DNA from: an uncultured Cohaesibacter sp.
GTDB lineage: Bacteria; Pseudomonadota; Alphaproteobacteria; Rhizobiales; Cohaesibacteraceae
DNA length: 64,000 nucleotides
Assembly (NCBI RefSeq): GCF_963676275.1
Contig: NZ_OY781091.1
Coordinates: 4,855,001-4,919,000, forward strand
Direction: 5' to 3'
Positions 1 through 64,000 of the stretch are shown here, piece by piece (the stretch's first letter is position 1; every line of letters begins with the position of its first letter). The notes under the pieces were generated by a model. The model was not told the DNA's origin and ran no database searches. It was given only the letters and a program-made list of their open reading frames with translations. The translations under genes and the position numbers were made by a program.

Positions 1-831
1 CTCGCCCGTACCCATCAGCTTGATCGGCTTGCCGGTCACCGCCCGCATGGACAGCGCCGCACCACCGCGACCATCGCCATCAACGCGGGTCAGCACGATG
101 CCGGTGACATCGCAGCGCTCATCAAAACTCTTGGCCACATTGACCGCATCCTGACCGGTAAGACTATCGGCAACCAGCAGGATTTCATGCGGATTGGTAA
201 CCTTGCGGATTTCTTCCATCTCGACCATGAGAGGCTCATCCACATGAGTACGGCCCGCCGTATCGAGCATCACCACATCAAAGCCACCGAGCTTGGCGGC
301 ATTGATGGCGCGCGCAGCAATCTGTGTCGGCGTCTGGCCGGCCACGATCGGCAGCGTCGCGATGTCATTCTGCTCGCCCAGAACCCGCAGCTGTTCCTGC
401 GCCGCAGGACGCCGGGTATCGAGCGAGGCCATCAGAACCTTCTTGCGATCACGGGTCTGCAAACGCAGCGCGATCTTGGCCGTCGAGGTGGTTTTACCCG
501 AGCCCTGCAAACCGACCATCATGATGGGAACTGGTGCCGGAGCATTAAGGTCAATGACCCTGGCATCGGCCCCGAGCATCTCGACCAGCTGGTCATGCAC
601 CAGCTTGATCACCATCTGCGCCGGGCTGACCGACTTGATCACCTCGACACCAACAGCCTTTTCCTTCACCTGCTCGGTAAAGGCGCGCACAACATCAAGA
701 GCAACGTCTGCTTCGATCAGCGCGCGACGAACTTCGCGCAGCGCAGAATTGACATCGGACTCGCTAAGCGCACCGCGCTTGGAGAGCTTGTCAAAAATGC
801 CGCTCAGGCGATCTGATAGCGATTCAAACAT
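1..831 (-). CDS. ffh: Signal recognition particle protein Ffh (N-terminal part, cut by window edge)
   Basis: Ffh is the SRP GTPase that binds signal peptides on ribosomes and brings them to FtsY at the inner membrane. The visible 277 codons start at ATG 831 (MFESLSDRLSGIFDKL) and cover the helical N domain and most of the G domain. The P-loop GLQGSGKTT is near residues 107-115, DTAGRT near 190 and TRVDGDGRGG near 245. The rest of the G domain and the methionine-rich M domain lie beyond position 1. There is no overlapping competitor on the other strand. The family call is firm. Confidence 0.97.
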   Translation of the reverse strand, partial: MFESLSDRLSGIFDKLSKRGALSESDVNSALREVRRALIEADVALDVVRAFTEQVKEKAVGVEVIKSVSPAQMVIKLVHDQLVEMLGADARVIDLNAPAPVPIMMVGLQGSGKTTSTAKIALRLQTRDRKKVLMASLDTRRPAAQEQLRVLGEQNDIATLPIVAGQTPTQIAARAINAAKLGGFDVVMLDTAGRTHVDEPLMVEMEEIRKVTNPHEILLVADSLTGQDAVNVAKSFDERCDVTGIVLTRVDGDGRGGAALSMRAVTGKPIKLMGTGE

Positions 832-1099
832 GCATTGCTCCTTCGTTTCTTCCCATCTTCATGACATATACCCAATCTGGGTCTTCACCAGCCCTCTGCC
901 AACCATTTTCATGAAGAAAACCGCATAGCAAAAATCCATCCGAGGGCGCAACGCGCTGTCGAATGTGGACTTCCCGGTTCTCTTTACACCTTTACGGGAC
1001 CGGGTCAGTGGCTCAAATTGTCTTGTCTCGTGATGAGAATGGGCGGTTTCTACGCAATATTGCTCTCGACGTCAACCGGATTCAGCACCGGACAGCCGT

Positions 1100-1123
1100 A
1101 AAAAGCCAGATTTCTGGCCTTTT
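1100..1123 (-). terminator. Terminator of the HAD phosphatase gene
   Basis: Read on the minus strand, the arms AAAAGGCCAG and CTGGCTTTTT surround a 4-base loop, with one mismatch and a terminal T run. The hairpin overlaps the stop codon of the gene it ends. Confidence 0.7.
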
Positions 1124-1751
1124 ACAGTAGCACTTCGCGCAATTCATCGACCGAAGCGACAATTTGGTCTGTTCCGGCTGCCTCAAATTCTTGCCGCGAC
1201 CCATAGCCCCAGAGCAGCGATATGGTCTTCATGCCATTGGCCTTGGCCCCAAGAATATCATGCTTGCGGTCTCCCAGCATGATGGATGTCTTCGCATCCG
1301 CTGAGGTTTCCTTTAGCGCATAGGCAAGCAGATCCGCCTTGTTGCCGCGGGTTCCATCCAGCTCTGCGCCAAAGACCGCATCGAAATATCCCGCCAGCCC
1401 GAAGCGCTCCAGAATGGGATTGGCAAAGACATGGGGCTTGGATGTCGCCACATAGAGAGGATGCCCCGCCTCCTTCAGCTCAGCGAGCAATGGCTCAATG
1501 CCCGCATAAACCTCATTCTCGTAAAGCCCGGTCACGCTATAATGCTCCCGATAGGCAAGCACACCTTCCTCGGCGCGATCCTTGCCGACGATCAGCGCAA
1601 AGCTCTCCTGCAAGGGCGGGCCGATCACCCAGTCCAGATCATCGGGGCGCTCGGCAATGCCAAGCTTGTCGAGCGCGTAATGCACGGAACTGATGATGCC
1701 CGCTTTCGGGTCTGTCAGCGTACCATCAAGGTCAAAAAACAGAGAAGACAT
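1122..1751 (-). CDS. HAD-family hydrolase, phosphoglycolate-phosphatase-like
   Basis: This 209-residue protein has the HAD motif I FFDLDGTLTD at residues 5-14, with the nucleophile Asp at residue 7. It has a helical cap (about residues 18-80), motif II around VATSKP (about 101-106) and motif III/IV LGDRKHDILGAK near 160-171. These are typical of Gph-like phosphatases that remove phosphate from small metabolites such as 2-phosphoglycolate. The substrate cannot be read from the sequence. It is a single gene between ffh and a diguanylate cyclase, and its own terminator overlaps its stop. Confidence 0.85.
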   Translation of the reverse strand: MSSLFFDLDGTLTDPKAGIISSVHYALDKLGIAERPDDLDWVIGPPLQESFALIVGKDRAEEGVLAYREHYSVTGLYENEVYAGIEPLLAELKEAGHPLYVATSKPHVFANPILERFGLAGYFDAVFGAELDGTRGNKADLLAYALKETSADAKTSIMLGDRKHDILGAKANGMKTISLLWGYGSRQEFEAAGTDQIVASVDELREVLL

Positions 1752-1799
1752 GAAAATCCATCGTCAGAAAAACGGGCCAGATGCAGCCCGCAAAAGTTG

Positions 1800-3053
1800 C
1801 TAGAATATCTTCAGCGCCATGTTCGACTCGGTAAAGTCGCCATAGCCCTTGAAGTCGTCAGCCAAGACCTCGCGCAGACGCATGGACGGCTTGTAGGCCA
1901 GAACCCGATTGCGCCCCTCCTTCTTGGCCAGATACATGGCACAATCGGCAGCAGCAAACAGATGATCAAAGCTCTTTCCTGCCGTAGCCACCGATGCGAA
2001 GCCGATGCTGATGGTGAAATTGATAGGCAAGCCCTTGTAATCAAAGGGAGTATAGGCGATTTTACGACGCACACGATCCAGAATGGCCTTGTGATCATAC
2101 CCCTTCCCGGACAGATAGATGGCAAATTCTTCCCCGCCCATGCGCCCGAAAAGCGCCGATGTGGGCAAATGCAATTTGGCAATCTTGGCAAAATCGATCA
2201 GCACCTGATCACCGGCATCATGCCCATAGGTATCATTAACCTGCTTGAAGTGATCGAGATCCAGAATGGCCAGCACCGCTTCCGGTTCGGCTTCCCCCAG
2301 CACCTTGTTGATCTTGTTGACGAAAGCACGCCGATTGGCAATCCCGGTCAGGACATCTGTCTCCGAAGCGATCCGATGTCTCTGCTCGGCGCGATCCTTG
2401 ATCAGGATGATCGTTGAAATCGCCATCATCGTCGTATTGAAGAAAATTTCCAGCAGAAACAGCTTCCACCAGCCCGCTTCCATCCGGCTGTCAATCACCG
2501 GAGCAGGATTGATCAGGGCGTAATAGACCACAGATCCGCGAACAATCCCGTGAATGGTCAGAATGATCGAGGCCGGAAGTGCCATCGGCAGCTCCCTGTT
2601 TCCTTCTCCCCTGATGACAGCATGGGCATTCGTGAATGCGACGATCATGACGATGAAGGACTGAACCATGGCATTTCGGTTCGGATCATCATAGATCCAT
2701 GGCAGCAATTCCGCCGCTATCAGATAGAGTCCGGGCACCAGCATGAACAGCCAACCGGGCGTTTTCTGGCCATTAAATGCCCGAAAACCGGAGATCATGC
2801 CAATATTGGCAGCAAGAATAATCGCAGTGCTGAGAGCTGGAACAAAGGGCCCCAGAACCTCCTGCATGGCAAGAAGCGCCGCGCCAACCAGACCGAGCCC
2901 GTATGCGAGTGTCCAGTAGCCGGCCGCCGGTTCATGACCATTGCTGCGCCAGACCGTTGCCATCGTTGCAGCGGCAACGAGCAAAGAGAGAAAAAGACAA
3001 ACATAAATTGTCGCAATATCAAGCGAACTAAACATAGACAAAATGTCCCCCAA
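1800..3053 (-). CDS. Membrane-bound diguanylate cyclase (GGDEF domain)
   Basis: The first ~220 of 417 residues form about six or seven hydrophobic helices with short loops, so this is an integral membrane sensor. A C-terminal GGDEF domain follows: TDVLTGIANRRAF near 233-245, LDLDHFKQVNDTYGHDAGD near 264-282, and the active-site GGEEF near 305-315. The GGEEF variant is normally active and makes c-di-GMP from two GTP. The RxxD inhibitory site usually found just before this motif is absent, so product inhibition may be lost. A start at the second Met (3035) is equally possible. There is no partner gene in operon. Confidence 0.9.
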   Translation of the reverse strand: MGDILSMFSSLDIATIYVCLFLSLLVAAATMATVWRSNGHEPAAGYWTLAYGLGLVGAALLAMQEVLGPFVPALSTAIILAANIGMISGFRAFNGQKTPGWLFMLVPGLYLIAAELLPWIYDDPNRNAMVQSFIVMIVAFTNAHAVIRGEGNRELPMALPASIILTIHGIVRGSVVYYALINPAPVIDSRMEAGWWKLFLLEIFFNTTMMAISTIILIKDRAEQRHRIASETDVLTGIANRRAFVNKINKVLGEAEPEAVLAILDLDHFKQVNDTYGHDAGDQVLIDFAKIAKLHLPTSALFGRMGGEEFAIYLSGKGYDHKAILDRVRRKIAYTPFDYKGLPINFTISIGFASVATAGKSFDHLFAAADCAMYLAKKEGRNRVLAYKPSMRLREVLADDFKGYGDFTESNMALKIF

Positions 3054-3369
3054 TTGCAGTCAAGCTATTCCAAAACTCTAAAGATAATCATAATTTAACC
3101 GCTGATATGGGCGGCAAAGGCGCCTTTGAACACAGATGCATCCGGCCTTTGATGACGCAAAGCCTCTTTTGCGTCTGTTTGGTTTGAAACCGGCAATTTG
3201 ACGGTGTCGATTGGTCAAAATGCAAGACTGGCATCAACAGACAACATTTGCGCACAGGCCAGCCTCTATCATTTTCTGCCAAAAAGGGTAGATTGCGCTC
3301 AACGAGAAAATAACGCCTTCAGGCTTTAAAACAGCCAATAAGGCCAAGAGAAAGCCTACGGAGACCCGG
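3054..3369. other. Intergenic region with one hairpin
   Basis: This gap separates divergent genes and should hold both promoters. The only structure seen is an 8-bp inverted repeat, GACGCAAA (3154-3161) and TTTGCGTC (3168-3175), with a 6-base loop. It could be an operator or a weak terminator. No gene is supported. Confidence 0.5.
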
Positions 3370-4464
3370 ATGTCACCTTCATCTTCGGAACAAAAAACAC
3401 ATGTCTGGCTGCGCGATGAAGACCGCAGCACCGAACGGCGCACCGCGCTCACACCCAAAAACGCTCAGAAGCTGATCGAAAATGGCTTTGCCGTAACGGT
3501 CGAGAAAAGCAGCAAGCGCGTCTGCCCGAATGAGGATTACGAGGCCGTCGGTTGCACATTGGCCGAGCCGCGTTCCTGGGTGAACGCCCCCAAGGACGCA
3601 GTCATTCTGGGCCTCAAAGAACTGGCAGAAACACCCGAAAAGCTGCCCCACCGCATGATCCATTTTGCCCATATCTACAAGGATCAGACGGGTTGGGAAA
3701 AGGAAATGGCCCGCTTCGTCAATGGCGAAGGCCTGCTTTATGACATCGAATTCCTGACCAATGAGAACGGCCGCCGCGTCGCCGCTTTCGGCTATTGGGC
3801 CGGATGGATGGGGGCAGCTCTGGGTGCTTTCCGCCTGCTGGAGCGCCGCGCTGGACGCAATCAGATCACCAAAGGCGTTTCCCCCTTTGAAAGTCAGGAA
3901 GTCATCATCGAGCAATTGAAGGCGCTGGCCTCTGAAGTGGATGGCGATTTGCCAACGGCGATCGTGATCGGGGCCAAGGGTCGCTCGGGAACCGGTGCCA
4001 GCCAGTGTCTGGAAGCCATCGGCATGAAGGTGACCAAATGGGACATCGAGGAAACCCGGCTGCTCGACCGCAAGGCGCTGCTCTCCCATGACCTGATGGT
4101 CAACTGCGTGTTGATGTTCGGTCCGGGCCTGCTGCTGGCCAACAAAACCCATCTGGCCGATGCCGAATGCAATATGAAGGTCATCTCCGACGTATCCTGC
4201 GATCCCTTCTCCGATTTCAATCCGCTGCCCATTTATGAGGCGCCGACCAGTTGGGAAGAGCCTGTTATCGAAGTTGCCAAAAATGGCGCGGGCGATGCGG
4301 TGGAAGTCACCTCGATCGACAATCTGCCCTCCCTGCTGCCAGCGCAGGCTGCCGAAGAATTTTCCGACCAGTTCATCACCTCGCTTTTAGAGTTTGACGA
4401 GGGCATCGAATGGCAGAATGCCAAGGCAAAATTTGAAGAGATCAGAAAGAGAGCTGGGCTCTAG
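3370..4464 (+). CDS. Saccharopine dehydrogenase (NAD+, L-lysine-forming type)
   Basis: The 364-residue product resembles the Lys1-type saccharopine dehydrogenases related to alanine dehydrogenase. It has an N-terminal substrate domain (LRDEDRSTERRTALTP near residues 14-29, HFAHIYKDQ near 98-106) and a Rossmann-like NAD domain with VIGAKGRSGTGA near 197-208. Such enzymes interconvert saccharopine with lysine plus 2-oxoglutarate. In alphaproteobacteria the role, lysine breakdown or another oxidation, is not settled. The start ATG 3370 follows GGAGACCC. A strong terminator follows and the gene appears monocistronic. Confidence 0.85.
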   Translation: MSPSSSEQKTHVWLRDEDRSTERRTALTPKNAQKLIENGFAVTVEKSSKRVCPNEDYEAVGCTLAEPRSWVNAPKDAVILGLKELAETPEKLPHRMIHFAHIYKDQTGWEKEMARFVNGEGLLYDIEFLTNENGRRVAAFGYWAGWMGAALGAFRLLERRAGRNQITKGVSPFESQEVIIEQLKALASEVDGDLPTAIVIGAKGRSGTGASQCLEAIGMKVTKWDIEETRLLDRKALLSHDLMVNCVLMFGPGLLLANKTHLADAECNMKVISDVSCDPFSDFNPLPIYEAPTSWEEPVIEVAKNGAGDAVEVTSIDNLPSLLPAQAAEEFSDQFITSLLEFDEGIEWQNAKAKFEEIRKRAGL

Positions 4465-4526
4465 TTTTCTGTCAGCCTCTGCAAGCTGAAAATCTGAAAA
4501 ACCACGTCAATTTGAACGATTAAAAC

Positions 4527-4557
4527 AAGGGTGCGAGCAAATATCGCACCCTTTTTC
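4527..4557 (+). terminator. Rho-independent terminator after saccharopine dehydrogenase
   Basis: A perfect 10-bp stem, AAGGGTGCGA and TCGCACCCTT, closes a 7-base loop and is followed by TTTC. It sits 62 bp after the stop codon. Confidence 0.9.
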
Positions 4558-4837
4558 TTTGCGATTGCCACCCCTGACCAACTAATTGCCAATCGCAATT
4601 GCTGCAATTTTCACAAAACTGAAATTAAGGGCCTTTCTACTGATAGCGCTTTTCTGCGACCAGTCCTGTTGCTGGCCCATTGAAAGCAGACTCCAGAAGC
4701 GGACTTCACTCACGGAAAATTCATCACCGCGATGAAATTAAGTCATTTTATCAGTAGAAAACCTGATTATATAATCTTGTAGCCATATTTCTTGGCCACC
4801 ATGACCGGACTATTTGATGCAAAAATGGGGACCAACC
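4558..4837. other. Leader and promoter region of the cytochrome pair with a widely spaced inverted repeat
   Basis: TTTCTACTGATA (4634-4645) returns as its exact reverse complement TATCAGTAGAAA (4749-4760), 103 bp apart. The second copy lies about 80 bp before the cytochrome c' start. The spacing is too long for a terminator. Paired operator sites are the simplest reading. No gene is supported here. Confidence 0.5.
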
Positions 4838-5281
4838 ATGCACAAAATCGCTCTTGCCACCATTGCCTTGTCATTGATTGCAGCACCAGCCCTTGCCGGC
4901 ACGAATGAAGATGCAGTTGCTGAACGTCAGGCCTATTTCAAAAAACTTGGCGGGGAAATGAAACCTCTCGCCCAGATGCTAAAAGGCGACTATGACGCCG
5001 CCGCCGCCCAGCAGCATGCAGACGCACTGGCCGAACTCTCGACCAAGGATGTCAGCGCCCTGTTTGTCGAAGGCACATCCAATGCCGATATGGCCGGAAA
5101 AACCGAAGCTCTGCCAGCAATCTGGGAAGATATGGATGGCTTTGCCGCCAAATATCAGGCTTTTGCTTCCGCAGCCGCCAATCTCAAGGCTGAAGCCGGT
5201 AAGGGCAAAGGCCAGCTGGCTGCCGCCTTCGGCCCCGTCGGAGCCTCCTGCAAAAGCTGCCATGACAGCTTCCGCGAATAG
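4838..5281 (+). CDS. Class II cytochrome c (cytochrome c')
   Basis: The 147-residue precursor begins with a clear Sec signal peptide (MHKIALATIALSLIAAPALAG) cut after ALA, so the protein is periplasmic. Near the C-terminus it has the haem motif CKSCH, the usual place in four-helix cytochromes c'. Family members bind NO or carry electrons. The ATG at 4838 follows TGGGGACC; an upstream in-frame TTG at 4814 is less likely. A cytochrome b561-type gene starts ~95 bp downstream on the same strand, a common pairing in which the membrane cytochrome delivers electrons to the soluble one. Confidence 0.9.
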   Translation: MHKIALATIALSLIAAPALAGTNEDAVAERQAYFKKLGGEMKPLAQMLKGDYDAAAAQQHADALAELSTKDVSALFVEGTSNADMAGKTEALPAIWEDMDGFAAKYQAFASAAANLKAEAGKGKGQLAAAFGPVGASCKSCHDSFRE

Positions 5282-5376
5282 TTGCCCAAGAGCCGGATTG
5301 CCATCATCAATCCGGCTCAATTCCTGCCTATTTTATTGAAATGATATTCCATCTCTACAAGCGAACAGGCTTTCCC

Positions 5377-5985
5377 ATGACAGAGCAGCCCGAACAGGAC
5401 ACCACCCTCGAACGCATCCGCCTTTGGGATCCCGCCATCCGGCTCTTTCACTGGGCGCTTGTCCTTTGCGTCGTTGCCGCCTGGGGATTGGGCGAATTCG
5501 GCCCCGATATCATGACGCTGCATTTCTATTTCGGCTATGCAATCACGGCCCTGCTCGGCTTTCGCCTGATCTGGGGTCTGATCGGGCCGAAAGTGGTGCG
5601 CTTTAGCCATTTCTTCCATGGCCCGAAAACCACCCTCACCTATGCGTCAAAAATAATGCAAAGAAAACCGAGCTACTGGCGCGGCCACAATCCGGTCGGC
5701 GCATTGGCCGCCTTTGCCCTGCTGGGGCTGCTGATCGCGCAAGTTGCAAGCGGCCTGATGGGTGATCCTGATGATTATATCAATGTCGGACCGCTCGCTA
5801 ACTGGGTTGGCTATGACAATGCAACAATGGCGATGAATATTCACGAAACACTGGCCCCCCTGCTGCTGCTGATGGTCATCATCCATATCGCTGCCATTGC
5901 CTTCTACAAGATCTGGAAGCATGAAGACCTGATCAAACCGATGATCACCGGCTGGAAATGGGTCAAAAAGGCTGAAGACAACTGA
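5377..5985 (+). CDS. Cytochrome b561-family membrane protein
   Basis: The ~202-residue protein has four or five transmembrane helices and conserved histidines that can ligate two b haems: LFHW near residue 22, LHFYFGY near 48, HNPVGAL near 106, and a His pair in the last helix (NIHETLAPLL, MVIIHIAAI, about 157-176). It belongs to the prokaryotic b561/NiFe-hydrogenase b-type group, which moves electrons between the quinone pool and periplasmic acceptors. Its likely partner is the cytochrome c' encoded just upstream. An upstream in-frame ATG at 5341 exists but is less convincing. Confidence 0.85.
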   Translation: MTEQPEQDTTLERIRLWDPAIRLFHWALVLCVVAAWGLGEFGPDIMTLHFYFGYAITALLGFRLIWGLIGPKVVRFSHFFHGPKTTLTYASKIMQRKPSYWRGHNPVGALAAFALLGLLIAQVASGLMGDPDDYINVGPLANWVGYDNATMAMNIHETLAPLLLLMVIIHIAAIAFYKIWKHEDLIKPMITGWKWVKKAEDN

Positions 5986-5999
5986 TCCGGCAACAGGCA

Positions 6000-6455
6000 C
6001 TAAATGGTGCTGAGCAAAATACTCGTCTCGCTGTTCAGCACCCCTTCAATCAGACGCACCTCGCGCAAGACCCTGTCAAAATCCGACAGGGAAGCGGCCT
6101 GAATTTCTGCCACAAGATCCCACGCCCCGTTGGTTGTGTGCAGGGTGTGCAGTTCCGGCATGCCCCGCAATTTACGGATCACCTGTGAGGTTGATTTTCC
6201 CACCACCTCGATCAACATGATCGCGCGGATGCCATCGAGCTCATAATCTTCCCGCACGCGCACGGTGTAACCCAGTATCGCACCCGACTCCATCAGACGG
6301 TCCAGCCTGTTCTGAACCGTTCCGCGCGAAACATGCAATATGTCGGCAAGCTTGGACAGCGGCGCTCTTCCATCATGGCGCAGAAGCGAAATGAGATCAC
6401 GATCCAACTGGTCGAAAATATGTTTGGCTTGTTGTTCGCTCATGGCTGTGACCAT
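6000..6455 (-). CDS. Lrp/AsnC-family transcriptional regulator
   Basis: This 151-residue regulator has an N-terminal winged HTH (LDRDLISLLRHDGRAPLSKL, then SRGTVQNRLDRL, about residues 17-55) and a C-terminal RAM ligand domain with GAWDLVAEI near 110. Lrp-family proteins sense amino acids and often control a divergent gene. Here that gene is ornithine cyclodeaminase, whose start is 226 bp away, so ornithine, arginine or proline control is a reasonable inference. The start is uncertain between ATG 6455 and ATG 6443; the AAGGGGAA just before 6455 is unusually close. Confidence 0.9.
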   Translation of the reverse strand: MVTAMSEQQAKHIFDQLDRDLISLLRHDGRAPLSKLADILHVSRGTVQNRLDRLMESGAILGYTVRVREDYELDGIRAIMLIEVVGKSTSQVIRKLRGMPELHTLHTTNGAWDLVAEIQAASLSDFDRVLREVRLIEGVLNSETSILLSTI

Positions 6456-6521
6456 TTCCCCTTCATTCCACCAAATTTAGCAAATTGCGCAAAAACAACT
6501 ATAAATTTTGACATTGGCTTA

Positions 6522-6647
6522 TCATTTCTTGAGGGATTTTGCCATTTTGTCTGACAATTTGTCCCGGTATTCTTGAAAGAACAGCATGGCCAGCAGCAGC
6601 ATCGGCGTGTAATTGCCAGTCGCTCCCATCGCTTTTTCGACCATCAT
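6522..6647 (-). CDS. Possible small membrane protein (41 residues)
   Basis: A short reading frame in the lrp-ocd gap starts MMVEKAMGATGNYTP, continues into a hydrophobic stretch (MLLLAMLFF) and ends in a Lys/Asp-rich tail. GGAAAG lies about 6-7 bases before the double ATG. The composition is more protein-like than most shadow frames, but it overlaps the ocd promoter region and has no recognised family. Treat it as a candidate only. Confidence 0.2.
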   Translation of the reverse strand: MMVEKAMGATGNYTPMLLLAMLFFQEYRDKLSDKMAKSLKK

Positions 6648-6681
6648 CACCGCTTTCCAGAAGAATCCAGGAAATATTAAA

Positions 6682-7751
6682 ATGACAGCACCACAGAAAG
6701 ATAGGCTCAATCTCGTTCCATTTGTCAGCGTTGATAACATGATGAAACTGATCCTATCGATTGGCGTCGAAGAAGCCATTGAAGGGATTGCCGCCCAGAT
6801 CGAAAAGGATTTCAAACGGTGGGAAAGCTTTGACAAGACACCGCGCATTGCGTCCCATTCAAAGGAAGGCGTCATCGAGCTGATGCCAACCAGCGATGGT
6901 GAGGTCTATGGCTTCAAATATGTCAACGGCCACCCGAAAAACACCAAGGAAGGGCTGCAAACGGTAACCGCCTTCGGCCTTCTGGCTGATGTCTATACCG
7001 GCTATCCGGTTTTGCTGACGGAAATGACCATCCTGACCGCGCTGCGCACCGCGGCGACCTCGGCCGTGGCGGCCAAATATCTCGCCCCCAAAGGGGCCAA
7101 AATCATGGCCATGATCGGCAATGGTGCCCAATGCGAATTTCAGGCTTTGGCTTTTAAACGCATCTGCGGCATCGAAACCGTGCGCCTGTTCGACATAGAC
7201 CCGATCGCCACCGACAAGGCGGAATTTAATCTGCGCGACTCCGGCCTCAAGGTCATTCGCACTTCCAGCCATCAGGAATGCGTCTCCGGTGCCGATATCA
7301 TCACCACCTGCACGGCGGACAAGCAATGCGCCACCATCCTGACCGACAATATGGTCGGATCGGGGCAGCATATCAACGCCATCGGCGGCGATTGCCCGGG
7401 CAAGACCGAGCTGCATCGAGATATCCTGCTGCGCTCGGACATTTTCGTGGAATATCCGCCACAAACCCGCGTAGAGGGCGAATTCAGCAGCTTGACCCCG
7501 ATCATCCGGTCAGGGAACTCTGGAAGGTGATGACAGGGCAGGAAGCCGGACGCACCTCAGAAAGCCAGATCACCCTGTTTGATTCCGTCGGCTTTGCCAT
7601 CGAGGATTTTTCCGCCCTTCGCTATATCTATGATGTCATCAAGGGTACCCGCTTCTATGATGACCTGGACATGCTGGCCGACCCGGACGAACCGCGTGAT
7701 CTTTATGGCATGGTGCGTCGGGCCGAAAAGGCACTGGCCGCAGCTGAGTGA
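6682..7751 (+). pseudogene. Ornithine cyclodeaminase, broken by a one-base deletion
   Basis: The product converts L-ornithine to L-proline and ammonia with NAD; it belongs to the OCD/mu-crystallin family. Reading from ATG 6682, the first frame runs to a stop at 7530, with the Rossmann region MAMIGNGAQCEFQALAF near residues 145-161. The conserved C-terminal part (QQLDPDHPVRELWKVMTG onwards) continues in the frame ending at 7751. The frames join at GAATTC (7480-7485), where family members would read GAAATTC, so one A is missing. The repaired protein would be ~356 residues, normal for the family. It may be a true pseudogene or a sequencing error. It is divergent from an Lrp-type regulator. Confidence 0.85.
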
Positions 7752-7791
7752 CAAGCTTCACCGGGCATAATCGAAAATCTAATTTTTAAGG

Positions 7792-7822
7792 AGGGTCTCT
7801 GCCGAAGGGCAGCGGCCCTTTT
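7792..7822 (+). terminator. Terminator after ornithine cyclodeaminase
   Basis: The arms AGGGTCTCTGCC and GGCAGCGGCCCT pair with one wobble and one mismatch around a GAAG loop, then TTTT. It lies 40 bp past the stop. Confidence 0.6.
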
Positions 7823-8215
7823 GCTTTATGCCAGATCCTGCCCGCTTATACGGCTTTCCCCTTATACCAAAGAATGACCAATTGGCAATTTGGTATATTT
7901 CAAGAAAAAACAGTCATATCATTCTTTTTTATCCAGAATCAGCAAGATTAAAAATACAAACTAGTTCAAAAACTCATGGAGGTTCCTTGCCTCTGACAGC
8001 GCGTCTAAGCAATTGGTGGTATATTACCTGTATCAACATCGCAAAAGGCGAGATTATACCTCCATATTACATACCAAAGAGCAATACCACTCTCCTAGAC
8101 GCTCTGCTATCGCCTTATCATAATAGTTTGAAAACAATCGCCCGAGCCTCATCGCACCAAATATGCTCAAGGGGAATGGTGCTCAATTTCAATAGACGAG
8201 TTCTGGGAGGAACGC
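7823..8215. other. AT-rich leader region of acs
   Basis: This ~390 bp stretch is clearly AT-richer than its neighbours. A 148-codon open frame crosses it but overlaps the acs start and has no protein-like composition. The region probably holds the acs promoter and a regulator site; no specific motif was recognised. Confidence 0.4.
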
Positions 8216-10156
8216 ATGTCGGAGAACGTCTATCCCGTACCGACGGATGTGGCATCACATGCCCTGATCGATAACGATGCCTATTTGTCCATGTACAAAC
8301 AGTCAGTGGAAGATCCGGAAACCTTCTGGGGAGAACACGGCAAACGCATCGACTGGATCAAGCCTTTCACGAAAGTGAAGAATACATCCTTCGATTATCA
8401 TAATGTGTCCATCAAATGGTTCGAAGATGGCGAGCTCAATGTTGCCGCCAACTGCATCGACCGGCATCTGGAAAAACGCGGTGATCAGACCGCCATCATC
8501 TGGGAGGGCGACGACCCGGCCGATGACGAGCACATCACCTATCGCCAGCTTCATGAGCGGGTCAGCAAACTGGCCAACGCCTACAAGGAACTGGGTGTTT
8601 CCAAGGGTGATCGCATCATCCTTTATCTGCCGATGATTCCCGAAGCCGCCTATGCCATGCTGGCCTCGGCCCGCATCGGCGCCATTCATTCCATCGTTTT
8701 TGGCGGTTTCTCGCCAGACGCTCTGGCAGACCGCATCAATGGCTGCGAAGCAAAGCTTGTGGTCACCGCCGATCAGGGGCTGCGTGGTGGCCGCAAGGTT
8801 CCGCTCAAAACCAATGTCGATACGGCGCTGGAAAAGGTGAAGCACGATATCAAGACCCTTGTGGTCAAGCGCACCGGTGGCGACGTGCCGATGAATAGCG
8901 GTCGCGATTTCTGGTATGACTATATGGTGGCAAAAGTCGCCCCCGACTGCCCGCCAGAGCCGATGAATGCCGAAGATCCGCTCTTCATCCTCTATACCTC
9001 CGGCTCCACCGGCAAGCCAAAGGGCGTGGTGCATACCACCGGCGGCTATCTGGTTTATGCCTCGATGACCCATCAATATGTCTTCGACTATCATGAGGGT
9101 GACATCTATTGGTGTACCGCCGATGTCGGCTGGGTCACGGGCCATTCCTACATCGTTTATGGACCGCTGGCCAATGGCGCAACCACTCTGATGTTTGAGG
9201 GCGTACCGACCTATCCTTCGCCTTCCCGCTTCTGGGATGTCTGCGAAAAGCACAAGGTCAACATCTTCTACACGGCCCCCACCGCCATTCGTTCACTCAT
9301 GGGCGCTGGTTCTGAACATGTTGAAAAGGCTGATCTTTCCTCGCTTCGTATTCTCGGATCCGTGGGCGAGCCGATCAATCCGGAAGCATGGAAATGGTAT
9401 TATGAAGTGGTCGGCAAGAAGAAATGCCCGATCGTGGACACCTGGTGGCAAACCGAAACCGGCGGCATTCTGATCACGCCGCTGCCCGGCGCCACCGACC
9501 TCAAACCCGGATCGGCCACGCGCCCCTTCTTCGGCGTGCAGCCGGTGATGCTCGACAATATGGGCAATGAAATCGGCGAGACCGCGTGTGAAGGCGTGCT
9601 CTGCATTGCCGACAGCTGGCCTGGCCAGATGCGCACGGTCTATGGTGACCATGACCGCTTCGTTGCCACCTATTTCGAAACCTTCAAGGGCTACTATTTC
9701 ACCGGCGACGGCGCCCGCCGCGACGCCGATGGCTATTACTGGATCACCGGCCGCGTCGACGACGTCATCAATGTCTCCGGTCACCGCATGGGCACGGCCG
9801 AAGTGGAAAGCGCGTTGGTTGCCCATGAAAAGGTCTCCGAGGCCGCCGTGGTCGGTTATCCGCATGATATCAAGGGTCAGGGCATCTATGTCTATGTCAC
9901 CCTGATGGAAGGCGAAGAGGAAAGCGAAGAGCTGCGCAAGGAACTGCGCGACTGGGTCCGCCATGAAATCGGCCCGATCGCCTCTCCGGACCTCATCCAG
10001 TTTGCGCCGGGCCTGCCGAAAACCCGCTCGGGCAAGATCATGCGCCGCATTCTGCGCAAGATTGCCGAAGATGATTTCGGTTCACTGGGCGATACCTCGA
10101 CCCTTGCCGATCCTACCGTTGTGGAAGATCTCATCGACAATCGCCAAAATCGCTAA
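8216..10156 (+). CDS. acs: Acetyl-CoA synthetase
   Basis: This AMP-forming ligase turns acetate, ATP and CoA into acetyl-CoA. All 646 residues of the family's usual length are present. The adenylation P-loop [12 protein letters not shown] is near residues 261-272, [10 protein letters not shown] near 407-416, and [19 protein letters not shown] near 517-535. The C-terminal [11 protein letters not shown] has its Lys near 607; this Lys is acetylated in characterised Acs enzymes to switch off the first half-reaction. The ATG follows a strong GGGAGGAA ribosome binding site. The gene is monocistronic, with a good terminator behind it. Confidence 0.97.
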
Positions 10157-10186
10157 AAAGGGCCGAAAAGCCTTGGAGACAAAGTC

Positions 10187-10219
10187 AAAGCCCCGTGAGC
10201 CTCAGCTTGCGGGGCTTTT
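10187..10219. terminator. Bidirectional terminator between acs and the GNAT gene
   Basis: AAAGCCCCG and CGGGGCTTTT form a 9-bp stem flanked by A and T runs. It can serve the convergent genes on both sides. Confidence 0.85.
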
Positions 10220-10233
10220 GCATGGTAAAGCGC

Positions 10234-10725
10234 CTAGCGCTTATATCGCATCAGGCTGGTGGGAAAGACCACACCATTGGGCAGGATGACCTCGTCGCCG
10301 GAAACGAAGCAAAAGCCAAGGCTCTGGTAAAAGGCAACCGCCGACAGGGAAGCCTGACAATCGAACTGGCTGATGCCGCTGGCCGCATCGAGGCAATGAT
10401 GAAAAAGCGCCCGCCCGATCCCCTGCTTCATGCTGTCCGGATGCACGACAAACTGGCGGATATGAGCCACCCCATCCACGGCAGGCACGCCATGATATTC
10501 CCGGCTCCAGCCGCCGGCACCGACCAGACTGCCATCACCGGCCTCTGCAACATAGAGCTGACCGGATTCAACAAGCGGCTTTGAAACATGACTGATATAG
10601 GGCAAGGCCTTCTCGATGAGACAAGGCTCATAGGGACCGACAAGACCGGCGGAGAAAGAAATCTCGCTAAGGAAAGTCAGGTCATCCAGATCTGACAACC
10701 GTGCGGAGCGAAGCTCGTAAGACAT
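10234..10725 (-). CDS. GNAT-family N-acetyltransferase
   Basis: The 163-residue protein has the GNAT fold signature: the acetyl-CoA-binding segment HIRQFVVHPDSMKQGIGRALF near residues 88-108 (with the Q/RxxGxG/A pattern) and AVAFYQSLGF near 128-137. These enzymes move acetyl from acetyl-CoA to an amine; the acceptor here is unknown. It ends convergently with acs. The next gene upstream on the same strand starts 25 bp before it, so the two could be co-transcribed. Confidence 0.85.
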   Translation of the reverse strand: MSYELRSARLSDLDDLTFLSEISFSAGLVGPYEPCLIEKALPYISHVSKPLVESGQLYVAEAGDGSLVGAGGWSREYHGVPAVDGVAHIRQFVVHPDSMKQGIGRALFHHCLDAASGISQFDCQASLSAVAFYQSLGFCFVSGDEVILPNGVVFPTSLMRYKR

Positions 10726-10750
10726 TTAAAACAGCTTTTGCTATAATAGC

Positions 10751-11260
10751 TTATCCACGTTTGACGAAGGCTTCGACATCATCAAGAGACATGGCTTCGC
10801 CCGTATCATGCCCCAGCTTTGAGCGCACCAGCTCAAGATCTCCCACTAGCCCGGCCAGACGACCGGCAATGCGGTCATGAATGGTCGCGGCCAGTTCGGG
10901 ATATTCATCCATCACGCGGCGGAAAGTGACGCGGCGGATCTGGATGACCTTCACATCCTCGATCGCCGTGGCCATGGCAGCACGACGGGTTTCGGCCATC
11001 AGCGCCATTTCCCCGATCAGACTGCCGGCGCCCAGCACCTGACTTTGCAAATCAAAGCCATTCTGGGAAATGGTCATGCGCACCTGACCCTGTGTGATGA
11101 CAAAGCCTGAATCGGCCAGATCGCCCTGACGAAAAATCACCTGCTTGGCCCGATAGGCGCGCATTTCCGCGCCAAAAGCGAGCAGACGCAATTGATCATT
11201 GTCGAAATTATCAAAGAAGGGAACCCGCTTTAGCAGGTCGATATCACTTGTCAGGCTCAT
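10751..11260 (-). CDS. Cyclic-nucleotide-binding domain protein without a DNA-binding domain
   Basis: The 169 residues form a single CNB/Crp-type beta-roll (about residues 8-125): LLKRVPFFDNF, IFRQGDLADSGFVITQGQV, and the phosphate-binding-cassette-like GAGSLIGEMALMAETRRAAMATA. A C-terminal helical tail follows. The HTH of Crp/Fnr regulators is missing, so this is not a classical transcription factor. It probably acts through protein contacts, or senses a nucleotide and passes the signal on. It sits between a GNAT gene and an OmpR-type response regulator, both on the same strand. Confidence 0.85.
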   Translation of the reverse strand: MSLTSDIDLLKRVPFFDNFDNDQLRLLAFGAEMRAYRAKQVIFRQGDLADSGFVITQGQVRMTISQNGFDLQSQVLGAGSLIGEMALMAETRRAAMATAIEDVKVIQIRRVTFRRVMDEYPELAATIHDRIAGRLAGLVGDLELVRSKLGHDTGEAMSLDDVEAFVKRG

Positions 11261-11367
11261 TGATTCGATTCAACCAGAAATTCCGAAGGCAGCCCCACTA
11301 TAGGCGCGACCCATCACTCTGTGTCAAGCAACAACGCCGACTTCTGAAACGCGATGTATAAGTCCTC

Positions 11368-12051
11368 TCAGGGAACCAGCTTGTAGCCGCCCGACTCCGT
11401 GATCAGCAACTCTGCATTGGAGGGATTTTTCTCGATTTTCTGACGCAGCCGATAGATATGGGTTTCCAGCGTATGGGTGGTGACACCGGAATTATAACCC
11501 CAGACCTCATGCAGCAACACATCGCGACTGACCGGTTTGTCTCCCGAACGATAGAGATATTTCAATATCGAGGTTTCCTTTTCGGTCAGGCGCACCTTGC
11601 CCCCGGATTCATCAGCCAAAATCTTGGCCGCCGGTTTGAAGGTATATTGCCCCACGGTGAAGGTCGCATCCTCGCTATTTTCATGCTGGCGCAGCTGCGC
11701 CCTGATACGAGCCAGCAACACAGCGAAACGAAAAGGCTTGGTGACATAGTCATTTGCCCCCGCCTCAAGCCCCAGAATGGTATCTGAATCGGTGTCATGG
11801 CCGGTCAGCATGATGATCGGAGCGCGAAAGTCATTCTTGCGCAACAACTTGACCGCTTCGCGTCCGTCCATGTCGGGTAGACCGACATCCATGATCAGCA
11901 GATCATAGTGATCAGACCGGGCAGCCTTGATGGCGCTGGCAGCACTTTCGGCCTGCGTGATGTCAAATTCCTCATAGAGAGACAACTGTTCGATCAATGC
12001 TTCACGCAATTCTGTGTCGTCATCAATCAGCAAAATCTTTCTAGCTGTCAT
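11368..12051 (-). CDS. OmpR-family response regulator
   Basis: The 227-residue protein has a receiver domain (acidic pocket DDD at 10-12, phospho-acceptor Asp near 55 in LLIMDVGLPDMDG, switch Lys near 105 in NDYVTKPF) and a C-terminal winged helix (LTEKETSILKYLYR near 150-163, TLETHIYRLRQKI near 196-208). No histidine kinase is next to it, so it is an orphan in this window. An L,D-transpeptidase gene lies 0.9 kb away on the opposite strand, an association I recall from other Hyphomicrobiales; a cell-envelope role is only a guess. Confidence 0.92.
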   Translation of the reverse strand: MTARKILLIDDDTELREALIEQLSLYEEFDITQAESAASAIKAARSDHYDLLIMDVGLPDMDGREAVKLLRKNDFRAPIIMLTGHDTDSDTILGLEAGANDYVTKPFRFAVLLARIRAQLRQHENSEDATFTVGQYTFKPAAKILADESGGKVRLTEKETSILKYLYRSGDKPVSRDVLLHEVWGYNSGVTTHTLETHIYRLRQKIEKNPSNAELLITESGGYKLVP

Positions 12052-12240
12052 CTCTTGCCCCCGGCATTTTCAAAGTCAGTATGGTGATAGCCCCGTTCCA
12101 GAGTCTCCCTGAATATTCTATAGATAGAAACACTCATCGACCAGACAAGAGCAAACTGTACTTAAAAAAACAGCCTAAAGGAATTTCAGATCACAGCCAA
12201 TCGCACAGCGCCATCAATTGCGTTGTCCCTTTTTGCATGA

Positions 12241-12540
12241 TCAGCAACATTCGATTTCCACCTTTTCCAACAGAGCCATAGCCTCCTCGTCCTGATATTC
12301 TTCAAACAGGTCCCGGATAAGATTGATGTGAGAATGAACCAGAAAGAGCGCATCTCCCGTTGCCGTATCGCCTGAGCGGCTCTTCTCGATCTTGGTCAGG
12401 AAAGCCTGCCAGTAGGCATTGTCCTTGGCAGCCCCTGTTGCCAGCCGTTCGATGAATCCGACGATCTTTTCGGCATTTCTGTCGCATTCGATACCGATAA
12501 AGCTGACATAACGATCCGTTGCATTCTCTTCTCTTGTCAT
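12241..12540 (-). CDS. cowN: CowN, sustains nitrogen fixation in the presence of CO
   Basis: The 99-residue protein matches the CowN pattern closely: DRYVSFIGIECDRNA near residues 9-23, DNAYWQAFLTKIE near 40-52, LFLVHSHINLIRDLFEEY near 65-82, and the C-terminal EKVEIECC with its double Cys. In Rhodospirillum rubrum and Gluconacetobacter, CowN lets N2-dependent growth go on under carbon monoxide by protecting nitrogenase. No nif gene is in this window, so the gene stands apart from its pathway here. Its presence suggests the strain encodes a molybdenum nitrogenase elsewhere. Confidence 0.88.
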   Translation of the reverse strand: MTREENATDRYVSFIGIECDRNAEKIVGFIERLATGAAKDNAYWQAFLTKIEKSRSGDTATGDALFLVHSHINLIRDLFEEYQDEEAMALLEKVEIECC

Positions 12541-12927
12541 ATTTCACCTTTGCCGAACCTGCTTCAAAGCGAGCGGATCGGGCCTGCCTGTTTGTTCTAT
12601 TGCCTGATTGGTCCAGCCACCTTCCATTCAGCGGCGCAAGGCCAATGGAAAATGGAGATGCAAATTGAATGCCGCCTTGGCCAAAGGGCAAAAGAAACAA
12701 AAATCATCTGGCAATTTCTGGTGAAAGCGGGAATATTTTCCCCATTGCCAAGCGGAAAAGGCATGAACTGACAAAGGATTACGCTAAACTGGTTGTCGCA
12801 TCCGACAACCGAGAGCAACAACAGAGCGCAAGAAGAATGGCTTTGGCAGCTTTGCGACATTCCGCCAGACATGGTCTTGCATGATACAAGCCCCGCGCCA
12901 AAGACGAAAAAAGACAAGGATCCGAAA
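12541..12927. other. Divergent promoter region between cowN and the L,D-transpeptidase gene
   Basis: This 387 bp gap must hold both promoters. It has a perfect hairpin with arms GGTTGTCG (12791-12798) and CGACAACC (12803-12810) and a 4-base loop. I looked for a sigma-54 element (TGGCAC-N5-TTGC) and a NifA site (TGT-N10-ACA) before cowN and saw neither. Short open frames across it look like noise. Confidence 0.4.
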
Positions 12928-13458
12928 ATGCAGGCCCCAGTGACCAATATCACCCTTCGCAAAAAGCCCGGCAGCAACACCAAAGGCCTGCTGAGCTATG
13001 GTGCCAGAACCATTCCCTGCGCTCTGGGCCGCAATGGCCTTGGCCCGATCAGACTGGAAGGCAACGGCGTCACCCCTTTGATGTCAACGCGCTTTCTATA
13101 TGGCTTCTATCGCCCGGACAGGGAAAAACGCCCCACCTCCGCGCTTCCCTTCCTGCCCCTTAAAAACACCATGGGCTGGTGCGACGACAGCGACCATCCT
13201 GCCTATAACCGCTTGGTTACCCTTCCCTTTTCGCCCTCACATGAAAATATGTGGCGCGATGACCACCTCTATGATCTGGTCATTGTGCTGGATATCAACA
13301 TAGCCCCTCGCGCCAAGAGACGCGGAAGCGCCCTCTTCATGCATGTGGCAAGACAGGGCTATGGCCCCACCGAAGGCTGCATAGCCCTCGACAAAGCCGA
13401 CCTGAGGCAATTGCTGGGATATCTGTCACCGGACACCCGGCTGACGATCTCTCGCTAG
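12928..13458 (+). CDS. L,D-transpeptidase (YkuD) family protein
   Basis: The 177-residue protein carries the YkuD catalytic motif ALFMHVARQGYGPTEGCIAL near residues 136-155, with the conserved His and the nucleophile Cys near 152. Family members cross-link peptidoglycan stem peptides or attach proteins to them. The preferred start is ATG 12928, which has AAGGA just upstream; a longer frame begins at 12793. With this start no signal peptide or membrane helix is visible, which is odd for a periplasmic enzyme but is seen in this short subfamily. Confidence 0.85.
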   Translation: MQAPVTNITLRKKPGSNTKGLLSYGARTIPCALGRNGLGPIRLEGNGVTPLMSTRFLYGFYRPDREKRPTSALPFLPLKNTMGWCDDSDHPAYNRLVTLPFSPSHENMWRDDHLYDLVIVLDINIAPRAKRRGSALFMHVARQGYGPTEGCIALDKADLRQLLGYLSPDTRLTISR

Positions 13459-13465
13459 GCCAAAC

Positions 13466-13487
13466 AAAAAGAGGCCCCTTGAGCCTC
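13466..13487 (-). terminator. Terminator after yggS
   Basis: On the minus strand GAGGC, a 7-base loop and GCCTC are followed by TTTTTG. The stem is only 5 bp but the T run is good. Confidence 0.5.
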
Positions 13488-13498
13488 GCTTCTTAGCC

Positions 13499-14170
13499 TC
13501 ACTTTTTCTTTTCGCGATGTCCGAAAATGGCGCTGCCGACGCGAACGAATGTCGCGCCCTGCTTGATCGCTTCCCTGTAATCAGAGCTCATGCCCATCGA
13601 CAATTCCCTGATATCATTCCGCTTTGCAATCTTGCGCAGCATCTTGAAATGGGGCTTGGGATCTTCATCAAAGGGCGGAATACACATCAGTCCGCGAACA
13701 TTAAGGCCAAGCTCGACCTGACAGAAGCCAATGAAATCATCGGCATCATCGGGCAGAATGCCCGCCTTTTGCGGCTCGGCTCCGGTATTGATCTGGATGA
13801 ACAGTCCCAGTTCCTTACTCTGCTTTTCCATTTCCACGCGAATGGCGCGGGCAATCTTCTTGCGATCGATGGAATGAATGACGTCAAACAGCGCCACCGC
13901 ATCCTTGGCCTTGTTTGATTGCAGCGGTCCGATCAGATGCAGTTCCACATCGTCATATTTCTCGCGCAATTGCGGCCATTTGCCCTTGGCTTCCTGCACC
14001 TTGTTCTCGCCGAAAACCCTTTGGCCGGCCATCAGGGCCTTGTCTACCGTGTCAGCATCGAAGGTTTTTGAAACAGCGATGAGTGTTACGCTCCCATCCT
14101 CCCGTCCGGCTTCCTTTTCGCACTCCGTTATGGCTTGTTGAACCTCTGCCAAATGGGACGATATACTCAT
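13499..14170 (-). CDS. yggS: YggS-family PLP homeostasis protein
   Basis: The 223-residue single-domain protein has the alanine-racemase-like barrel. The PLP-binding Lys is in TLIAVSKTF near residues 29-37. Other landmarks are FGENKVQEAKGKW near 53-65, HLIGPLQSNKAKDAV near 77-91, LFIQINTGAEPQKAG near 122-136 and LSMGMSSDYREAIKQGATFVRVG near 190-212. Members (YggS, PLPBP) control the free pyridoxal phosphate pool and affect amino acid balance rather than acting as an enzyme. The gene is divergent from leuS. Confidence 0.93.
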   Translation of the reverse strand: MSISSHLAEVQQAITECEKEAGREDGSVTLIAVSKTFDADTVDKALMAGQRVFGENKVQEAKGKWPQLREKYDDVELHLIGPLQSNKAKDAVALFDVIHSIDRKKIARAIRVEMEKQSKELGLFIQINTGAEPQKAGILPDDADDFIGFCQVELGLNVRGLMCIPPFDEDPKPHFKMLRKIAKRNDIRELSMGMSSDYREAIKQGATFVRVGSAIFGHREKKK

Positions 14171-14520
14171 CTTGTTATTCTATACCTCTTGCAAGCATTC
14201 TCGGCGATCTGATTGATTACCCAGCTCGAAAATGCGCCTAACTCACGCCGGAAATCCTGAAACCGGCGACGATATCATATGGACGAGTTGTTCACTGGTC
14301 CAGACACTTTATGCGCTGATATCCCGCCATTATGCACGATAAACTAGCTCCACGGGCTTCACATCGCAAGATTGAACCACCTCAATGCCCTATCTGACCT
14401 TAAAGGGCTTGACGGAAGGTATGAATTCTGATGATGGTCGGGCCTGATAGAGACTTGGAGCGTATCCCCGAAGGCTCTCTCGGCTTTTCACACCGGGATT
14501 CGCGTAAATACAAAGGAATG
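14171..14520. other. Gap between yggS and leuS
   Basis: This is non-coding in all frames at a useful length. It should hold the yggS promoter and part of the leuS promoter. No RNA gene or riboswitch was recognised; a distinct inverted repeat follows at its right end. Confidence 0.4.
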
Positions 14521-14558
14521 GAGCATTTTCGCTGATTTCTCAATTACCGAAAATGCTC
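14521..14558. repeat. 11-bp inverted repeat upstream of leuS
   Basis: GAGCATTTTCG (14521-14531) and CGAAAATGCTC (14548-14558) are perfect complements around a 16-base loop, 26 bp before the leuS start. Palindromes built on GAGCATTTTC occur as dispersed intergenic repeats in rhizobial genomes as I recall, so this may be one copy. No T run follows, so it is not a good terminator. Confidence 0.6.
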
Positions 14559-14584
14559 TAGAGACGAGGCATTGGCGACGATCC

Positions 14585-17203
14585 ATGGCTAATGAACGCT
14601 ATAACGCACGCGAAGCTGAAATTCGCTGGCAAAAGACCTGGGACACCCAGAAAATCTTCCGCACCACGAATGACGACCCACGACCGAAATATTACGTGCT
14701 GGAGATGTTCCCCTATCCATCCGGTCGCATTCATATCGGGCATGTACGCAACTACACCATGGGTGATGTTGTCGCACGATATAAACGCGCCAAGGGATTC
14801 AATGTTCTGCACCCGATGGGATGGGACGCCTTCGGCATGCCGGCTGAAAATGCCGCCATGCAGAACAAAATCCACCCCAAGGACTGGACATACGAGAATA
14901 TCGCCACCATGCGCGCCCAGCTCAAGCTGATGGGCCTGTCGCTGGATTGGGAACGTGAATTCGCCACCTGTGACGTGGATTATTACCACCGTCAGCAGAT
15001 GCTGTTTCTCGATTTCGTTGAAAAGGGCCTCGCCTACCGCAAGAATGCCAAGGTCAACTGGGATCCGGTGGACCAGACGGTGCTGGCAAACGAGCAGGTC
15101 ATCGATGGCAAGGGCTGGCGTTCCGGCGCCGAAGTGGAACAGCGCGAGCTGACCCAGTGGTTCTTCAAGATCACCGATTTTGCTGACGATCTGCTTTCCG
15201 AGATCGACAATCTCGACCGCTGGCCGGACAAGGTCCGCCTGATGCAGCGCAACTGGATCGGCAAGTCCGAGGGCCTTCAGGTACGCTTCCAGCTCAAGGC
15301 CCCGATCCATGGCCATGGCGAAGTCGAGATTTTCACCACCCGCCCCGATACGCTGTTTGGTGCCTCCTTCATGGGCTTGTCAGCCGATCATCCGCTGGCA
15401 AAGGAATTGGCCAAAGATAACCCTGAGCTCAAGGCCTTCATTGATGAATGCCACAAGATGGGTACCTCTGCTGCCGAGCTGGAAACGGCCGAGAAATTCG
15501 GTTTCGACACTGGCTTGAAGGTGATCCATCCTCTTGATCCTTCAATTGAATTGCCTATTTATGTCGCCAACTTCATCCTGATGGATTACGGCACCGGCGC
15601 CATCTTCGGCTGCCCGGCCCACGATCAGCGCGACCTTGATTTTGCCCGCAAATATGGCCTCACCGTCACCCCGGTTGTCCTGCCAAAGGATGCCGATGCG
15701 GCAAGCTTCGAAGTAGCTGACGAGGCCTATACAGGCGAAGGCACCATCTTCAATTCCGAATTTCTTGATGGCATGACCATCGCGGACGCCAAGGACGCGG
15801 TCGCTTCCAGACTGGAAGCCGTCATGATTGACGACAAGCCACAGGCCCTGCGCAAGACCCAATATCGCCTGCGTGACTGGGGCATTTCCCGTCAGCGCTA
15901 TTGGGGTTGCCCGATCCCGATGGTCCATTGCCCGGACTGCGGCGTGGTTGCGGAAAAGAAAGAAAATCTGCCCATCAAGCTGCCTGACGACATCAATTTC
16001 GACAAGCCGGGCAATCCGCTTGACCGTCACCCGACTTGGCGTGATTGCAGCTGCCCCAAATGCGGCAAGGCGGCCAAGCGCGAAACCGACACCATGGATA
16101 CCTTCGTCGACAGCTCCTGGTATTTCGCCCGCTTCACCGCCCCTTGGGAAACCAGCCCGACCGACAGGAAAGCTGTCGACCAATGGCTGCCGGTAGACCA
16201 ATATATTGGCGGCATCGAGCATGCCATTCTGCATCTGCTCTATTCCCGCTTCTTTGCCCGCGCCATGTGCGAAACCGGTCATATGAGCGTGAAGGAACCC
16301 TTCCGCGGTCTGTTCACGCAGGGCATGGTCGTGCATGAAACCTATAAGGGCGAAGACGGCCGCTGGGTTTCTCCTGCCGAGATCACGGTCAGCGAGAAAG
16401 ACGGCACCCGCACCGCTATTCACAAGGAAACGGGCGAGAAAATCACCATCGGTTCCATCGAGAAAATGTCGAAATCCAAGAAGAATACCGTGGATCCGAC
16501 CGACATTATCGAGACCTATGGTGCCGACACCGCCCGCTGGTTCATGCTTTCCGACAGCCCTCCCGAGCGTGATGTCATCTGGACCGAAGCCGGCGCTGAG
16601 GGCGCTCATCGCTTCATCCAGCGCATCTGGCGCCTGACACTGGACGTTTGCGAATTTCTCGGCGCAGATGCTCCGGCCAAACCGGCTGACCTGTCTGAGG
16701 AAGCGCTTGCCTTGCGCAAACTGTCCCACAAGACACTGGCAAATGTTGAAAGCAACATCGAACAGCTCGGCTTCAACCGTGCCGTTGCCCAGATCTATCA
16801 GCTGGTCAATGCCATTGCCGCTGCGGCCAAGAAGGAAAAGCTGGACAAGGATGCATCCCTTGGCTGGGTTCTGGACGAGTCGATGCAGCTCCTGCTGCTG
16901 ATGTGCTCCCCAATGATGCCGCATTTGGCTGAAGAATGCTGGTCACAGCTTGGCAAACAAGGCCTTGTCTCCAGACAAGACTGGCCAAAAGCTGAAGCCG
17001 CAATGCTGACGGAAGACGAAATTACCCTTCCGATTCAGATCAATGGCAAAAAACGTGGTGAAATAACCGTTGCCGCAAACGCAGATAAGGATACAATCGA
17101 GAAGGCTGTACTCGCATCTGAACCCGTTATCAAAGCACTGGATGGCAAAGCTCCGCGCAAGGTCATTGTCGTGCCCAAAAGGATCGTCAATGTTGTTATC
17201 TGA
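14585..17203 (+). CDS. leuS: Leucyl-tRNA synthetase
   Basis: This class I synthetase charges tRNA-Leu. The 872 residues include the HIGH motif ([11 protein letters not shown] near residues 47-57), the CP1 editing domain ([12 protein letters not shown] near 247-258, [16 protein letters not shown] near 334-349), a zinc-finger-like CPDCG and CPKCG pair near 447-500, and the KMSKS loop ([10 protein letters not shown] near 625-634). The length is normal. Its last 14 bp overlap lptE, with holA following, so leuS-lptE-holA is an operon, a conserved arrangement in which envelope biogenesis and replication genes share a transcript with leuS. Confidence 0.98.
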
Positions 17204-17726
17204 CAAACATAGCAAAACGAAAGTTCTGACCTTGGCCCTTTGTCTGGGCCTTGGTCTGGGCCTTTCCGCCTGCCAGGTTCGTCCTCTCTATTCTTCGACC
17301 ACACCAACAGGACAAACGCTCGCCGCCGAGCTTTCTACCGTTGAAATAGAACCTGCTGAGAATCGAATTGAACAGGAAATCCGCAACAATCTCGTATTCG
17401 CCTTCACCGGCGGCGGCCTTCCCTCGGCACCGGCCTACAAGCTCCTTCTGGACACCAAGACCTCCAGCGATGATCTGGCCATTGAAAGCGGCTCAGGCCT
17501 TGCCAAGACCACACGCGTCAGCATGACAGCGACCTACAAGCTGATCAAACTGGCTGACAAATCCGTGGCAACGGAAGGCTCCAGCTTCTTCACGGCAGAA
17601 TTCGCCAGAAGTACCCAGCGTTTTGCCAACGACAGGGCCAAACTGGATGCCCAGAATCGCGCAGCTGAACAGATCGCCAATGATATTCAGCTTCGCCTGT
17701 CGGCTTTCTTCGCTGCTGGCACCTGA
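17190..17726 (+). CDS. lptE: LPS assembly lipoprotein LptE
   Basis: The 178-residue precursor has an N-terminal lipoprotein signal ([14 protein letters not shown]) with the lipobox LSAC, so the mature N-terminus is a lipidated Cys. LptE plugs the LptD barrel and helps put lipopolysaccharide into the outer membrane. The sequence is otherwise weakly conserved; the call rests on the lipobox, size, the segment after it (QVRPLYSS) and its place between leuS and holA. The start ATG 17190 overlaps leuS; an upstream ATG at 17070 inside leuS would bury the signal peptide. Confidence 0.88.
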
Positions 17727-17815
17727 TCTAACATCAAGACTGTCATGGCGCACGCCGTGGCAGTCTCTTTTCCCGGATCACTGATTGAGCGAAGTCTCAT
17801 CTTCAAGGGCAGACC

Positions 17816-18850
17816 ATGGCGCAACTCAAAGCCAACATGATCGATGCATATCTGGTCAAACCCAATTTTGCCCATAAGGTCATATTGATCTATGGTCAGG
17901 ATACGGGGCTGGTGACCGAACGCGCCGAACGCCTCGCCCAAACCTATCTCAAGAATAATTCAGATCCCTTCGCTGTCGTACGCCTTGATTCCGCTGACAT
18001 TGCCAATGACCCGCTGCGTCTGGCAGATGAAGCCAACACCATTTCCATGTTTGGCGGTTCCCGGGTCATTACCATTCAGATGAGCGGCAACAAAACCATC
18101 ATGCCTGCTCTCGAGCCGGTATTGTCGACGCCGCCAAGGGATGCTTTCATCATCATCAAGGCTGCGGACTTAAAAAAATCCGCGCCAATGCGCAAGGCAA
18201 TTGAGAAAGCTCCCAGCGCCCTCGCCCTACCCTGCTATATGGACGCCAGAGAAGCCCTCAATGGCATCATAGACGAGGAAATGACCCTTGCAGGTCTCTC
18301 TATCACCAAGAATGCCAGAACGATGCTGCTGGACAATCTGGGAGCGGATAGAATGGCCTCCCGCGCCGAGGTTCAGAAACTGTGCCTTTATGCGTTGGGC
18401 GAAACAGAAATCACCGAGCAGCATATCGAGGATGTCGTCGGCGATGCTTCCAGTCAACAGATTGATATGATTATTGATTCTGCTGCGCTTGGCAAAACCG
18501 GAGACCTCGATCGCCGTCTGGAGCAAATATTGGGAACCGGCCAGCATCCCTCCGTCATAGGCTCCGCAGCGCTACGCCATTTTCAAATGCTGGAACGTTG
18601 CCTCAATCTGCTGGACAAGGGTACACCGCCACAAACCGCGCTGGACAAGGCCTACCCGATGCTGCATTTCAAGCGCAAACCACTGGTTCAAAACCAGCTG
18701 CGCCTCTGGACCAGCAAGAAAGCCTCCCGCGCCTGCGAGTTGCTCTCCGAAAGCCTCGCCAACAGCCGCAAGCATTATCATCTGTCACAGACGGTTATTT
18801 CCGAGACCTTGTTGATGATTTCGGCCACTGCACAGCGCAGCAATCGCTGA
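17816..18850 (+). CDS. holA: DNA polymerase III delta subunit
   Basis: HolA is the clamp-loader wrench that opens the beta clamp. The 344-residue protein shows the family pattern: KVILIYGQDTGLVTERAERL near residues 21-40, SMFGGSRVITIQMSG near 79-93, DAFIIIKAADLKKSAPMRK near 107-125, and a C-terminal helical collar domain. It is an AAA+ fold without a functional Walker A, as expected for delta. It lies ~90 bp after lptE in the same direction. A parS-type site lies 24 bp past its stop. Confidence 0.93.
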   Translation: MAQLKANMIDAYLVKPNFAHKVILIYGQDTGLVTERAERLAQTYLKNNSDPFAVVRLDSADIANDPLRLADEANTISMFGGSRVITIQMSGNKTIMPALEPVLSTPPRDAFIIIKAADLKKSAPMRKAIEKAPSALALPCYMDAREALNGIIDEEMTLAGLSITKNARTMLLDNLGADRMASRAEVQKLCLYALGETEITEQHIEDVVGDASSQQIDMIIDSAALGKTGDLDRRLEQILGTGQHPSVIGSAALRHFQMLERCLNLLDKGTPPQTALDKAYPMLHFKRKPLVQNQLRLWTSKKASRACELLSESLANSRKHYHLSQTVISETLLMISATAQRSNR

Positions 18851-18873
18851 ACCTTGCCCATATTAACCATGAT

Positions 18874-18889
18874 TGTTTCACGTGAATCG
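18874..18889 (-). promoter_or_regulatory. parS-type ParB binding site
   Basis: The 16-mer TGTTTCACGTGAATCG matches the bacterial parS palindrome TGTTTCACGTGAAACA at 14 of 16 positions. Its reverse complement reads GATTCACGTGAAAC in the core, the same variant as most other sites here. It is 1.6 kb from parB. Confidence 0.85.
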
Positions 18890-19023
18890 GTTCCGAATAT
18901 CACCGCGCCATTCATGCCATTCAAAATAGCTCTTTAAAATCAATTCCTAAGCCACAAAATCTAGCAAGCTTGGCAAAATTGTTTGCCGAAAAAGCACGCT
19001 CGCTTGTAAATTTTACTCATAAT

Positions 19024-19039
19024 CGTTTCACGTGAATCA
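19024..19039 (-). promoter_or_regulatory. parS-type ParB binding site
   Basis: CGTTTCACGTGAATCA matches the parS palindrome at 14 of 16 positions and again has the one-sided GATTC variant on the minus strand. It lies 150 bp from the previous site, in non-coding DNA. Confidence 0.85.
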
Positions 19040-19228
19040 ATCAATCTCTTCAAGACCTTGTCGCCCAGCGTCAATATTGTCAGACCCGACCTGCAATTAT
19101 ATTCTGCACAGACATTTTGCCTGCAAGATTGACATTAAATTTTGAAAATCAGAATCTGCCAGACATATCCCGCAGCACGTAGTTTTTCAGCACCAATTCG
19201 ACAAACGATCGCTTTTCCGGACAACAAT

Positions 19229-20464
19229 ATGGCAACCAGAGACAGTTTGAAAAAGGCAGGACCACATGCAGCCTATTTTGCCATGGTCACCGTATTTCTG
19301 GATGCATTCGGGATCGCCTTCATTTCTCCCGTGCTGCCTGATCTGCTCGAACAGATAACCGGCGCCAGCCTTGGCAATGCAGCGCTTTATGGCGGCTATC
19401 TCACCTTTATCTATGCCTTCATGCAATTCATGGTCTCACCGATTCTGGGGCATTTTTCAGATAGTTTCGGCCGCAGACCTGTCATTGTCATTTCTCTGGC
19501 CGCGCTCGGCATCGATTATCTGATCATGGGCTTTGCCAATTCGCTCTGGTTTTTGTTTGTTGGCCGTTTCATAGCCGGAATTTTTGGCGCAACCCACGCT
19601 GCCGCCCTCGCCTTCATCGCCGATATTTCAACGGGCAAACAGCGCACCCGAAATTTCGGTTTGCTTGGAGCAAGCTTTGGTGCTGGTTTTGTGGCCGGCC
19701 CGCTGATCGGTGGACTGCTGACAGACTATGGCGTCAGAGTTCCCTTCTTCGCTGCTTTCTTTCTGATTCTTCTCAATTTTTTCTATGGCCTGTTTCTTTT
19801 TCCCGAAAGCTTGCCAAAGCACAAAAGACGCCCTTTTACGCTGGAAGGCATCAACCCTTTCAAGGGCCTTGTCGAATGCGCCAATTTCCCCAGCATCAAG
19901 CCGCTTTTTCTGGCGCTCTTTCTTTTCCTCATTGCCGACCATGTCTATGTGTCCGTATGGCCCTATTATACCCGTGAAGCCTTTGCATGGGACAGCGGTC
20001 AGGTCGGCCTGACTCTCGCTATTTTCGGCTTTTTCCATGCCCTGACGCAGGCCTTTTTGGTGGGGCTTTTGCTAAAAAAGTATGATGAGGCGACCATTAC
20101 GATGATCGGGATTATCAGCACCAGTCTCATTATGGGCGGTTTGCTTTTCATCTATCAAGGCTGGATTATCTATATTTTTCTCCCTTTTACCGCATTGGGC
20201 GGCCTTACCATGCCGGGCCTGCAATCTCTCATGACCCAGCGTGTACCCCAGACCCATCAGGGGCAATTACAGGGAAGCATAAGCAGCCTTACCAGCCTGA
20301 CGACCATCCTCAGCCCGCTGATCATGACTTATACCTTTCGTTTTTTCACGCAGGATCACACCGCCTATTACCATCCTGCAGGTGTCTTTGGCCTCGCTGC
20401 CCTTATCTGCCTGCTGGCCGCCCTGCCCGTCAGGTATTTTCTCAAACAGATCAAACAGAAATAG
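19229..20464 (+). CDS. MFS transporter, TetA-like DHA1 family
   Basis: The ~411-residue protein has twelve predicted membrane segments and the MFS motif A in the 2-3 loop, GHFSDSFGRRPVIV near residues 75-88. It also has the motif-C-like GASFGAGFVAGPLIGG near 147-162. It resembles the TCR/TetA branch of drug:H+ antiporters, but the substrate cannot be told from the sequence. The start ATG 19229 (MATRDSLKKAG) is preferred; an in-frame upstream codon at 19142 is less likely because it adds a hydrophilic leader. It ends convergently with parB. Confidence 0.88.
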   Translation: MATRDSLKKAGPHAAYFAMVTVFLDAFGIAFISPVLPDLLEQITGASLGNAALYGGYLTFIYAFMQFMVSPILGHFSDSFGRRPVIVISLAALGIDYLIMGFANSLWFLFVGRFIAGIFGATHAAALAFIADISTGKQRTRNFGLLGASFGAGFVAGPLIGGLLTDYGVRVPFFAAFFLILLNFFYGLFLFPESLPKHKRRPFTLEGINPFKGLVECANFPSIKPLFLALFLFLIADHVYVSVWPYYTREAFAWDSGQVGLTLAIFGFFHALTQAFLVGLLLKKYDEATITMIGIISTSLIMGGLLFIYQGWIIYIFLPFTALGGLTMPGLQSLMTQRVPQTHQGQLQGSISSLTSLTTILSPLIMTYTFRFFTQDHTAYYHPAGVFGLAALICLLAALPVRYFLKQIKQK

Positions 20465-20480
20465 CGGCCATTTAGCCAAC

Positions 20481-20504
20481 AAAAAAGGGAGCCAACTGGC
20501 TCCC
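20481..20504 (-). terminator. Terminator after parB
   Basis: GGGAGCC and GGCTCCC form a perfect stem with a 4-base loop. On the minus strand it is followed by TTTTTTG, so it mainly serves parB. Confidence 0.85.
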
Positions 20505-20532
20505 CTGACATCGTGATCTGATGGAAAAGCGG

Positions 20533-21402
20533 TTACTGCTTTTCCAGAATGGCAATGATCGCATCAAGCTGCTCAAGCGATTTATACTGGATTTTCACTT
20601 CGCCGCCTTTCTTCTTTGGCGCGATGAAAACATTCCAGCCCAGCCGGTCCGTCAGGCGCTTTTCAAGCGCGACCGTGTCGGCATCCTTTTCCTTTTTCGG
20701 CTTTGGTTCCTTGACCTTGTCCTTCTCCTGACCGGCTTTCTCGGCATCGCGTACCGTCATGCCATCTTCAACAATCCGGCGAGCCAGTTCTTCAGGGTTT
20801 TCAGCCGTGATCAATGCACGGGCATGTCCGGCGGTCAATTCGCCCTTCTTGAGATAATCCTTGATGCTTTCAGGCAGCTTGAGCAACCGCAGGGTATTGG
20901 CGACATGCGATCGACTCTTGCCAATCACGTCAGCCAACTCAGCCTGCGTATAGTCAAACTCGGCAATCAGCTGATCATAACCCAGCGCTTCTTCCAGCGC
21001 GTTGAGGTCAGCGCGCTGAACATTCTCGATGATGGCAAGCTCGAGCGCTTCCTTGTCGTTGACATCATGAATGAGAACAGGCACTTCGTGCAGACCAGCG
21101 GCCTGGGCTGCGCGCCAGCGACGTTCACCGGCGATGATCTCGAAAGAATCATCCTCGCCCTTTACCGGACGGCAAAGAATAGGCTGCATGATGCCCTTTT
21201 CCTTGACCGAACGGGTCAAGTCATCAAGATCTTTTTCAATGAAATCCCGTCTCGGATTGCGCGGATTGGGCCTCAAAAACTCGATAGGAATACGCCTCTG
21301 GCTACGCGCGCGCTCTATCGCCTGAGCCTCGTTATCCATATCTCCGATCAGCGCGGCCAATCCACGCCCCAAACGTTTGCCTTCTGCTGGTTTTCTCGCC
21401 AT
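20533..21402 (-). CDS. parB: Chromosome partitioning protein ParB
   Basis: ParB binds parS, spreads as a CTP-dependent clamp and lets ParA move the origin. The protein (289 residues from the MARKPAEGKRLGRGLAALIG start) has the N-terminal CTPase motif GERRWRAAQAAGL near residues 101-113, the box II ENVQRADLNALEEA near 131-144, and an HTH (TQAELADVIGKSRSHVANTLRLL near 155-177). A Lys/Glu-rich linker leads to the C-terminal dimer domain. The longer frame from 21420 adds MTGMRN. It is 87 bp downstream of parA and 9 kb from oriC. Confidence 0.96.
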   Translation of the reverse strand: MARKPAEGKRLGRGLAALIGDMDNEAQAIERARSQRRIPIEFLRPNPRNPRRDFIEKDLDDLTRSVKEKGIMQPILCRPVKGEDDSFEIIAGERRWRAAQAAGLHEVPVLIHDVNDKEALELAIIENVQRADLNALEEALGYDQLIAEFDYTQAELADVIGKSRSHVANTLRLLKLPESIKDYLKKGELTAGHARALITAENPEELARRIVEDGMTVRDAEKAGQEKDKVKEPKPKKEKDADTVALEKRLTDRLGWNVFIAPKKKGGEVKIQYKSLEQLDAIIAILEKQ

Positions 21403-21489
21403 GTTCCGCATTCCCGTCAAACCCGCCTATGGACCTCTCCGAACGGATCTGACTTCCCTTAGCCACAGTTACTCTGCCGTGATAGACAA

Positions 21490-22320
21490 TCAGGCAGCCT
21501 TGTTACGCAGTTTTTTCTCGCGCTGGATAATCTCCGAAGCGAGTTTGAGATAAGCTTGGCTTCCCGAGCATTTCAGATCGTAAAGCAAAGCCGGCTTGCC
21601 ATAGGATGGCGCTTCCGACACCCGCACATTGCGCGGAATGATCGTTTCGTAAACCTTGTCGCCCATATGCTCGCGCACATCTTCAACAACCTGGTTGGAA
21701 AGATTGTTGCGGCTATCATACATGGTCATCACAATACCATGAATGGAAAGCTCGGGATTGAGCGCCCCCTTGACCTGATTGACAGTCTGAATCAGCTGCG
21801 TCAGACCTTCAAGCGCGAAAAACTCGCATTGCAACGGCACAAGAATGGAATGAGCCGCAGCCATCGCATTGATCGTCAGCAGGTTCAGAGACGGCGGGCA
21901 GTCGATCAGAATATAGGTAAAGCGCTTGTCTTCCGGAATCTGATCGCTCATTTTGCCATGATTTTCAATGGCTCTGCGCAACCGGAAAGCACGATCCTTA
22001 TCACCCGAGATTTCCTGTTCCAGACCAAGAAGATCCATTGTCGAGGCTGCAACAGAGAGCCGCGGCACCGCAGTCGGTATCGCAGCTTCCATCAGCGTCG
22101 CTTCGTTAAGAAGCAGCTCGGCTGTGGAAACACTGCGCGACTGGCGATCAATTCCCAATCCGGTGCTGGCGTTACCCTGAGGGTCTACGTCTACAATAAG
22201 AACAGATTCTCCAATCGCCGCCAGTGCGGTACCCAAATTGATTGCAGTCGTTGTTTTCCCAACGCCACCCTTCTGATTGGCAAGGGTCAGAACGCGGGGA
22301 GATTCAGGCAGTGAACTCAT
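21490..22320 (-). CDS. parA: Chromosome partitioning ATPase ParA
   Basis: The 276-residue ParA/MinD-type ATPase has the deviant Walker A KGGVGKTTTAINL near residues 18-30, the Walker A' VDVDPQGNASTGLG near 43-56, and the Walker B YILIDCPPSLNLLTINAM near 136-153. It drives segregation of ParB-parS complexes along the nucleoid. Upstream on the same strand is rsmG, 28 bp away, so mnmG-rsmG-parA-parB probably share transcription, a layout conserved across many bacteria near the origin. Confidence 0.97.
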   Translation of the reverse strand: MSSLPESPRVLTLANQKGGVGKTTTAINLGTALAAIGESVLIVDVDPQGNASTGLGIDRQSRSVSTAELLLNEATLMEAAIPTAVPRLSVAASTMDLLGLEQEISGDKDRAFRLRRAIENHGKMSDQIPEDKRFTYILIDCPPSLNLLTINAMAAAHSILVPLQCEFFALEGLTQLIQTVNQVKGALNPELSIHGIVMTMYDSRNNLSNQVVEDVREHMGDKVYETIIPRNVRVSEAPSYGKPALLYDLKCSGSQAYLKLASEIIQREKKLRNKAA

Positions 22321-22348
22321 AAAGTAGCCTCACTTCGCATTTGTTTCA

Positions 22349-23014
22349 CTATGCGTTTTTGGGTGATAAGCGGCGCAGAATAACAATCCTCGCATCCGGA
22401 TCAGTTCTGCTCTCCTGTTGTACCAGATCTATATTCCAGCTAACACTAGCCTCGCTCAATTCTCGATCAAAGTCCCGACCTTTGTGGAAAACACCCACAC
22501 AAGTTTCACAAATATGGGGATGAACAAAAGAACAGAGTTTATCGAGCGACGCCAGAGCCCTGGCGCTGAAGGCATCAACAGGTTCTGACCAGTTTTTCAA
22601 CACCGATTCGATGCGGTCGCCATGCAGGCATATATTCAAACCCAGCTCCCGCGCCACGGTTTTAAGAAAAGCCCCCTTGCGCCCGTTGCTTTCCACCAGA
22701 TGAACACAATAATCCTCGCCCAATTCATCCAGCAGGATGGCTGTCACCAAACCGGGAAATCCGGCACCGGATCCAAGATCAATCCAATGACGAGCAGAAG
22801 GATAAGCGGCAAAAATCTGAACGCTATCGGCGATATGTCGAAACCAGATTTCATCAAGGGTTTTTGGTGCCACCAGATTCTGCGCGGGCTGCCACTTGCG
22901 CACCAAAGCCTCATATCGCTCGAATTTATCGAGCGATTCACGTGAAACCGGAAGCATCGAATTGATCAAGGCAACAGCGCGTTCCTTGGCATCCATGATA
23001 TTCTTCACCTTCAT
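22349..23014 (-). CDS. rsmG: 16S rRNA (guanine-527 N7)-methyltransferase
   Basis: RsmG (GidB) adds the m7G527 mark in 16S rRNA; loss gives low-level streptomycin resistance in other species. The 221-residue protein has the SAM motif HWIDLGSGAGFPGLV near residues 80-94 and HLVESNGRKGAFL near 112-124. A shorter start at 22996 (MDAKERAV) is possible. A parS-type site (22934-22949) lies inside its first third and codes for residues in SRESLD. Confidence 0.94.
   Translation of the reverse strand: MKVKNIMDAKERAVALINSMLPVSRESLDKFERYEALVRKWQPAQNLVAPKTLDEIWFRHIADSVQIFAAYPSARHWIDLGSGAGFPGLVTAILLDELGEDYCVHLVESNGRKGAFLKTVARELGLNICLHGDRIESVLKNWSEPVDAFSARALASLDKLCSFVHPHICETCVGVFHKGRDFDRELSEASVSWNIDLVQQESRTDPDARIVILRRLSPKNA
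22934..22949 (+). promoter_or_regulatory. parS-type site inside rsmG
   Basis: CGATTCACGTGAAACC matches the parS palindrome at 13 of 16 positions. It is the only site of the set within a coding region, so its codons must serve both purposes. Confidence 0.7.
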
Positions 23015-23079
23015 TATGGCATCAGAACAGCGGCAAAACGGGGCTGGGCTGGGCCTACCCCGGCCACCATCTTGGCCAA

Positions 23080-24924
23080 TTACAATCTTTTGCTATGAGC
23101 CAGAACCAGCGTCAGTGCGGCTGGTGTCATACCGTCAATGCGAGACGCCTGCCCCAGTGTCTGTGGCCGCACATGATTGAGCTTCTGCTTCAACTCATTG
23201 GAAAGCCCATTGATATCTTCAAAAACAATATTGGATGGAATAGCCAGTGCCTCATCCTTTTTGAAGGTCTCGATGTCATCGGTCTGCTTCTGCATATAGA
23301 CCTGATAGAGCGCTTCCACTTCCAGCTGCTTGCGCACGCCTCTCGAAAAGGCTCCAAATTCCGGCCAGACCTGTGTCAGGCGATCCATATCCAGATCAGG
23401 ATAGGCCAACAATTCATAGGCCGTGCGACGCTGACCATCCTTGTTGATTTTCAAACCGTGACGCTCAGCCTCATTGGGCGTCAGGCTCTTTTCCTGCGCC
23501 AAAGCGGTGATTGCAGCTAGCTCCTGCTTTTTGGCACTAAAGGCCTTGCGCCGCTCATCACAGATCAGGCCCCAGCCGTCAGCACGCTCGGTCAGGCGCT
23601 GATCGGCGTTATCGGCGCGCAGCGACAGACGATATTCCGCGCGCGAAGTAAACATGCGATAGGGTTCCATCACGCCGCGAGTAATCAGATCATCGATCAT
23701 CACGCCGATATAGGCATCGGAACGTCCCAGAATAACACCATCCTGATCGCCACATTGACGAGCCGCATTTATCCCGGCGATCAGCCCTTGCGCTCCGGCT
23801 TCTTCATATCCGGTCGTTCCATTGATCTGTCCGGCCAGATAAAGCCCCGACACTTTCTTGGTCTCAAGGGTCGCTTTCAGCTCGGTTGGATCGATATAGT
23901 CATACTCGATCGCATAACCATATTGCTTGATCTCGACATTCTCCAGCCCAGGTATCGAGCGAATATAGGCATCCTGCACATCTTCAGGCAAAGAGGTCGA
24001 AATACCATTTGGATAGATGGTATCAACATCCAGTCCTTCCGGCTCAAGAAAGACCTGATGTCCGTCCCGATCACCAAAGCGATTGATTTTATCTTCAATG
24101 GACGGACAATAGCGCGGCCCCACTCCTTCGATCTTACCCGAATACATCGCTGATTTATGGATATTCTCGCGAATGATCTGATGGGTTTTAGCGACCGTCC
24201 GGGTCACATGACAGTCAATTTGCGGCGTTGTGATCTTGTCCGTAAGATAGGAAAAGGCAACGGGCTCCTCATCCCCCGGCTGCGTTCCGAGCGAAGAATA
24301 GTCAATTGTATTACCATTGAGCCGCGCCGGTGTACCCGTTTTCAAACGCCCCAAGCGGAAATTCTCGGCCATCAGTCGCAGAGACAATTCATTGGCCGCA
24401 GGATCACCCATGCGCCCTGCCGAAAAGCTCTTCTGGCCGATATGAATAAGCCCCCTCAGGAATGTGCCGGTCGTAAGAACAACAGCGCCACAGGCAATCT
24501 CCTTACCATCAGCCAGAGTAACCCCGGTCACCCGCCCGTCGGCAATCGTCATATCGGCCACTTCGCCGTCAACAACTTTCAAATTCGGGATCTCGAACAG
24601 CAGCGCCTGCACTGCTTGCCGATATAATTTTCTGTCTTCCTGGGCCCGAGGCCCCTGCACTGCCGGCCCTTTACGACGATTGAGCAAGCGAAACTGAATT
24701 CCGCCGCGATCAGCCGCAAGCCCCATGACGCCGCCCAGAGCATCAATCTCGCGAACCAGATGTCCCTTACCCAATCCACCGATAGCCGGATTACAAGACA
24801 TCACACCAATCGTGTCGCGACTATGTGTAACCAAGGCAACCTTGGCACCAACCCGCGCAGCAGCAGCAGCAGCCTCGGCACCTGCATGCCCACCACCGAC
24901 AACAACGACATCAACCTGGTTCAT
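23080..24924 (-). CDS. mnmG: tRNA uridine-5-carboxymethylaminomethyl modification enzyme MnmG
   Basis: MnmG (GidA) is the FAD-dependent partner of MnmE in making cmnm5U/nm5U at the wobble position. The 614 residues contain the FAD-binding [21 protein letters not shown] near 8-28, [20 protein letters not shown] near 45-64, and [21 protein letters not shown] near 363-383. The length is near normal. MnmE is encoded just upstream on the same strand, with a parS array in the 293 bp between them. Confidence 0.97.
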
Positions 24925-25067
24925 TCAATCTCTCTCACACATTCAGCCAACATCAGGCAGGCTCTACATCAGAGCAACGATCTATAGCACATCATTCCAG
25001 CTATAGATTCCATTTCTTCAGAACTTGTTTACATCTCGCGTGATAGCGTTTTGGCTACAGAGTTTCC

Positions 25068-25212
25068 GGATTCACGTGAAACAGCCAGAAACCGCCATTT
25101 TGCTCCAATATCCGCCGATTCACGTGAAACATTCACGCTAATCTCGAGATTTGATGATTCACGTGAAACAGAGTCAATCCCGAAATTCAAAAACTATGTT
25201 TCACGTGAAACG
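25068..25212. promoter_or_regulatory. parS: Cluster of four parS sites between mnmG and mnmE
   Basis: Four CACGTG palindromes lie within 145 bp: 25068-25083 (14 of 16 matches to TGTTTCACGTGAAACA), 25116-25131 (14), 25155-25170 (15) and 25197-25212 (15). Centre-to-centre spacings are 48, 39 and 42 bp. The first three read GATTCACGTGAAAC and the last is TGTTTCACGTGAAACG. The density, together with parAB 3 kb away and oriC 5 kb away, makes this the likely main ParB loading zone. Confidence 0.93.
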
Positions 25213-25217
25213 ATCCA

Positions 25218-26561
25218 CTATTTACCCACACAGAATTGTGAAAAAATCACGCCGAGCATTTCCTCGACGTCGATCCTTCCCGTAATTTTCCCCAGTTCAT
25301 CCCCAGCCTGACGCAGAAATTCAGAACGGATTTCGATAGGGGAATCTGTATAGATAAGAGATTTATTAACATTATCCACACAAGAAGCCAGATAATTTCT
25401 ATGGCGTTCGCGCGTAATCAGCACATCTTCTGCACCATCAAACAGGGATTCTATTTGTTTCACAAACGAATCGTAAAAGATATCCATGCCGGAACCTGTC
25501 TTTACTGACGCGGAAAAGGCAGATTCCTTATCACTCTCTTTACTATTTGCATGAAACGGTACCGATTCGATTCGATCCAGCTTATTGAACAGAACAATCC
25601 TTCGCGCCGAACTGTTAAGCGCCACCCGCTCCTCCGGCCGCGTTCCATCCACGACCTCGATCAGAAGGTCGGCATTCTCGCTTTTTTCCAGAGCCCGGCG
25701 AATACCTTCCCGCTCGACAATATTGTCCGATTTGCGCAAACCGGCCGTATCAATCATGGTCACCGGATAGCCCTCGATATCCAGATGCAGCTCCAGCAGG
25801 TCGCGGGTTGTCCCCGCCTCCTCTGTTACGATGGCCACGTCGCGCTTGGCAAACCAGTTGAGCAATGACGATTTTCCGGCATTGGGATGTCCGGCCAGAA
25901 CCACGGTCAATCCATTGCGCAGGCGCTCGCCATGATCGGCCTTGGAAAGATGCCGCTCGATATCGACCTTCAATGCGCGCAATTTCGGCCAGATCACGTC
26001 AGACACAGCGCCCGGAATATCCTCTTCGTCGGAAAAATCAAGCTCCGCCTCTATCATGCTGCGCGCATTAAGAAGTGTCTCCCGCCAGCCATCAATAACG
26101 CTCTTGTGCGCTCCGCTTGCCTGCCGGATAGCCTGCTTGCGCTGATTTTCCGTTTCTGCCTGAATAAGATCAGCCAGCCCTTCCACCGCCGTCAGATCAT
26201 ATTTGCCATTTTCAAAGGCCCGACGGGTAAATTCCCCGGCCTCGGCCATTCGACAACCGGGAAAGCGCCCTAACAGAGCCAGCATCGCCTTGACCACTGC
26301 CCGCCCGCCATGCAGATGAAACTCGACAGCTTCTTCGCCAGTGAAGGATTTTGTCTCCGGAAAGAAGATGACCAGCGCCTGATCGAGAACATCGCCACTA
26401 TCAGGATCCGTCACATAGCGTAAGGCGGCAAAGCGCGGCTTTGGTTCCTTGTCGATCAGACTATTCATCACCAGACGGGCCTTGGGGCCAGACAGACGGA
26501 TCACGGCAACACCAGCCGGAACAGCTCCGCTGGAGAGGGCGAAAATTGTATCTCTCATCAT
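25218..26561 (-). CDS. mnmE: tRNA modification GTPase MnmE
   Basis: MnmE (TrmE) is a K+-activated GTPase that works with MnmG. The 447-residue protein has the tetrahydrofolate-binding N domain (IFALSSGAVPAGVAVIRLSGP near residues 6-26), a helical domain, and an inserted G domain with P-loop VVLAGHPNAGKSSLLNW near 224-240, switch II DTAGLRKSDN near 272-281 and a NKLD-type motif VLFNKLD near 324-330. It ends in the signature FCVGK with the catalytic Cys. Start at the first or second Met is not resolved. Confidence 0.96.
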   Translation of the reverse strand: MMRDTIFALSSGAVPAGVAVIRLSGPKARLVMNSLIDKEPKPRFAALRYVTDPDSGDVLDQALVIFFPETKSFTGEEAVEFHLHGGRAVVKAMLALLGRFPGCRMAEAGEFTRRAFENGKYDLTAVEGLADLIQAETENQRKQAIRQASGAHKSVIDGWRETLLNARSMIEAELDFSDEEDIPGAVSDVIWPKLRALKVDIERHLSKADHGERLRNGLTVVLAGHPNAGKSSLLNWFAKRDVAIVTEEAGTTRDLLELHLDIEGYPVTMIDTAGLRKSDNIVEREGIRRALEKSENADLLIEVVDGTRPEERVALNSSARRIVLFNKLDRIESVPFHANSKESDKESAFSASVKTGSGMDIFYDSFVKQIESLFDGAEDVLITRERHRNYLASCVDNVNKSLIYTDSPIEIRSEFLRQAGDELGKITGRIDVEEMLGVIFSQFCVGK

Positions 26562-26815
26562 GAGTCCAATCCTTATGCGCCCAACGATCAGGGCCGCATG
26601 CGCAACATCTGCGATTTTGATTGTTTCAGTGCCGAATCCATCTGCACGAACCGGGATAGACAGGAACCGGATCCATATATGCCAGATTCTTGCGTGAAAA
26701 GCCCGGGATTCAGGCAGACTTCAGGCCGACAATCCGGCCTTTCCGGTGTTTCCCGGCAAAGCCGATATTCGATAGAGCAGATTTGATTGAACAGATCAGG
26801 AAGATCACAAATAAC
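26562..26815. other. Gap between rho and mnmE
   Basis: No gene is supported in this stretch; short frames on both strands look random. It should hold the mnmE promoter at its left end, before the rho terminator. Confidence 0.4.
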
Positions 26816-26846
26816 AAAAGCCGCCCAACGACTGTTAGACGGCTTT
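26816..26846 (-). terminator. Terminator after rho
   Basis: On the minus strand AAAGCCG and CGGCTTT pair around a partly paired 16-base loop, followed by TGTT. It lies about 55 bp past the rho stop. Confidence 0.65.
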
Positions 26847-26899
26847 CTAATCTTTTGTTTGCAATTGGGCAAGCCCAATCTGCAAGGCAATGCAACCGA

Positions 26900-28165
26900 T
26901 CAGGTATTCATATTATCGAAGAATTCGGCATTGCTCTTGGTTGCCCGCAATTTGTCGAGCAGGAATTCGATGGCATCGACATTGCTCATCGCGCCAAGAA
27001 TACGGCGCAGAACAAAGACCTTCTGCAGATCCTTGCGATCGACCATCAGCTCTTCCTTGCGGGTACCGGACTTCAGGATATCCATAGCCGGGAAGATACG
27101 CTTGTCGGAAACCTTGCGATCAAGCACGATTTCGGCGTTACCCGTACCCTTGAATTCCTCGAAGATAACCTCGTCCATGCGGCTGCCGGTATCGATCAGG
27201 GCGGTTGCGATGATTGTCAGCGATCCACCTTCCTCGATATTACGGGCTGCACCAAAGAAGCGCTTGGGACGCTGCAACGCATTGGCATCCACACCACCGG
27301 TCAAAACCTTGCCCGAAGACGGAATAACAGTGTTGTAGGCGCGACCAAGGCGGGTGATGGAATCCAGCAGAATAACAACATCGCGGCCATGCTCGACCAG
27401 ACGTTTGGCTTTTTCGATCACCATTTCGGCCACCTGCACATGCCGTGCAGCCGGTTCGTCAAAGGTGGAAGACACCACTTCGCCATTCACCGTCCGTTTC
27501 ATGTCCGTTACTTCTTCAGGACGTTCATCAATCAGCAGAACGATAAGGCAGCTGTCAGGATGATTGGCGGTGATGGATTTGGCGATATTCTGCAACAGAA
27601 CGGTCTTACCGGTACGCGGCGGCGCAACGATCAGCGCGCGCTGACCTTTACCGAGCGGCGCAACCAGATCAATCACGCGGCTGGACATGTCCTTGCCGGT
27701 CGGATCGGTAGATTCCAGTTTGAAGCGTTCGTCCGGATGCAAAGGCGTCAGGTTGTCGAAATGCACCTTGTGACGAGCCTTGTCCGGATCTTCGAAATTG
27801 ACAGTATTCACCTTCAGAAGGGCAAAATAGCGTTCGCCTTCCTTCGGGCTGCGAATATGCCCCTCCACCGTATCACCAGTGCGCAGCGAAAAACGCCGGA
27901 TCTGGGAAGGCGAAATATAGATGTCATCCGGCCCCGGCAGATAGTTGGCGTCCGGTGAACGCAGAAAGCCGAAACCGTCCTGTAATACCTCGACGACACC
28001 TTCGCCGATGATATCGGTTTCCTGTTCTGCAAGCTGTTTGAGGATCGCAAAAAGCAGCTCCTGCTTTCGCAGCGTGCTGGCATTTTCGACCTCGAGCTCT
28101 TCAGCAAAATTCAAAAGCTCTGTTGGAGATTTTTGTTTGAGTTCTTTTAGTTTCATTTCGCGCAT
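26900..28165 (-). CDS. rho: Transcription termination factor Rho
   Basis: Rho is the hexameric RNA helicase that ends transcription at rut sites. From ATG 28165 ([18 protein letters not shown]) the protein is 421 residues, the usual size in this class. It has the N-terminal helical domain, the cold-shock RNA-binding fold ([16 protein letters not shown] near residues 62-77), Walker [16 protein letters not shown] near 177-191, [14 protein letters not shown] near 211-224 and the Q/R-loop region toward the end. The frame extends 44 codons further upstream but without family similarity. The 266 bp leader upstream may carry autoregulation. Confidence 0.96.
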
Positions 28166-28431
28166 AGCGAAACTCTCATATAAGGGATAAGCAACCAAGG
28201 GAAAAAGGTAGGAAGAAACAAGGCACTCTTTTCTGTTATTGCGCCTCGCTACAGCCTTGGAAACAAAGGAAAGATGACGTTTCCAAGAAAATCGCATTCA
28301 GAAACGATTTCGCGGACCATAACTGCTTCGCATTATCTGGGCAAGCCCCATCATACAAAAATATCTTGTCAATGGCAGCAAAAGCGTCAAATTGAGACGA
28401 ATTACTAGTCTCAACTTTGAATAAGCTTTCA

Positions 28432-28881
28432 TCAAAAGGGCTTAACGACAGCCAAAATAACGATCGCCAGCATCAGCAGGGTTGGTACTTCGTTGAAATA
28501 GCGGAAATAGATGTGGCTCCGTTGATTGGCGTCAGCTGCGAACAGACGCACATGACGCGCACAAATCATATGGTATCCGGTCATCGCACTTACAAGAACA
28601 AACTTGATATGAAGCCAGATTGCATCGGCGCTCCATATGCCATGGCCAAAGGCAAGCCACAATCCGAATATCCAGCTCGCGATAAGCGCCGGATTCATGA
28701 TTCCCTTGAGCAACTTGCGTTCCATCACCTTGAAGGTCTCTGATTTCTCAGACCCCACCTCGCTCATCGCATGATAGACAAAAAGCCGGGGCAGATAAAA
28801 AATCCCAGCCATCCATGTGATCACACAAATGATGTGCAGCGCCTTGGTCCACTCATAGGGCAGAAAGGTAAGAAAATCCAT
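28432..28881 (-). CDS. hemJ: Protoporphyrinogen IX oxidase HemJ
   Basis: HemJ (UPF0093) is the membrane enzyme that oxidises protoporphyrinogen IX in most alphaproteobacteria. The 149 residues form four helices. Features are the conserved His in WTKALHIICVITWMAGIFYLPRLFVYH near residues 11-37, WIFGLWLAFGHGIW near 69-82 and WLHIKFVLVSAMTGYHM near 89-105. It lies 63 bp downstream of hemE on the same strand, so two steps of haem synthesis are co-expressed beside oriC. Confidence 0.93.
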   Translation of the reverse strand: MDFLTFLPYEWTKALHIICVITWMAGIFYLPRLFVYHAMSEVGSEKSETFKVMERKLLKGIMNPALIASWIFGLWLAFGHGIWSADAIWLHIKFVLVSAMTGYHMICARHVRLFAADANQRSHIYFRYFNEVPTLLMLAIVILAVVKPF

Positions 28882-28944
28882 TTTGGTCCTCGATAAACTT
28901 GCTTGAAAGCCGCACCACTGGTCTGGTTATCGGCTCCTCAGCCC

Positions 28945-29976
28945 CTACCCCTGATAGGAACACACGCGATTGATCAGGCGATGAACCAGATCAATATCTC
29001 CCTGCGGCGAAATACCGTGACCAAGATTGAAGATGAACGGCCCCTCGCTCCAGGCAGCCATGATGCGATCAATCGCTTCATCCAGATGACGCTCGTCAGC
29101 CATCAGCAAGGTCGGATCCAGATTGCCCTGCAAGGCGGTTTTGGTCTGAAGATTGTCCCGCGCCCAGTCCAGCGGCACCGTCCAGTCGAGCCCGATTGCA
29201 TTTACACCGGTTGCCTCGACAAAATCGATGAGCCGCACGCCCGCCCCCTTCGGAAAACCGATAATTTTCGCATCGGGAATTTGCGAGCGCACGCCAGAGA
29301 CGATTCGGGCAATTGGGTCACGGGAAGCGGAAATATAGAGCGCGTCATCAAGAACGCCGGCCCAACTGTCAAAAATCTGGACCGCATCGGCCCCCGATTG
29401 CAACTGTTTGACCAGATAACGGATGGATGCCTCGACCAGTATATCAATAAGCGCATGAAAAGCTTCAGGATGTTTGCGAGCGAAAAGACGGGCCGGAGCC
29501 TGATCCGGAGTGCCCTGCCCGGCAATCATATAGGTCGCCACAGTCCATGGTGCGCCGCAGAAGCCCAGAAAAGTGGTCTCCTCCGGTAGCCCATCACGAA
29601 TCTTGCCAACTGCCTCGAAAACCGGAGAGAGTTTCTCGATCACAGATGAGGGATCGAGATCTTTAATCTCGTCCGGAGTGATGGGATCCAGCTGTGGCCC
29701 CTCGCCCTGAACAAATCTGACCGAACGCCCCAGAGCATCTGGAATGACCAGAATATCGGAAAACAGGATCGCTGCATCGAAACCAAATCGACGGATGGGT
29801 TGAAGGGTTACCTCGGTTGCCAGATCGGGATTGTAGCAAAGGGAGAGAAAACTGCCTGCTTCGGCTCTGGTAGCACGATATTCGGGAAGATATCTTCCCG
29901 CCTGCCTCATCAACCAGATTGGAGGAACCTTCTCGGTTTGCCCATTGAGCACATTCATCAAGCGTCGATTGATCAC
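28945..29976 (-). CDS. hemE: Uroporphyrinogen decarboxylase
   Basis: HemE removes four carboxyl groups from uroporphyrinogen III to give coproporphyrinogen III. The 343 residues contain the signature [17 protein letters not shown] near residues 18-34, the catalytic-loop Asp in [14 protein letters not shown] near 70-83, and [19 protein letters not shown] near 138-156. The length is typical. It is the first gene left of the origin and points away from it, as in Caulobacter and rhizobia, where hemE marks the left border of oriC. Confidence 0.97.
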
Positions 29977-30015
29977 GATTTCTATCTCCCCGTTTGTGCC
30001 TCGAATTGAGCACGA

Positions 30016-30120
30016 TTCCCCACAAGCTTCCTAATAAAATATTTATGTTTTAAGAGTCTGTTTCTTCTTTTAGACCGTGGATTGTGGGGGTTCTTTTTGG
30101 CCCACAATTTGCCCACAATG
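30016..30120. promoter_or_regulatory. Cluster of degenerate DnaA-box-like sites
   Basis: Four copies of CCCACAA lie here: within TTCCCCACA at 30016-30024, on the minus strand at 30082-30090 (ATTGTGGGGG), at 30101-30107 and at 30112-30118. Each 9-mer differs from TTATCCACA at two or more bases. Further two-mismatch 9-mers are TTACGCACA (30411-30419), CTATGCACA on the minus strand near 30513, and AGATCCACA (30538-30546). Confidence 0.5.
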
Positions 30121-30280
30121 ACTCGTGAACAACTGTGATTCAACAGTGCTTACTTCCTAGTAACAATTCTGGAATTACGGGGACAAGTCTCAGGGCTGGC
30201 AGAAATCTGCGTGCTGCTTTGTGGTCAAATCTGGGTATGATCGGAAGACAGATATTGAGTAAATTTGAACAACTTGTGTA

Positions 30281-30295
30281 TTAACTGTTTGTTAA
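30281..30295. promoter_or_regulatory. CtrA binding box 1 in oriC
   Basis: TTAA-CTGTTTG-TTAA is a perfect match to the CtrA consensus. CtrA binding at oriC blocks initiation in swarmer-type cells of Caulobacter. Confidence 0.75.
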
Positions 30296-30348
30296 CCTAA
30301 GTAAACAGAGTGTTAACAACTCTCGCGCTGCGCAAACCAGCTTGGGGA

Positions 30349-30363
30349 TTAATAAATGGTTAA
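30349..30363. promoter_or_regulatory. CtrA binding box 2 in oriC
   Basis: TTAA-TAAATGG-TTAA is a second perfect match, 68 bp from the first. Confidence 0.75.
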
Positions 30364-30453
30364 CGAGCATGAAATCGTCAACACGGGAAAACCAGCCGAT
30401 TTATCCCCTCTTACGCACAGCCCCTGGGGAAGAATCACTCAATGCTGCTTTCA

Positions 30454-30468
30454 TTAATGGCTTATTAA
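30454..30468. promoter_or_regulatory. CtrA binding box 3 in oriC
   Basis: TTAA-TGGCTTA-TTAA is a third perfect match, 105 bp from the second. Three exact boxes within 190 bp are far above chance for a GC-rich genome. Confidence 0.75.
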
Positions 30469-30615
30469 GACAATTTCATGACGAAAAGCGCGGATTTCTG
30501 TCATTTGTCGGTCTGTGCATAGACAAGATAGAGGGAAAGATCCACAAGGCCCGTTTTGTTTGGCTCTCTGTTGCTCTAAGTAAATTCGAAATTCTTAAAC
30601 GGTTGGATTGCTCAC

Positions 30616-31212
30616 ATGATTCCTATGATTCTTGCTTCCAAAAGCCAGGCCCGGGCCGCTCTTCTGTCCAATGCCGGTCTCTCATTCCACACCGATACGG
30701 CACAGATTGACGAGCGCGCAGCCGAACAACCGCTTGTTCAGGCCGGTGCGTCTCCGGCCGATATCGCCAGCCTGCTCGCTCAGGTGAAGGCCAGTGATGT
30801 GTCTGATCGCAATCCCGGTGCGCTGGTCATTGGTGCCGACCAGACCCTTGGCTTTGGCGAAAGACGCTTCAACAAGCCCCAAAATGATGAAGCCGCGCGC
30901 CGCCAATTGCTCGATCTGGCAGGCCATAGCCATCAGCTTCATTCGGCAGTTGCCTGCGTCAAGGATGGAGAAATCCTCTGGAGCCATGTTTCCACCGCCA
31001 CCCTGACAATGCGGCCTCTGAGCGCAGCGGAGATCGGCCGCTATATGGCCCGTGTTGGCGATCAGGTGCGCACCAGCGTTGGTTGCTATCAGCTGGAGGG
31101 ATTGGGAGTGCAGCTATTTGAAAAGATAGATGGCGACTATTTCACCATTCTGGGGCTGCCTTTATTGCCATTGCTTGGCTATTTGCGTCAGGAACAGGGA
31201 CTGGAGTTCTGA
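30616..31212 (+). CDS. maf: Maf-family nucleotide pyrophosphatase
   Basis: Maf/YceF proteins hydrolyse non-canonical or modified nucleoside triphosphates. The 198 residues show the signature ILASKSQARAALLSNAGL near 5-22 (SxSxxR pattern), LVIGADQTLGFGERRFNKP near 72-90, and the late segment VGCYQLEGLGVQLFEKIDGDYFTILGLPLLPL near 155-187 (broken here by wording, read as VGCYQLEGLG then GDYFTILGLP). The start may be the first or fourth codon. It is the first gene right of oriC and leads the maf-aroE-coaE-dnaQ operon. Confidence 0.92.
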   Translation: MIPMILASKSQARAALLSNAGLSFHTDTAQIDERAAEQPLVQAGASPADIASLLAQVKASDVSDRNPGALVIGADQTLGFGERRFNKPQNDEAARRQLLDLAGHSHQLHSAVACVKDGEILWSHVSTATLTMRPLSAAEIGRYMARVGDQVRTSVGCYQLEGLGVQLFEKIDGDYFTILGLPLLPLLGYLRQEQGLEF

Positions 31213-31214
31213 TC

Positions 31215-32075
31215 ATGTCAGAAAGATCATCTTTCCTTTCAAAGGCTTTCGTTATCGGCTGGCCAATCGGGCAATCCAAGTCACCGATCATCCACAGCCA
31301 TTGGCTGAGGCATCACGGCCTTGAAGGGTCTTACGAGAAAATTGCCGTTGCGCCAGAAAAGCTCGGCGCTTTCATCGCCCAGATGAAGCAAGAGGGATAT
31401 GCCGGTGGCAATGTCACCATCCCCCATAAACAGGCCGTTCTGGAGCATGTCGATATCATCCATCCGGCGGCTGAGAGGCTGCAGGCGGCAAATACCCTTT
31501 GGTTTGAAGATGGCAAATTGCATGCCGACAACACCGACGGTTACGGCTTTCTGGCCAATCTGGACCAGTGTCAGCCGGGATGGGATGCCAAAAGCGGTGC
31601 AAATGCGATGATTCTGGGCGCCGGTGGCGCGGCAAGGCCTGTCATCAATGGCCTGATCGAGCGCGGCTTTGACAAAGTCACCATCGCCAACCGAACCAAA
31701 GAGAAGGCCGAAGCCCTCGCGCGCCTCTTTGATGGGCTGGGGCTGGGCAGGCATGTTGCCGTTATCGACTGGCAGCAGCGATCCGGCGAACTCGCAGATA
31801 TCGATTGTCTGGTCAATTGCTCAAGCCTTGGCATGATCGGTCAACCGCCTCTTGAAATAGCGCTGGATGCATTGCCGCCAGCCGCACTGGTCACCGATAT
31901 CGTCTATAATCCGCTGGAAACGGACATTCTGCGACTGGCACGGCAAAAGGCTAATCCGACAGTTGACGGTTTGGGCATGCTGCTTCATCAGGCGGTACCC
32001 GGTTTCGAACACTGGTTCGGTAAGCGGCCCGAAGTTACCGAGGCGCTGCGCAACGAGGTTCTGCAGCATTTATAG
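31215..32075 (+). CDS. aroE: Shikimate 5-dehydrogenase
   Basis: AroE reduces 3-dehydroshikimate to shikimate with NADPH in aromatic amino acid synthesis. The 286 residues have the substrate site GWPIGQSKSPIIHSHW near 15-30, GGNVTIPHKQAV near 63-74 with the catalytic Lys, TDGYGFL near 104-110, and the nucleotide loop ILGAGGAARPVINGL near 132-146. Spacing of 2 bp after maf and 8 bp before coaE shows tight operon structure. Confidence 0.95.
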   Translation: MSERSSFLSKAFVIGWPIGQSKSPIIHSHWLRHHGLEGSYEKIAVAPEKLGAFIAQMKQEGYAGGNVTIPHKQAVLEHVDIIHPAAERLQAANTLWFEDGKLHADNTDGYGFLANLDQCQPGWDAKSGANAMILGAGGAARPVINGLIERGFDKVTIANRTKEKAEALARLFDGLGLGRHVAVIDWQQRSGELADIDCLVNCSSLGMIGQPPLEIALDALPPAALVTDIVYNPLETDILRLARQKANPTVDGLGMLLHQAVPGFEHWFGKRPEVTEALRNEVLQHL

Positions 32076-32083
32076 GGGGAAGC

Positions 32084-32686
32084 ATGATCAGGATCGGATT
32101 GACCGGCTCAATCGGAATGGGCAAGACAACGACAGGCAAGATGTTTGTTGATCGCGGCTGCCCTCTGCATGATGCTGATGCCGTCGTGCATGACCTCTAT
32201 AGAGACAAGGCCGTTCCTCTGATCGAGGCCGAATTTCCTGGCACGACCGGCCCCTTGGGAGTGGATCGTGCCATGCTTTCCGACAGGGTGATTGGCGATC
32301 CCGACGCCCTCAAACGCCTTGAAGCCATCATTCACCCGCTGGTGCGGCAACAGGAGAAGGCTTTTTTCGACAAGGCCCGTGCAGATGGCGCAGAATGCGC
32401 CATTGTGGATATTCCCCTGCTGTTTGAAACCAATGCACAGCAGCGTGTGGATATCGTGGTGGTGGTTTCTGCCGCCGAAGATATCCAGCGCCAGCGCGTA
32501 TTGCAGCGCCCCGGCATGACGGAGGAAAAATTCCTCGCCATCAAGGCCAAGCAGATGCCGGATGCGGAGAAGCGCAGCCGCGCAGACTATGTCATTGATA
32601 CGGGCAAGGGTCTTGAAGCGGCCGAGCAGCAGGTCGAAGCCGTTCTGGCCGACATCAAAAGGCGCTTTGCACAACCCGCCGAATAG
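32084..32686 (+). CDS. coaE: Dephospho-CoA kinase
   Basis: CoaE does the last step of coenzyme A synthesis. The 200-residue P-loop kinase has IGLTGSIGMGKTTTGKMF near residues 3-20, the substrate Asp pair in PLHDADAVVHDLY near 27-39, and DIPLLFET near 108-115. It lies between aroE and dnaQ. Together with coaA in the histidine cluster, the window encodes both the first and the last CoA-pathway kinases. Confidence 0.95.
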   Translation: MIRIGLTGSIGMGKTTTGKMFVDRGCPLHDADAVVHDLYRDKAVPLIEAEFPGTTGPLGVDRAMLSDRVIGDPDALKRLEAIIHPLVRQQEKAFFDKARADGAECAIVDIPLLFETNAQQRVDIVVVVSAAEDIQRQRVLQRPGMTEEKFLAIKAKQMPDAEKRSRADYVIDTGKGLEAAEQQVEAVLADIKRRFAQPAE

Positions 32687-32729
32687 ACCATAGTCAGCAA
32701 GGTGATTTGCTTAGCGAGAAGAGATTGAA

Positions 32730-33470
32730 ATGGCGTTGCGCGAAATAGTATTCGATACCGAAACGACAGGGCTGGATGTCATGACCGGCGACAGGATCGT
32801 TGAAATCGGCTGTGTTGAGCTGATCAACCATCTGCCGACGGAGAATAATTTTCACGTCTATATCAATCCCGAGCGGGACATGCCCGAAGAGGCTTTCCGT
32901 GTCCATGGTCTTTCCGAGGAATTTCTCTCCGACAAGCCAAAATTTGCCGAAATCGCCAAGGATTTTCACGACTTTATCAAAGATACGGTGCTGATCGCCC
33001 ATAATGCCAGCTTCGACGTGAAATTTCTCAACTGGGAGCTGGACAAGGCCGGCTTCCCGAAAATCGACAATGATCTGGTCATCGATACGCTGGCCATGGC
33101 GCGCCAGCGCTTTCCCGCCGGTCCGAACAATCTGGACGTTCTATGCTCTCGTTTCGGCATCGACAATTCAAAGCGTACCCTGCATGGCGCGCTGCTTGAT
33201 AGTGAGATTCTGGCCGATGTCTATCTGGAACTGATCGGTGGACGCCAGACCAGCTTCATGCTTTCCAGTGATCAGCAGAGTGACAGTGGCGGCATGGAAG
33301 GCAGCACGGGCGAGCGCAAACCGGCCAGACAGCGCCCGGTTGCCCTGTCTTCCCGCTTGACCGAGGCAGAAATAGAAGCCCATCGCACCTTTCTGGGCGA
33401 GATCAAGGGCGAGAGCATCTGGTCAGGCTATATGCCTCAGCCCGCCGAGCCCCAGCCGAGCGAGAATTGA
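32730..33470 (+). CDS. dnaQ: DNA polymerase III epsilon subunit (3'-5' proofreading exonuclease)
   Basis: DnaQ gives the replicative polymerase its proofreading. The 246 residues have the DEDDh exonuclease motifs: ExoI VFDTETTGLD near 6-15, ExoII VLIAHNASFDVKFLNWEL near 88-105, and ExoIII with HGALLDSEILADVYLEL near 152-168. A C-terminal tail should bind the alpha subunit. It ends the maf-aroE-coaE-dnaQ run and is followed by a parS-type site and a strong bidirectional terminator. Confidence 0.96.
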   Translation: MALREIVFDTETTGLDVMTGDRIVEIGCVELINHLPTENNFHVYINPERDMPEEAFRVHGLSEEFLSDKPKFAEIAKDFHDFIKDTVLIAHNASFDVKFLNWELDKAGFPKIDNDLVIDTLAMARQRFPAGPNNLDVLCSRFGIDNSKRTLHGALLDSEILADVYLELIGGRQTSFMLSSDQQSDSGGMEGSTGERKPARQRPVALSSRLTEAEIEAHRTFLGEIKGESIWSGYMPQPAEPQPSEN

Positions 33471-33486
33471 AGCCATTGATCAAAAT

Positions 33487-33502
33487 GGATTCACGTGAAA
33501 CG
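33487..33502 (+). promoter_or_regulatory. parS-type site after dnaQ
   Basis: GGATTCACGTGAAACG matches parS at 13 of 16 positions and has the GATTC variant. It is the only site found to the right of oriC in this window, 3 kb from it, in the dnaQ-secB gap. Confidence 0.75.
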
Positions 33503-33531
33503 AATTTCGCCTTTTCGAAAAATGATCATAA

Positions 33532-33564
33532 AAAAAGCCGACCGGACAAACCGGTCGGCTTTTT
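33532..33564. terminator. Bidirectional terminator between dnaQ and secB
   Basis: AAAAAGCCGACCGG and CCGGTCGGCTTTTT form a perfect 14-bp stem with a 5-base loop, with A and T runs built into the arms. Confidence 0.95.
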
Positions 33565-33585
33565 GATTTCTCGCAAGGGTAAGCC

Positions 33586-34083
33586 TTACTGGGTAGGCTG
33601 TTCCTTCTGCTGCTGGGCAGCCATTTCCATCATGCGCTGACGATAGAGCTGGGCAAAATCGATCGGATCCACATTCAGCGGAGGGAAACCGCCGCGCATG
33701 GTCGCATCGGAAATGATCTGACGGGCAAACGGGAACAACATGCGTGGGCATTCGATCATGACGAACGGATGCAGCTGTTCCTGCGGCACGTTGGAGATGG
33801 AAAAGATACCGGCATAAAGCAGCTCGACGTTGAACATGGTCGTTCCGTCGCTGGTTGCGGTCGCATTCAGGGTCAATTCGGCTTCGAATTCGGTTTCAGA
33901 AAGTGGCGTGGCATTCACGTTGATCTGAACATTGATCTCCGGAGCTTTCTCGCGAGGACGCAGAGAATCTGGAGCGTTTGGATTTTCGAAGGACAGATCC
34001 TTGATATATTGGGCTAGAATTCTCAGGCCTGGCAGTTTGAGTTCACCGCCTTCAGCTGCGCCATTTTCTTGTGCGTCGCTCAT
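33586..34083 (-). CDS. secB: Protein-export chaperone SecB
   Basis: SecB keeps precursor proteins unfolded and hands them to SecA. The 165 residues have the fold's conserved stretches: [19 protein letters not shown] near 23-41, [21 protein letters not shown] near 49-69 (read as two shorter pieces), GIFSISNVP near 91-99 and [21 protein letters not shown] near 115-135. The C-terminus ends in a Gln-rich tail (MAAQQQKEQ). Its position beside dnaQ and near fxsA and tim44 is conserved in rhizobia. Confidence 0.95.
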
Positions 34084-34371
34084 AAAACTGTTTCCTAATT
34101 CTTTGGTTGAACAAATCGGGATCGCAAATCGATCACCCTGAAAGCTGGTGCCCGAAATTACATCGAGATCAGGACATCAGGCCTGATCGCCTCCCTTGGC
34201 TCACCTGGGCACTCCAGCGGGGATCTATTCCACAATCCTCTTGTCTAAGATGGCTGTAGCATGATGAAAGGACCGAAACAAGGACAAGGCCCCGAACCCG
34301 GCCCCATTCACAGCCTTTGCCCCGGATTTCTGCCGCAATAGCATGACAGGCTTAAGGGGCGCTCGTCTGTA

Positions 34372-34953
34372 TCAGGATTTTTTGTTCCATGGTGAATGGG
34401 ATGCGGAATTGCTTTCCAGAGCATTCTGATCCTTCACTTCTCCAAATTCGCTTTCATCCAGATCGATGATATCGTCATTGTCAGGCCGTGGTGAGCTGCC
34501 TTTACCGGACGAATCATGGCTCTTATATTCATAGCTCTGATAAAAGCCCGATCCGGAGCTGAAAGACTGGCCTTGCATGGTGGAAAGGGTCACGCGGCTT
34601 TTGAAATAGTGGAAAATGCTGTCCCGGATGGCTGGCACCAGAAGCAGAAAACCGAATGTGTCGGTAACGAAGCCCGGTGTCAGAAGCAGCAGTCCGGCGG
34701 CCAGCAACATCACGCCATGGGCCATTTCCTTGCCCGGAATCTTGCCCTGATGCATTTGCTGCTGGGCTTGTCCGACAAGAGCAAAGCCCTGTTGTCTCAA
34801 AAGGATGGTGCCGATTACAGCCGTCAACAACACGCCGAGCAATGTATTGAGAACGCCGATCTGTCCACCAACGATAATGAACACGCCAATCTCAAGAATT
34901 GGCACTGCCAGCAGCAGAAAGGGAATGAATGGGAAAAGTGATTTCTGCGTCAC
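34372..34953 (-). CDS. fxsA: FxsA-family membrane protein
   Basis: The 193-residue protein has the FxsA domain: an N-terminal membrane segment (LFPFIPFLLLAVPILEIGVFI near 5-25), a second (LNTLLGVLLTAVIGTILLRQQG near 35-56), and MLLAAGLLLLTPGFVTDTFGFLLLVP near 82-107 (each shortened here for reading). A charged soluble tail of ~80 residues follows. FxsA in E. coli lessens F-plasmid exclusion of phage T7; the normal cell role is unknown. It is divergent from the Tim44-domain gene 145 bp away. Confidence 0.88.
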   Translation of the reverse strand: MTQKSLFPFIPFLLLAVPILEIGVFIIVGGQIGVLNTLLGVLLTAVIGTILLRQQGFALVGQAQQQMHQGKIPGKEMAHGVMLLAAGLLLLTPGFVTDTFGFLLLVPAIRDSIFHYFKSRVTLSTMQGQSFSSGSGFYQSYEYKSHDSSGKGSSPRPDNDDIIDLDESEFGEVKDQNALESNSASHSPWNKKS

Positions 34954-35098
34954 TTAAGCGTTCTCCTCAAAAGTCTGTGTTTTTTATGCTCCTTTCGTTA
35001 TCCATTATGGATTTGCAAGGAGCCCTCCCCTAAATATAGAAAGAAATGTGAAAGTTTCAGTGCTTTTTTGCAAAAATCAACTTGGTCAAGGCGAGCAT

Positions 35099-35830
35099 AT
35101 GTCCCAATTCCTCGGTTTCGATTTCACATCGGTTATTTTCCTCATTATCGCTGTCGTCCTGTTTTGGCGATTGAGGGATGTCTTGGGTACGAGAACAGGC
35201 AATGAAGCTGATCCTTTTGATCCCTTTTCAGATCATGAGTCTTCCGACGAGAAAAAGGCACCCCGTGCCGATGATGTCGGTGATAATGTCATCGCTCTGC
35301 CAGAGCGCATGGAAAATGAAAATGAATCAGCAGAAGAAAAGAGCAAGCGGATCGAGAAGATTGCGCCTGAAGGGTCGTCCCTCAATGCTGCCCTTTCCCA
35401 GTTGATGGTGATGGATCGCAATTTTGACCCCGATTCCTTCCTCTCCGGTGCGCGCATTGCCTATGAGATGATCGTGACCGCCTATGCGCAAGGCGATCGC
35501 AAGAGCCTGAAGAAGCTGCTGGCGGCGGATGTCTTTGCCGGTTTCACCGCGGCGCTTGATGAGCGCGAAGCCAACAAGCTGCGGGTCGATTTCACCTTCA
35601 TCGGTATCAACAAGTCTTCCATCGTGGAAGCCGAGATTGCTGGCAATGAAGCACAGATAACGGTGCGCTTCGTTTCATCGATCACCTCATGCACCAAGGA
35701 TGAGGTCGGCCATGTCATCGAAGGGGATCCCAATGCGGTGGAAGATGTCACCGATATCTGGACCTTCAGCCGCGATGTGACCAGCCGCAATCCGAACTGG
35801 AAACTGATCGGAACCGAATCGGCCCAATAA
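35099..35830 (+). CDS. Tim44-domain membrane-anchored protein
   Basis: The 243-residue protein starts with one transmembrane helix (TSVIFLIIAVVLFWRLRDVLG), then has an acidic low-complexity linker and a C-terminal Tim44-like domain (DPDSFLSGARIAYEMIVTAYAQGDR onward, about residues 118-240). The alphaproteobacterial Tim44 homologues (TimA) are related to the mitochondrial import motor subunit; their bacterial role is unclear. ATG 35099 follows AAGGCGAG; the frame also opens at 35048. mltA and smr follow closely, a conserved order. Confidence 0.87.
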   Translation: MSQFLGFDFTSVIFLIIAVVLFWRLRDVLGTRTGNEADPFDPFSDHESSDEKKAPRADDVGDNVIALPERMENENESAEEKSKRIEKIAPEGSSLNAALSQLMVMDRNFDPDSFLSGARIAYEMIVTAYAQGDRKSLKKLLAADVFAGFTAALDEREANKLRVDFTFIGINKSSIVEAEIAGNEAQITVRFVSSITSCTKDEVGHVIEGDPNAVEDVTDIWTFSRDVTSRNPNWKLIGTESAQ

Positions 35831-35890
35831 GCTGCGATAGCACTATAAGGCCTGTTGCAGGCTGTTTCGGAACCAATGGAGCAATAGCGG

Positions 35891-36997
35891 ATGGCAGGGC
35901 CAGAGAATATCGCTTTTTCAGACCTTGCCGGATGGCCAGACCATGATCACAAGGCGGCTTTTGCCGCCTTTTGTCATAGCGCGCATTATTTGCTGAAATG
36001 CAAACCATCAACCAGAGATGGCAGCGCGCGCGCCGAAGATCTTCTTGAACTGTCCCGATTGGCGCTGTCGCTGGGCGAGAATATCAGCCCTCACGACGCC
36101 AGGGCATTCTTTGAGAAGCATTTCCAACCCGTCTCTCTTCCCGGCCCGGGGCTGCTCACCGGCTATTACGAGCCGGTATTTGAAGGGCGCTTGCAGCCTG
36201 ATGAAATCTTCCGTTTTCCCCTGCACAAGCGGCCGGCTGATCTGGTGTCGATCAGCGCGCAACAGGCTGAAGCGGCTGGTTTTACATCGGAAACCAGCTT
36301 TGCCCGCAAAGGGGATAAGGGATATGCCTTCCATTATAGTCGCGCAGAGGTGATGGACGGGGCGCTTGAGGGCCAGAATCTGGAGCTTGTCTGGCTCCGG
36401 GATCCCTTTGAAGCCTATATCATCCACATTCAGGGCTCGGCGAAGATCGACCTTGGAGAGGGCCGATTGTTGCCTATCGTCTTTGATGGCAAATCGGGCC
36501 ATCCCTACAAGTCGCTCGGCAAGCTCCTGATCGAACGAGGCATATTCTCGATTGAGACCATCACCATGGATGGCTTGATCGATCATTTGCGCTCGTTGGG
36601 AGATGATGGCGTCAGGATGTTGGGGCAAAATCCCTCCTATATCTATTTCAGGATCGTTAAGGAGGATGAAGGTATTGCCCGAGCCTTTGGCCCGAAAGCT
36701 GCCGCAGGTGTGCCCCTCATCCCCATGCGCAGCATCGCGGTGGATCGCCATCTGCACACTTTCGGTTTGCCCTTTTGGCTGCAAACAAGCTTGCCTGATG
36801 CGACCGGAGAGGCTAAACCCTTCAGGCAAATGGTATTTGCCCATGATACAGGCTCTGCAATCAAAGGCGGAGCCCGGGGCGATCTGTTTGTCGGAACCGG
36901 AGCTGAAGCCGGGGCCTGCGCAGGAAGGCTTCAGCAAGACACCCATTTTATATGCCTGATGCCAAAGCCTGTTGTTGAGCAACGAGAGGAGGAATGA
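35891..36997 (+). CDS. mltA: Membrane-bound lytic murein transglycosylase A family
   Basis: MltA cuts peptidoglycan strands to 1,6-anhydro-muropeptides. The 368 residues include LTGYYEPVFEG near residues 91-101, QGSAKIDLGEGRLLPIVFDG near 181-200, NPSYIYFR near 249-256 and the C-terminal 3D domain with the catalytic Asp in MVFAHDTGSAIKGGARGDLF near 315-334. No signal peptide or lipobox is visible at the N-terminus (MAGPENIAFSDLAGW), which is odd for a periplasmic hydrolase. The smr gene starts at the next base. Confidence 0.9.
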   Translation: MAGPENIAFSDLAGWPDHDHKAAFAAFCHSAHYLLKCKPSTRDGSARAEDLLELSRLALSLGENISPHDARAFFEKHFQPVSLPGPGLLTGYYEPVFEGRLQPDEIFRFPLHKRPADLVSISAQQAEAAGFTSETSFARKGDKGYAFHYSRAEVMDGALEGQNLELVWLRDPFEAYIIHIQGSAKIDLGEGRLLPIVFDGKSGHPYKSLGKLLIERGIFSIETITMDGLIDHLRSLGDDGVRMLGQNPSYIYFRIVKEDEGIARAFGPKAAAGVPLIPMRSIAVDRHLHTFGLPFWLQTSLPDATGEAKPFRQMVFAHDTGSAIKGGARGDLFVGTGAEAGACAGRLQQDTHFICLMPKPVVEQREEE

Positions 36998-37618
36998 ATG
37001 GCTCGAAAACCACCTCTCAGCCGCAAGGATGTCAAGCTCTGGCAAAAGGTGGCCGCGACCGTCAAACCCCTCGAAGGCCGATCTGCCGAACTCAGGGCCC
37101 TGATAGAAACGATCGACAGCCACCAGCGCCTTGAAAAGGCCAATCAGCCCGATGCCAAACATCCGGTACAGCGCCGGGCCAGCGATGCCGAACTCAAGGC
37201 TCTCAAGGAAGCAGGCATTCGCGGTAGAGGCATGGCAAAACCGAAAGGCACCCTTCCGCTTGCTGCTATTGATCGCAAGGAGAAAAAACGGATCGTTCAG
37301 GGCCGTCTTGCCATTGATGCGCGTCTCGATTTGCATGGCATGACGCAGAAAGAAGCCCATGCCGCCCTGTTCGGCTTTCTGCGCAGTTGCCACCAGAGCA
37401 ATCACAAGCATCTATTGGTGATCACCGGCAAGGGCAGCCGCGGCGAGCGGGAAACCTATTCCATCGGACAGGAAAAGGGCGTGCTGCGGCGTGTCGTTCC
37501 AAAATGGCTTTCCGAGCCGGATATCCGCTCGATCATTGTTGGCTTCGAGGAGGCCCATCCGACCCTCGGCGGTGCTGGTGCCTTGCACATACGTCTTAGA
37601 AGGCGTAACAAAATCTGA
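36998..37618 (+). CDS. Smr-domain protein
   Basis: The 206-residue protein has a basic, disordered N-terminal half and a C-terminal Smr domain: LDLHGMTQKEAHAALFGFL near residues 109-127, LLVITGKGSRGER near 139-151, and VLRRVVPKWL near 162-171. Smr domains act as nucleases or bind nucleic acid; free-standing bacterial copies have been linked to rRNA quality control and DNA repair. It has a strong GAGGAGGAA site overlapping the mltA stop and directly abuts mltA. Confidence 0.87.
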   Translation: MARKPPLSRKDVKLWQKVAATVKPLEGRSAELRALIETIDSHQRLEKANQPDAKHPVQRRASDAELKALKEAGIRGRGMAKPKGTLPLAAIDRKEKKRIVQGRLAIDARLDLHGMTQKEAHAALFGFLRSCHQSNHKHLLVITGKGSRGERETYSIGQEKGVLRRVVPKWLSEPDIRSIIVGFEEAHPTLGGAGALHIRLRRRNKI

Positions 37619-37691
37619 TAGGAATGAGCCAAAGCCAGCCTTTGGCTTGATAAATCACAAGATCAAGATACGGAAAACAGGGATCTGGGCC

Positions 37692-38093
37692 ATGACCCCA
37701 TTCGGTGCGAAATTGCGGCGCATGCGCAAGGAGCGCAATATCACGCTCAAGGAGATGGCGGATCGGCTGGATATTTCCAGTGCCTATCTGTCAGCGCTTG
37801 AGCATGGCAAGCGCGGCAAGCCGACCTGGTTTCTCATTCAGCGCATCATCGCCTATTTCAACATCATCTGGGATGAAGCAGAAGAATTGCAGCGTCTGGC
37901 CGAGATTTCAGACCCGAATCCAACCATCCGCACTGCAGGTCTCGATCCGCGCGCAACGGAACTGGCCAATCTGCTGGCCGAACGCATCGATCAGATTTCC
38001 AAGGAAAGTCTGGAAGCCCTGATCCTGCAGGTGCGCTCCGCTTCCTCCCGTGGCCGCGGCATGGGAACGCCGGATTTCAGGGATCAGACCTGA
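37692..38093 (+). CDS. XRE-family helix-turn-helix regulator
   Basis: The 133-residue protein has an N-terminal Cro/CI-type HTH: FGAKLRRMRKERNITLKEMADRL near residues 4-26 and ISSAYLSALEHGKRGKPTW near 28-46. A helical C-terminal part shows no ligand domain. The start ATG 37692 is chosen because similarity begins there, though an open frame runs upstream into smr. Targets are unknown. It ends the tim44-mltA-smr-xre run, and a bidirectional terminator separates it from hslU. Confidence 0.88.
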   Translation: MTPFGAKLRRMRKERNITLKEMADRLDISSAYLSALEHGKRGKPTWFLIQRIIAYFNIIWDEAEELQRLAEISDPNPTIRTAGLDPRATELANLLAERIDQISKESLEALILQVRSASSRGRGMGTPDFRDQT

Positions 38094-38121
38094 CGGCCCC
38101 TTTACGCATTACGGCATAAGA

Positions 38122-38150
38122 AAAAGGGCATCCCGATGGAATGCCCTTTT
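38122..38150. terminator. Bidirectional terminator between the XRE gene and hslU
   Basis: AAAAGGGCAT and ATGCCCTTTT form a perfect 10-bp stem with a 9-base loop. Confidence 0.9.
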
Positions 38151-38175
38151 ATATTTTGTATTTAATATCAGATAT

Positions 38176-39483
38176 TTAGAGTATATAGCGGCTGAGGTCG
38201 GTATTCTTGGCCAACTCACCCACATGCTCGCGTACAAAGCTGCCGCTGATCTCGATGCTATCGCCGCTGCGATCTGGCGCTTCGAAAGAAATATCTTCCA
38301 GAATCTTCTCCATCACGGTTTGCAGGCGACGGGCACCGATATTTTCCACCGTGCTGTTCAGCTCCACTGCAATGTCGGCGATGGTTTCAATCGCATCGCT
38401 GGTAAAGGAGAGGGTCACATTCTCTGTGGCCATCAGGGCCGAATATTGCTTTGGCAGATTGGCTTCCGTATCGGTCAGAATGGCCTTGAAATCTTCTCTT
38501 GTAAGGGCGCGCAATTCGACACGGATCGGCAAGCGCCCCTGCAATTCGGGCAGCAGGTCTGACGGCTTGGAAACATGGAAGGCGCCAGAGGCAATGAACA
38601 GGATATGGTCGGTCTTGACCGGTCCATATTTGGTCGTCACCGTCGTGCCTTCAATCAGCGGCAGCAAGTCGCGCTGGACACCTTCGCGGGAGACGTCAGC
38701 CCCGCCCTTTCCTTCACGGGCGCAGATCTTGTCGATCTCGTCAAGGAAGACAATGCCGCTATTCTCCACCAGTGAAATCGACTCCGAAATGATCTTGTCT
38801 TCATCCAGAAGCTTGTCGGATTCTTCGGTAATCAGCAGCTCATAGGAATCCTTGACCTTGACTTTGCGTTGCTTGGTGCGGCCGCCAAAGGCCTTGCCGA
38901 ACATGTCCGAGAGATTCATCACGCCCATCGAGCCGCCCGGCATGCCCGGAATTTCGAAGGAAGACATCGGTGAACTGGTGTCTTTCACTTCAATCTCGAT
39001 TTCCTTGTCATCCAGCAGACCGTCGCGCAGCTTCTTGCGGAAGCTGTCTCTCGTCGAAGGGCCTGCTCCCGGTCCGACCAGAGCATCCAGCACCCGATCC
39101 TCGGCAGCGCCATGGGCGGCAGCCTTGACATCCTTGCGGCTCTTTTCTCGCGTCAGGGCAATGCCGCTCTCGATAAGATCACGCACGATCTGGTCAACAT
39201 CCCGGCCGACATAGCCGACTTCGGTAAATTTCGTGGCCTCTACCTTGATGAAGGGGGCATTGGCCAGCTTGGCCAGACGGCGGGAAATTTCAGTCTTGCC
39301 AACGCCCGTTGGCCCGATCATCAGGATATTTTTCGGCAGCACCTCTTCCCTGAGATCGTCATCGAGCTGTTGCCTGCGCCAGCGATTTCTAAGAGCGATT
39401 GCCACGGCCCGCTTGGCGTCTTTCTGCCCGACAATGAAGCGATCCAGCTCGGAAACAATTTCGCGGGGGGAAAAATCGGTCAT
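38176..39483 (-). CDS. hslU: ATP-dependent protease ATPase subunit HslU
   Basis: HslU is the AAA+ unfoldase that feeds substrates into the HslV peptidase. The 435 residues hold Walker [17 protein letters not shown] near 51-66, the pore-loop region [16 protein letters not shown] near 77-92, the intermediate I-domain (about 110-240), Walker [13 protein letters not shown] near 244-255 and sensor 2 with [13 protein letters not shown] near 385-397. It lies downstream of a GNAT gene and hslV on the same strand. Confidence 0.97.
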
Positions 39484-39486
39484 CTT

Positions 39487-40008
39487 TTATATCTCCTGAA
39501 AGGTCCGGACCATGAACAAAGTCGGACCATTCTTTTTATCGACCTGTCTCAAACGGATGAAACCGGCCTTTTCATAGGCTCTGATTGCGAAAAGGTTGGA
39601 AGGATCCGGGTCAACCAGAACAGCGGGTGTTCCTTCACAAAAGAGCTTTGTTATGATCAATTTCAAAAAGCGGGGACCAAGACCGATCCCGACTTTGTCT
39701 TCAGGGCCGATGAACTGATCCAGCCCGATTGTGCCCACAGGGCATTCAATAGGAACATTATCCTCATTCCGGTCAACATCAAGCTCGCAAAGCTGCATAT
39801 AGGCAAAGGCGCTTTCGTCAAGACAAACCATAAGCGGTGTGACAGCGTCATCACCCATATGCCTTTCAATCGAACTGATGGCCTTTTCCGCCGGATCCCA
39901 CCATTTTGCAACATGTGGCTTTGATAACCAGTCATGGAGCAAGGGCAGATCCGGTTTCTCAACCGGACGAAAACCGATGTTACCCCTATTTGGCATCCAG
40001 AATTTCAA
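39487..40008 (-). CDS. GNAT-family acetyltransferase between hslV and hslU
   Basis: The 173-residue protein resembles aminoglycoside 6'-acetyltransferase-like GNATs: [29 protein letters not shown] near residues 8-36 (two segments), [10 protein letters not shown] near 92-101, [17 protein letters not shown] near 107-123 and [16 protein letters not shown] near 143-158. The natural substrate is unknown; resistance function is not implied. It begins within the last codons of hslV and ends 3 bp before hslU, so the three genes are one transcript. I recall the same insertion in other rhizobia. Confidence 0.85.
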
Positions 40009-40555
40009 CAGTCAGATTGTCATTGGTGTAGATGCAGATCTCGGCAGCAATGGCCATGGCCTTGCGGGCAATCGTTTCGGCATCCATGTCCGTTTCCATC
40101 AGGGCACGCGCTGCAGCCAGCGCGTAATTGCCACCGGATCCGATGGCGGTCACACCATTTTCCGGCTCCAGAACATCGCCCGTGCCAGTCAGAACAAGCG
40201 AGACATCCTTGTCGGCCACGATCATCATCGCTTCAAGGCGGCGCAGATAGCGGTCCGTGCGCCAGTCCTTGGCCATATCGACACAGGCCCGCGTCAATTG
40301 ATCGGGATATTGTTCCAGCTTTGCCTCGAGGCGCTCAAACAACGTGAAGGCATCGGCCGTAGCTCCCGCAAAGCCGGAAATCACATTGCCCCTGCCCAAT
40401 GGCCGCACCTTTCGGGCATTGCCCTTGATGACCGTGTTGCCCAGGCTGACCTGACCGTCGCCAGCGATCACCACCTTGCCATCCTTGCGAACCGAAAGAA
40501 TGGTGGTCCCGCGCCAGCCGGGGAAAGCCGAATTATTGTTAGACTGTTCTGTCAT
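39986..40555 (-). CDS. hslV: ATP-dependent protease peptidase subunit HslV
   Basis: HslV is the proteasome-like threonine peptidase. Processing before the Thr in [19 protein letters not shown] (near residues 16-34) exposes the nucleophile. The rest of the 189 residues match the family: [21 protein letters not shown] near 50-70 and [15 protein letters not shown] near 136-150. It is divergent from hisB with ~320 bp between, and its 3' end overlaps the GNAT gene by 23 bp. Confidence 0.97.
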
Positions 40556-40875
40556 GAAAAAATTTATCCATCATTCTGCCCATTCATCATGAGCCATATG
40601 GGTAAGCGGATCATCTATCTGATATCCGCTTCAGTTTAACCAGATGTAAGCATCGCTCTGCGATTTTCAATCTCGCTTTGAATGAAACCGAAATGCAAGG
40701 CTTTTGCGTCCATTTGTGCCATATAGGGCAGCTTTCGTTGGCATTCCGTCAACAAAGGCGCTAAAAGCGGAATTATTGACCCTTTCCAGTTGCATTTTGC
40801 GCCCTGCGCCCTATGGATTTGTCTACGGCGCCCTGATACATAACGTTGGAATGAACCAAGCCAAGGATTGCTTTC
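40556..40875. other. Divergent promoter region between hslV and hisB
   Basis: No gene is supported; a long antisense frame that crosses it belongs to the shadow of hisB. Both promoters must be here. No heat-shock promoter was recognised with confidence upstream of hslV. Confidence 0.4.
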
Positions 40876-41469
40876 ATGCGCACAGCATCGATCACCCGCA
40901 AGACCAATGAAACCGATATCTCGCTTTCCATCAATCTGGATGGAACAGGAAGCTATTCTATTGATACCGGTGTTGGATTTCTCGACCATATGATTGATCA
41001 GCTGTCGCGCCATTCCCTCATTGACATGACCATCAAGGCCAAAGGTGATTTGCATATCGATGCTCATCACACCGCTGAGGATATCGGCATCGCCCTTGGG
41101 CAGGCTTTCAAGCAGGCGCTTGGCGACAAGAAGGGCATCGCCCGCTATGCCGATGTGCATCTGCCGATGGACGAGGTCATGACGCGGGCGGCGGTTGATG
41201 TGTCCGGTCGTCCCTATCTGGTCTGGGATGTCACCTTCAGCCGTGACAAGGTGGGTGATTTCGATACCGAACTGTTTGAGGAATTTTTCCATGCATTCGC
41301 TCAGAATGCCGGAATTACCCTCCATATCGCCAATCTTTACGGAACCAACAACCACCATATCGCAGAGAGCTGTTTCAAGGCCGTGGCGCGTGTTTTGCGC
41401 ATGGCCGTTGAAGTGGACCCGCGACAGGCGGATCGCGTACCGTCGACCAAGGGAACCTTGAACGGATGA
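40876..41469 (+). CDS. hisB: Imidazoleglycerol-phosphate dehydratase
   Basis: HisB dehydrates IGP to imidazole acetol phosphate in histidine synthesis. The 197 residues match the stand-alone enzyme: [18 protein letters not shown] near residues 33-50, [17 protein letters not shown] near 62-78 with metal-binding His, and [17 protein letters not shown] near 157-173. It opens the hisB-DUF2628-hisH-hisA-hisF-hisE-coaA cluster. Confidence 0.96.
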
Positions 41470-41532
41470 TGGTCTGACAGCAATGAATCTGTCAGCCAAT
41501 GAAACCGTCCGCCAACGAATCAGGGCAAGGTA

Positions 41533-42069
41533 ATGGCTTCCTATACGATCTATGAAAAACCGGGGCTTTCGCTTGAAGAGACCATTGAAAGCGCGGTCAT
41601 GGTGAGAAATCATTATTCGACGCTGGCTTTTTTCCTGCCAGCGCTCTGGATGATTTTCAAGCGCTTGTGGTGGGTGTTGCTCGGCTATTGCCTGTTCATG
41701 ATTCCGCTCTGGTCGCTCTATGGCACTCTGCCGCTCTGGTCCGAGATGCTCATCAGTCTGTTCATCAGCGCCCTGATCAGCGTGGAAGCGCCCACTCTGA
41801 TTGGTTGGCAGCTGGAAAGAAAGGGCTATCTCGAAGTGGTGACCCTTTATGCCGAAGATCTGGATCATTGCGAGCATCGCTATATTGCCTTCAAGCTTGA
41901 TGCCGCCGACAAAGGCGAGACCATAAAACCGGCATCCCGCAATAGGGACGGGCTGGCGCACCAAAAAGGATTGAAGCGTTTTGCAGCCGCCGAGCTGACC
42001 GACAGGAAGAGCCCGGGCCCGGTTCTCGGCCTGTTTCCGACGCCAGACCCTTCCCAGGAGACCAAGTAA
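41533..42069 (+). CDS. DUF2628 small membrane protein in the his operon
   Basis: The 178-residue protein has a short N-terminal segment, then two or three membrane helices (about residues 35-105: FFLPALWMIFKRLWWVLLGY, FISALISVEAPTLIGWQL), and a polar C-terminal tail. This is the DUF2628 pattern. The function is unknown. It lies 63 bp after hisB and directly abuts hisH, and I recall the same placing in other rhizobia, so it is probably translated with the his enzymes. Confidence 0.85.
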   Translation: MASYTIYEKPGLSLEETIESAVMVRNHYSTLAFFLPALWMIFKRLWWVLLGYCLFMIPLWSLYGTLPLWSEMLISLFISALISVEAPTLIGWQLERKGYLEVVTLYAEDLDHCEHRYIAFKLDAADKGETIKPASRNRDGLAHQKGLKRFAAAELTDRKSPGPVLGLFPTPDPSQETK

Positions 42070-42720
42070 ATGCGCATTGCAATCATTGATTATGGCTCGG
42101 GCAATCTGTGCTCGGCAGCCAAGGCATTTGAGCGAGCTGCAAGGGAAAGCGGCTTACAGGCCGAGATTCTGGTGACATCCGATCCTGAAGCGGTGCGTTC
42201 TGCCGGTCACATCATTCTGCCCGGTGTCGGGGCCTATGCCGATTGCCGGGCCGGGCTTGATGCGGTTGATGGCATGGTTGAAGCCTTGAATGAGGCCGTG
42301 ATCACGGAGGGCAAGCCTTTCCTCGGCATCTGTGTCGGTCTTCAGCTGCTGGCCAGCCGTGGCCTTGAATATAGGATAACCGAGGGTCTTGGCTGGATCC
42401 CGGGCGATGTCGTCTCGCTGGAACCATCCGATCCGAGCCTCAAGATCCCGCATATGGGCTGGAACACCGTAGAACTGGTCAGGGACCATCCTGTCTGGCA
42501 GGGCATTCCCACCGGTCCTGATGGGCTGCATGCCTATTTCGTCCATTCCTATCATCTCAAGGCGGCCAATCCCGACCATGTGCTGGCAACGGCAGACTAT
42601 GCGCAAACCGTGACCGCCTGCGTTGGCCGTGACAATATCATCGGAACCCAGTTCCACCCGGAAAAGAGCCAGAAACTGGGGCTTGCCCTGATCGCCAATT
42701 TCCTCAAATGGAGGCCGTAA
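42070..42720 (+). CDS. hisH: Imidazole glycerol phosphate synthase, glutaminase subunit
   Basis: HisH splits glutamine and channels ammonia to HisF. The 216-residue class I amidotransferase has [19 protein letters not shown] near residues 5-23, the oxyanion segment [10 protein letters not shown] near 48-57, the nucleophile Cys in [12 protein letters not shown] near 83-94, and the His/Glu pair in [14 protein letters not shown] near 195-208. It abuts hisA. Confidence 0.96.
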
Positions 42721-43485
42721 ATGATCATTTTTCCCGCTATCGATCTGAAGGATGGTCAATGCGTGCGCCTCAAGCTGGGCGATATGGATCAGGCCACCAT
42801 TTTCAACAATGATCCCGGTGATCAGGCCCGCCGCTTTCAGGATCAGGGCTTTGAATGGCTGCATGTGGTTGATCTCAACGGTGCCTTTGCCGGTAAATCG
42901 GAAAATACCGCAGCGGTTGACAGCATCCTGAGCCATACCACCAATCCGGTGCAGCTGGGGGGTGGCATTCGCGACCTTGCCGGCATCGGCCATTGGCTGG
43001 AAAAGGGCATCAGCCGCGTCATTCTGGGAACCGTTGCCGTGCGTGACCCCGCGCTGGTCAAACAGGCTTGCAAAGAATTTCCCGGCCACATTGCCGTGGG
43101 CATTGATGCCAAGGGCGGCAAGGTTGCCGTTGAAGGCTGGGCCGAAACGTCCGAATTGACCATTATCGATCTGGCCAGACAGTTCGAAGATGCCGGTGTT
43201 GCTGCCATCATCTATACCGATATTGATCGCGACGGCATATTGAAGGGCCTCAATATCCCCTCGACGCTGGAACTGGCCAATGCAACCTCCATTCCCGTCA
43301 TCGCTTCGGGTGGTCTGGCCTCGATTGATGATGTCAAGCGCCTGCTTGAGCCTGATTGCGCCATTCTGGAAGGCGCGATCACCGGTCGCGCCCTTTATGA
43401 CGGGCGTCTTGATCCCGATGAGGCCCTTGGCCTGATTGCCGCGGCAAAAGCTGCCAGCAAAGCCGCAGGAGAAAAAGAATGCTGA
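42721..43485 (+). CDS. hisA: ProFAR isomerase HisA
   Basis: HisA opens the ribose of ProFAR to PRFAR. The 254-residue (beta/alpha)8 barrel has the catalytic Asp in [15 protein letters not shown] near residues 3-17, phosphate-binding QLGGGIRD near 79-86, and the second-half [13 protein letters not shown] near 164-176 and [13 protein letters not shown] near 196-208. Its last 7 bp overlap hisF. Confidence 0.96.
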
Positions 43486-44261
43486 AAGCCCGTGTCATTC
43501 CCTGCCTTGATGTGAAGGATGGTCGCGTCGTCAAGGGCGTCAATTTCGTTGATCTGAAGGATGCCGGTGACCCGGTGGAAAGCGCCAAGGCCTATGACGC
43601 CGCCGGTGCCGACGAGCTTTGCTTTCTGGACATCACCGCCAGCCACGAGAACAGGGGTACCATTCTGGATGTGGTGCGCCGCACCGCCGAGGAATGCTTC
43701 ATGCCGGTGACCGTCGGTGGCGGTATCCGCACCACAGACAATATCCGAGATCTGCTCAAGGCCGGAGCCGACAAGGTGTCGATCAACACCGCCGCCGTGC
43801 TGCGCCGGGAGTTTATCCGGGAAGCGTCGGAGAAATTCGGCGCCCAATGCATTGTTGCTTCCGTTGATGCCAAGCGCGTCAGCAAGGAGGGCGAGCCGCT
43901 CAAATGGGAAATCTTCACCCATGGTGGCCGCACGCCAACCGGCATCGACGCCATCGAATATGCTCAGGAAGTGGTTGATCTGGGCGCGGGAGAAATCCTG
44001 CTTACCTCGATGGATCGCGATGGCACCAAAATTGGTTTCGATATCGATCTGACCCGCAGGATCGCAGATATGCTGACGGTTCCTGTGATTGCGTCGGGCG
44101 GAGTTGGCACCCTTGATCATCTGGTCGAAGGGGTGCGCGATGGCCACGCCACCGCGGTTCTGGCTGCCTCCATCTTCCATTTTGGCGAATTCTCTATTCA
44201 GCAAGCCAAGGAACATATGGTCAAGGCAGGCATCCCGATGCGGATGGATATGGGCAAATAG
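43479..44261 (+). CDS. hisF: Imidazole glycerol phosphate synthase, cyclase subunit
   Basis: HisF joins ammonia to PRFAR, making IGP and AICAR. The 260 residues have the catalytic Asp in [19 protein letters not shown] near residues 7-25, [17 protein letters not shown] near 77-93, and the second Asp in [14 protein letters not shown] near 175-188, then [12 protein letters not shown] near 202-213. It overlaps hisA by 7 bp, so translation is coupled. Confidence 0.97.
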
Positions 44262-44348
44262 ACAGGGCCGAAAGAGCCGTCATAAGACATAAGCATTGCT
44301 GGCGCACTCCTGACAAAGCGTGCCTTGCTTTGCAGAAAAGGAAAAACC

Positions 44349-44672
44349 GTGACAAACTTTACGCTCAATGATCTAGAGGCCATCATCGCCAAACGCGCTA
44401 CCTCGGGCGATCCGAAATCCTATACCCGCAAGCTGATGGGCAAGGGCGTGGGCAAATGCGCCCAGAAAATGGGTGAGGAAGCCGTCGAAGCCGTAATTGC
44501 CTCGGTCAAGGGCGACAAGGCGGAGCTGACAGCCGAAACCGCAGATCTGCTCTATCACCTGCTGGTGGTGCTGAGAATTTCCGATGTGCCCCTTTCAGAC
44601 GTGATGAAAGAGCTTGCCAGTCGCACGGGCCAGACCGGTCTTGAGGAAAAGGCCTCGCGCTCTGCGGACTAA
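44349..44672 (+). CDS. hisE: Phosphoribosyl-ATP diphosphatase
   Basis: HisE hydrolyses PR-ATP to PR-AMP. From the GTG at 44349 ([16 protein letters not shown]) the protein is 107 residues, the normal size. It has the MazG-like helical motif [21 protein letters not shown] near residues 46-66 (EExxE-type) and [13 protein letters not shown] near 72-84. GTG is preferred to the in-frame codon at 44325 because AAAAGGA precedes it by a good distance. It lies 87 bp after hisF. Confidence 0.94.
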
Positions 44673-44901
44673 AGTCTATTGGAATGGTCCTTTTATACGG
44701 GTTCGCAGGTGCAAAAAAGCCTGTAGACATTGAGCTTGATCAAGCCGTTGCCAACTTTCTATCGCTAGGGTGCCCGCGCTTGCCTTGCGCACTGTTCCGG
44801 TATCGGAGCCATACACCGGACATTTTGCGCAGGCAGAAGCAGGAGGAGCATGCAACGGGAAATCGACGGTCGGTCGATCAAAAAGGCTCCGAGGATTAAC
44901 A

Positions 44902-45855
44902 ATGAAGCAAACGGTAACCCGGCAACTGTCCCCCTACAGGGTTTTTACCAGCGATGAATGGGCAACCCTGCGTGCAGATACACCGCTGACCCTGACCAAG
45001 CCCGATCTTGAGAAAATCAAGAGTCTGAATGACCCGATTTCTCTCAGGGAAGTGGAGGAAATCTATCTCCCGCTCTCAAGGCTGCTAAGCTATTATGTCG
45101 AATTTGCCAAAGGTCTCAACAATGCGACGCAGCATTTTCTGGGTACCAATGAGCCAAAGACGCCCTTCATCATCGGCATTGCCGGTTCGGTTTCCGTTGG
45201 CAAATCCACCACGGCGCGCCTGCTGCAAACCCTTCTGAGCCGCTGGCCAGCCAGCCCGAAGGTGGATCTGGTGACCACCGATGGCTTTTTGCTGCCAAAT
45301 GCTGTGCTGGAAGCTGAAGGCCTGATGCGTCGCAAGGGCTTTCCTGAGAGCTATGATCGCACGGCCCTGATCGAATTCCTGACAGATATCAAGGCAGGCA
45401 AGCGCAATGTCCGTGCACCGGTCTATTCCCACTTCTATTATGATGTGATGTCGACCGAAGCCCAGATCATCGATCAGCCCGATATCCTGATTCTGGAAGG
45501 CCTCAACGTGTTGCAGACCAGCATCCTGCCAACCGATGCCAAGGATATTCCCTTCGTCTCCGATTTCTTTGATTTCTCGGTCTATATCGATGCCGACGAG
45601 GATATGCTGCACCAATGGTATCTGGAACGCTTCTCACGCTTGCGCGAGACCGCCTTTCGCGATCCGGGCTCCTATTTTCATCGCTATTCACTGATTGATG
45701 AATCCGAAGCCGTCTCGATCGCCAATGATCTTTGGAGTTCCATCAACCTGGTCAATCTGAGGGAGAATATCTTCCCCACAAGACCGCGCGCCGATCTGGT
45801 CCTGCGCAAGGAAGACGGCCATGCGATCACGACCGTGATGCTGCGCAAGCTATAA
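44902..45855 (+). CDS. coaA: Pantothenate kinase, type I
   Basis: CoaA phosphorylates pantothenate, the committed step of coenzyme A synthesis, and is usually inhibited by CoA. The 317 residues have the P-loop [19 protein letters not shown] near residues 91-109, [18 protein letters not shown] near 126-143, [11 protein letters not shown] near 174-184 and [12 protein letters not shown] near 194-205. The start ATG 44902 has GAGGAT ahead of it; an upstream codon at 44770 gives no extra similarity. It closes the his cluster, with a clear terminator. Confidence 0.95.
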
Positions 45856-45882
45856 AATCCGCGATCGGATCGAGACCAAAAT

Positions 45883-45909
45883 AAAAGGCGGCCTGTTGAG
45901 CCGCCTTTT
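45883..45909. terminator. Terminator after coaA
   Basis: AAAAGGCGGC and GCCGCCTTTT form a perfect 10-bp stem with a 7-base loop; it can also serve the convergent kinase gene. Confidence 0.92.
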
Positions 45910-45978
45910 TCTATTGAAATATTCGGTCGCTATCAGGCCACTTGCATAGATGAGGCCCGACTGGCTTGCCTGAAGCCG

Positions 45979-46977
45979 TTACAGCAGCTGGCCCTGCTCG
46001 GCGGCATGTCTGAGATCATGCTCAGGACGGGGCCCGACATGCTGGATGACTTCCGAGGCACAGAAATTGCCCAGCATCGCGCATTTTTCCAGATGCATGT
46101 CCTGAGCCAGACCGAAGAGGAAACCGGCAGCATAGAGATCACCGGCACCGGTGGTATCCACCAATTCCCGCACCGAGCAGGCTGCCACATGATGGGTCTG
46201 GTTGCCGGAAATGGCAACAGAGCCCTCCCCACCCAAGGTCACTGCCGAAAGGCTGGTATCGCGGCGCAAGGCATTGAGTGCCGTTGCCCGGTCTGATGTC
46301 TGATACAGGGCCTTGACCTCGGATTCATTGGCAAACACGATATCGACCTGACCGGACTGGATCAGTTCGAGAAATTCCTCGCGAAACCGGTCAACGCAGA
46401 AACTGTCGGACAGCGTGATGGAAACCTTGCGTCCGGCCTCATGGGCGACCCGGGCTGCCTTGCGGAAGGCATTCTTGGCATTTTCCTTGTCCCAGAGATA
46501 GCCTTCCATATAGAGAATGCCGCTCTCCCTGACCACCGCTTCATCAATATCCTGCTCGGTCAGCTCGCTGCAGGCCCCCAGATAGGTATTCATGGTCCGT
46601 TCGCCATCAGGGGAAATCAGCACCATGCAACGGGCAGTCGGATTGCCGCCAACAAGGGGCCTTGTTTCAAAATGGGCACCGAGCGAGCGCATGTCATGGG
46701 CGAAGATCTCACCCAGCTGGTCATTGGCAACCTTGCCGAAATAGGCAGCCTTGCCGCCAAGGCTGGTAAAACCGAAAATGGTGTTGCCAGCGCTGCCGCC
46801 CGAGGATTCGATACCCGCACCCATTTTGGCGTAAAGATATTCGGCCCGCTCGGTATCGATCAGATTCATCGAGCCTTTATGCAGGCCCTCCTCGACCAGA
46901 AAGTCATCTTCAACCCGCGCAAGTACATCGACAATCGCATTGCCAATTCCCAGAACGTCAAAACGTGGTGCAGTCAT
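45979..46977 (-). CDS. PfkB-family kinase, adenosine-kinase-like
   Basis: The 332-residue ribokinase-fold protein has FDVLGIGNAIVDVLARV near residues 5-21, the glycine pair ESSGGSAGNTIFGFTSLGGKAAYFGKV near 57-83 (two segments), and the catalytic-base motif VDTTGAGDLYAAGFLFGL near 287-304 with the Asp of GAGD. It is closest in style to the adenosine kinases of rhizobia, but ribose or other nucleosides are possible. It is divergent from the CysZ-like gene, with ~225 bp between. Confidence 0.87.
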   Translation of the reverse strand: MTAPRFDVLGIGNAIVDVLARVEDDFLVEEGLHKGSMNLIDTERAEYLYAKMGAGIESSGGSAGNTIFGFTSLGGKAAYFGKVANDQLGEIFAHDMRSLGAHFETRPLVGGNPTARCMVLISPDGERTMNTYLGACSELTEQDIDEAVVRESGILYMEGYLWDKENAKNAFRKAARVAHEAGRKVSITLSDSFCVDRFREEFLELIQSGQVDIVFANESEVKALYQTSDRATALNALRRDTSLSAVTLGGEGSVAISGNQTHHVAACSVRELVDTTGAGDLYAAGFLFGLAQDMHLEKCAMLGNFCASEVIQHVGPRPEHDLRHAAEQGQLL

Positions 46978-47202
46978 TTTTTTCTCCCGCCATGGAATAT
47001 CCTGATCAAATCCGACAGTTGCGGCTTGTTGATGTTAGCTGAAAAACCTGGCGTATCTCTTTTCGCTACTATGTTGGCCGCAGTATAGGAAGACAAAGCG
47101 CCATGACAACCGGCAAATCCGTTGCAATCCTCTTGTATAAGCGCTTATGCCCGCCTATGTGAAACAGGATTGCTTTCAAACCTCTTAAAGAGAATTATAG
47201 TC

Positions 47203-47901
47203 ATGTTGTCTCCGGCCTTTCTGGCGCTTAATCAGCTTTTCTCCAAACCTTTCCGCACCGTGCTCTGGAAAATGTTGGGCATTACCCTGCTTTTGCTGCT
47301 GCTGGTCGGCATCGCCATGCAGACGGGGCTGGAATATCTGCTGAGCATGGAATCCTTCCTGCCCGGCTGGGCTGAAACCGCCGCCAGCATATTGGCCGGT
47401 CTGGGGCTTTTCTTCGGCCTCGGTTTTCTGATCATCCCGGTATCCGCCGTCGTTGCCGGTCTTTTTCTCGACGAGGTTTGCTCGACTGTTGAAGAGACCC
47501 ATTATCCCCATGAAGGAACCGGACGCGATCTGCCGATGATAGAAGCGATTGTCCAGACCATTCGCTTCCTCGGGGTCGTCATCGGGGTCAACCTGCTGGT
47601 TCTGATCCTCATTCCCTTTCTGGGGCTTGGGGTTCCGCTGTTTTTCGTCGCCAACGGCTATCTGCTGGGCCGGGAATATTTCGAGCAGGCGGCTCTGCGC
47701 TTCAGGAGCCGACAGGAAGTCAGGGAGCTTCGCTCTCGTCACGGGGCCAAGATCTTTCTCTCCGGCCTGTTGATTTCGGTCTTTGTGGCCATACCCTTTC
47801 TCAACCTGCTGACACCCCTCTTTGCAACGGCCTATATGGTCCATGTCTATAAATGGGTAACAGGCTCAAAGCCGTCCCGCATCGAGCCAGCGACCATCTG
47901 A
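47203..47901 (+). CDS. EI24/CysZ-like integral membrane protein
   Basis: The 232-residue protein has about five hydrophobic segments (LGITLLLLLLVGIAMQ near 21-36, ILAGLGLFFGLGFLIIPVSAVVAGL near 63-87, VVIGVNLLVLILIPFLGLGVPLFF near 126-149, and one near 185-205; each shortened here) and LDEVCSTVEETHYP near 89-102. This matches the EI24 family, which includes the sulfate permease CysZ; no cys gene is nearby, so transport of sulfate is not assured. ATG 47203 gives the family-like start MLSPAFLALNQLFSKPF. Confidence 0.82.
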   Translation: MLSPAFLALNQLFSKPFRTVLWKMLGITLLLLLLVGIAMQTGLEYLLSMESFLPGWAETAASILAGLGLFFGLGFLIIPVSAVVAGLFLDEVCSTVEETHYPHEGTGRDLPMIEAIVQTIRFLGVVIGVNLLVLILIPFLGLGVPLFFVANGYLLGREYFEQAALRFRSRQEVRELRSRHGAKIFLSGLLISVFVAIPFLNLLTPLFATAYMVHVYKWVTGSKPSRIEPATI

Positions 47902-47922
47902 TTGCACCGCTTCTGTCTTTAT

Positions 47923-47956
47923 AAAAAGCCGCCATTTGCAAAGGGGCGGCTTTTTT
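47923..47956. terminator. Terminator between the CysZ-like gene and nth
   Basis: AAAAAGCCGCC and GGCGGCTTTTT form a perfect 11-bp stem around an 11-base loop and continue into a T run. Confidence 0.92.
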
Positions 47957-47985
47957 CATGCCCGACAGGCGATCTGATCCGGCAT

Positions 47986-48861
47986 CTAGGCGCCAAATTC
48001 CCCCGTCTTGTCCGGGGAACTCTGCTTATTCTCGTAAGCATCCAGCTCCACGATGGCGGCGGGCACCGAATAGGTCTTTTCCTTGTAGCGGCAAAGATCG
48101 GCAACGATGCATTTCTGGCAATCCGGTTTGCGCGCCTTGCAAACATAGCGCCCATGCAGGATCAGCCAGTGATGGGAATGGCGGATATAGGGCTCGGGAA
48201 TGACCTTCTCCAGCGCCAGCTCCACCTCGTCCACCGTTTTCCCCGGAGCCAGTTCCAGCCGGTTGGCAAGGCGGAATATATGGGTGTCGACCGCGATGGT
48301 CGGTTGTCCGAAATAGATATTGAGCACCACATTGGCCGTCTTGCGGCCAACGCCGGGCAGGCTGACCAGTGCGTCGCGATCATCGGGAACCTCTCCGCCG
48401 AATTGGTCGATCAGCTTCTGGCTGAGCAGAATGACATTCTTGGCCTTGTTGCGATAAAGCCCGATGGTCTTGATATAGTCCTCAAGCGTTTCCTGCCCCA
48501 GCGCCACCATCTTTTCCGGCGTGTCGGCTATGGCAAAGAGCGGACCGGTGGCCTTGTTGACGCTGACATCGGTGGCCTGAGCGGAAAGCACCACCGCGAC
48601 GAGCAGCGTATAGGCGCTGGAATAGTCCAGCTCGCCGCGCGGATTGGGCCGTTGACGGGAAAAGCGGTCAAACAGCGCCTCGATATCCTCTTTGGGCATC
48701 TTGCTCCATTTGCGGCGGCGGGAAGGTTTTTTGCCCCTTGCTGCGGCTTTGCCGGCTGCTTTTGGCTTGCTTGTGGAAGCTGCGGCCTCTTTCTCGCTCA
48801 CATTGGTCCCCTTTGTTGCTGTTGCCCGGCAGTCGGTCCCCTGCCCTTGGTTGCTGTCCAT
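47986..48861 (-). CDS. nth: Endonuclease III
   Basis: Nth removes oxidised pyrimidines and nicks the abasic site in base excision repair. The 291-residue frame has YTLLVAVVLSAQATDVSVN near residues 85-103, the helix-hairpin-helix LVSLPGVGRKTANVVLNIYF near 155-174 with the catalytic Lys, VDTHIFRLANRLEL near 181-194 (catalytic Asp), and the 4Fe-4S ligands in CKARKPDCQKCIVADLC near 247-263. The first ~50 residues are a Lys/Ala-rich extension; GTG 48801 or ATG 48699 are alternative starts. Confidence 0.94.
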   Translation of the reverse strand: MDSNQGQGTDCRATATKGTNVSEKEAAASTSKPKAAGKAAARGKKPSRRRKWSKMPKEDIEALFDRFSRQRPNPRGELDYSSAYTLLVAVVLSAQATDVSVNKATGPLFAIADTPEKMVALGQETLEDYIKTIGLYRNKAKNVILLSQKLIDQFGGEVPDDRDALVSLPGVGRKTANVVLNIYFGQPTIAVDTHIFRLANRLELAPGKTVDEVELALEKVIPEPYIRHSHHWLILHGRYVCKARKPDCQKCIVADLCRYKEKTYSVPAAIVELDAYENKQSSPDKTGEFGA

Positions 48862-48991
48862 CTGCTTCTGTTAAGCACTTTATCGGCTTCTTGACGCAAT
48901 GAGACAAGATCTAAGTGAAAAGCAAGTTTCGGGTGGTTGAAACGGCCCGCTCCGGTTAGCATCAGGCAACAGCACAGATCGGGATGACACC

Positions 48992-49933
48992 ATGGCCCCC
49001 AAACAGACATCACCTGCGCATTTGCTTCTGGATGGCGAATGCCCCATCCTCACGGATGCCCAAAAGAGCCCCGAAGACAGACAGGACGCCTTGCGGGATT
49101 ATGATACCATTCGCCGCTCGATTGAATATCTCACTGATCACTGGCGCGACCAGCCCGGTCTTGAAAGACTGTCCGATCATATCGGCCTGTCGCCGCATCA
49201 TCTCCAGCGCCTGTTCACCCGCTGGACGGGCGGCCTCTCGCCCAAGGGCTTCATTCAGGCGGTCACTCTCGACAATGCCAAGAAGATGCTGGATCAATCC
49301 GCCTCCGTAATGGAAGCTGCCTTTGAAGTCGGCCTTTCCGGTTCCTCTCGCCTGCATGATCTGTTTGTTACCCATGAGGCGATCACGCCGGGCGCCTACA
49401 AGGCCAAGGGGCTCGGTCTCACCATATTCTATGCCTTTCATCCAAGCCCCTTTGGCAAGGCTCTTGTGATGGTCACCGAGCATGGTCTTGCCGGTCTAGC
49501 CTTTGCCGATCCGGGCGAGGAGCAGACGGCGCTGGAAGACATGTATGGCCGCTGGCCCAACGCGAGCTACAGGCTGGATGAAGAGGCCACACGCAGCTAT
49601 GCGGGCCATATTTTCACCCCCGATGCATGGCAGCAGGAACAGCCCTTGCGGATCACGCTGATCGGCACGGATTTCGAGATACGGGTCTGGGAGATGCTGT
49701 TGAAAATCCCGCTCGGCTCCATGACCACCTATTCGGCGATCGCCCGCCATATGGGCAATCCCAAGGCGTCGCGCGCTGTGGGCACGGCGGTGGGAAAGAA
49801 TCCGATCAGCTTTGTTGTGCCCTGCCATCGGGTTCTGGGCAAGGGCGGCTCGATATGCGGCTATCACTGGGGCCTGACGCGCAAACGCGCCATTCTCGGC
49901 TGGGAACAGGGCCATGTCGCTGGTAATGGCTAG
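48992..49933 (+). CDS. Ada-like AraC/O6-methylguanine-DNA methyltransferase fusion lacking the Ada N-domain
   Basis: The 313-residue protein has an AraC-type HTH (LERLSDHIGLSPHHLQRLFTRW near residues 57-78, VMEAAFEVGLSGSSRLHDLF near 106-125) followed by the methyltransferase domain with FVVPCHRVLGKGG near 274-286, Cys near 278 as methyl acceptor. E. coli Ada has an extra N-terminal zinc domain whose Cys repairs phosphotriesters and turns on the regulator; that domain is absent. It could still repair O6-methylguanine and bind DNA, but activation must differ. It is divergent from nth, another repair gene. Confidence 0.92.
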   Translation: MAPKQTSPAHLLLDGECPILTDAQKSPEDRQDALRDYDTIRRSIEYLTDHWRDQPGLERLSDHIGLSPHHLQRLFTRWTGGLSPKGFIQAVTLDNAKKMLDQSASVMEAAFEVGLSGSSRLHDLFVTHEAITPGAYKAKGLGLTIFYAFHPSPFGKALVMVTEHGLAGLAFADPGEEQTALEDMYGRWPNASYRLDEEATRSYAGHIFTPDAWQQEQPLRITLIGTDFEIRVWEMLLKIPLGSMTTYSAIARHMGNPKASRAVGTAVGKNPISFVVPCHRVLGKGGSICGYHWGLTRKRAILGWEQGHVAGNG

Positions 49934-49965
49934 CGATTGCCAGCGGTCGCCGGATCGTCGGCCAC

Positions 49966-49990
49966 AAAAAAGGGTGGCCGGAGCCACCCT
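49966..49990 (-). terminator. Terminator after gpmA
   Basis: AGGGTGGC and GCCACCCT make a perfect 8-bp stem with a 4-base loop; the minus strand continues into TTTTTTG. Confidence 0.9.
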
Positions 49991-50017
49991 CTCAGAATTC
50001 TTCAAAGAAGACAGCAA

Positions 50018-50644
50018 TCAACCAAGGATTTCCTTGGAGGCGATGGTGGTGTCTGCATTGAATTTGTAGACGATCGGAACACCGGTGCCCAGATTGACTT
50101 CAAGAATTTCTTCCTTGGTCAGACGGTCCAGAACCATCACGATGGAGCGCAGGGAGTTGCCATGAGCTGCGCAAAGCACAGACTTGCCAGCCATGACCTG
50201 CGGCAGGATGTCGGTGATGAAGTAAGGCAGCGTGCGGGCTGCGGTGTCCTTCAGGCTTTCGCCGCCCGGAGGAGGAACGTCGTAAGAACGGCGCCAGATG
50301 TGAACCTGTTCCTCGCCCCATTTCTTGCGGGCGTCATCCTTGTTCAGACCAGACAGGTCGCCATAATCGCGTTCATTCAGAGCCAGATCGCGATAGGTGG
50401 TCAGGTCGGACTGGCCAACGCCATCAAGAATATGCTGGCAGGTTTTCTGCGCGCGCTGCAGATCGGACGTAAAGGCCACGTCGAATTTCATGCCCAGATC
50501 ATTCAGCTTCTTACCAGCGGCAATGGCTTCAGCAGTGCCTTGCTCGGTAAGGTCAGGGTCTTTCCAGCCGGTGAAAAGGTTTTTCAGATTCCAATCGCTC
50601 TGGCCATGACGTGCCAGCACTAGTGTCCGTTCCATCGGATTCAC
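50018..50644 (-). CDS. gpmA: 2,3-bisphosphoglycerate-dependent phosphoglycerate mutase
   Basis: GpmA interconverts 3- and 2-phosphoglycerate. The 208-residue histidine-phosphatase protein has the phospho-His in [20 protein letters not shown] near residues 8-27, [14 protein letters not shown] near 87-100 with the acid Glu, [19 protein letters not shown] near 123-141 and the second His in [15 protein letters not shown] near 155-169. It is slightly shorter than the E. coli enzyme (~250), as is common in alphaproteobacteria. dapB lies ~155 bp upstream on the same strand. Confidence 0.95.
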
Positions 50645-50799
50645 TCCTTCACTGCAAATTGAAGCACTTCACTGTTGGTCTGAGCCACAGATTGGACAGG
50701 AAAGTGCCCTGTTTAATCGGTTTGCAGCATTTCCCGCGACGGTTTGCGCGAGAATTGCCCTTCTTGCGGTTTCAAACTCCAGCCATGCGGCGGCTCTGT

Positions 50800-51612
50800 T
50801 CAATTCAGTCCCAGAACATCCATCATGGAGTAAAAGCCAACGGGTTTGTCTTTTGCCCATAATGCAGCCTTGACGGCACCACGGGCAAAAATGGAGCGAT
50901 CCTGGGCCTTATGCGTGAGCTCGATGCGCTCGCCTTCCCCTGCCAGGATCACACTATGCTCGCCAACCACGGAACCGCCACGCAGGGTGGCAAATCCAAT
51001 GCTGCCCCTTTCCCGGGCCCCGGTCATGCCTTCGCGGGACATGACGGCATTGGCGTGCAAATCGATGCCGCGTCCACGCGCAGCAGCCTCGCCAAGCAGA
51101 AGAGCCGTGCCGGAGGGCGCGTCCACCTTGTGCTTGTGATGCATTTCAAGAATTTCCAGATCGAAGTCCGCGTCCAGTGCTTTGGCTGCCTGCTCGATCA
51201 GTTTCGAGAGCAGATTGACCCCGAGGCTCATATTGCCCGAGCGGACCATGGTTGCGCCACTTTCGGCAATAGCCTTGAGCTCTGCTTCCTCATCGGGTGT
51301 AAAACCGGTGGTGCCGACAATATGGATCTTGCTTTTCGCAGCGGTGATGCGGGCAAAAGCAAGGCTCGCGGCCGGAGCGGTAAAATCAATGAGACCATCT
51401 GCTTCGTCAAGCGCTGCATCCAGATCGCTGGAAACGGCGACGTCAAGCGGCTGAAGCCCGGCCAACACACCGGCGTCCATGCCAATGGAGTCAGCGCCTT
51501 CCCGTTCGACAGCGCCTGCGACACATACACCCTGCTGTTCGGTAATGGCGGTAATGAGCGCGCGGCCCATTCGCCCCTGAGCACCTACTACAACAAGCCG
51601 GATGTCGGTCAT
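50800..51612 (-). CDS. dapB: 4-hydroxy-tetrahydrodipicolinate reductase
   Basis: DapB makes tetrahydrodipicolinate for lysine and meso-diaminopimelate. The 270 residues have the Rossmann loop [18 protein letters not shown] near 6-23, [14 protein letters not shown] near 73-86, [13 protein letters not shown] near 99-111 and the signature [21 protein letters not shown] near 151-171 (shortened here) with the catalytic His and Lys. The length is normal. Confidence 0.97.
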
Positions 51613-52258
51613 AACGCCGTCCCTCCATGAGGTTTGAGAAGGGTGAATTCTTCAGGCTTCCTTCTATGCGGTATATGACCTTAGTGCAAGTCCAATGCTC
51701 TCATTTGGCCGCCAATTATCCGTATTGCCTGCAATTTTAAGCAGAGTTTTAAGCAGAAAAGCAATGAAATCCCTTCCAAATCCTGAAATTGCCCGTCATT
51801 GGCAGAAATGGCAGCATGGCTGATTTGTCCCAGATCAATAATGGCGGTCAACAAGACTGGATATCCGGATCGTTCCCGGCTTATTGATTCATCAATGTAT
51901 AAAAAATTGAATGACTCTGCTGGTTATGACAATGAATTGTTAAATACGATAAAACGCAAGTTGATTATTTAGAAGATAGGAATATTCGGAAAATTAGACT
52001 CTTCGATTCAAAGGTGAAATTGAAATAAAAATCTTAATATCCAGAATAGAAGGCAGTATCAGTAATCAATTCACAACCAAGACTCTGCGCCGGAACTGTA
52101 CAACTATATCGAGATTGTAAAGCATAAATAATCCGGGAATATCAAAATAAAAATTTTTCCATGACTCTATTTTATGAATCGCCATTCATGACATTCTCAT
52201 GATATAGGTCCATTAATAGAAAATTAACAATTGAATTGATTTTTCATTTCTTTAAACC
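51613..52258. other. Long AT-rich gap with a direct repeat and a CtrA box
   Basis: This ~650 bp stretch is far AT-richer than the genes around it and has no convincing reading frame. It holds two tandem copies of TTTTAAGCAGA (51735-51745 and 51747-51757, 12-bp period) and one TTAA-N7-TTAA box near its right end. It is the longest gene-free stretch in the window. Confidence 0.5.
52213..52227. promoter_or_regulatory. Possible CtrA binding box before the DUF3592 gene
   Basis: TTAA-TAGAAAA-TTAA is a perfect match to the CtrA consensus, centred ~50 bp before ATG 52271, where a CtrA-activated promoter would be expected. Confidence 0.5.
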
Positions 52259-52270
52259 GTGAGTATAGCC

Positions 52271-52918
52271 ATGCGTTATCAATCCGCATACCGGTATCCC
52301 GGTGCAGACCATATTGATCGTGAGTGCTTCAAGGACAAAGCCTCCGCTGGCCGGGATCTGAAGGCAAGTAAATCTCAGCCGGTCAAGTTGATAGATATCG
52401 TCAAATTCGCCTTGATGCTGGTTGGTCTCGCTCTCTTCATTGTCGGCATCGCGCATTATTTCACGGCTCAGGACATCAAATCCTGGCATCAGAAGGAAGT
52501 GACGATCACCCGTGCCGATGTGGTGCGCCTGCCAGTTGCTGATGGCACTCCGGTTTTTACCGCGCAGGTGGAATATGAATTTGTCCATAATGGCGAACTG
52601 ATAAGCGGCAATAAGCTGTCTCTCACCAAAATTCGTTCCAAATCTCCCGGCGTGGTGAAAAAGGAAATTGCGGCCTACTGGGAAGGGCGCACTGTTCTGG
52701 CCCATGTCAATCCGCAGCAAAGCGATGAGACTTTCCTCAAATCCAATCCTCTGGCCTATATTTTCTGGCTGATTGCTCCGGGACTGGTGCTGATGTTCGC
52801 GAGCCTGCTTATTTCCCAGATTCAATATCGCCGCAGAATGAAGCTGCAGCGCAAGGCATGGCGGTTTGGTGAATTCAACGCACTTGTGCCCCAGCCGGTC
52901 GAAAGCCGAAAGCGCTAA
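52271..52918 (+). CDS. DUF3592 membrane protein
   Basis: The ~215-residue protein has a polar N-terminus, a membrane helix (FALMLVGLALFIVGIAHYF near residues 45-63), an extracytoplasmic beta-rich domain (VTITRADVVRLPVADGTP, VEYEFVHNGELISG, near 78-110), and a second helix near the C-terminus (AYIFWLIAPGLVLMFASLLI near 160-179). This is the DUF3592 layout, whose role is unknown. ATG 52271 (MRYQSAYRYPG) is preferred to GTG 52259. It has a CtrA-type box at its promoter. Confidence 0.8.
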   Translation: MRYQSAYRYPGADHIDRECFKDKASAGRDLKASKSQPVKLIDIVKFALMLVGLALFIVGIAHYFTAQDIKSWHQKEVTITRADVVRLPVADGTPVFTAQVEYEFVHNGELISGNKLSLTKIRSKSPGVVKKEIAAYWEGRTVLAHVNPQQSDETFLKSNPLAYIFWLIAPGLVLMFASLLISQIQYRRRMKLQRKAWRFGEFNALVPQPVESRKR

Positions 52919-52932
52919 CCGGTCCGAGCCCA

Positions 52933-53490
52933 TCATGCCAGATCGTGACGCATGGCACATCTGGTCTGTGCCTTTGCGCCAGCGGCAATTTCCTTTTGCA
53001 GGATTGTCTCCAGCGCTGGATCGTCTTTAAGGCTTTGAAGGATTGAAAAGCCTTCGCTGCGATAAAAGGCTGCGTTCCATGCGATGTCTGAATAGGTCGT
53101 CAGCGTGACATTGTGAAAAGCCTTTTGCCGCGCAAAAGCAAGAATATGCCGCAACAGCGAACGCCCTATGCCCCTGTGCTGATGATCCGCATGCACTGAC
53201 AATTCATGCAGATGCAAGCCCTTGCCCAATGGCGCAACCAGAGCAAATCCCACCATAATCGAGCAGCATGCAGCAAGACTGCCAGCCTCGTCTGCCTTCA
53301 CTTCGGCCACGAAAACCGGATGCTTCTTGGCAAAATGCACCTCATGGGCCTTGCGTGAAATGGGCGGGCCAACTGCCAGCTCCGGATAGGCTGTTGCGCG
53401 GAAAAGCGAAGCGGCCGAAATCTCGATCGCCTGAAGCGTCGGGATATCCTCAATGCTGGCAAGCCTTATGGCTACAGGATGGTTGCACAT
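52933..53490 (-). CDS. GNAT-family N-acetyltransferase
   Basis: The 185-residue protein has the GNAT core: HLHELSVHADHQHRGIGRSLLRHIL near residues 90-114 (two segments, RGIGRSLL being the CoA loop) and NVTLTTYSDIAWNAAFYRSEGF near 124-145. The substrate is not known. It is convergent with the DUF3592 gene, 14 bp apart. Confidence 0.85.
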   Translation of the reverse strand: MCNHPVAIRLASIEDIPTLQAIEISAASLFRATAYPELAVGPPISRKAHEVHFAKKHPVFVAEVKADEAGSLAACCSIMVGFALVAPLGKGLHLHELSVHADHQHRGIGRSLLRHILAFARQKAFHNVTLTTYSDIAWNAAFYRSEGFSILQSLKDDPALETILQKEIAAGAKAQTRCAMRHDLA

Positions 53491-53501
53491 CGCTCAAGGC
53501 C

Positions 53502-53535
53502 GATAAAAAAGAGATAAAAAAGAGATAAAAACAGA
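53502..53535. repeat. Short tandem repeat
   Basis: The unit GATAAAAAAGA occurs three times in a row, the last copy slightly changed (GATAAAAACAGA), in the gap between a GNAT gene and pyrF. Confidence 0.7.
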
Positions 53536-53543
53536 GATTTGAA

Positions 53544-53578
53544 ACGGAGGCGAAATGAATATTGTCCTTTGCCTCCGT
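53544..53578 (-). terminator. Terminator after pyrF
   Basis: ACGGAGGC and GCCTCCGT pair exactly across a 19-base loop that can pair further (AAA with TTT). On the minus strand TTTC follows. Confidence 0.65.
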
Positions 53579-53596
53579 CCCAATTGTTCAGCCCGC

Positions 53597-54298
53597 TTAT
53601 GAAAGGGCCGCCTCGATATCCGCGACAATGGAGCGCGCCATCTCCCTGCGATTGCTTGCGGTCAGTACGGGCCGTCCAACCACCAGATAATCCGCCCCTG
53701 CGGCCATCGCCATTTTCGGTGTCATGACGCGCTTCTGGTCACCAACATCGGTTCCCTCAGGGCGAATGCCGGGCGTCACGATGGCCATATCAGGGCCGAC
53801 AATGGCCCGCATGGCGCTCGCCTCATGCGCTGAACAGACAATGCCGTCCATGCCTGCCGCGCGCGCGTCGGCAGCCCGCTGTGCAACCAGTTCGCCAGCC
53901 GAAAACCGATAGCCTGCATCATTGAGATCGGCGTCATCCATGCTTGTCAGAACCGTAACGCCCAGCAGATTGAGGCCGCTTTTCCCCCGGCCGGCAACCG
54001 CTGCCCGCATGGCCTTGGGATAGGCATGAATGGTCAGGAATTTCGCGCCCAAAGTCGAAATGGAAGCAACACCCTTCTCGACCGTATTGTCGATATCGAG
54101 CAATTTGAGATCCATGAAGATATCCTTGCCTTCACTGATCAGCTCGCGGGCAAGATCAAATCCACCGGCATAGCCGAGCTGATAGCCGATCTTGTAGAAG
54201 GAAACACTGTCGCCGAGATCCGTCACGATGTCCCGGGCTTCCGCCACGGAAGGGACATCGAGTGGTACAATCAGGCGATCACGAGGGGAAAGAGACAT
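53597..54298 (-). CDS. pyrF: Orotidine 5'-phosphate decarboxylase
   Basis: PyrF makes UMP, the last step of pyrimidine synthesis. The 233-residue barrel has [17 protein letters not shown] near residues 9-25, [12 protein letters not shown] near 36-47, the catalytic array [17 protein letters not shown] near 61-77 (Asp-Lys-x-x-Asp), and [21 protein letters not shown] near 174-194 (shortened here). Its position between dnaK/dnaJ/pmtA and its terminator matches the rhizobial order. Confidence 0.96.
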
Positions 54299-54397
54299 CT
54301 TGGAGGGCTCCTTATGCTAGCGCAGGCTCAGGTCAAATTGGCCAAGCCTTATCACCTCGTTCGCTCAGGGTCCAGATCTCCGATGAGAGTTAATCGC

Positions 54398-54982
54398 TCA
54401 GATCCATTCGAGAGGCTTTTTGCGCTGGCCCATATGGACAAGGCTTTTCGCACAAGCACCCAGAAACATGGAATCGCGGTCATTCTTCAGATTGCCCTTG
54501 TCATCAAAGGCTTCATGAGCGGATCCGATGCTCACCTGCTCGGGAATGGTCAATGCCCCCAGCGCTGTGAGAATATCGCGCAAATGGGCCAGCGATCGCA
54601 CGCCGCCCAGCTTGCCCGGTGATGCGGCTCCGATGGCATAAACAGGGCCGGAAAAGGGATCGCGCTCCTGTGCTGGCACACGGGAGAGCCAGTCAAGGGT
54701 ATTTTTCAGCAAGGGCGTTACCGAGCCGTTATGCTCCGGGCTGGCAATGAAAATGCCATCATGGGCCGCGATCAGCTTGGAAAGCCTGACGGCATGCTCC
54801 GGCAGGCCTTTTTCCGCTTCGTCCTCGATATCGAAAAGCGGCAAGGGATAGTCCACCAGCGACAGATAGGTGACGTCCATTTCCATCAGGCTCAGTTCCT
54901 TGGCCATGGCACCGGCCAAAGTCTGGTTGAAACTGCCCGAACGGGTCGAACCGGCAAAGCAAAGAAGTCGAATTTGCTGCAT
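54398..54982 (-). CDS. NADPH-dependent FMN reductase-like flavoprotein
   Basis: From the MQQIRLLCFAGSTRSGSFN start the protein is 194 residues. It has the flavodoxin-like phosphate loop GSTRSGSFNQTLA near residues 10-22, IFIASPEHNGSVTPLLKNTLDWLSR near 75-99 (two segments, YNGS-type flavin contact), and GPVYAIGAASPGKLGG near 107-122. Family members reduce FMN, quinones, azo dyes or chromate. The physiological substrate is unknown. An alternative start at 55000 adds six residues. Confidence 0.87.
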   Translation of the reverse strand: MQQIRLLCFAGSTRSGSFNQTLAGAMAKELSLMEMDVTYLSLVDYPLPLFDIEDEAEKGLPEHAVRLSKLIAAHDGIFIASPEHNGSVTPLLKNTLDWLSRVPAQERDPFSGPVYAIGAASPGKLGGVRSLAHLRDILTALGALTIPEQVSIGSAHEAFDDKGNLKNDRDSMFLGACAKSLVHMGQRKKPLEWI

Positions 54983-55117
54983 GATGGAGGCCTTCTTCAA
55001 GATGGATATCCGGCCATGCCATCAAAAACAGGGCCGTTGCTGAGGGGTATCTCTCCGCTTGCCCTGTTTCTTTGCATAAAAAGAAGAAGACCTCGTAAAG
55101 ATCCGCAAACCGCCCGC

Positions 55118-55720
55118 TTAATTCACAGGCCGACGATAGACCCAGACGCGGGCTGGCGGCAGATTGCCCAGAATCCAGTTGCTTGATTCAATGGTGAAAT
55201 TGCCTTCCTTTTCAGACACGGGAGGCACCAATGCATAGGAAAACTGGATGAAGGGCGCGCCGGGTGCCAGAGCATCAAGGCAAAGCGAAATAAGCCTTTT
55301 TCTCATTGCCTTGGGGCGTGAGAAAAGCGGCAGACTGGAAACGACCGCAGCCAGAGGTGCATCGATATGCTTTTGCCGGATGGTTTCGAAATCATAGGCA
55401 TCGCCCTGCATCACGGCAACACCGGCGAAGCGATCACGCAACATGGAGACAAATTCACCGGAATATTCAACGGCCAATACGCGCTCTGGATCAATGCCAT
55501 GGCGCAGCACCGCATTGGTGACAACGCCTGTGCCAGGCCCCAGCTCCAGTACCAGTCCGGGCTGTTCGAGAGGCACATAAGAGGCCATCTTGCGCGCAAG
55601 CGCCGGGCTGGAAGGAGCTACAGCTCCCACTTTGAGGGGATCATCAAACCAGCGCCGCAAAAAACGGATTTCATCCGGTATGTGATCTTTCAATGAATGA
55701 TTGCGCAATTGCTTGAGCAT
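55118..55720 (-). CDS. pmtA: SAM-dependent methyltransferase, PmtA-like
   Basis: The 200-residue protein has the class I SAM motif VLELGPGTGVVTNAVL near residues 57-72, AVEYSGEFVSMLRDRF near 81-96, GDAYDF near 104-109 and VVSSLPLFSRPKAMRKRL near 124-141. This is the pattern of rhizobial phosphatidylethanolamine N-methyltransferase, which makes phosphatidylcholine; the neighbourhood (pyrF, dnaJ, dnaK) is the same as for Sinorhizobium pmtA as I recall it. ATG 55720 gives the family-like N-terminus; the frame is open to 55792. Confidence 0.75.
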   Translation of the reverse strand: MLKQLRNHSLKDHIPDEIRFLRRWFDDPLKVGAVAPSSPALARKMASYVPLEQPGLVLELGPGTGVVTNAVLRHGIDPERVLAVEYSGEFVSMLRDRFAGVAVMQGDAYDFETIRQKHIDAPLAAVVSSLPLFSRPKAMRKRLISLCLDALAPGAPFIQFSYALVPPVSEKEGNFTIESSNWILGNLPPARVWVYRRPVN

Positions 55721-55964
55721 GGGATCTCCAAAATCAAAACAACCCAGAGAGGCCTGTTTGCGAGCATATAACCCGCGAAATCGGCAGGACAATAGGCAAT
55801 GCGAGTTAGCGCATATGGAAAGCCATGCACCGTAAAAAATAGCGAATGGTCAATAATGCATGTAAGAGCAGTTTATGTCAGAGAAAAGGCTCTTGCGAAA
55901 TTTGTTTATGACAATTGCAGAAAAAACGCCTTGTCCTGATCGTTTGGGCTGCAGATACAAAAAG

Positions 55965-55988
55965 GGAGACACCTTGACGGGTGTCTCC
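55965..55988 (-). terminator. Terminator after dnaJ
   Basis: GGAGACACC and GGTGTCTCC form a perfect 9-bp stem; the minus strand runs into CTTTTTG. Confidence 0.9.
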
Positions 55989-56009
55989 TCACAATTTCAA
56001 GCCATTCGG

Positions 56010-57134
56010 CTATTCGCTGATTCGCTCGATGAAATCCTTCACCTTGGCAAAGAAGCCCGTGCTGTCGGGATGATTGTCATCACTGGTAAGCGATTCAAAT
56101 TCCTGTATCAGCTCTCTTTGCCGTTTGGTCAGCTTGCGCGGTGTTTCCACCTCGACCTGAATATACATGTCGCCAAATTGCGGGCTGCGCAAAACCGGCA
56201 TGCCCTTGCCTCTGAGGCGGAACTGCTTGCCGCTTTGTGTGCCTTCGGGAACCTTGACCCGCGTTTTGCCACCATCGACCGTGGGAACCTCGAACTGGCC
56301 ACCCAATATTGCCGTTGTCATGGAAATGGGAACGCGGCAGAAAATGTCGGCACCATCGCGCTGGAACAAGTCATGCGGCTTTTGGGTCAGGAAGATATAG
56401 AGATCGCCGGCAGGCCCACCCCGCACACCCGCTTCCCCTTCGCCGGAAAGGCGAATGCGTGTGCCATCTTCGATACCGGCAGGAATATTCACCGAAAGAT
56501 TGCGATTTTCCGTCGTCCGGCCTACGCCGCCGCAGGAATCGCATGGATCATCAATGATTTCACCCCGGCCATGACAGCTCGGACAGGTGCGTTCCACCGT
56601 GAAAAAGCCCTGCGTCGCGCGCACCTTGCCCATGCCGCCACATGTCGGGCAGGGTTTGGGGGAGGTGCCCGGCTTGGCACCATTGCCAGAGCAGGATTTG
56701 CAGGTGACCGAAGTGGGCACTTCAATCTCTGCGGTCTTGCCATGGTAGGCTTCCTCGAGGGTGATTTCCATATTATAGCGCAGGTCTGCCCCGCGCTCGC
56801 GACCGCGTGACCGTCTGCCACCGCCCATCATGTCGCCAAAGATATCTTCGAAAATATCCGACATGGAAGAGCCGAAATCGGAGCCGAATCCCTGCCCCAT
56901 TCCGCCCTGCTCGAAGGCTGCATGGCCATAGCGATCATAGGCGGCGCGCTTTTCGGGATTTTTCAGAATTTCGTAGGCTTCGTTGATTTCCTTGAAACGG
57001 GCTTCAGCATCAGGATCGTTCGGGTTGCGGTCGGGGTGAAACTGCATCGCCTTCTTGCGGAAAGCGCTTTTCAATTCTTTGTCGCCAGCCCCGCGGGAGA
57101 CCCCGAGCGTTTCGTAATAATCGGCTTTGGACAT
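56010..57134 (-). CDS. dnaJ: Chaperone DnaJ
   Basis: DnaJ delivers unfolded proteins to DnaK and stimulates its ATPase. From [17 protein letters not shown] the protein is 374 residues. It has the J domain with HPD in [11 protein letters not shown] near residues 32-42, a Gly/Phe-rich linker near 75-105, four zinc CxxCxGxG repeats ([32 protein letters not shown]) near 145-210, and the substrate-binding C-domains. It follows dnaK, 309 bp away, with a hairpin between them. Confidence 0.97.
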
Positions 57135-57382
57135 CTTTGCTTCATCCACCTGTTACTGTGACGGTCTCGCCGTCTGGAGCATGTCTGTGCACGTCATCTG
57201 AGCATCAGACATGCATTCCAATCTTCATTGACCTTCTACATGTATCCTTGATCGAAAATAATCAACCCTTTGGAGTGCAACTGTCTTCCCGGCAGAGCAG
57301 GATCCCGTCATTTCAAGGAAATGTCATGGCTCGTGCGGTAAAGTGGCTGCTTCCGTCTGGGAACGATGGGTCATAATGGAAA
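57135..57382. other. Gap between dnaK and dnaJ
   Basis: No gene is supported; a 79-codon frame on the plus strand looks random. The region may hold a separate dnaJ promoter, but no clear heat-shock element was recognised. Confidence 0.4.
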
Positions 57383-57406
57383 GCCGACGCCCATCAAGAC
57401 GTCGGC
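57383..57406 (-). terminator. Hairpin after dnaK, possibly an attenuating terminator
   Basis: GCCGACG and CGTCGGC form a perfect 7-bp stem with a 10-base loop; the minus strand continues TTTCC, a weak T run. Partial read-through into dnaJ is likely. Confidence 0.6.
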
Positions 57407-57443
57407 CCTCCTGTTTCGATCCTAAGACAACACACGCGAGCCC

Positions 57444-59363
57444 TTAGGATTTTTTGTGGTCGTCGTCGTGGACTTCCTCGAAGTCCGCATCAACGATGTC
57501 TTCATCCTTCGCAGCATCTGCAGCAGCATCCGCAGCAGCGCGGGCTTCTTCATCAGACTGCTGTGAGGCATACATGGCTTCACCAAGCTTCATGGATGCC
57601 TGCGTCATGGCTTCGGTCTTGGCTTTGATGTCTTCCAGATCATCGCCTTCCAGAGCGGTTTTCAGCTCGGCAATGGAAGCTTCGATGGCAGACTTGTCTG
57701 CTGCGGAAACCTTGTCGCCATAATCGGCGAGGGATTTCTCACCGGAATGAACAAGAGCTTCGCCCTGGTTCTTGGCTTCAACCAGTTCCTTGCGGACCTT
57801 GTCGGCTTCAGCGTTGGCTTCGGCATCCTTGACCATCTTTTCGATCTCGTCGTCAGACAGACCGCCGGATGCACGGATGGAGATTTTCTGCTCCTTGCCG
57901 GTGCCCTTGTCCAGAGCCGAAACATTGACGATGCCGTTGGCGTCGATATCGAAGGTCACTTCGATCTGCGGAACGCCGCGTGGTGCCGGTGGAATGCCAA
58001 CCAGATCGAACTGGCCGAGCATCTTGTTATCGGCAGCCATTTCGCGCTCGCCCTGGAAAACCCGGATCGTCACGGCATTCTGATTGTCATCAGCCGTAGA
58101 GAAGACCTGGCTCTTCTTGGTCGGGATAGTCGTGTTGCGGTCGATCAGGCGAGTGAACACACCACCGAGGGTCTCGATGCCGAGGGACAGCGGGGTCACG
58201 TCGAGCAGCAGCACGTCCTTGACGTCGCCCTGCAGCACGCCGGCCTGAATGGCAGCACCCATGGCAACCACTTCGTCCGGGTTCACACCCTTGTGTGGTT
58301 CCTTGCCGAAGAACTGCTTGACGGCAGCCTGCACCTTCGGCATGCGGGTCATACCACCAACCAGCACGACTTCATCGATCTCGGAAGCGGAAAGACCGGC
58401 ATCCTTGAGCGCTGATTCGCAAGGCTTGATGGTGCGTTTGATCAGATCATCAACCAGTGCCTCGAATTTCGCGCGGGTCAGCTTCAGGGTCAGATGTTTC
58501 GGACCGGAAGCATCAGCGGTGATGTAAGGCAGGTTGATTTCGGTCTGGGTCGAGGAGGAAAGCTCGATCTTGGCTTTTTCGGCAGCTTCCTTGAGGCGCT
58601 GCAGAGCCAGATTGTCTCTCTTCAGGTCGATACCGCTATCTTTCTTGAATTCCTCAACCAGATAGTCAACCAGACGCATGTCGAAGTCTTCACCACCAAG
58701 GAAGGTATCGCCGTTGGTGGATTTCACTTCAAACACACCGTCGCCGATTTCCAGCACGGACACGTCGAAAGTACCGCCACCAAGGTCATAAACCGCGATG
58801 GTCTTGCCATCATTCTTGTCAAGGCCATAGGCCAGAGCCGCAGCGGTTGGCTCGTTGATGATACGCAGCACTTCCATGCCGGCAATCTTGCCTGCATCCT
58901 TGGTTGCCTGACGCTGGGCGTCGTTGAAGTAGGCAGGAACCGTGATGACGGCCTGGGTAACTGGCTCACCGAGATAATCTTCAGCGGTTTCCTTCATTTT
59001 CTGAAGGATCATCGCAGAGACCTGGGAAGGAGAGTATTTCGTACCCTCGACTTCTACCCATGCGTCGCCATTGTCGCCCTTGACGATCTTGAACGGAACC
59101 AGATCCTTGTCCTTGCTGACAGCCGGATCATCATAGCGACGACCGATCAGACGCTTGACCGCGAACAGGGTGTTCAGCGGGTTCGTCACGGCCTGACGCT
59201 TTGCAGGCTGACCGGCAAGGCGTTCGCCGTCTTCGGTGAAGGCGATCATCGAAGGTGTTGTACGAGCACCTTCGGCGTTTTCGATGACTTTTGGTTCTTT
59301 GCCATCCATGATGGATACGCACGAGTTGGTGGTACCCAAGTCAATACCAATGACTTTGCTCAT
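57444..59363 (-). CDS. dnaK: Chaperone DnaK (Hsp70)
   Basis: DnaK is the ATP-driven Hsp70 chaperone. From [21 protein letters not shown] the protein is 639 residues or so, the usual length. It has the phosphate-1 loop [11 protein letters not shown] near residues 5-15, [16 protein letters not shown] near 168-183, [19 protein letters not shown] near 191-209, [14 protein letters not shown]-type [15 protein letters not shown] near 331-345, and the substrate domain with an acidic, Ala-rich C-terminal lid ending in DDDHKKS. A start ten codons further upstream is less likely. Confidence 0.98.
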
Positions 59364-59781
59364 TTTCTCTTCTCCTTTCGGCAGGCCGGTCAAACCCTTT
59401 AAAAGCGGTTATAAGCGCCGATATTTCGGCCCAGCCCCCATGAAGATGCGCAATTGATGCGCGGGTTGGGATTTACATTCATGGCACATATAGGAGCCGT
59501 TTACGCGGACTGCAAGGCGCAAATCCAGCATCTTTGAGTGCATTTGCGACCTTTTTTAAAATTGGCACCCCTCATATAGAAGTGAGGCGGAAAAATAAAG
59601 AGGGTCAGGCAGGTTAAGGGCAGGTTAAAGCACAACATTCCCCACAACTCTCAGGGCTGGTATATTTCTTCTTTCAAAATGCCTACGTTCGGCTGAAGCA
59701 GGAAGGCTTTGCCTCCATAGGCTGCTATGCTTGCATTCGGGATTTTTGATCGATTGATTTTACAGATTTTACGGAGAAGAG
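59364..59781. other. Divergent promoter region upstream of dnaK
   Basis: No gene is supported. Besides a heat-shock-type promoter for dnaK (separate entry), two short direct repeats GGCAGGTTAA form a TTAA-N7-TTAA arrangement at 59614-59628. A promoter for the secreted-protein gene at 59782 must lie to the right. Confidence 0.4.
59488..59516 (-). promoter_or_regulatory. Possible sigma-32 promoter of dnaK
   Basis: On the minus strand CTTGCAG (59510-59516) and CTCCTATAT (59488-59496) are 13 bp apart. This resembles the alphaproteobacterial RpoH pattern CTTG(AAA)-N11-14-CCCCATnT with two changes in the -10. It lies ~125 bp before the dnaK start. Confidence 0.45.
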
Positions 59782-60210
59782 ATGCGCAGATTTCTGTTGC
59801 CTGCGGCCCTGTTCATAATGTTGGGGCTGCCTTCACTGGCCAGCGCCCAGCAAGTCCATACGCCTCCGAAAGGAGATCCGGAGCGATCGACCATTCTCAA
59901 CGCCGTCCGGCCGATTTTCGATGTGCGTCTGGGCAAGCCGATTGAATTTGTCGTTGGCTGGCTTCGGGTCTATGGTGATTGGGCCTTTGTCGGAGTCAGT
60001 CCACAACGTCCCGGCGGTGGGCAGATCGATTCCTATACACTCGCCCCTGAACTTTGGGAGCATCGTGACAATCTATTCACGGTCGCCCTGCTCAAGCATG
60101 ATTATGAGCAGTGGAATGTGGTGGACTATAGCATCGGACCACTGGATGCCTATTGGCTGGAGCATTCCCTCTATAAACAGTTTCCCAAGGCCTTTCTTCT
60201 CGGACAGTGA
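59782..60210 (+). CDS. Secreted protein of unknown function
   Basis: The 142-residue protein has a clear signal peptide (FLLPAALFIMLGLPSLASAQ, cleavage after ASA). The mature part begins QVHTPPKGDPERSTILNAVR and contains aromatic-rich stretches (GWLRVYGDWAFVGVSP, EQWNVVDYSIGPLDAYW). I do not recognise a family with certainty. The pattern of a WVYVDGDWA-like core suggests a small periplasmic beta fold. alkB begins 14 bp after its stop, so the two are probably one transcript. Confidence 0.75.
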   Translation: MRRFLLPAALFIMLGLPSLASAQQVHTPPKGDPERSTILNAVRPIFDVRLGKPIEFVVGWLRVYGDWAFVGVSPQRPGGGQIDSYTLAPELWEHRDNLFTVALLKHDYEQWNVVDYSIGPLDAYWLEHSLYKQFPKAFLLGQ

Positions 60211-60223
60211 TCATTTGCAAGCA

Positions 60224-60844
60224 ATGATCCTTTGTGAAATGGGGGATGCACATTTGCAATATTTGCCCGACTATCTCGATGAAATCGCCCAAAAGGCGCT
60301 GCTGGAAGAAATCCGCGGCCTTGTCGACAGGGCGCCGCTTTTCACGCCCACCATGCCGCGCTGGGGCCGACCCTTTTCGGTGCGCATGAGCAATTGCGGC
60401 CCGCTTGGCTGGGTATCGGACAAATCCGGCTATCGCTATCAGCCAACCCATCCTGTGACCGGTGAGCCATGGCCAGCCATGCCGCAAAGCCTGCTTGACC
60501 TTTGGGACGCGACCACCGGCTATGAATATCCGCCGCAAGCCTGCCTGATCAATTATTACAGTCCCGATGCAAAGATGGGATTGCATGTGGACAGGGATGA
60601 GGAGGATTTCGACGCGCCGATTCTTTCTCTCTCGCTTGGCGATGACGCTCGTTTTCGCCTCGGTGGCAGGGAGCGGAGCGACCCGACACAAAGCTTTATC
60701 CTCAGATCTGGTGACATTTTCATCCTCGATGGCGAAGACCGGCTCGCCTATCACGGAATCGACCGGATCTATCCGGGAACCTCCCTGTTGCTTGAGGAAC
60801 CGGGCCGGATCAATCTGACCATGCGTCGGGTATCAAAGGGTTAG
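60224..60844 (+). CDS. alkB: AlkB-type alkylated DNA repair dioxygenase
   Basis: AlkB is a Fe(II)/2-oxoglutarate oxygenase that removes 1-methyladenine and 3-methylcytosine lesions. The ~206-residue protein has the iron-binding HxD in MGLHVDRDEEDFDAPILSLSLG near residues 120-141 (two segments), the distal His in DRLAYHGIDRIYPG near 173-186, and the 2-oxoglutarate Arg pair in RINLTMRRV near 195-203. A long open frame runs upstream in another reading of the preceding gene. ATG 60224 or 60239 are the best starts. Confidence 0.93.
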   Translation: MILCEMGDAHLQYLPDYLDEIAQKALLEEIRGLVDRAPLFTPTMPRWGRPFSVRMSNCGPLGWVSDKSGYRYQPTHPVTGEPWPAMPQSLLDLWDATTGYEYPPQACLINYYSPDAKMGLHVDRDEEDFDAPILSLSLGDDARFRLGGRERSDPTQSFILRSGDIFILDGEDRLAYHGIDRIYPGTSLLLEEPGRINLTMRRVSKG

Positions 60845-60959
60845 ATGGTGCAAGCCTGATTTTCATTGCCATGTTATGTGGCTGGTTTAGCTTCTGGAAT
60901 AGTGCTATCACTTACGTGATGATTTGCGCGCCCCCCCGTGGCCAACCGTCAGGCAGGAT

Positions 60960-61754
60960 ATGTCCTTCGTAATCTTTACGGATCTTGATGGAACCTTGCT
61001 GGATCATGCCAGCTACTCCTATGCTCCGGCCAAACCGGCGCTGGCGCTTTTGCACAAACTCGATATCCCGCTCATTCTGGCCTCCAGCAAGACGGCCTTT
61101 GAAATCGCCCCCCTGCGTGAAGAGCTGGGATTCGCTCATTGTTCGGCAATCGTCGAAAATGGAGCCGGACTGCTTCCCGCCGGAGCGGAGCCGGAAAGCC
61201 TTGCCGGAGCAGAAAGCGACTATCAGCGCATCCGCGCCATACTGGACCAGATGCCTGCTGATCTGCGCCGCCATTTTACCGGCTTTGGCGACTGGAGCAT
61301 TGAGGAAATCGCCGCCCAGACCGGTCTGCCGCAACAAAATGCGGCGCTTGCCGCTCGGCGGCTTTTCTCCGAGCCGGGGCTTTTTACAGGCAATGCCGAT
61401 GAGAAACGCCTTTTTGAAGACCATATCGAAAAGCAGGGCCTGAAGGCCCGGCAGGGCGGGCGCTATTTCACCTTGTCATTTGGAGCCACCAAGGCGGATC
61501 AGATGCAGGGCATCTTGAAAGAGCGCTCCGCTGCAACGACATCGATTATATCCATCGCCCTTGGCGATGCGGCCAATGATATTGAAATGCTGGAGACGGC
61601 CGATTACGGCGTCATTATCAATAATCCCGCAGGCAAGCCCCTGCCTCCCCTCAAGGGGGAGCAGAATGGCCATATTCTGCGCACAGAAGAGCCCGGACCG
61701 ATCGGCTGGAACAGGGCAATATTGGACCATATCGGCAGACTGCAACCGGTCTGA
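60960..61754 (+). CDS. HAD-IIB phosphatase, mannosyl/glucosyl-3-phosphoglycerate phosphatase-like
   Basis: From MSFVIFTDLDGTLLD the protein is ~264 residues. It has HAD motif I FTDLDGTLLDH near residues 6-16, motif II LILASSKTAFE near 37-47, the type IIB cap with GNADEKRLFEDHI near 145-157, and motif IV ALGDAANDIEMLETADYGV near 200-218. This is the pattern of mannosyl-3-phosphoglycerate phosphatase, which makes the osmolyte mannosylglycerate; related enzymes act on glucosyl-3-phosphoglycerate. A glycosyltransferase of the matching type follows 28 bp downstream, which supports the pathway. Confidence 0.85.
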   Translation: MSFVIFTDLDGTLLDHASYSYAPAKPALALLHKLDIPLILASSKTAFEIAPLREELGFAHCSAIVENGAGLLPAGAEPESLAGAESDYQRIRAILDQMPADLRRHFTGFGDWSIEEIAAQTGLPQQNAALAARRLFSEPGLFTGNADEKRLFEDHIEKQGLKARQGGRYFTLSFGATKADQMQGILKERSAATTSIISIALGDAANDIEMLETADYGVIINNPAGKPLPPLKGEQNGHILRTEEPGPIGWNRAILDHIGRLQPV

Positions 61755-61782
61755 CAAAATTTGATTAGAAACGGAGTGTCAC

Positions 61783-63009
61783 ATGGGTGATTTTCATCAG
61801 AATGGCAAAGTGGCGACCCTGCATCATTTTCCAACCGCGTCAGCGGAGACTATGGAGCGTATTCTGGAGCAATATGCCCAGAACAGAAAAATTACACTGA
61901 TATTGCCCTCGCTCTTTTCCGAACTGGAGCAGCCTGCGCTCGCCAACATCCTTGATGAGCTGAGCAAGGCCAAATTCATCAACCAGATCGTCATCGGTCT
62001 GGATCGGGCCAATGAAGAGCAATATCGCTATGCCAAGCAATATTTTGCTCGCCTGCCACAGAATCACGTGGTGCTCTGGAATGACGGCCCGCGCCTCAGG
62101 GCCATTGATGCGCGCCTGCAGGAACTGGGCCTTGCTCCGACCGAACCGGGCAAGGGGCGCAATGTCTGGTATTGCATGGGCTATGTGCTTTCCGCCAAAA
62201 ACAGCGACGTCGTCGCCCTGCATGATTGCGATATCATCACCTATAACAAGGAGATGCTGGCGCGCCTCGTCTATCCGGTCGCCAATCCCAATTTCTCCTA
62301 TCAATTCTGCAAGGGCTATTATCCGCGCATTGCCGATGGCAAGCTCAATGGCCGCGTCACCCGTCTGTTTATCACCCCGCTGCTTCTCTCCCTGCGCAAG
62401 CTGATCGGTGACAACCAGTATCTGGAATATCTTCAGGCCTTCCGTTATCCGCTTGCCGGTGAATTTGCCATGCGCACCTATATGCTGCCCGACATGCGCA
62501 TTCCCTCCGACTGGGGCCTCGAGATCGGCGTGCTTTCGGAAGTCCACCGCAATTTCTCTTCCAAGGCGGTCTGTCAGGTGGAAATCGCCGATATCTATGA
62601 TCACAAGCATCAGCCCCTGTCCGAGGAAGATGCCACCACCGGCTTGTCGCGCATGTCAACCGATATCGCCAAGGCGCTCTATCGCAAGCTGGCCATTGAT
62701 GGCGTGGTCTTCTCGGGCGAGTTTTTCCGCACCCTGAAGGCTACCTATCTACGTCTGTCGCTGGATATGGTCGAAACCTATTATAATGATGCCATGATGA
62801 ATGGCCTGCATACGGATCGCCATGTCGAGGAGCGCAGCTGCGAGCTGTTTGCTGCCAATATCGTCGAGGCGGGCGCGGCCTATATGGACAACCCGATGGA
62901 AGTGCCTTTCATCCCCAACTGGAGCCGCGTTAGCGCTGCCGATTATGATCTGCTGCTCAATTTCTTCAATGCGGTCAAAGAGGATAATGAGCAATATGGC
63001 GCAAGCTGA
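61783..63009 (+). CDS. GT-A glycosyltransferase, probable glucosyl-3-phosphoglycerate synthase type
   Basis: The 408-residue cytosolic protein has a GT-A fold: ITLILPSLFSELEQPALANIL near residues 36-56 (two segments), QIVIGLDRANEEQ near 69-81, GRNVWYCMGYVLS near 126-138, the metal-binding VVALHDCDIITY near 145-156 in place of a DxD, and SYQFCKGYYPRI near 172-183. The style fits GT81/GpgS enzymes that move glucose or mannose to 3-phosphoglycerate. The phosphatase just upstream would finish the osmolyte. The sugar donor cannot be read from the sequence. Confidence 0.7.
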   Translation: MGDFHQNGKVATLHHFPTASAETMERILEQYAQNRKITLILPSLFSELEQPALANILDELSKAKFINQIVIGLDRANEEQYRYAKQYFARLPQNHVVLWNDGPRLRAIDARLQELGLAPTEPGKGRNVWYCMGYVLSAKNSDVVALHDCDIITYNKEMLARLVYPVANPNFSYQFCKGYYPRIADGKLNGRVTRLFITPLLLSLRKLIGDNQYLEYLQAFRYPLAGEFAMRTYMLPDMRIPSDWGLEIGVLSEVHRNFSSKAVCQVEIADIYDHKHQPLSEEDATTGLSRMSTDIAKALYRKLAIDGVVFSGEFFRTLKATYLRLSLDMVETYYNDAMMNGLHTDRHVEERSCELFAANIVEAGAAYMDNPMEVPFIPNWSRVSAADYDLLLNFFNAVKEDNEQYGAS

Positions 63010-63084
63010 GATGCAGGCGAACGGCCCGGCAGGCAACACCAGCAGGCAACAGGAGCTGGAAAAGCAACAGCAACAGGCCATCCC

Positions 63085-63999
63085 ATGACGCATGAAAACC
63101 GCCCTGAACGCATCGCTGCCTTTCTCAATACCGGCAGCGGCACCTTCCAGATGCTTGAAATCGGCCATGTTCGCGGCATGCTCGAAAGGGCGTTCGGTGG
63201 CGCTGGCTATGAGCTGGACATCCATACCGGCAGGGGTGCAACTCTCATCAGGGAGATGAAGGCCCATAGCGAAGATGGAGATTTTGATATCCTGCTCGCC
63301 GGGGGTGGCGATGGAACCATCTCGGCTGCGGCTGATACCGCCTGGCGCAATGGCAAGACGCTCGCCATATTGCCCGGCGGCACGATGAATCTCTATGCCC
63401 GTGCGCTCGATATACCACTGGATGTGGAACTGGCGATCGATGCTCTGGCCAGCGGCCGCAAGAAGCAGGCCGACATTGCCACGGCCAACGGCGATCCCTT
63501 CGTGCATCAATTCTCCGTTGGCCTCCATCCGAGAATGATTCGGAATCGAAACAAGCTCGACTATCAGTCGCGCCTTACCAAGATGCTGGCCAGCACGCGG
63601 GCTTTCTGGGAGACCATCTCCCATATGCCGACCTGCGGCGTGACCATCGAGCTGGATGGCCGGAGCGTGGAGCGTCAGCTGAGCGCCCTCTCCGTCTCGA
63701 ACAATATGTTTGGTTCCACCGCTCCACCCTATGCCGAAAAACTCGATGGCGGCGAGCTGGGCGTCTATATGGCGGGACAGCTCACCTGGCAGAAGGCGCT
63801 GCTGCTCGGTGCCGACATGCTGACCGGCCAAACGCCGAACAATCCTGATCTGGAAATCATCTCAGCCCAGCGGGTCAAACTGCTCCTGCACCAAAAGCCG
63901 CAGGGCTCCCAATGCGTCCGCGATGGCGAACTCTATGACCTGCCCGACGAAATCACCATCGAACTGCACGCCAGGGAGCTGTCGGTTCTGGTGCCGTGA
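63085..63999 (+). CDS. Diacylglycerol kinase-family lipid kinase
   Basis: The 304-residue protein has the DAGK catalytic motif LLAGGGDGTISAAADTAW near residues 71-88, LAILPGGTMNLYARALDIP near 94-112, and C-terminal DGELYDLPDEITIEL near 283-297. YegS/DgkB-type members phosphorylate diacylglycerol, sphingoid bases or related lipids with ATP. It follows the glycosyltransferase by 75 bp in the same direction. A link to the osmolyte pathway is not obvious; glycolipid turnover is one possibility. The gene is complete, ending one base before the window edge. Confidence 0.88.
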   Translation: MTHENRPERIAAFLNTGSGTFQMLEIGHVRGMLERAFGGAGYELDIHTGRGATLIREMKAHSEDGDFDILLAGGGDGTISAAADTAWRNGKTLAILPGGTMNLYARALDIPLDVELAIDALASGRKKQADIATANGDPFVHQFSVGLHPRMIRNRNKLDYQSRLTKMLASTRAFWETISHMPTCGVTIELDGRSVERQLSALSVSNNMFGSTAPPYAEKLDGGELGVYMAGQLTWQKALLLGADMLTGQTPNNPDLEIISAQRVKLLLHQKPQGSQCVRDGELYDLPDEITIELHARELSVLVP

Positions 64000-64000
64000 T

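Follow-up and report, generated by a model that had tools for sequence, protein, structure and literature searches.

Eight parS sites around parAB

The window, the whole stretch of 64,000 nucleotides analysed here, comes from an uncultured marine Cohaesibacter sp. and contains the parAB genes together with a group of parS sites:

18874..18889, no strand: parS 1, TGTTTCACGTGAATCG; GANTC (GAATC) at 18884-18888, right half
19024..19039, no strand: parS 2, CGTTTCACGTGAATCA; GANTC (GAATC) at 19034-19038, right half
20533..21402, minus strand: parB; ParB_N, HTH_ParB and ParB_C domains; start codon uncertain
21490..22320, minus strand: parA; ParA/MinD-type ATPase, named from gene order with parB
22934..22949, no strand: parS 3, CGATTCACGTGAAACC; inside an rsmG-like frame; GANTC at 22935-22939, left half
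25068..25083, no strand: parS 4, GGATTCACGTGAAACA; between mnmG-like and mnmE-like frames; GANTC at 25069-25073, left half
25116..25131, no strand: parS 5, CGATTCACGTGAAACA; GANTC at 25117-25121, left half
25155..25170, no strand: parS 6, TGATTCACGTGAAACA; GANTC at 25156-25160, left half
25171..25175, no strand: second GANTC (GAGTC), adjoining parS 6
25197..25212, no strand: parS 7, TGTTTCACGTGAAACG; sole symmetric site of the genome, without GANTC
29977..30615, no strand: possible oriC region, a gap between hemE-like and maf-like frames; five GANTC in 639 bp
33487..33502, no strand: parS 8, GGATTCACGTGAAACG; between dnaQ-like and secB-like frames; GANTC at 33488-33492, left half

The ParB_N, HTH and C-terminal domains of ParB all scored above the Pfam cut-offs, and the closest solved chain by E-value was 6t1f. 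The NCBIfam matches of ParA were all below the curated cut-offs. The window holds eight TCACGTGA cores; dinucleotide shuffles lead one to expect 0.67, and none of 100 shuffles attained eight. All eight sites are 16-mers with one to three mismatches to the canonical parS TGTTTCACGTGAAACA and an intact CACGTG core, and in seven of them GATTCACGTG is present on exactly one half. A single substitution at half-site positions 2-5 can take 12 forms, of which only T3 to A creates GANTC.

The single-contig genome (5.03 Mb) was scanned with GTTTCACGTGAAAC, tolerating at most two mismatches. Twelve places matched: the eight known sites with no or one mismatch, and four places with two mismatches. The latter lack the CACGTG core, and we regard them as background because the reversed control pattern itself matched eight places at the same threshold. 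All parS of the genome thus lie inside the window, within 15 kb of one another and near parAB, so that seven of eight is the whole-genome count of GANTC-bearing sites. Window and genome scan confirmed the original prediction of eight parS, seven with a one-sided GATTC and only 25197-25212 without it. The halves were also as predicted (GAATC on the right at 18874 and 19024, GATTC on the left at 22934, 25068, 25116, 25155 and 33487), and the genome-wide scan that it had proposed revealed no further parS outside the window.

Methylase, GcrA and candidate origin

The search for ccrM suggested along with the original prediction led to a CcrM-type gene, whose product carries an N6_N4_Mtase and a RAMA domain, both above the Pfam cut-offs. 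With 637.7 bits against 830 it stays below the curated CcrM equivalog cut-off of NF050803, its best NCBIfam model, which is named for Caulobacter. The genome also contains gcrA. The motif of GcrA is YGAKTCG; none of the seven GANTC-bearing parS matches it, since an A directly follows GATTC on its 3′ side in all seven. The gap at 29977..30615 is weakly suggested to be a possible oriC region: the sign of the GC skew switches near 30-31 kb of the window, and the gap adjoins hemE, as the origin does in Caulobacter. Against this, the cumulative skew drops again further along the window, and no DnaA box with at most one mismatch was found inside the gap.

Conservation within Cohaesibacter

Since the pattern of one genome alone could reflect shared ancestry or a preference of ParB, relatives were compared. 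In 12 Cohaesibacter genomes, sites were assigned by their distance from parB and not by alignment. At five site positions the A at half-site position 3 was invariant in all 55 copies (L030 had two copies assigned to the same group, of which one was lost by overwriting and is uncounted). It was retained in 12 of 12 genomes at each of parS 4, parS 5 and parS 6, and in all eight copies of parS 8 found among the 12 genomes; parS 2, downstream of parB, read GAATC in all 11 copies found. Identity of the distant flanks was mostly 0.24-0.36, with one right flank at 0.53 (parS 2, 0.24-0.27; parS 8, 0.25-0.32). Three sites in L029, L034 and L035 and a site at -2090 (three genomes) fall outside the five groups. 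parS 7 was symmetric in all 12 genomes and parS 3 in four. The GAGTC beside parS 6 occupies the same place in L030, L032 and L038, is shifted in L036 and L037, and is missing from L028 and L031. These comparisons confirm that the one-sided GANTC pattern is real and preserved in Cohaesibacter.

Orientation was uniform in this genus (13/13 downstream of parB and 47/47 on the parA side). As a general rule, the proposed direction of parS is not supported: among parA-side sites of the order outside Cohaesibacter, 39 sampled sites pointed one way and 36 the other. A rule of direction along the replichore was rejected, relative to parB, on these same counts.

GANTC-bearing parS in the order and beyond

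For the order, 80 parB neighbourhoods of 20 kb each from 30 families were sampled, an extent at which distant parS sites are missed. Of 306 sites found, 286 were counted and 20 dropped, which lacked a canonical half or had no G at position 2 of both halves (among them four ATTT/GATT, four ATTT/GTTT, and one each of GATT/GTTC, GATT/GTTG and GAAT/GGTT). The 286 sites with one canonical half comprised 137 symmetric sites, a further 137 in which a single half carries GANTC (130 GATTC, 7 GACTC) and 12 with other changes; GANTC hence accounts for 137 of the 149 changed halves. GANTC on both halves did not occur in any of the 286 sites, compared with approximately 17 expected if the halves were independent. 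C or G at half-site position 3 was seen in 4/286. GANTC-bearing parS were present in 44 of the 80 loci and 16 of the 30 families, so the check in related genera put forward with the original prediction shows a GANTC half kept through divergence; 42 of these 44 loci also have a symmetric site. On a quick ParB tree of the order, at least 14 changes of state were required; for GACTC the minimum was four. Of 160 genomes from the order, 155 encode a ccrM-like protein; as four of the remaining five are less than 90% complete, the order offered no usable ccrM-less genome for comparison.

GANTC-bearing parS as a general alphaproteobacterial rule is not supported. In other sampled alphaproteobacteria GANTC occurred in 3 of 86 parS sites, 82 being symmetric, and GATTCACGTGRRAC was found in 15 of 385 genomes of the class, our own included. 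Among 128 genomes outside the class we found seven GATTCACGTGAAAC (A at position 3) and four GCTTCACGTGAAAC (C at position 3), with one match of the control; one of these one-sided GATTC sites (L173) lies directly behind parA. As such sites exceed the control, ParB elsewhere can tolerate A3 on one half. A thin set of 20 non-alphaproteobacterial parB neighbourhoods yielded 13 sites in eight loci, all symmetric.

Variation within the changed half

In 317 genomes, we searched for sites in which A3 was combined with one further change. When N was changed and GANTC kept, 32 matches were obtained (30 GACTC, one GAATC and one GAGTC; reversed-pattern control, 2), and the GACTC matches were spread over six families. 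When T5 was changed and GANTC thereby broken (GATVC), six matches compared with five in the control. The N of parS GANTC is almost always T or C and hence not free. In the sampled parB neighbourhoods, halves with T3 showed the opposite tendency, with position 5 changed in seven and position 4 in one; this contrast between A3 and T3 halves was significant by site (Fisher 0.0014) and by family (0.015). Taken alone, the absence of position-5 changes in A3 halves (0/137 versus 7/431) was not significant (p = 0.20). Because N varies while changes that break GANTC stay at control level, GANTC itself seems to be under selection, one half at a time.

The DNA around parS was counted as well. In a first count, GANTC looked enriched 3.4-5.7 fold near parS of the order and 2.2 fold near those of other alphaproteobacteria; in a recount, GANTCs within neighbouring parS were dropped and coding and intergenic DNA separated, which left an approximately twofold enrichment in the intergenic DNA up to 50 bp from parS. 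We give it little weight, because it is modest after the recount, extends to the symmetric parS of other alphaproteobacteria, and falls below 1 in Cohaesibacter coding DNA (three sites). A change in ParB specificity was rejected as the cause of the GANTC sites: in 1617 residue tests on 70 loci, a set in which only one of the 11 Cohaesibacter was retained, none of the 15 strongest associations fell within residues 163-173, taken as the recognition helix. The best p value, 1e-4, is uncorrected for the number of tests or for relatedness.

Comparison with known systems

In Gammaproteobacteria, Dam and SeqA handle GATC after initiation. The idea proposed here shares with that system, which is also named in PMC11514494, a signal near the origin that arises when the passing fork leaves DNA hemimethylated; enzyme and motif are different, and the proposed reader would be ParB itself. 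The sites resemble canonical ParABS parS in being 16-bp near-palindromes with a CACGTG core, located around parAB and served by a standard-family ParB. They differ by GANTC on one half, whereas in table entries of PMC7022226 the outer bases and position 5 are the variable ones. The use of GANTC to mark the cell cycle close to an origin recalls CcrM control of alphaproteobacterial promoters, origins and repABC replicons. GANTC clusters have been reported near repABC parS (PMC9040568, PMC11514494). In passages of these two papers they stand beside parS, within promoters or within the origin, and here GANTC is inside the ParB half-site. Neither orientation of the 14-mer was found in the literature searched, to which most subscription journals did not belong, and this absence is not proof of novelty.

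A possible methylation-dependent parS

We propose, with a probability of roughly 0.46, that auxiliary parS with one CcrM-modifiable half operate beside an unmodifiable symmetric parS, and that their methylation state alters the loading of ParB. One half of several chromosomal parS would have been made a CcrM target, while at least one symmetric parS was kept beyond CcrM modification. Passage of the fork soon after initiation would leave the parS GANTCs hemimethylated, and they would remain so up to the arrival of CcrM at a late stage of the cell cycle. Methyl groups in the half-site read by ParB may change nucleation on that half, and the effective number of loading sites on the sister origins would then depend on the state of replication. 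The sequence pattern, its conservation, repeated origin and GANTC-specific variation, and the ccrM-type gene are observations; from these we infer methylation of the parS GANTCs, its timing, its effect on ParB and any benefit. Two observations argue against this reading: parS of the other sampled alphaproteobacteria rarely carry GANTC, although CcrM is described in PMC3973325 as kept by most of the class, and one-sided GATTC sites occur sparsely outside the class.

Tuning of ParB affinity without methylation is a possible, somewhat less likely explanation. A3 would then be the favoured route to weaker or asymmetric auxiliary parS and GANTC a by-product, and both halves would never be changed because one good half is needed. 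The one-sidedness suits a ParB dimer with such a need, as does the symmetric site retained in 42/44 GANTC loci; the one-sided sites outside the class, including that behind parA in L173, also fit. However, recurrent GACTC with GATVC at control level, a pattern opposite to that of T3 halves at positions 4 and 5, is not what affinity tuning would lead one to expect, nor is the rarity of C or G at position 3 in the order compared with 4/11 outside the class. No change in ParB recognition residues accompanies the GANTC sites, and the parS variation in table entries of PMC7022226 does not extend to position 3. Moreover, according to PMC6650430, binding in Hyphomonas neptunium was lost once T3 and T4 of one half had been replaced by C.

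The coupling could also run in reverse, bound ParB shielding GANTC from CcrM and thereby leaving local hypo- or hemimethylated marks that are read by another protein or limit CcrM near the origin; we consider this unlikely. ParB departs from parS as a sliding clamp, so that shielding may be brief, and the sites lack the GcrA motif. In its favour are the flanking GANTC enrichment in intergenic DNA and the occlusion of GANTC by MucR known in Caulobacter (PMC5172544). Shared ancestry or mutational drift without function is highly improbable: the Cohaesibacter sites are inherited, and seven of eight are therefore not seven separate events, but their A is invariant between nearly random flanks, the state changed repeatedly on the ParB tree, and over half of the sampled families carry such sites.

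The proposed hemimethylation is in line with findings in Agrobacterium tumefaciens, where the methylation signal near ori1 was below that near ter2L, a difference interpreted as hemimethylation in PMC11514494. Extended to the many families of the order in which GANTC-bearing parS occur (16/30 sampled), the methylation reading tentatively points to widespread methylation-switchable centromeres, in which a CcrM-modifiable half has been rebuilt repeatedly, so that centromere strength would reflect the state of replication around a symmetric core that is always on. By what means bacteria link the onset of segregation to the copying of their origin is still an open question. If the methylation mark indeed sits in the half-site of ParB in many bacteria of the order, the coupling of segregation to replication could be direct, and it would be accessible to tests with short oligonucleotides.

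parS sites of the window and the genome

Eight TCACGTGA cores were found in the window, compared with 0.67 expected from shuffled sequence, and all of them form the centre of parS-like 16-mers with one to three mismatches:

18874 and 19024: starts of parS 1 and 2
20533..21402, minus strand: parB
21490..22320, minus strand: parA
22934-22949: parS 3, in an rsmG-like frame
25068, 25116 and 25155: starts of parS 4, 5 and 6
25197-25212: parS 7, last site of the mnmG cluster
33487: start of parS 8

A canonical half-site reads GTTT at positions 2–5. Exchange of T3 for A gives GATT(C), a GANTC target of CcrM with position 4 as the N. GATTC is present on exactly one half in seven of the eight sites, and parS 7 is symmetric, with GTTT on both halves. 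A scan of the complete source genome (a single contig of 5,033,865 bases) with up to two mismatches returned these eight sites and four further places, all without a CACGTG core; the reversed-pattern control with the same tolerance gave eight places. Thus, the originally noted count of seven out of eight is borne out and holds for the entire genome, the scan having added no site with a CACGTG core.

The sites flank parB and parA, in or between rsmG-, mnmG- and mnmE-like frames, with one parS between dnaQ-like and secB-like frames; apart from parA and parB, these names are putative and were read from translations. By its sequence the source genome is Cohaesibacter-like, and its ParB shares 96–97% identity with the C. 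marisflavi and C. haloalkalitolerans proteins. The search for a ccrM gene was successful: elsewhere in the genome, outside the window, lies a gene for a CcrM-type methylase that combines N6_N4_Mtase and RAMA domains. Its top model is Caulobacter CcrM, though the score lies below the curated cut-off of that model. gcrA was found as well. A second N6_N4-type methylase without a RAMA match is located directly before a putative sliding-clamp-like frame (1171-3794 of the fetched stretch L014), in what is perhaps a prophage or mobile element.

Conservation and orientation in Cohaesibacter

The one-sided GANTC pattern is conserved. GWTTCACGTGAAWC was present in 20/20 genomes of the family searched; among the matches listed, each of 11 relatives had one-sided sites, and a single two-sided GATTCACGTGAATC occurred, on another contig of the family genome G005. 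The window and these 11 relatives (same genus by database kinship; 12 genomes) were compared with sites grouped by distance from parB. At five site positions, found in 11, 8, 12, 12 and 12 of the 12 genomes, A3 was retained in all 55 copies, at a distant-flank identity of 0.24–0.36 (0.53 for one right flank). Half-site position 1, just outside GANTC, is variable at several of these positions. parS 7 is symmetric in all 12 genomes and parS 3 in four, the latter being the only clear switch.

A second GANTC, GAGTC at 25171-25175 of the window, abuts parS 6. Among the neighbourhoods fetched from other genomes, its position is unchanged in L030, L032 and L038 and shifted by a few bases in L036 and L037; L028 and L031 lack it. 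Extra sites at L029:11659, L034:12261 and L035:10543 have an intact GATTC half and a partner half with G2 changed to A (ATTT), reversing the usual split between good and changed half.

The sites had also been described as directional. In Cohaesibacter, the side of the GANTC half relative to parB is indeed constant (13/13 downstream, 47/47 on the parA side). The other 69 loci (80 sites, three with a non-canonical partner half) showed 39 left versus 36 right on the parA side and 5/5 left downstream of parB, so that directionality does not extend to a general rule. The hemE–maf gap is a possible origin of replication; GC skew changes sign there, though cumulative skew falls again later in the window, and a search of the gap for DnaA boxes, allowing one mismatch, gave none. 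With this gap as the origin, both orientations would share one side; an origin at 19–23 kb would instead mean that, in Cohaesibacter, orientation tracks the replichore.

Distribution within and beyond the Rhizobiales

We examined 20 kb around the par region in the 11 relatives and in 69 other genomes of the order, hand-picked mostly down a ranked ParB list (154 of 160 genomes with a ParB match). One or both halves were canonical GTTT in 286 sites. Of these, 137 were symmetric; in the rest, the second half read GATT in 130, GACT in 7, GTTC in 7, GCTT in 3 and GTCT and GGTT in one each. None of the 286 had GANTC on both halves. Removal of Cohaesibacter left 211 sites (122 symmetric, 77 GANTC, 12 other). 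GANTC sites occurred in 16 of 30 sampled families, and a rapidly built ParB tree, weakly supported at 24 of its 77 inner branches, showed at least 14 changes in presence. A symmetric site is also held by 42 of 44 GANTC loci.

Other alphaproteobacteria rarely share the pattern: 82 of 86 sites in 40 parB neighbourhoods were symmetric, three were GATTC (in two loci) and one GGTTC. Belonging to a CcrM-bearing class therefore seems insufficient to produce such sites. Across the class, 15 of 385 genomes, counting the source genome, carried GATTCACGTGRRAC (control, four matches). In a sample drawn from the phylum, GATTC, GCTTC and GGTTC forms of the 14-mer numbered 37, one and two in 31 genomes of the order; 40 other alphaproteobacteria had two GCTTC forms, and 128 genomes of other classes had seven GATTC and four GCTTC forms (control, one). 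Five of these seven GATTC sites were inspected: those in L171 and L172 lie upstream of similar frames, orthologous-looking by eye, and L173:772-785, from a genome outside the Alphaproteobacteria, lies right behind a parA-like frame. One-sided GATTC sites are sparse beyond the order yet not exclusive to it. In the stretches L108–L147, GANTC reached about 2.5 times its usual intergenic density within 50 bp of parS, including in alphaproteobacteria whose parS are GANTC-free.

GANTC or A3

The chief rival explanation is a preference of ParB for A3, with methylation playing no role. Were the A alone important, position 4 should stay T and position 5 should be free to vary, as in halves with T3. The opposite was observed. 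A search of 317 Rhizobiales genomes gave 32 matches to GAVTCACGTGAAAC in 24 genomes, 30 of them GACTC in six families (reversed control, two), while GATVCACGTGAAAC, representing GATVC, gave six in five genomes, near the control of five. parB was positioned for 17 of the 24 genomes: in 15, all 20 GACTC matches shared a contig with parB and were at most about 50 kb from it, and in the remaining two, GAATC and GAGTC matches were on other contigs. For three of the six GATVC matches parB was unlisted; of the others, the two in G407 had parB at distances of about 54 and 100 kb, and the one in G614 was on another contig. Fisher tests, which handle relatedness only roughly, gave 0.0014 for the position 4 versus 5 contrast by site and 0.015 with families as units; using the six GACTC families from the 317 genomes, which mixes two data sets, gave 0.0047. 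The position-5 contrast by itself was not significant (p = 0.20). At the N, a pyrimidine is found in nearly every case, suggesting that position 4 is still read by ParB.

Possible role of one-sided methylation

N6-methyladenine is located in the major groove. The recognition helix of Caulobacter ParB enters the major groove of parS as well (PMC7383237). The parS half-site is sensitive in Hyphomonas neptunium, where exchange of both T3 and T4 on one half is described as abolishing ParB binding (PMC6650430). In A. tumefaciens, the methylation signal was lower near ori1 than near ter2L, interpreted by the authors as hemimethylation (PMC11514494). The one-sided GATTC 14-mers occurred in no paper of the literature searched, which did not cover Livny et al. 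on parS sites or Kozdon et al. on the methylome of Caulobacter.

We infer that these sites are methylated, and likewise the timing and effect of methylation. In the reading we prefer, CcrM would methylate one half of auxiliary parS and this may modulate nucleation of ParB there, the symmetric parS being kept as a constant core.
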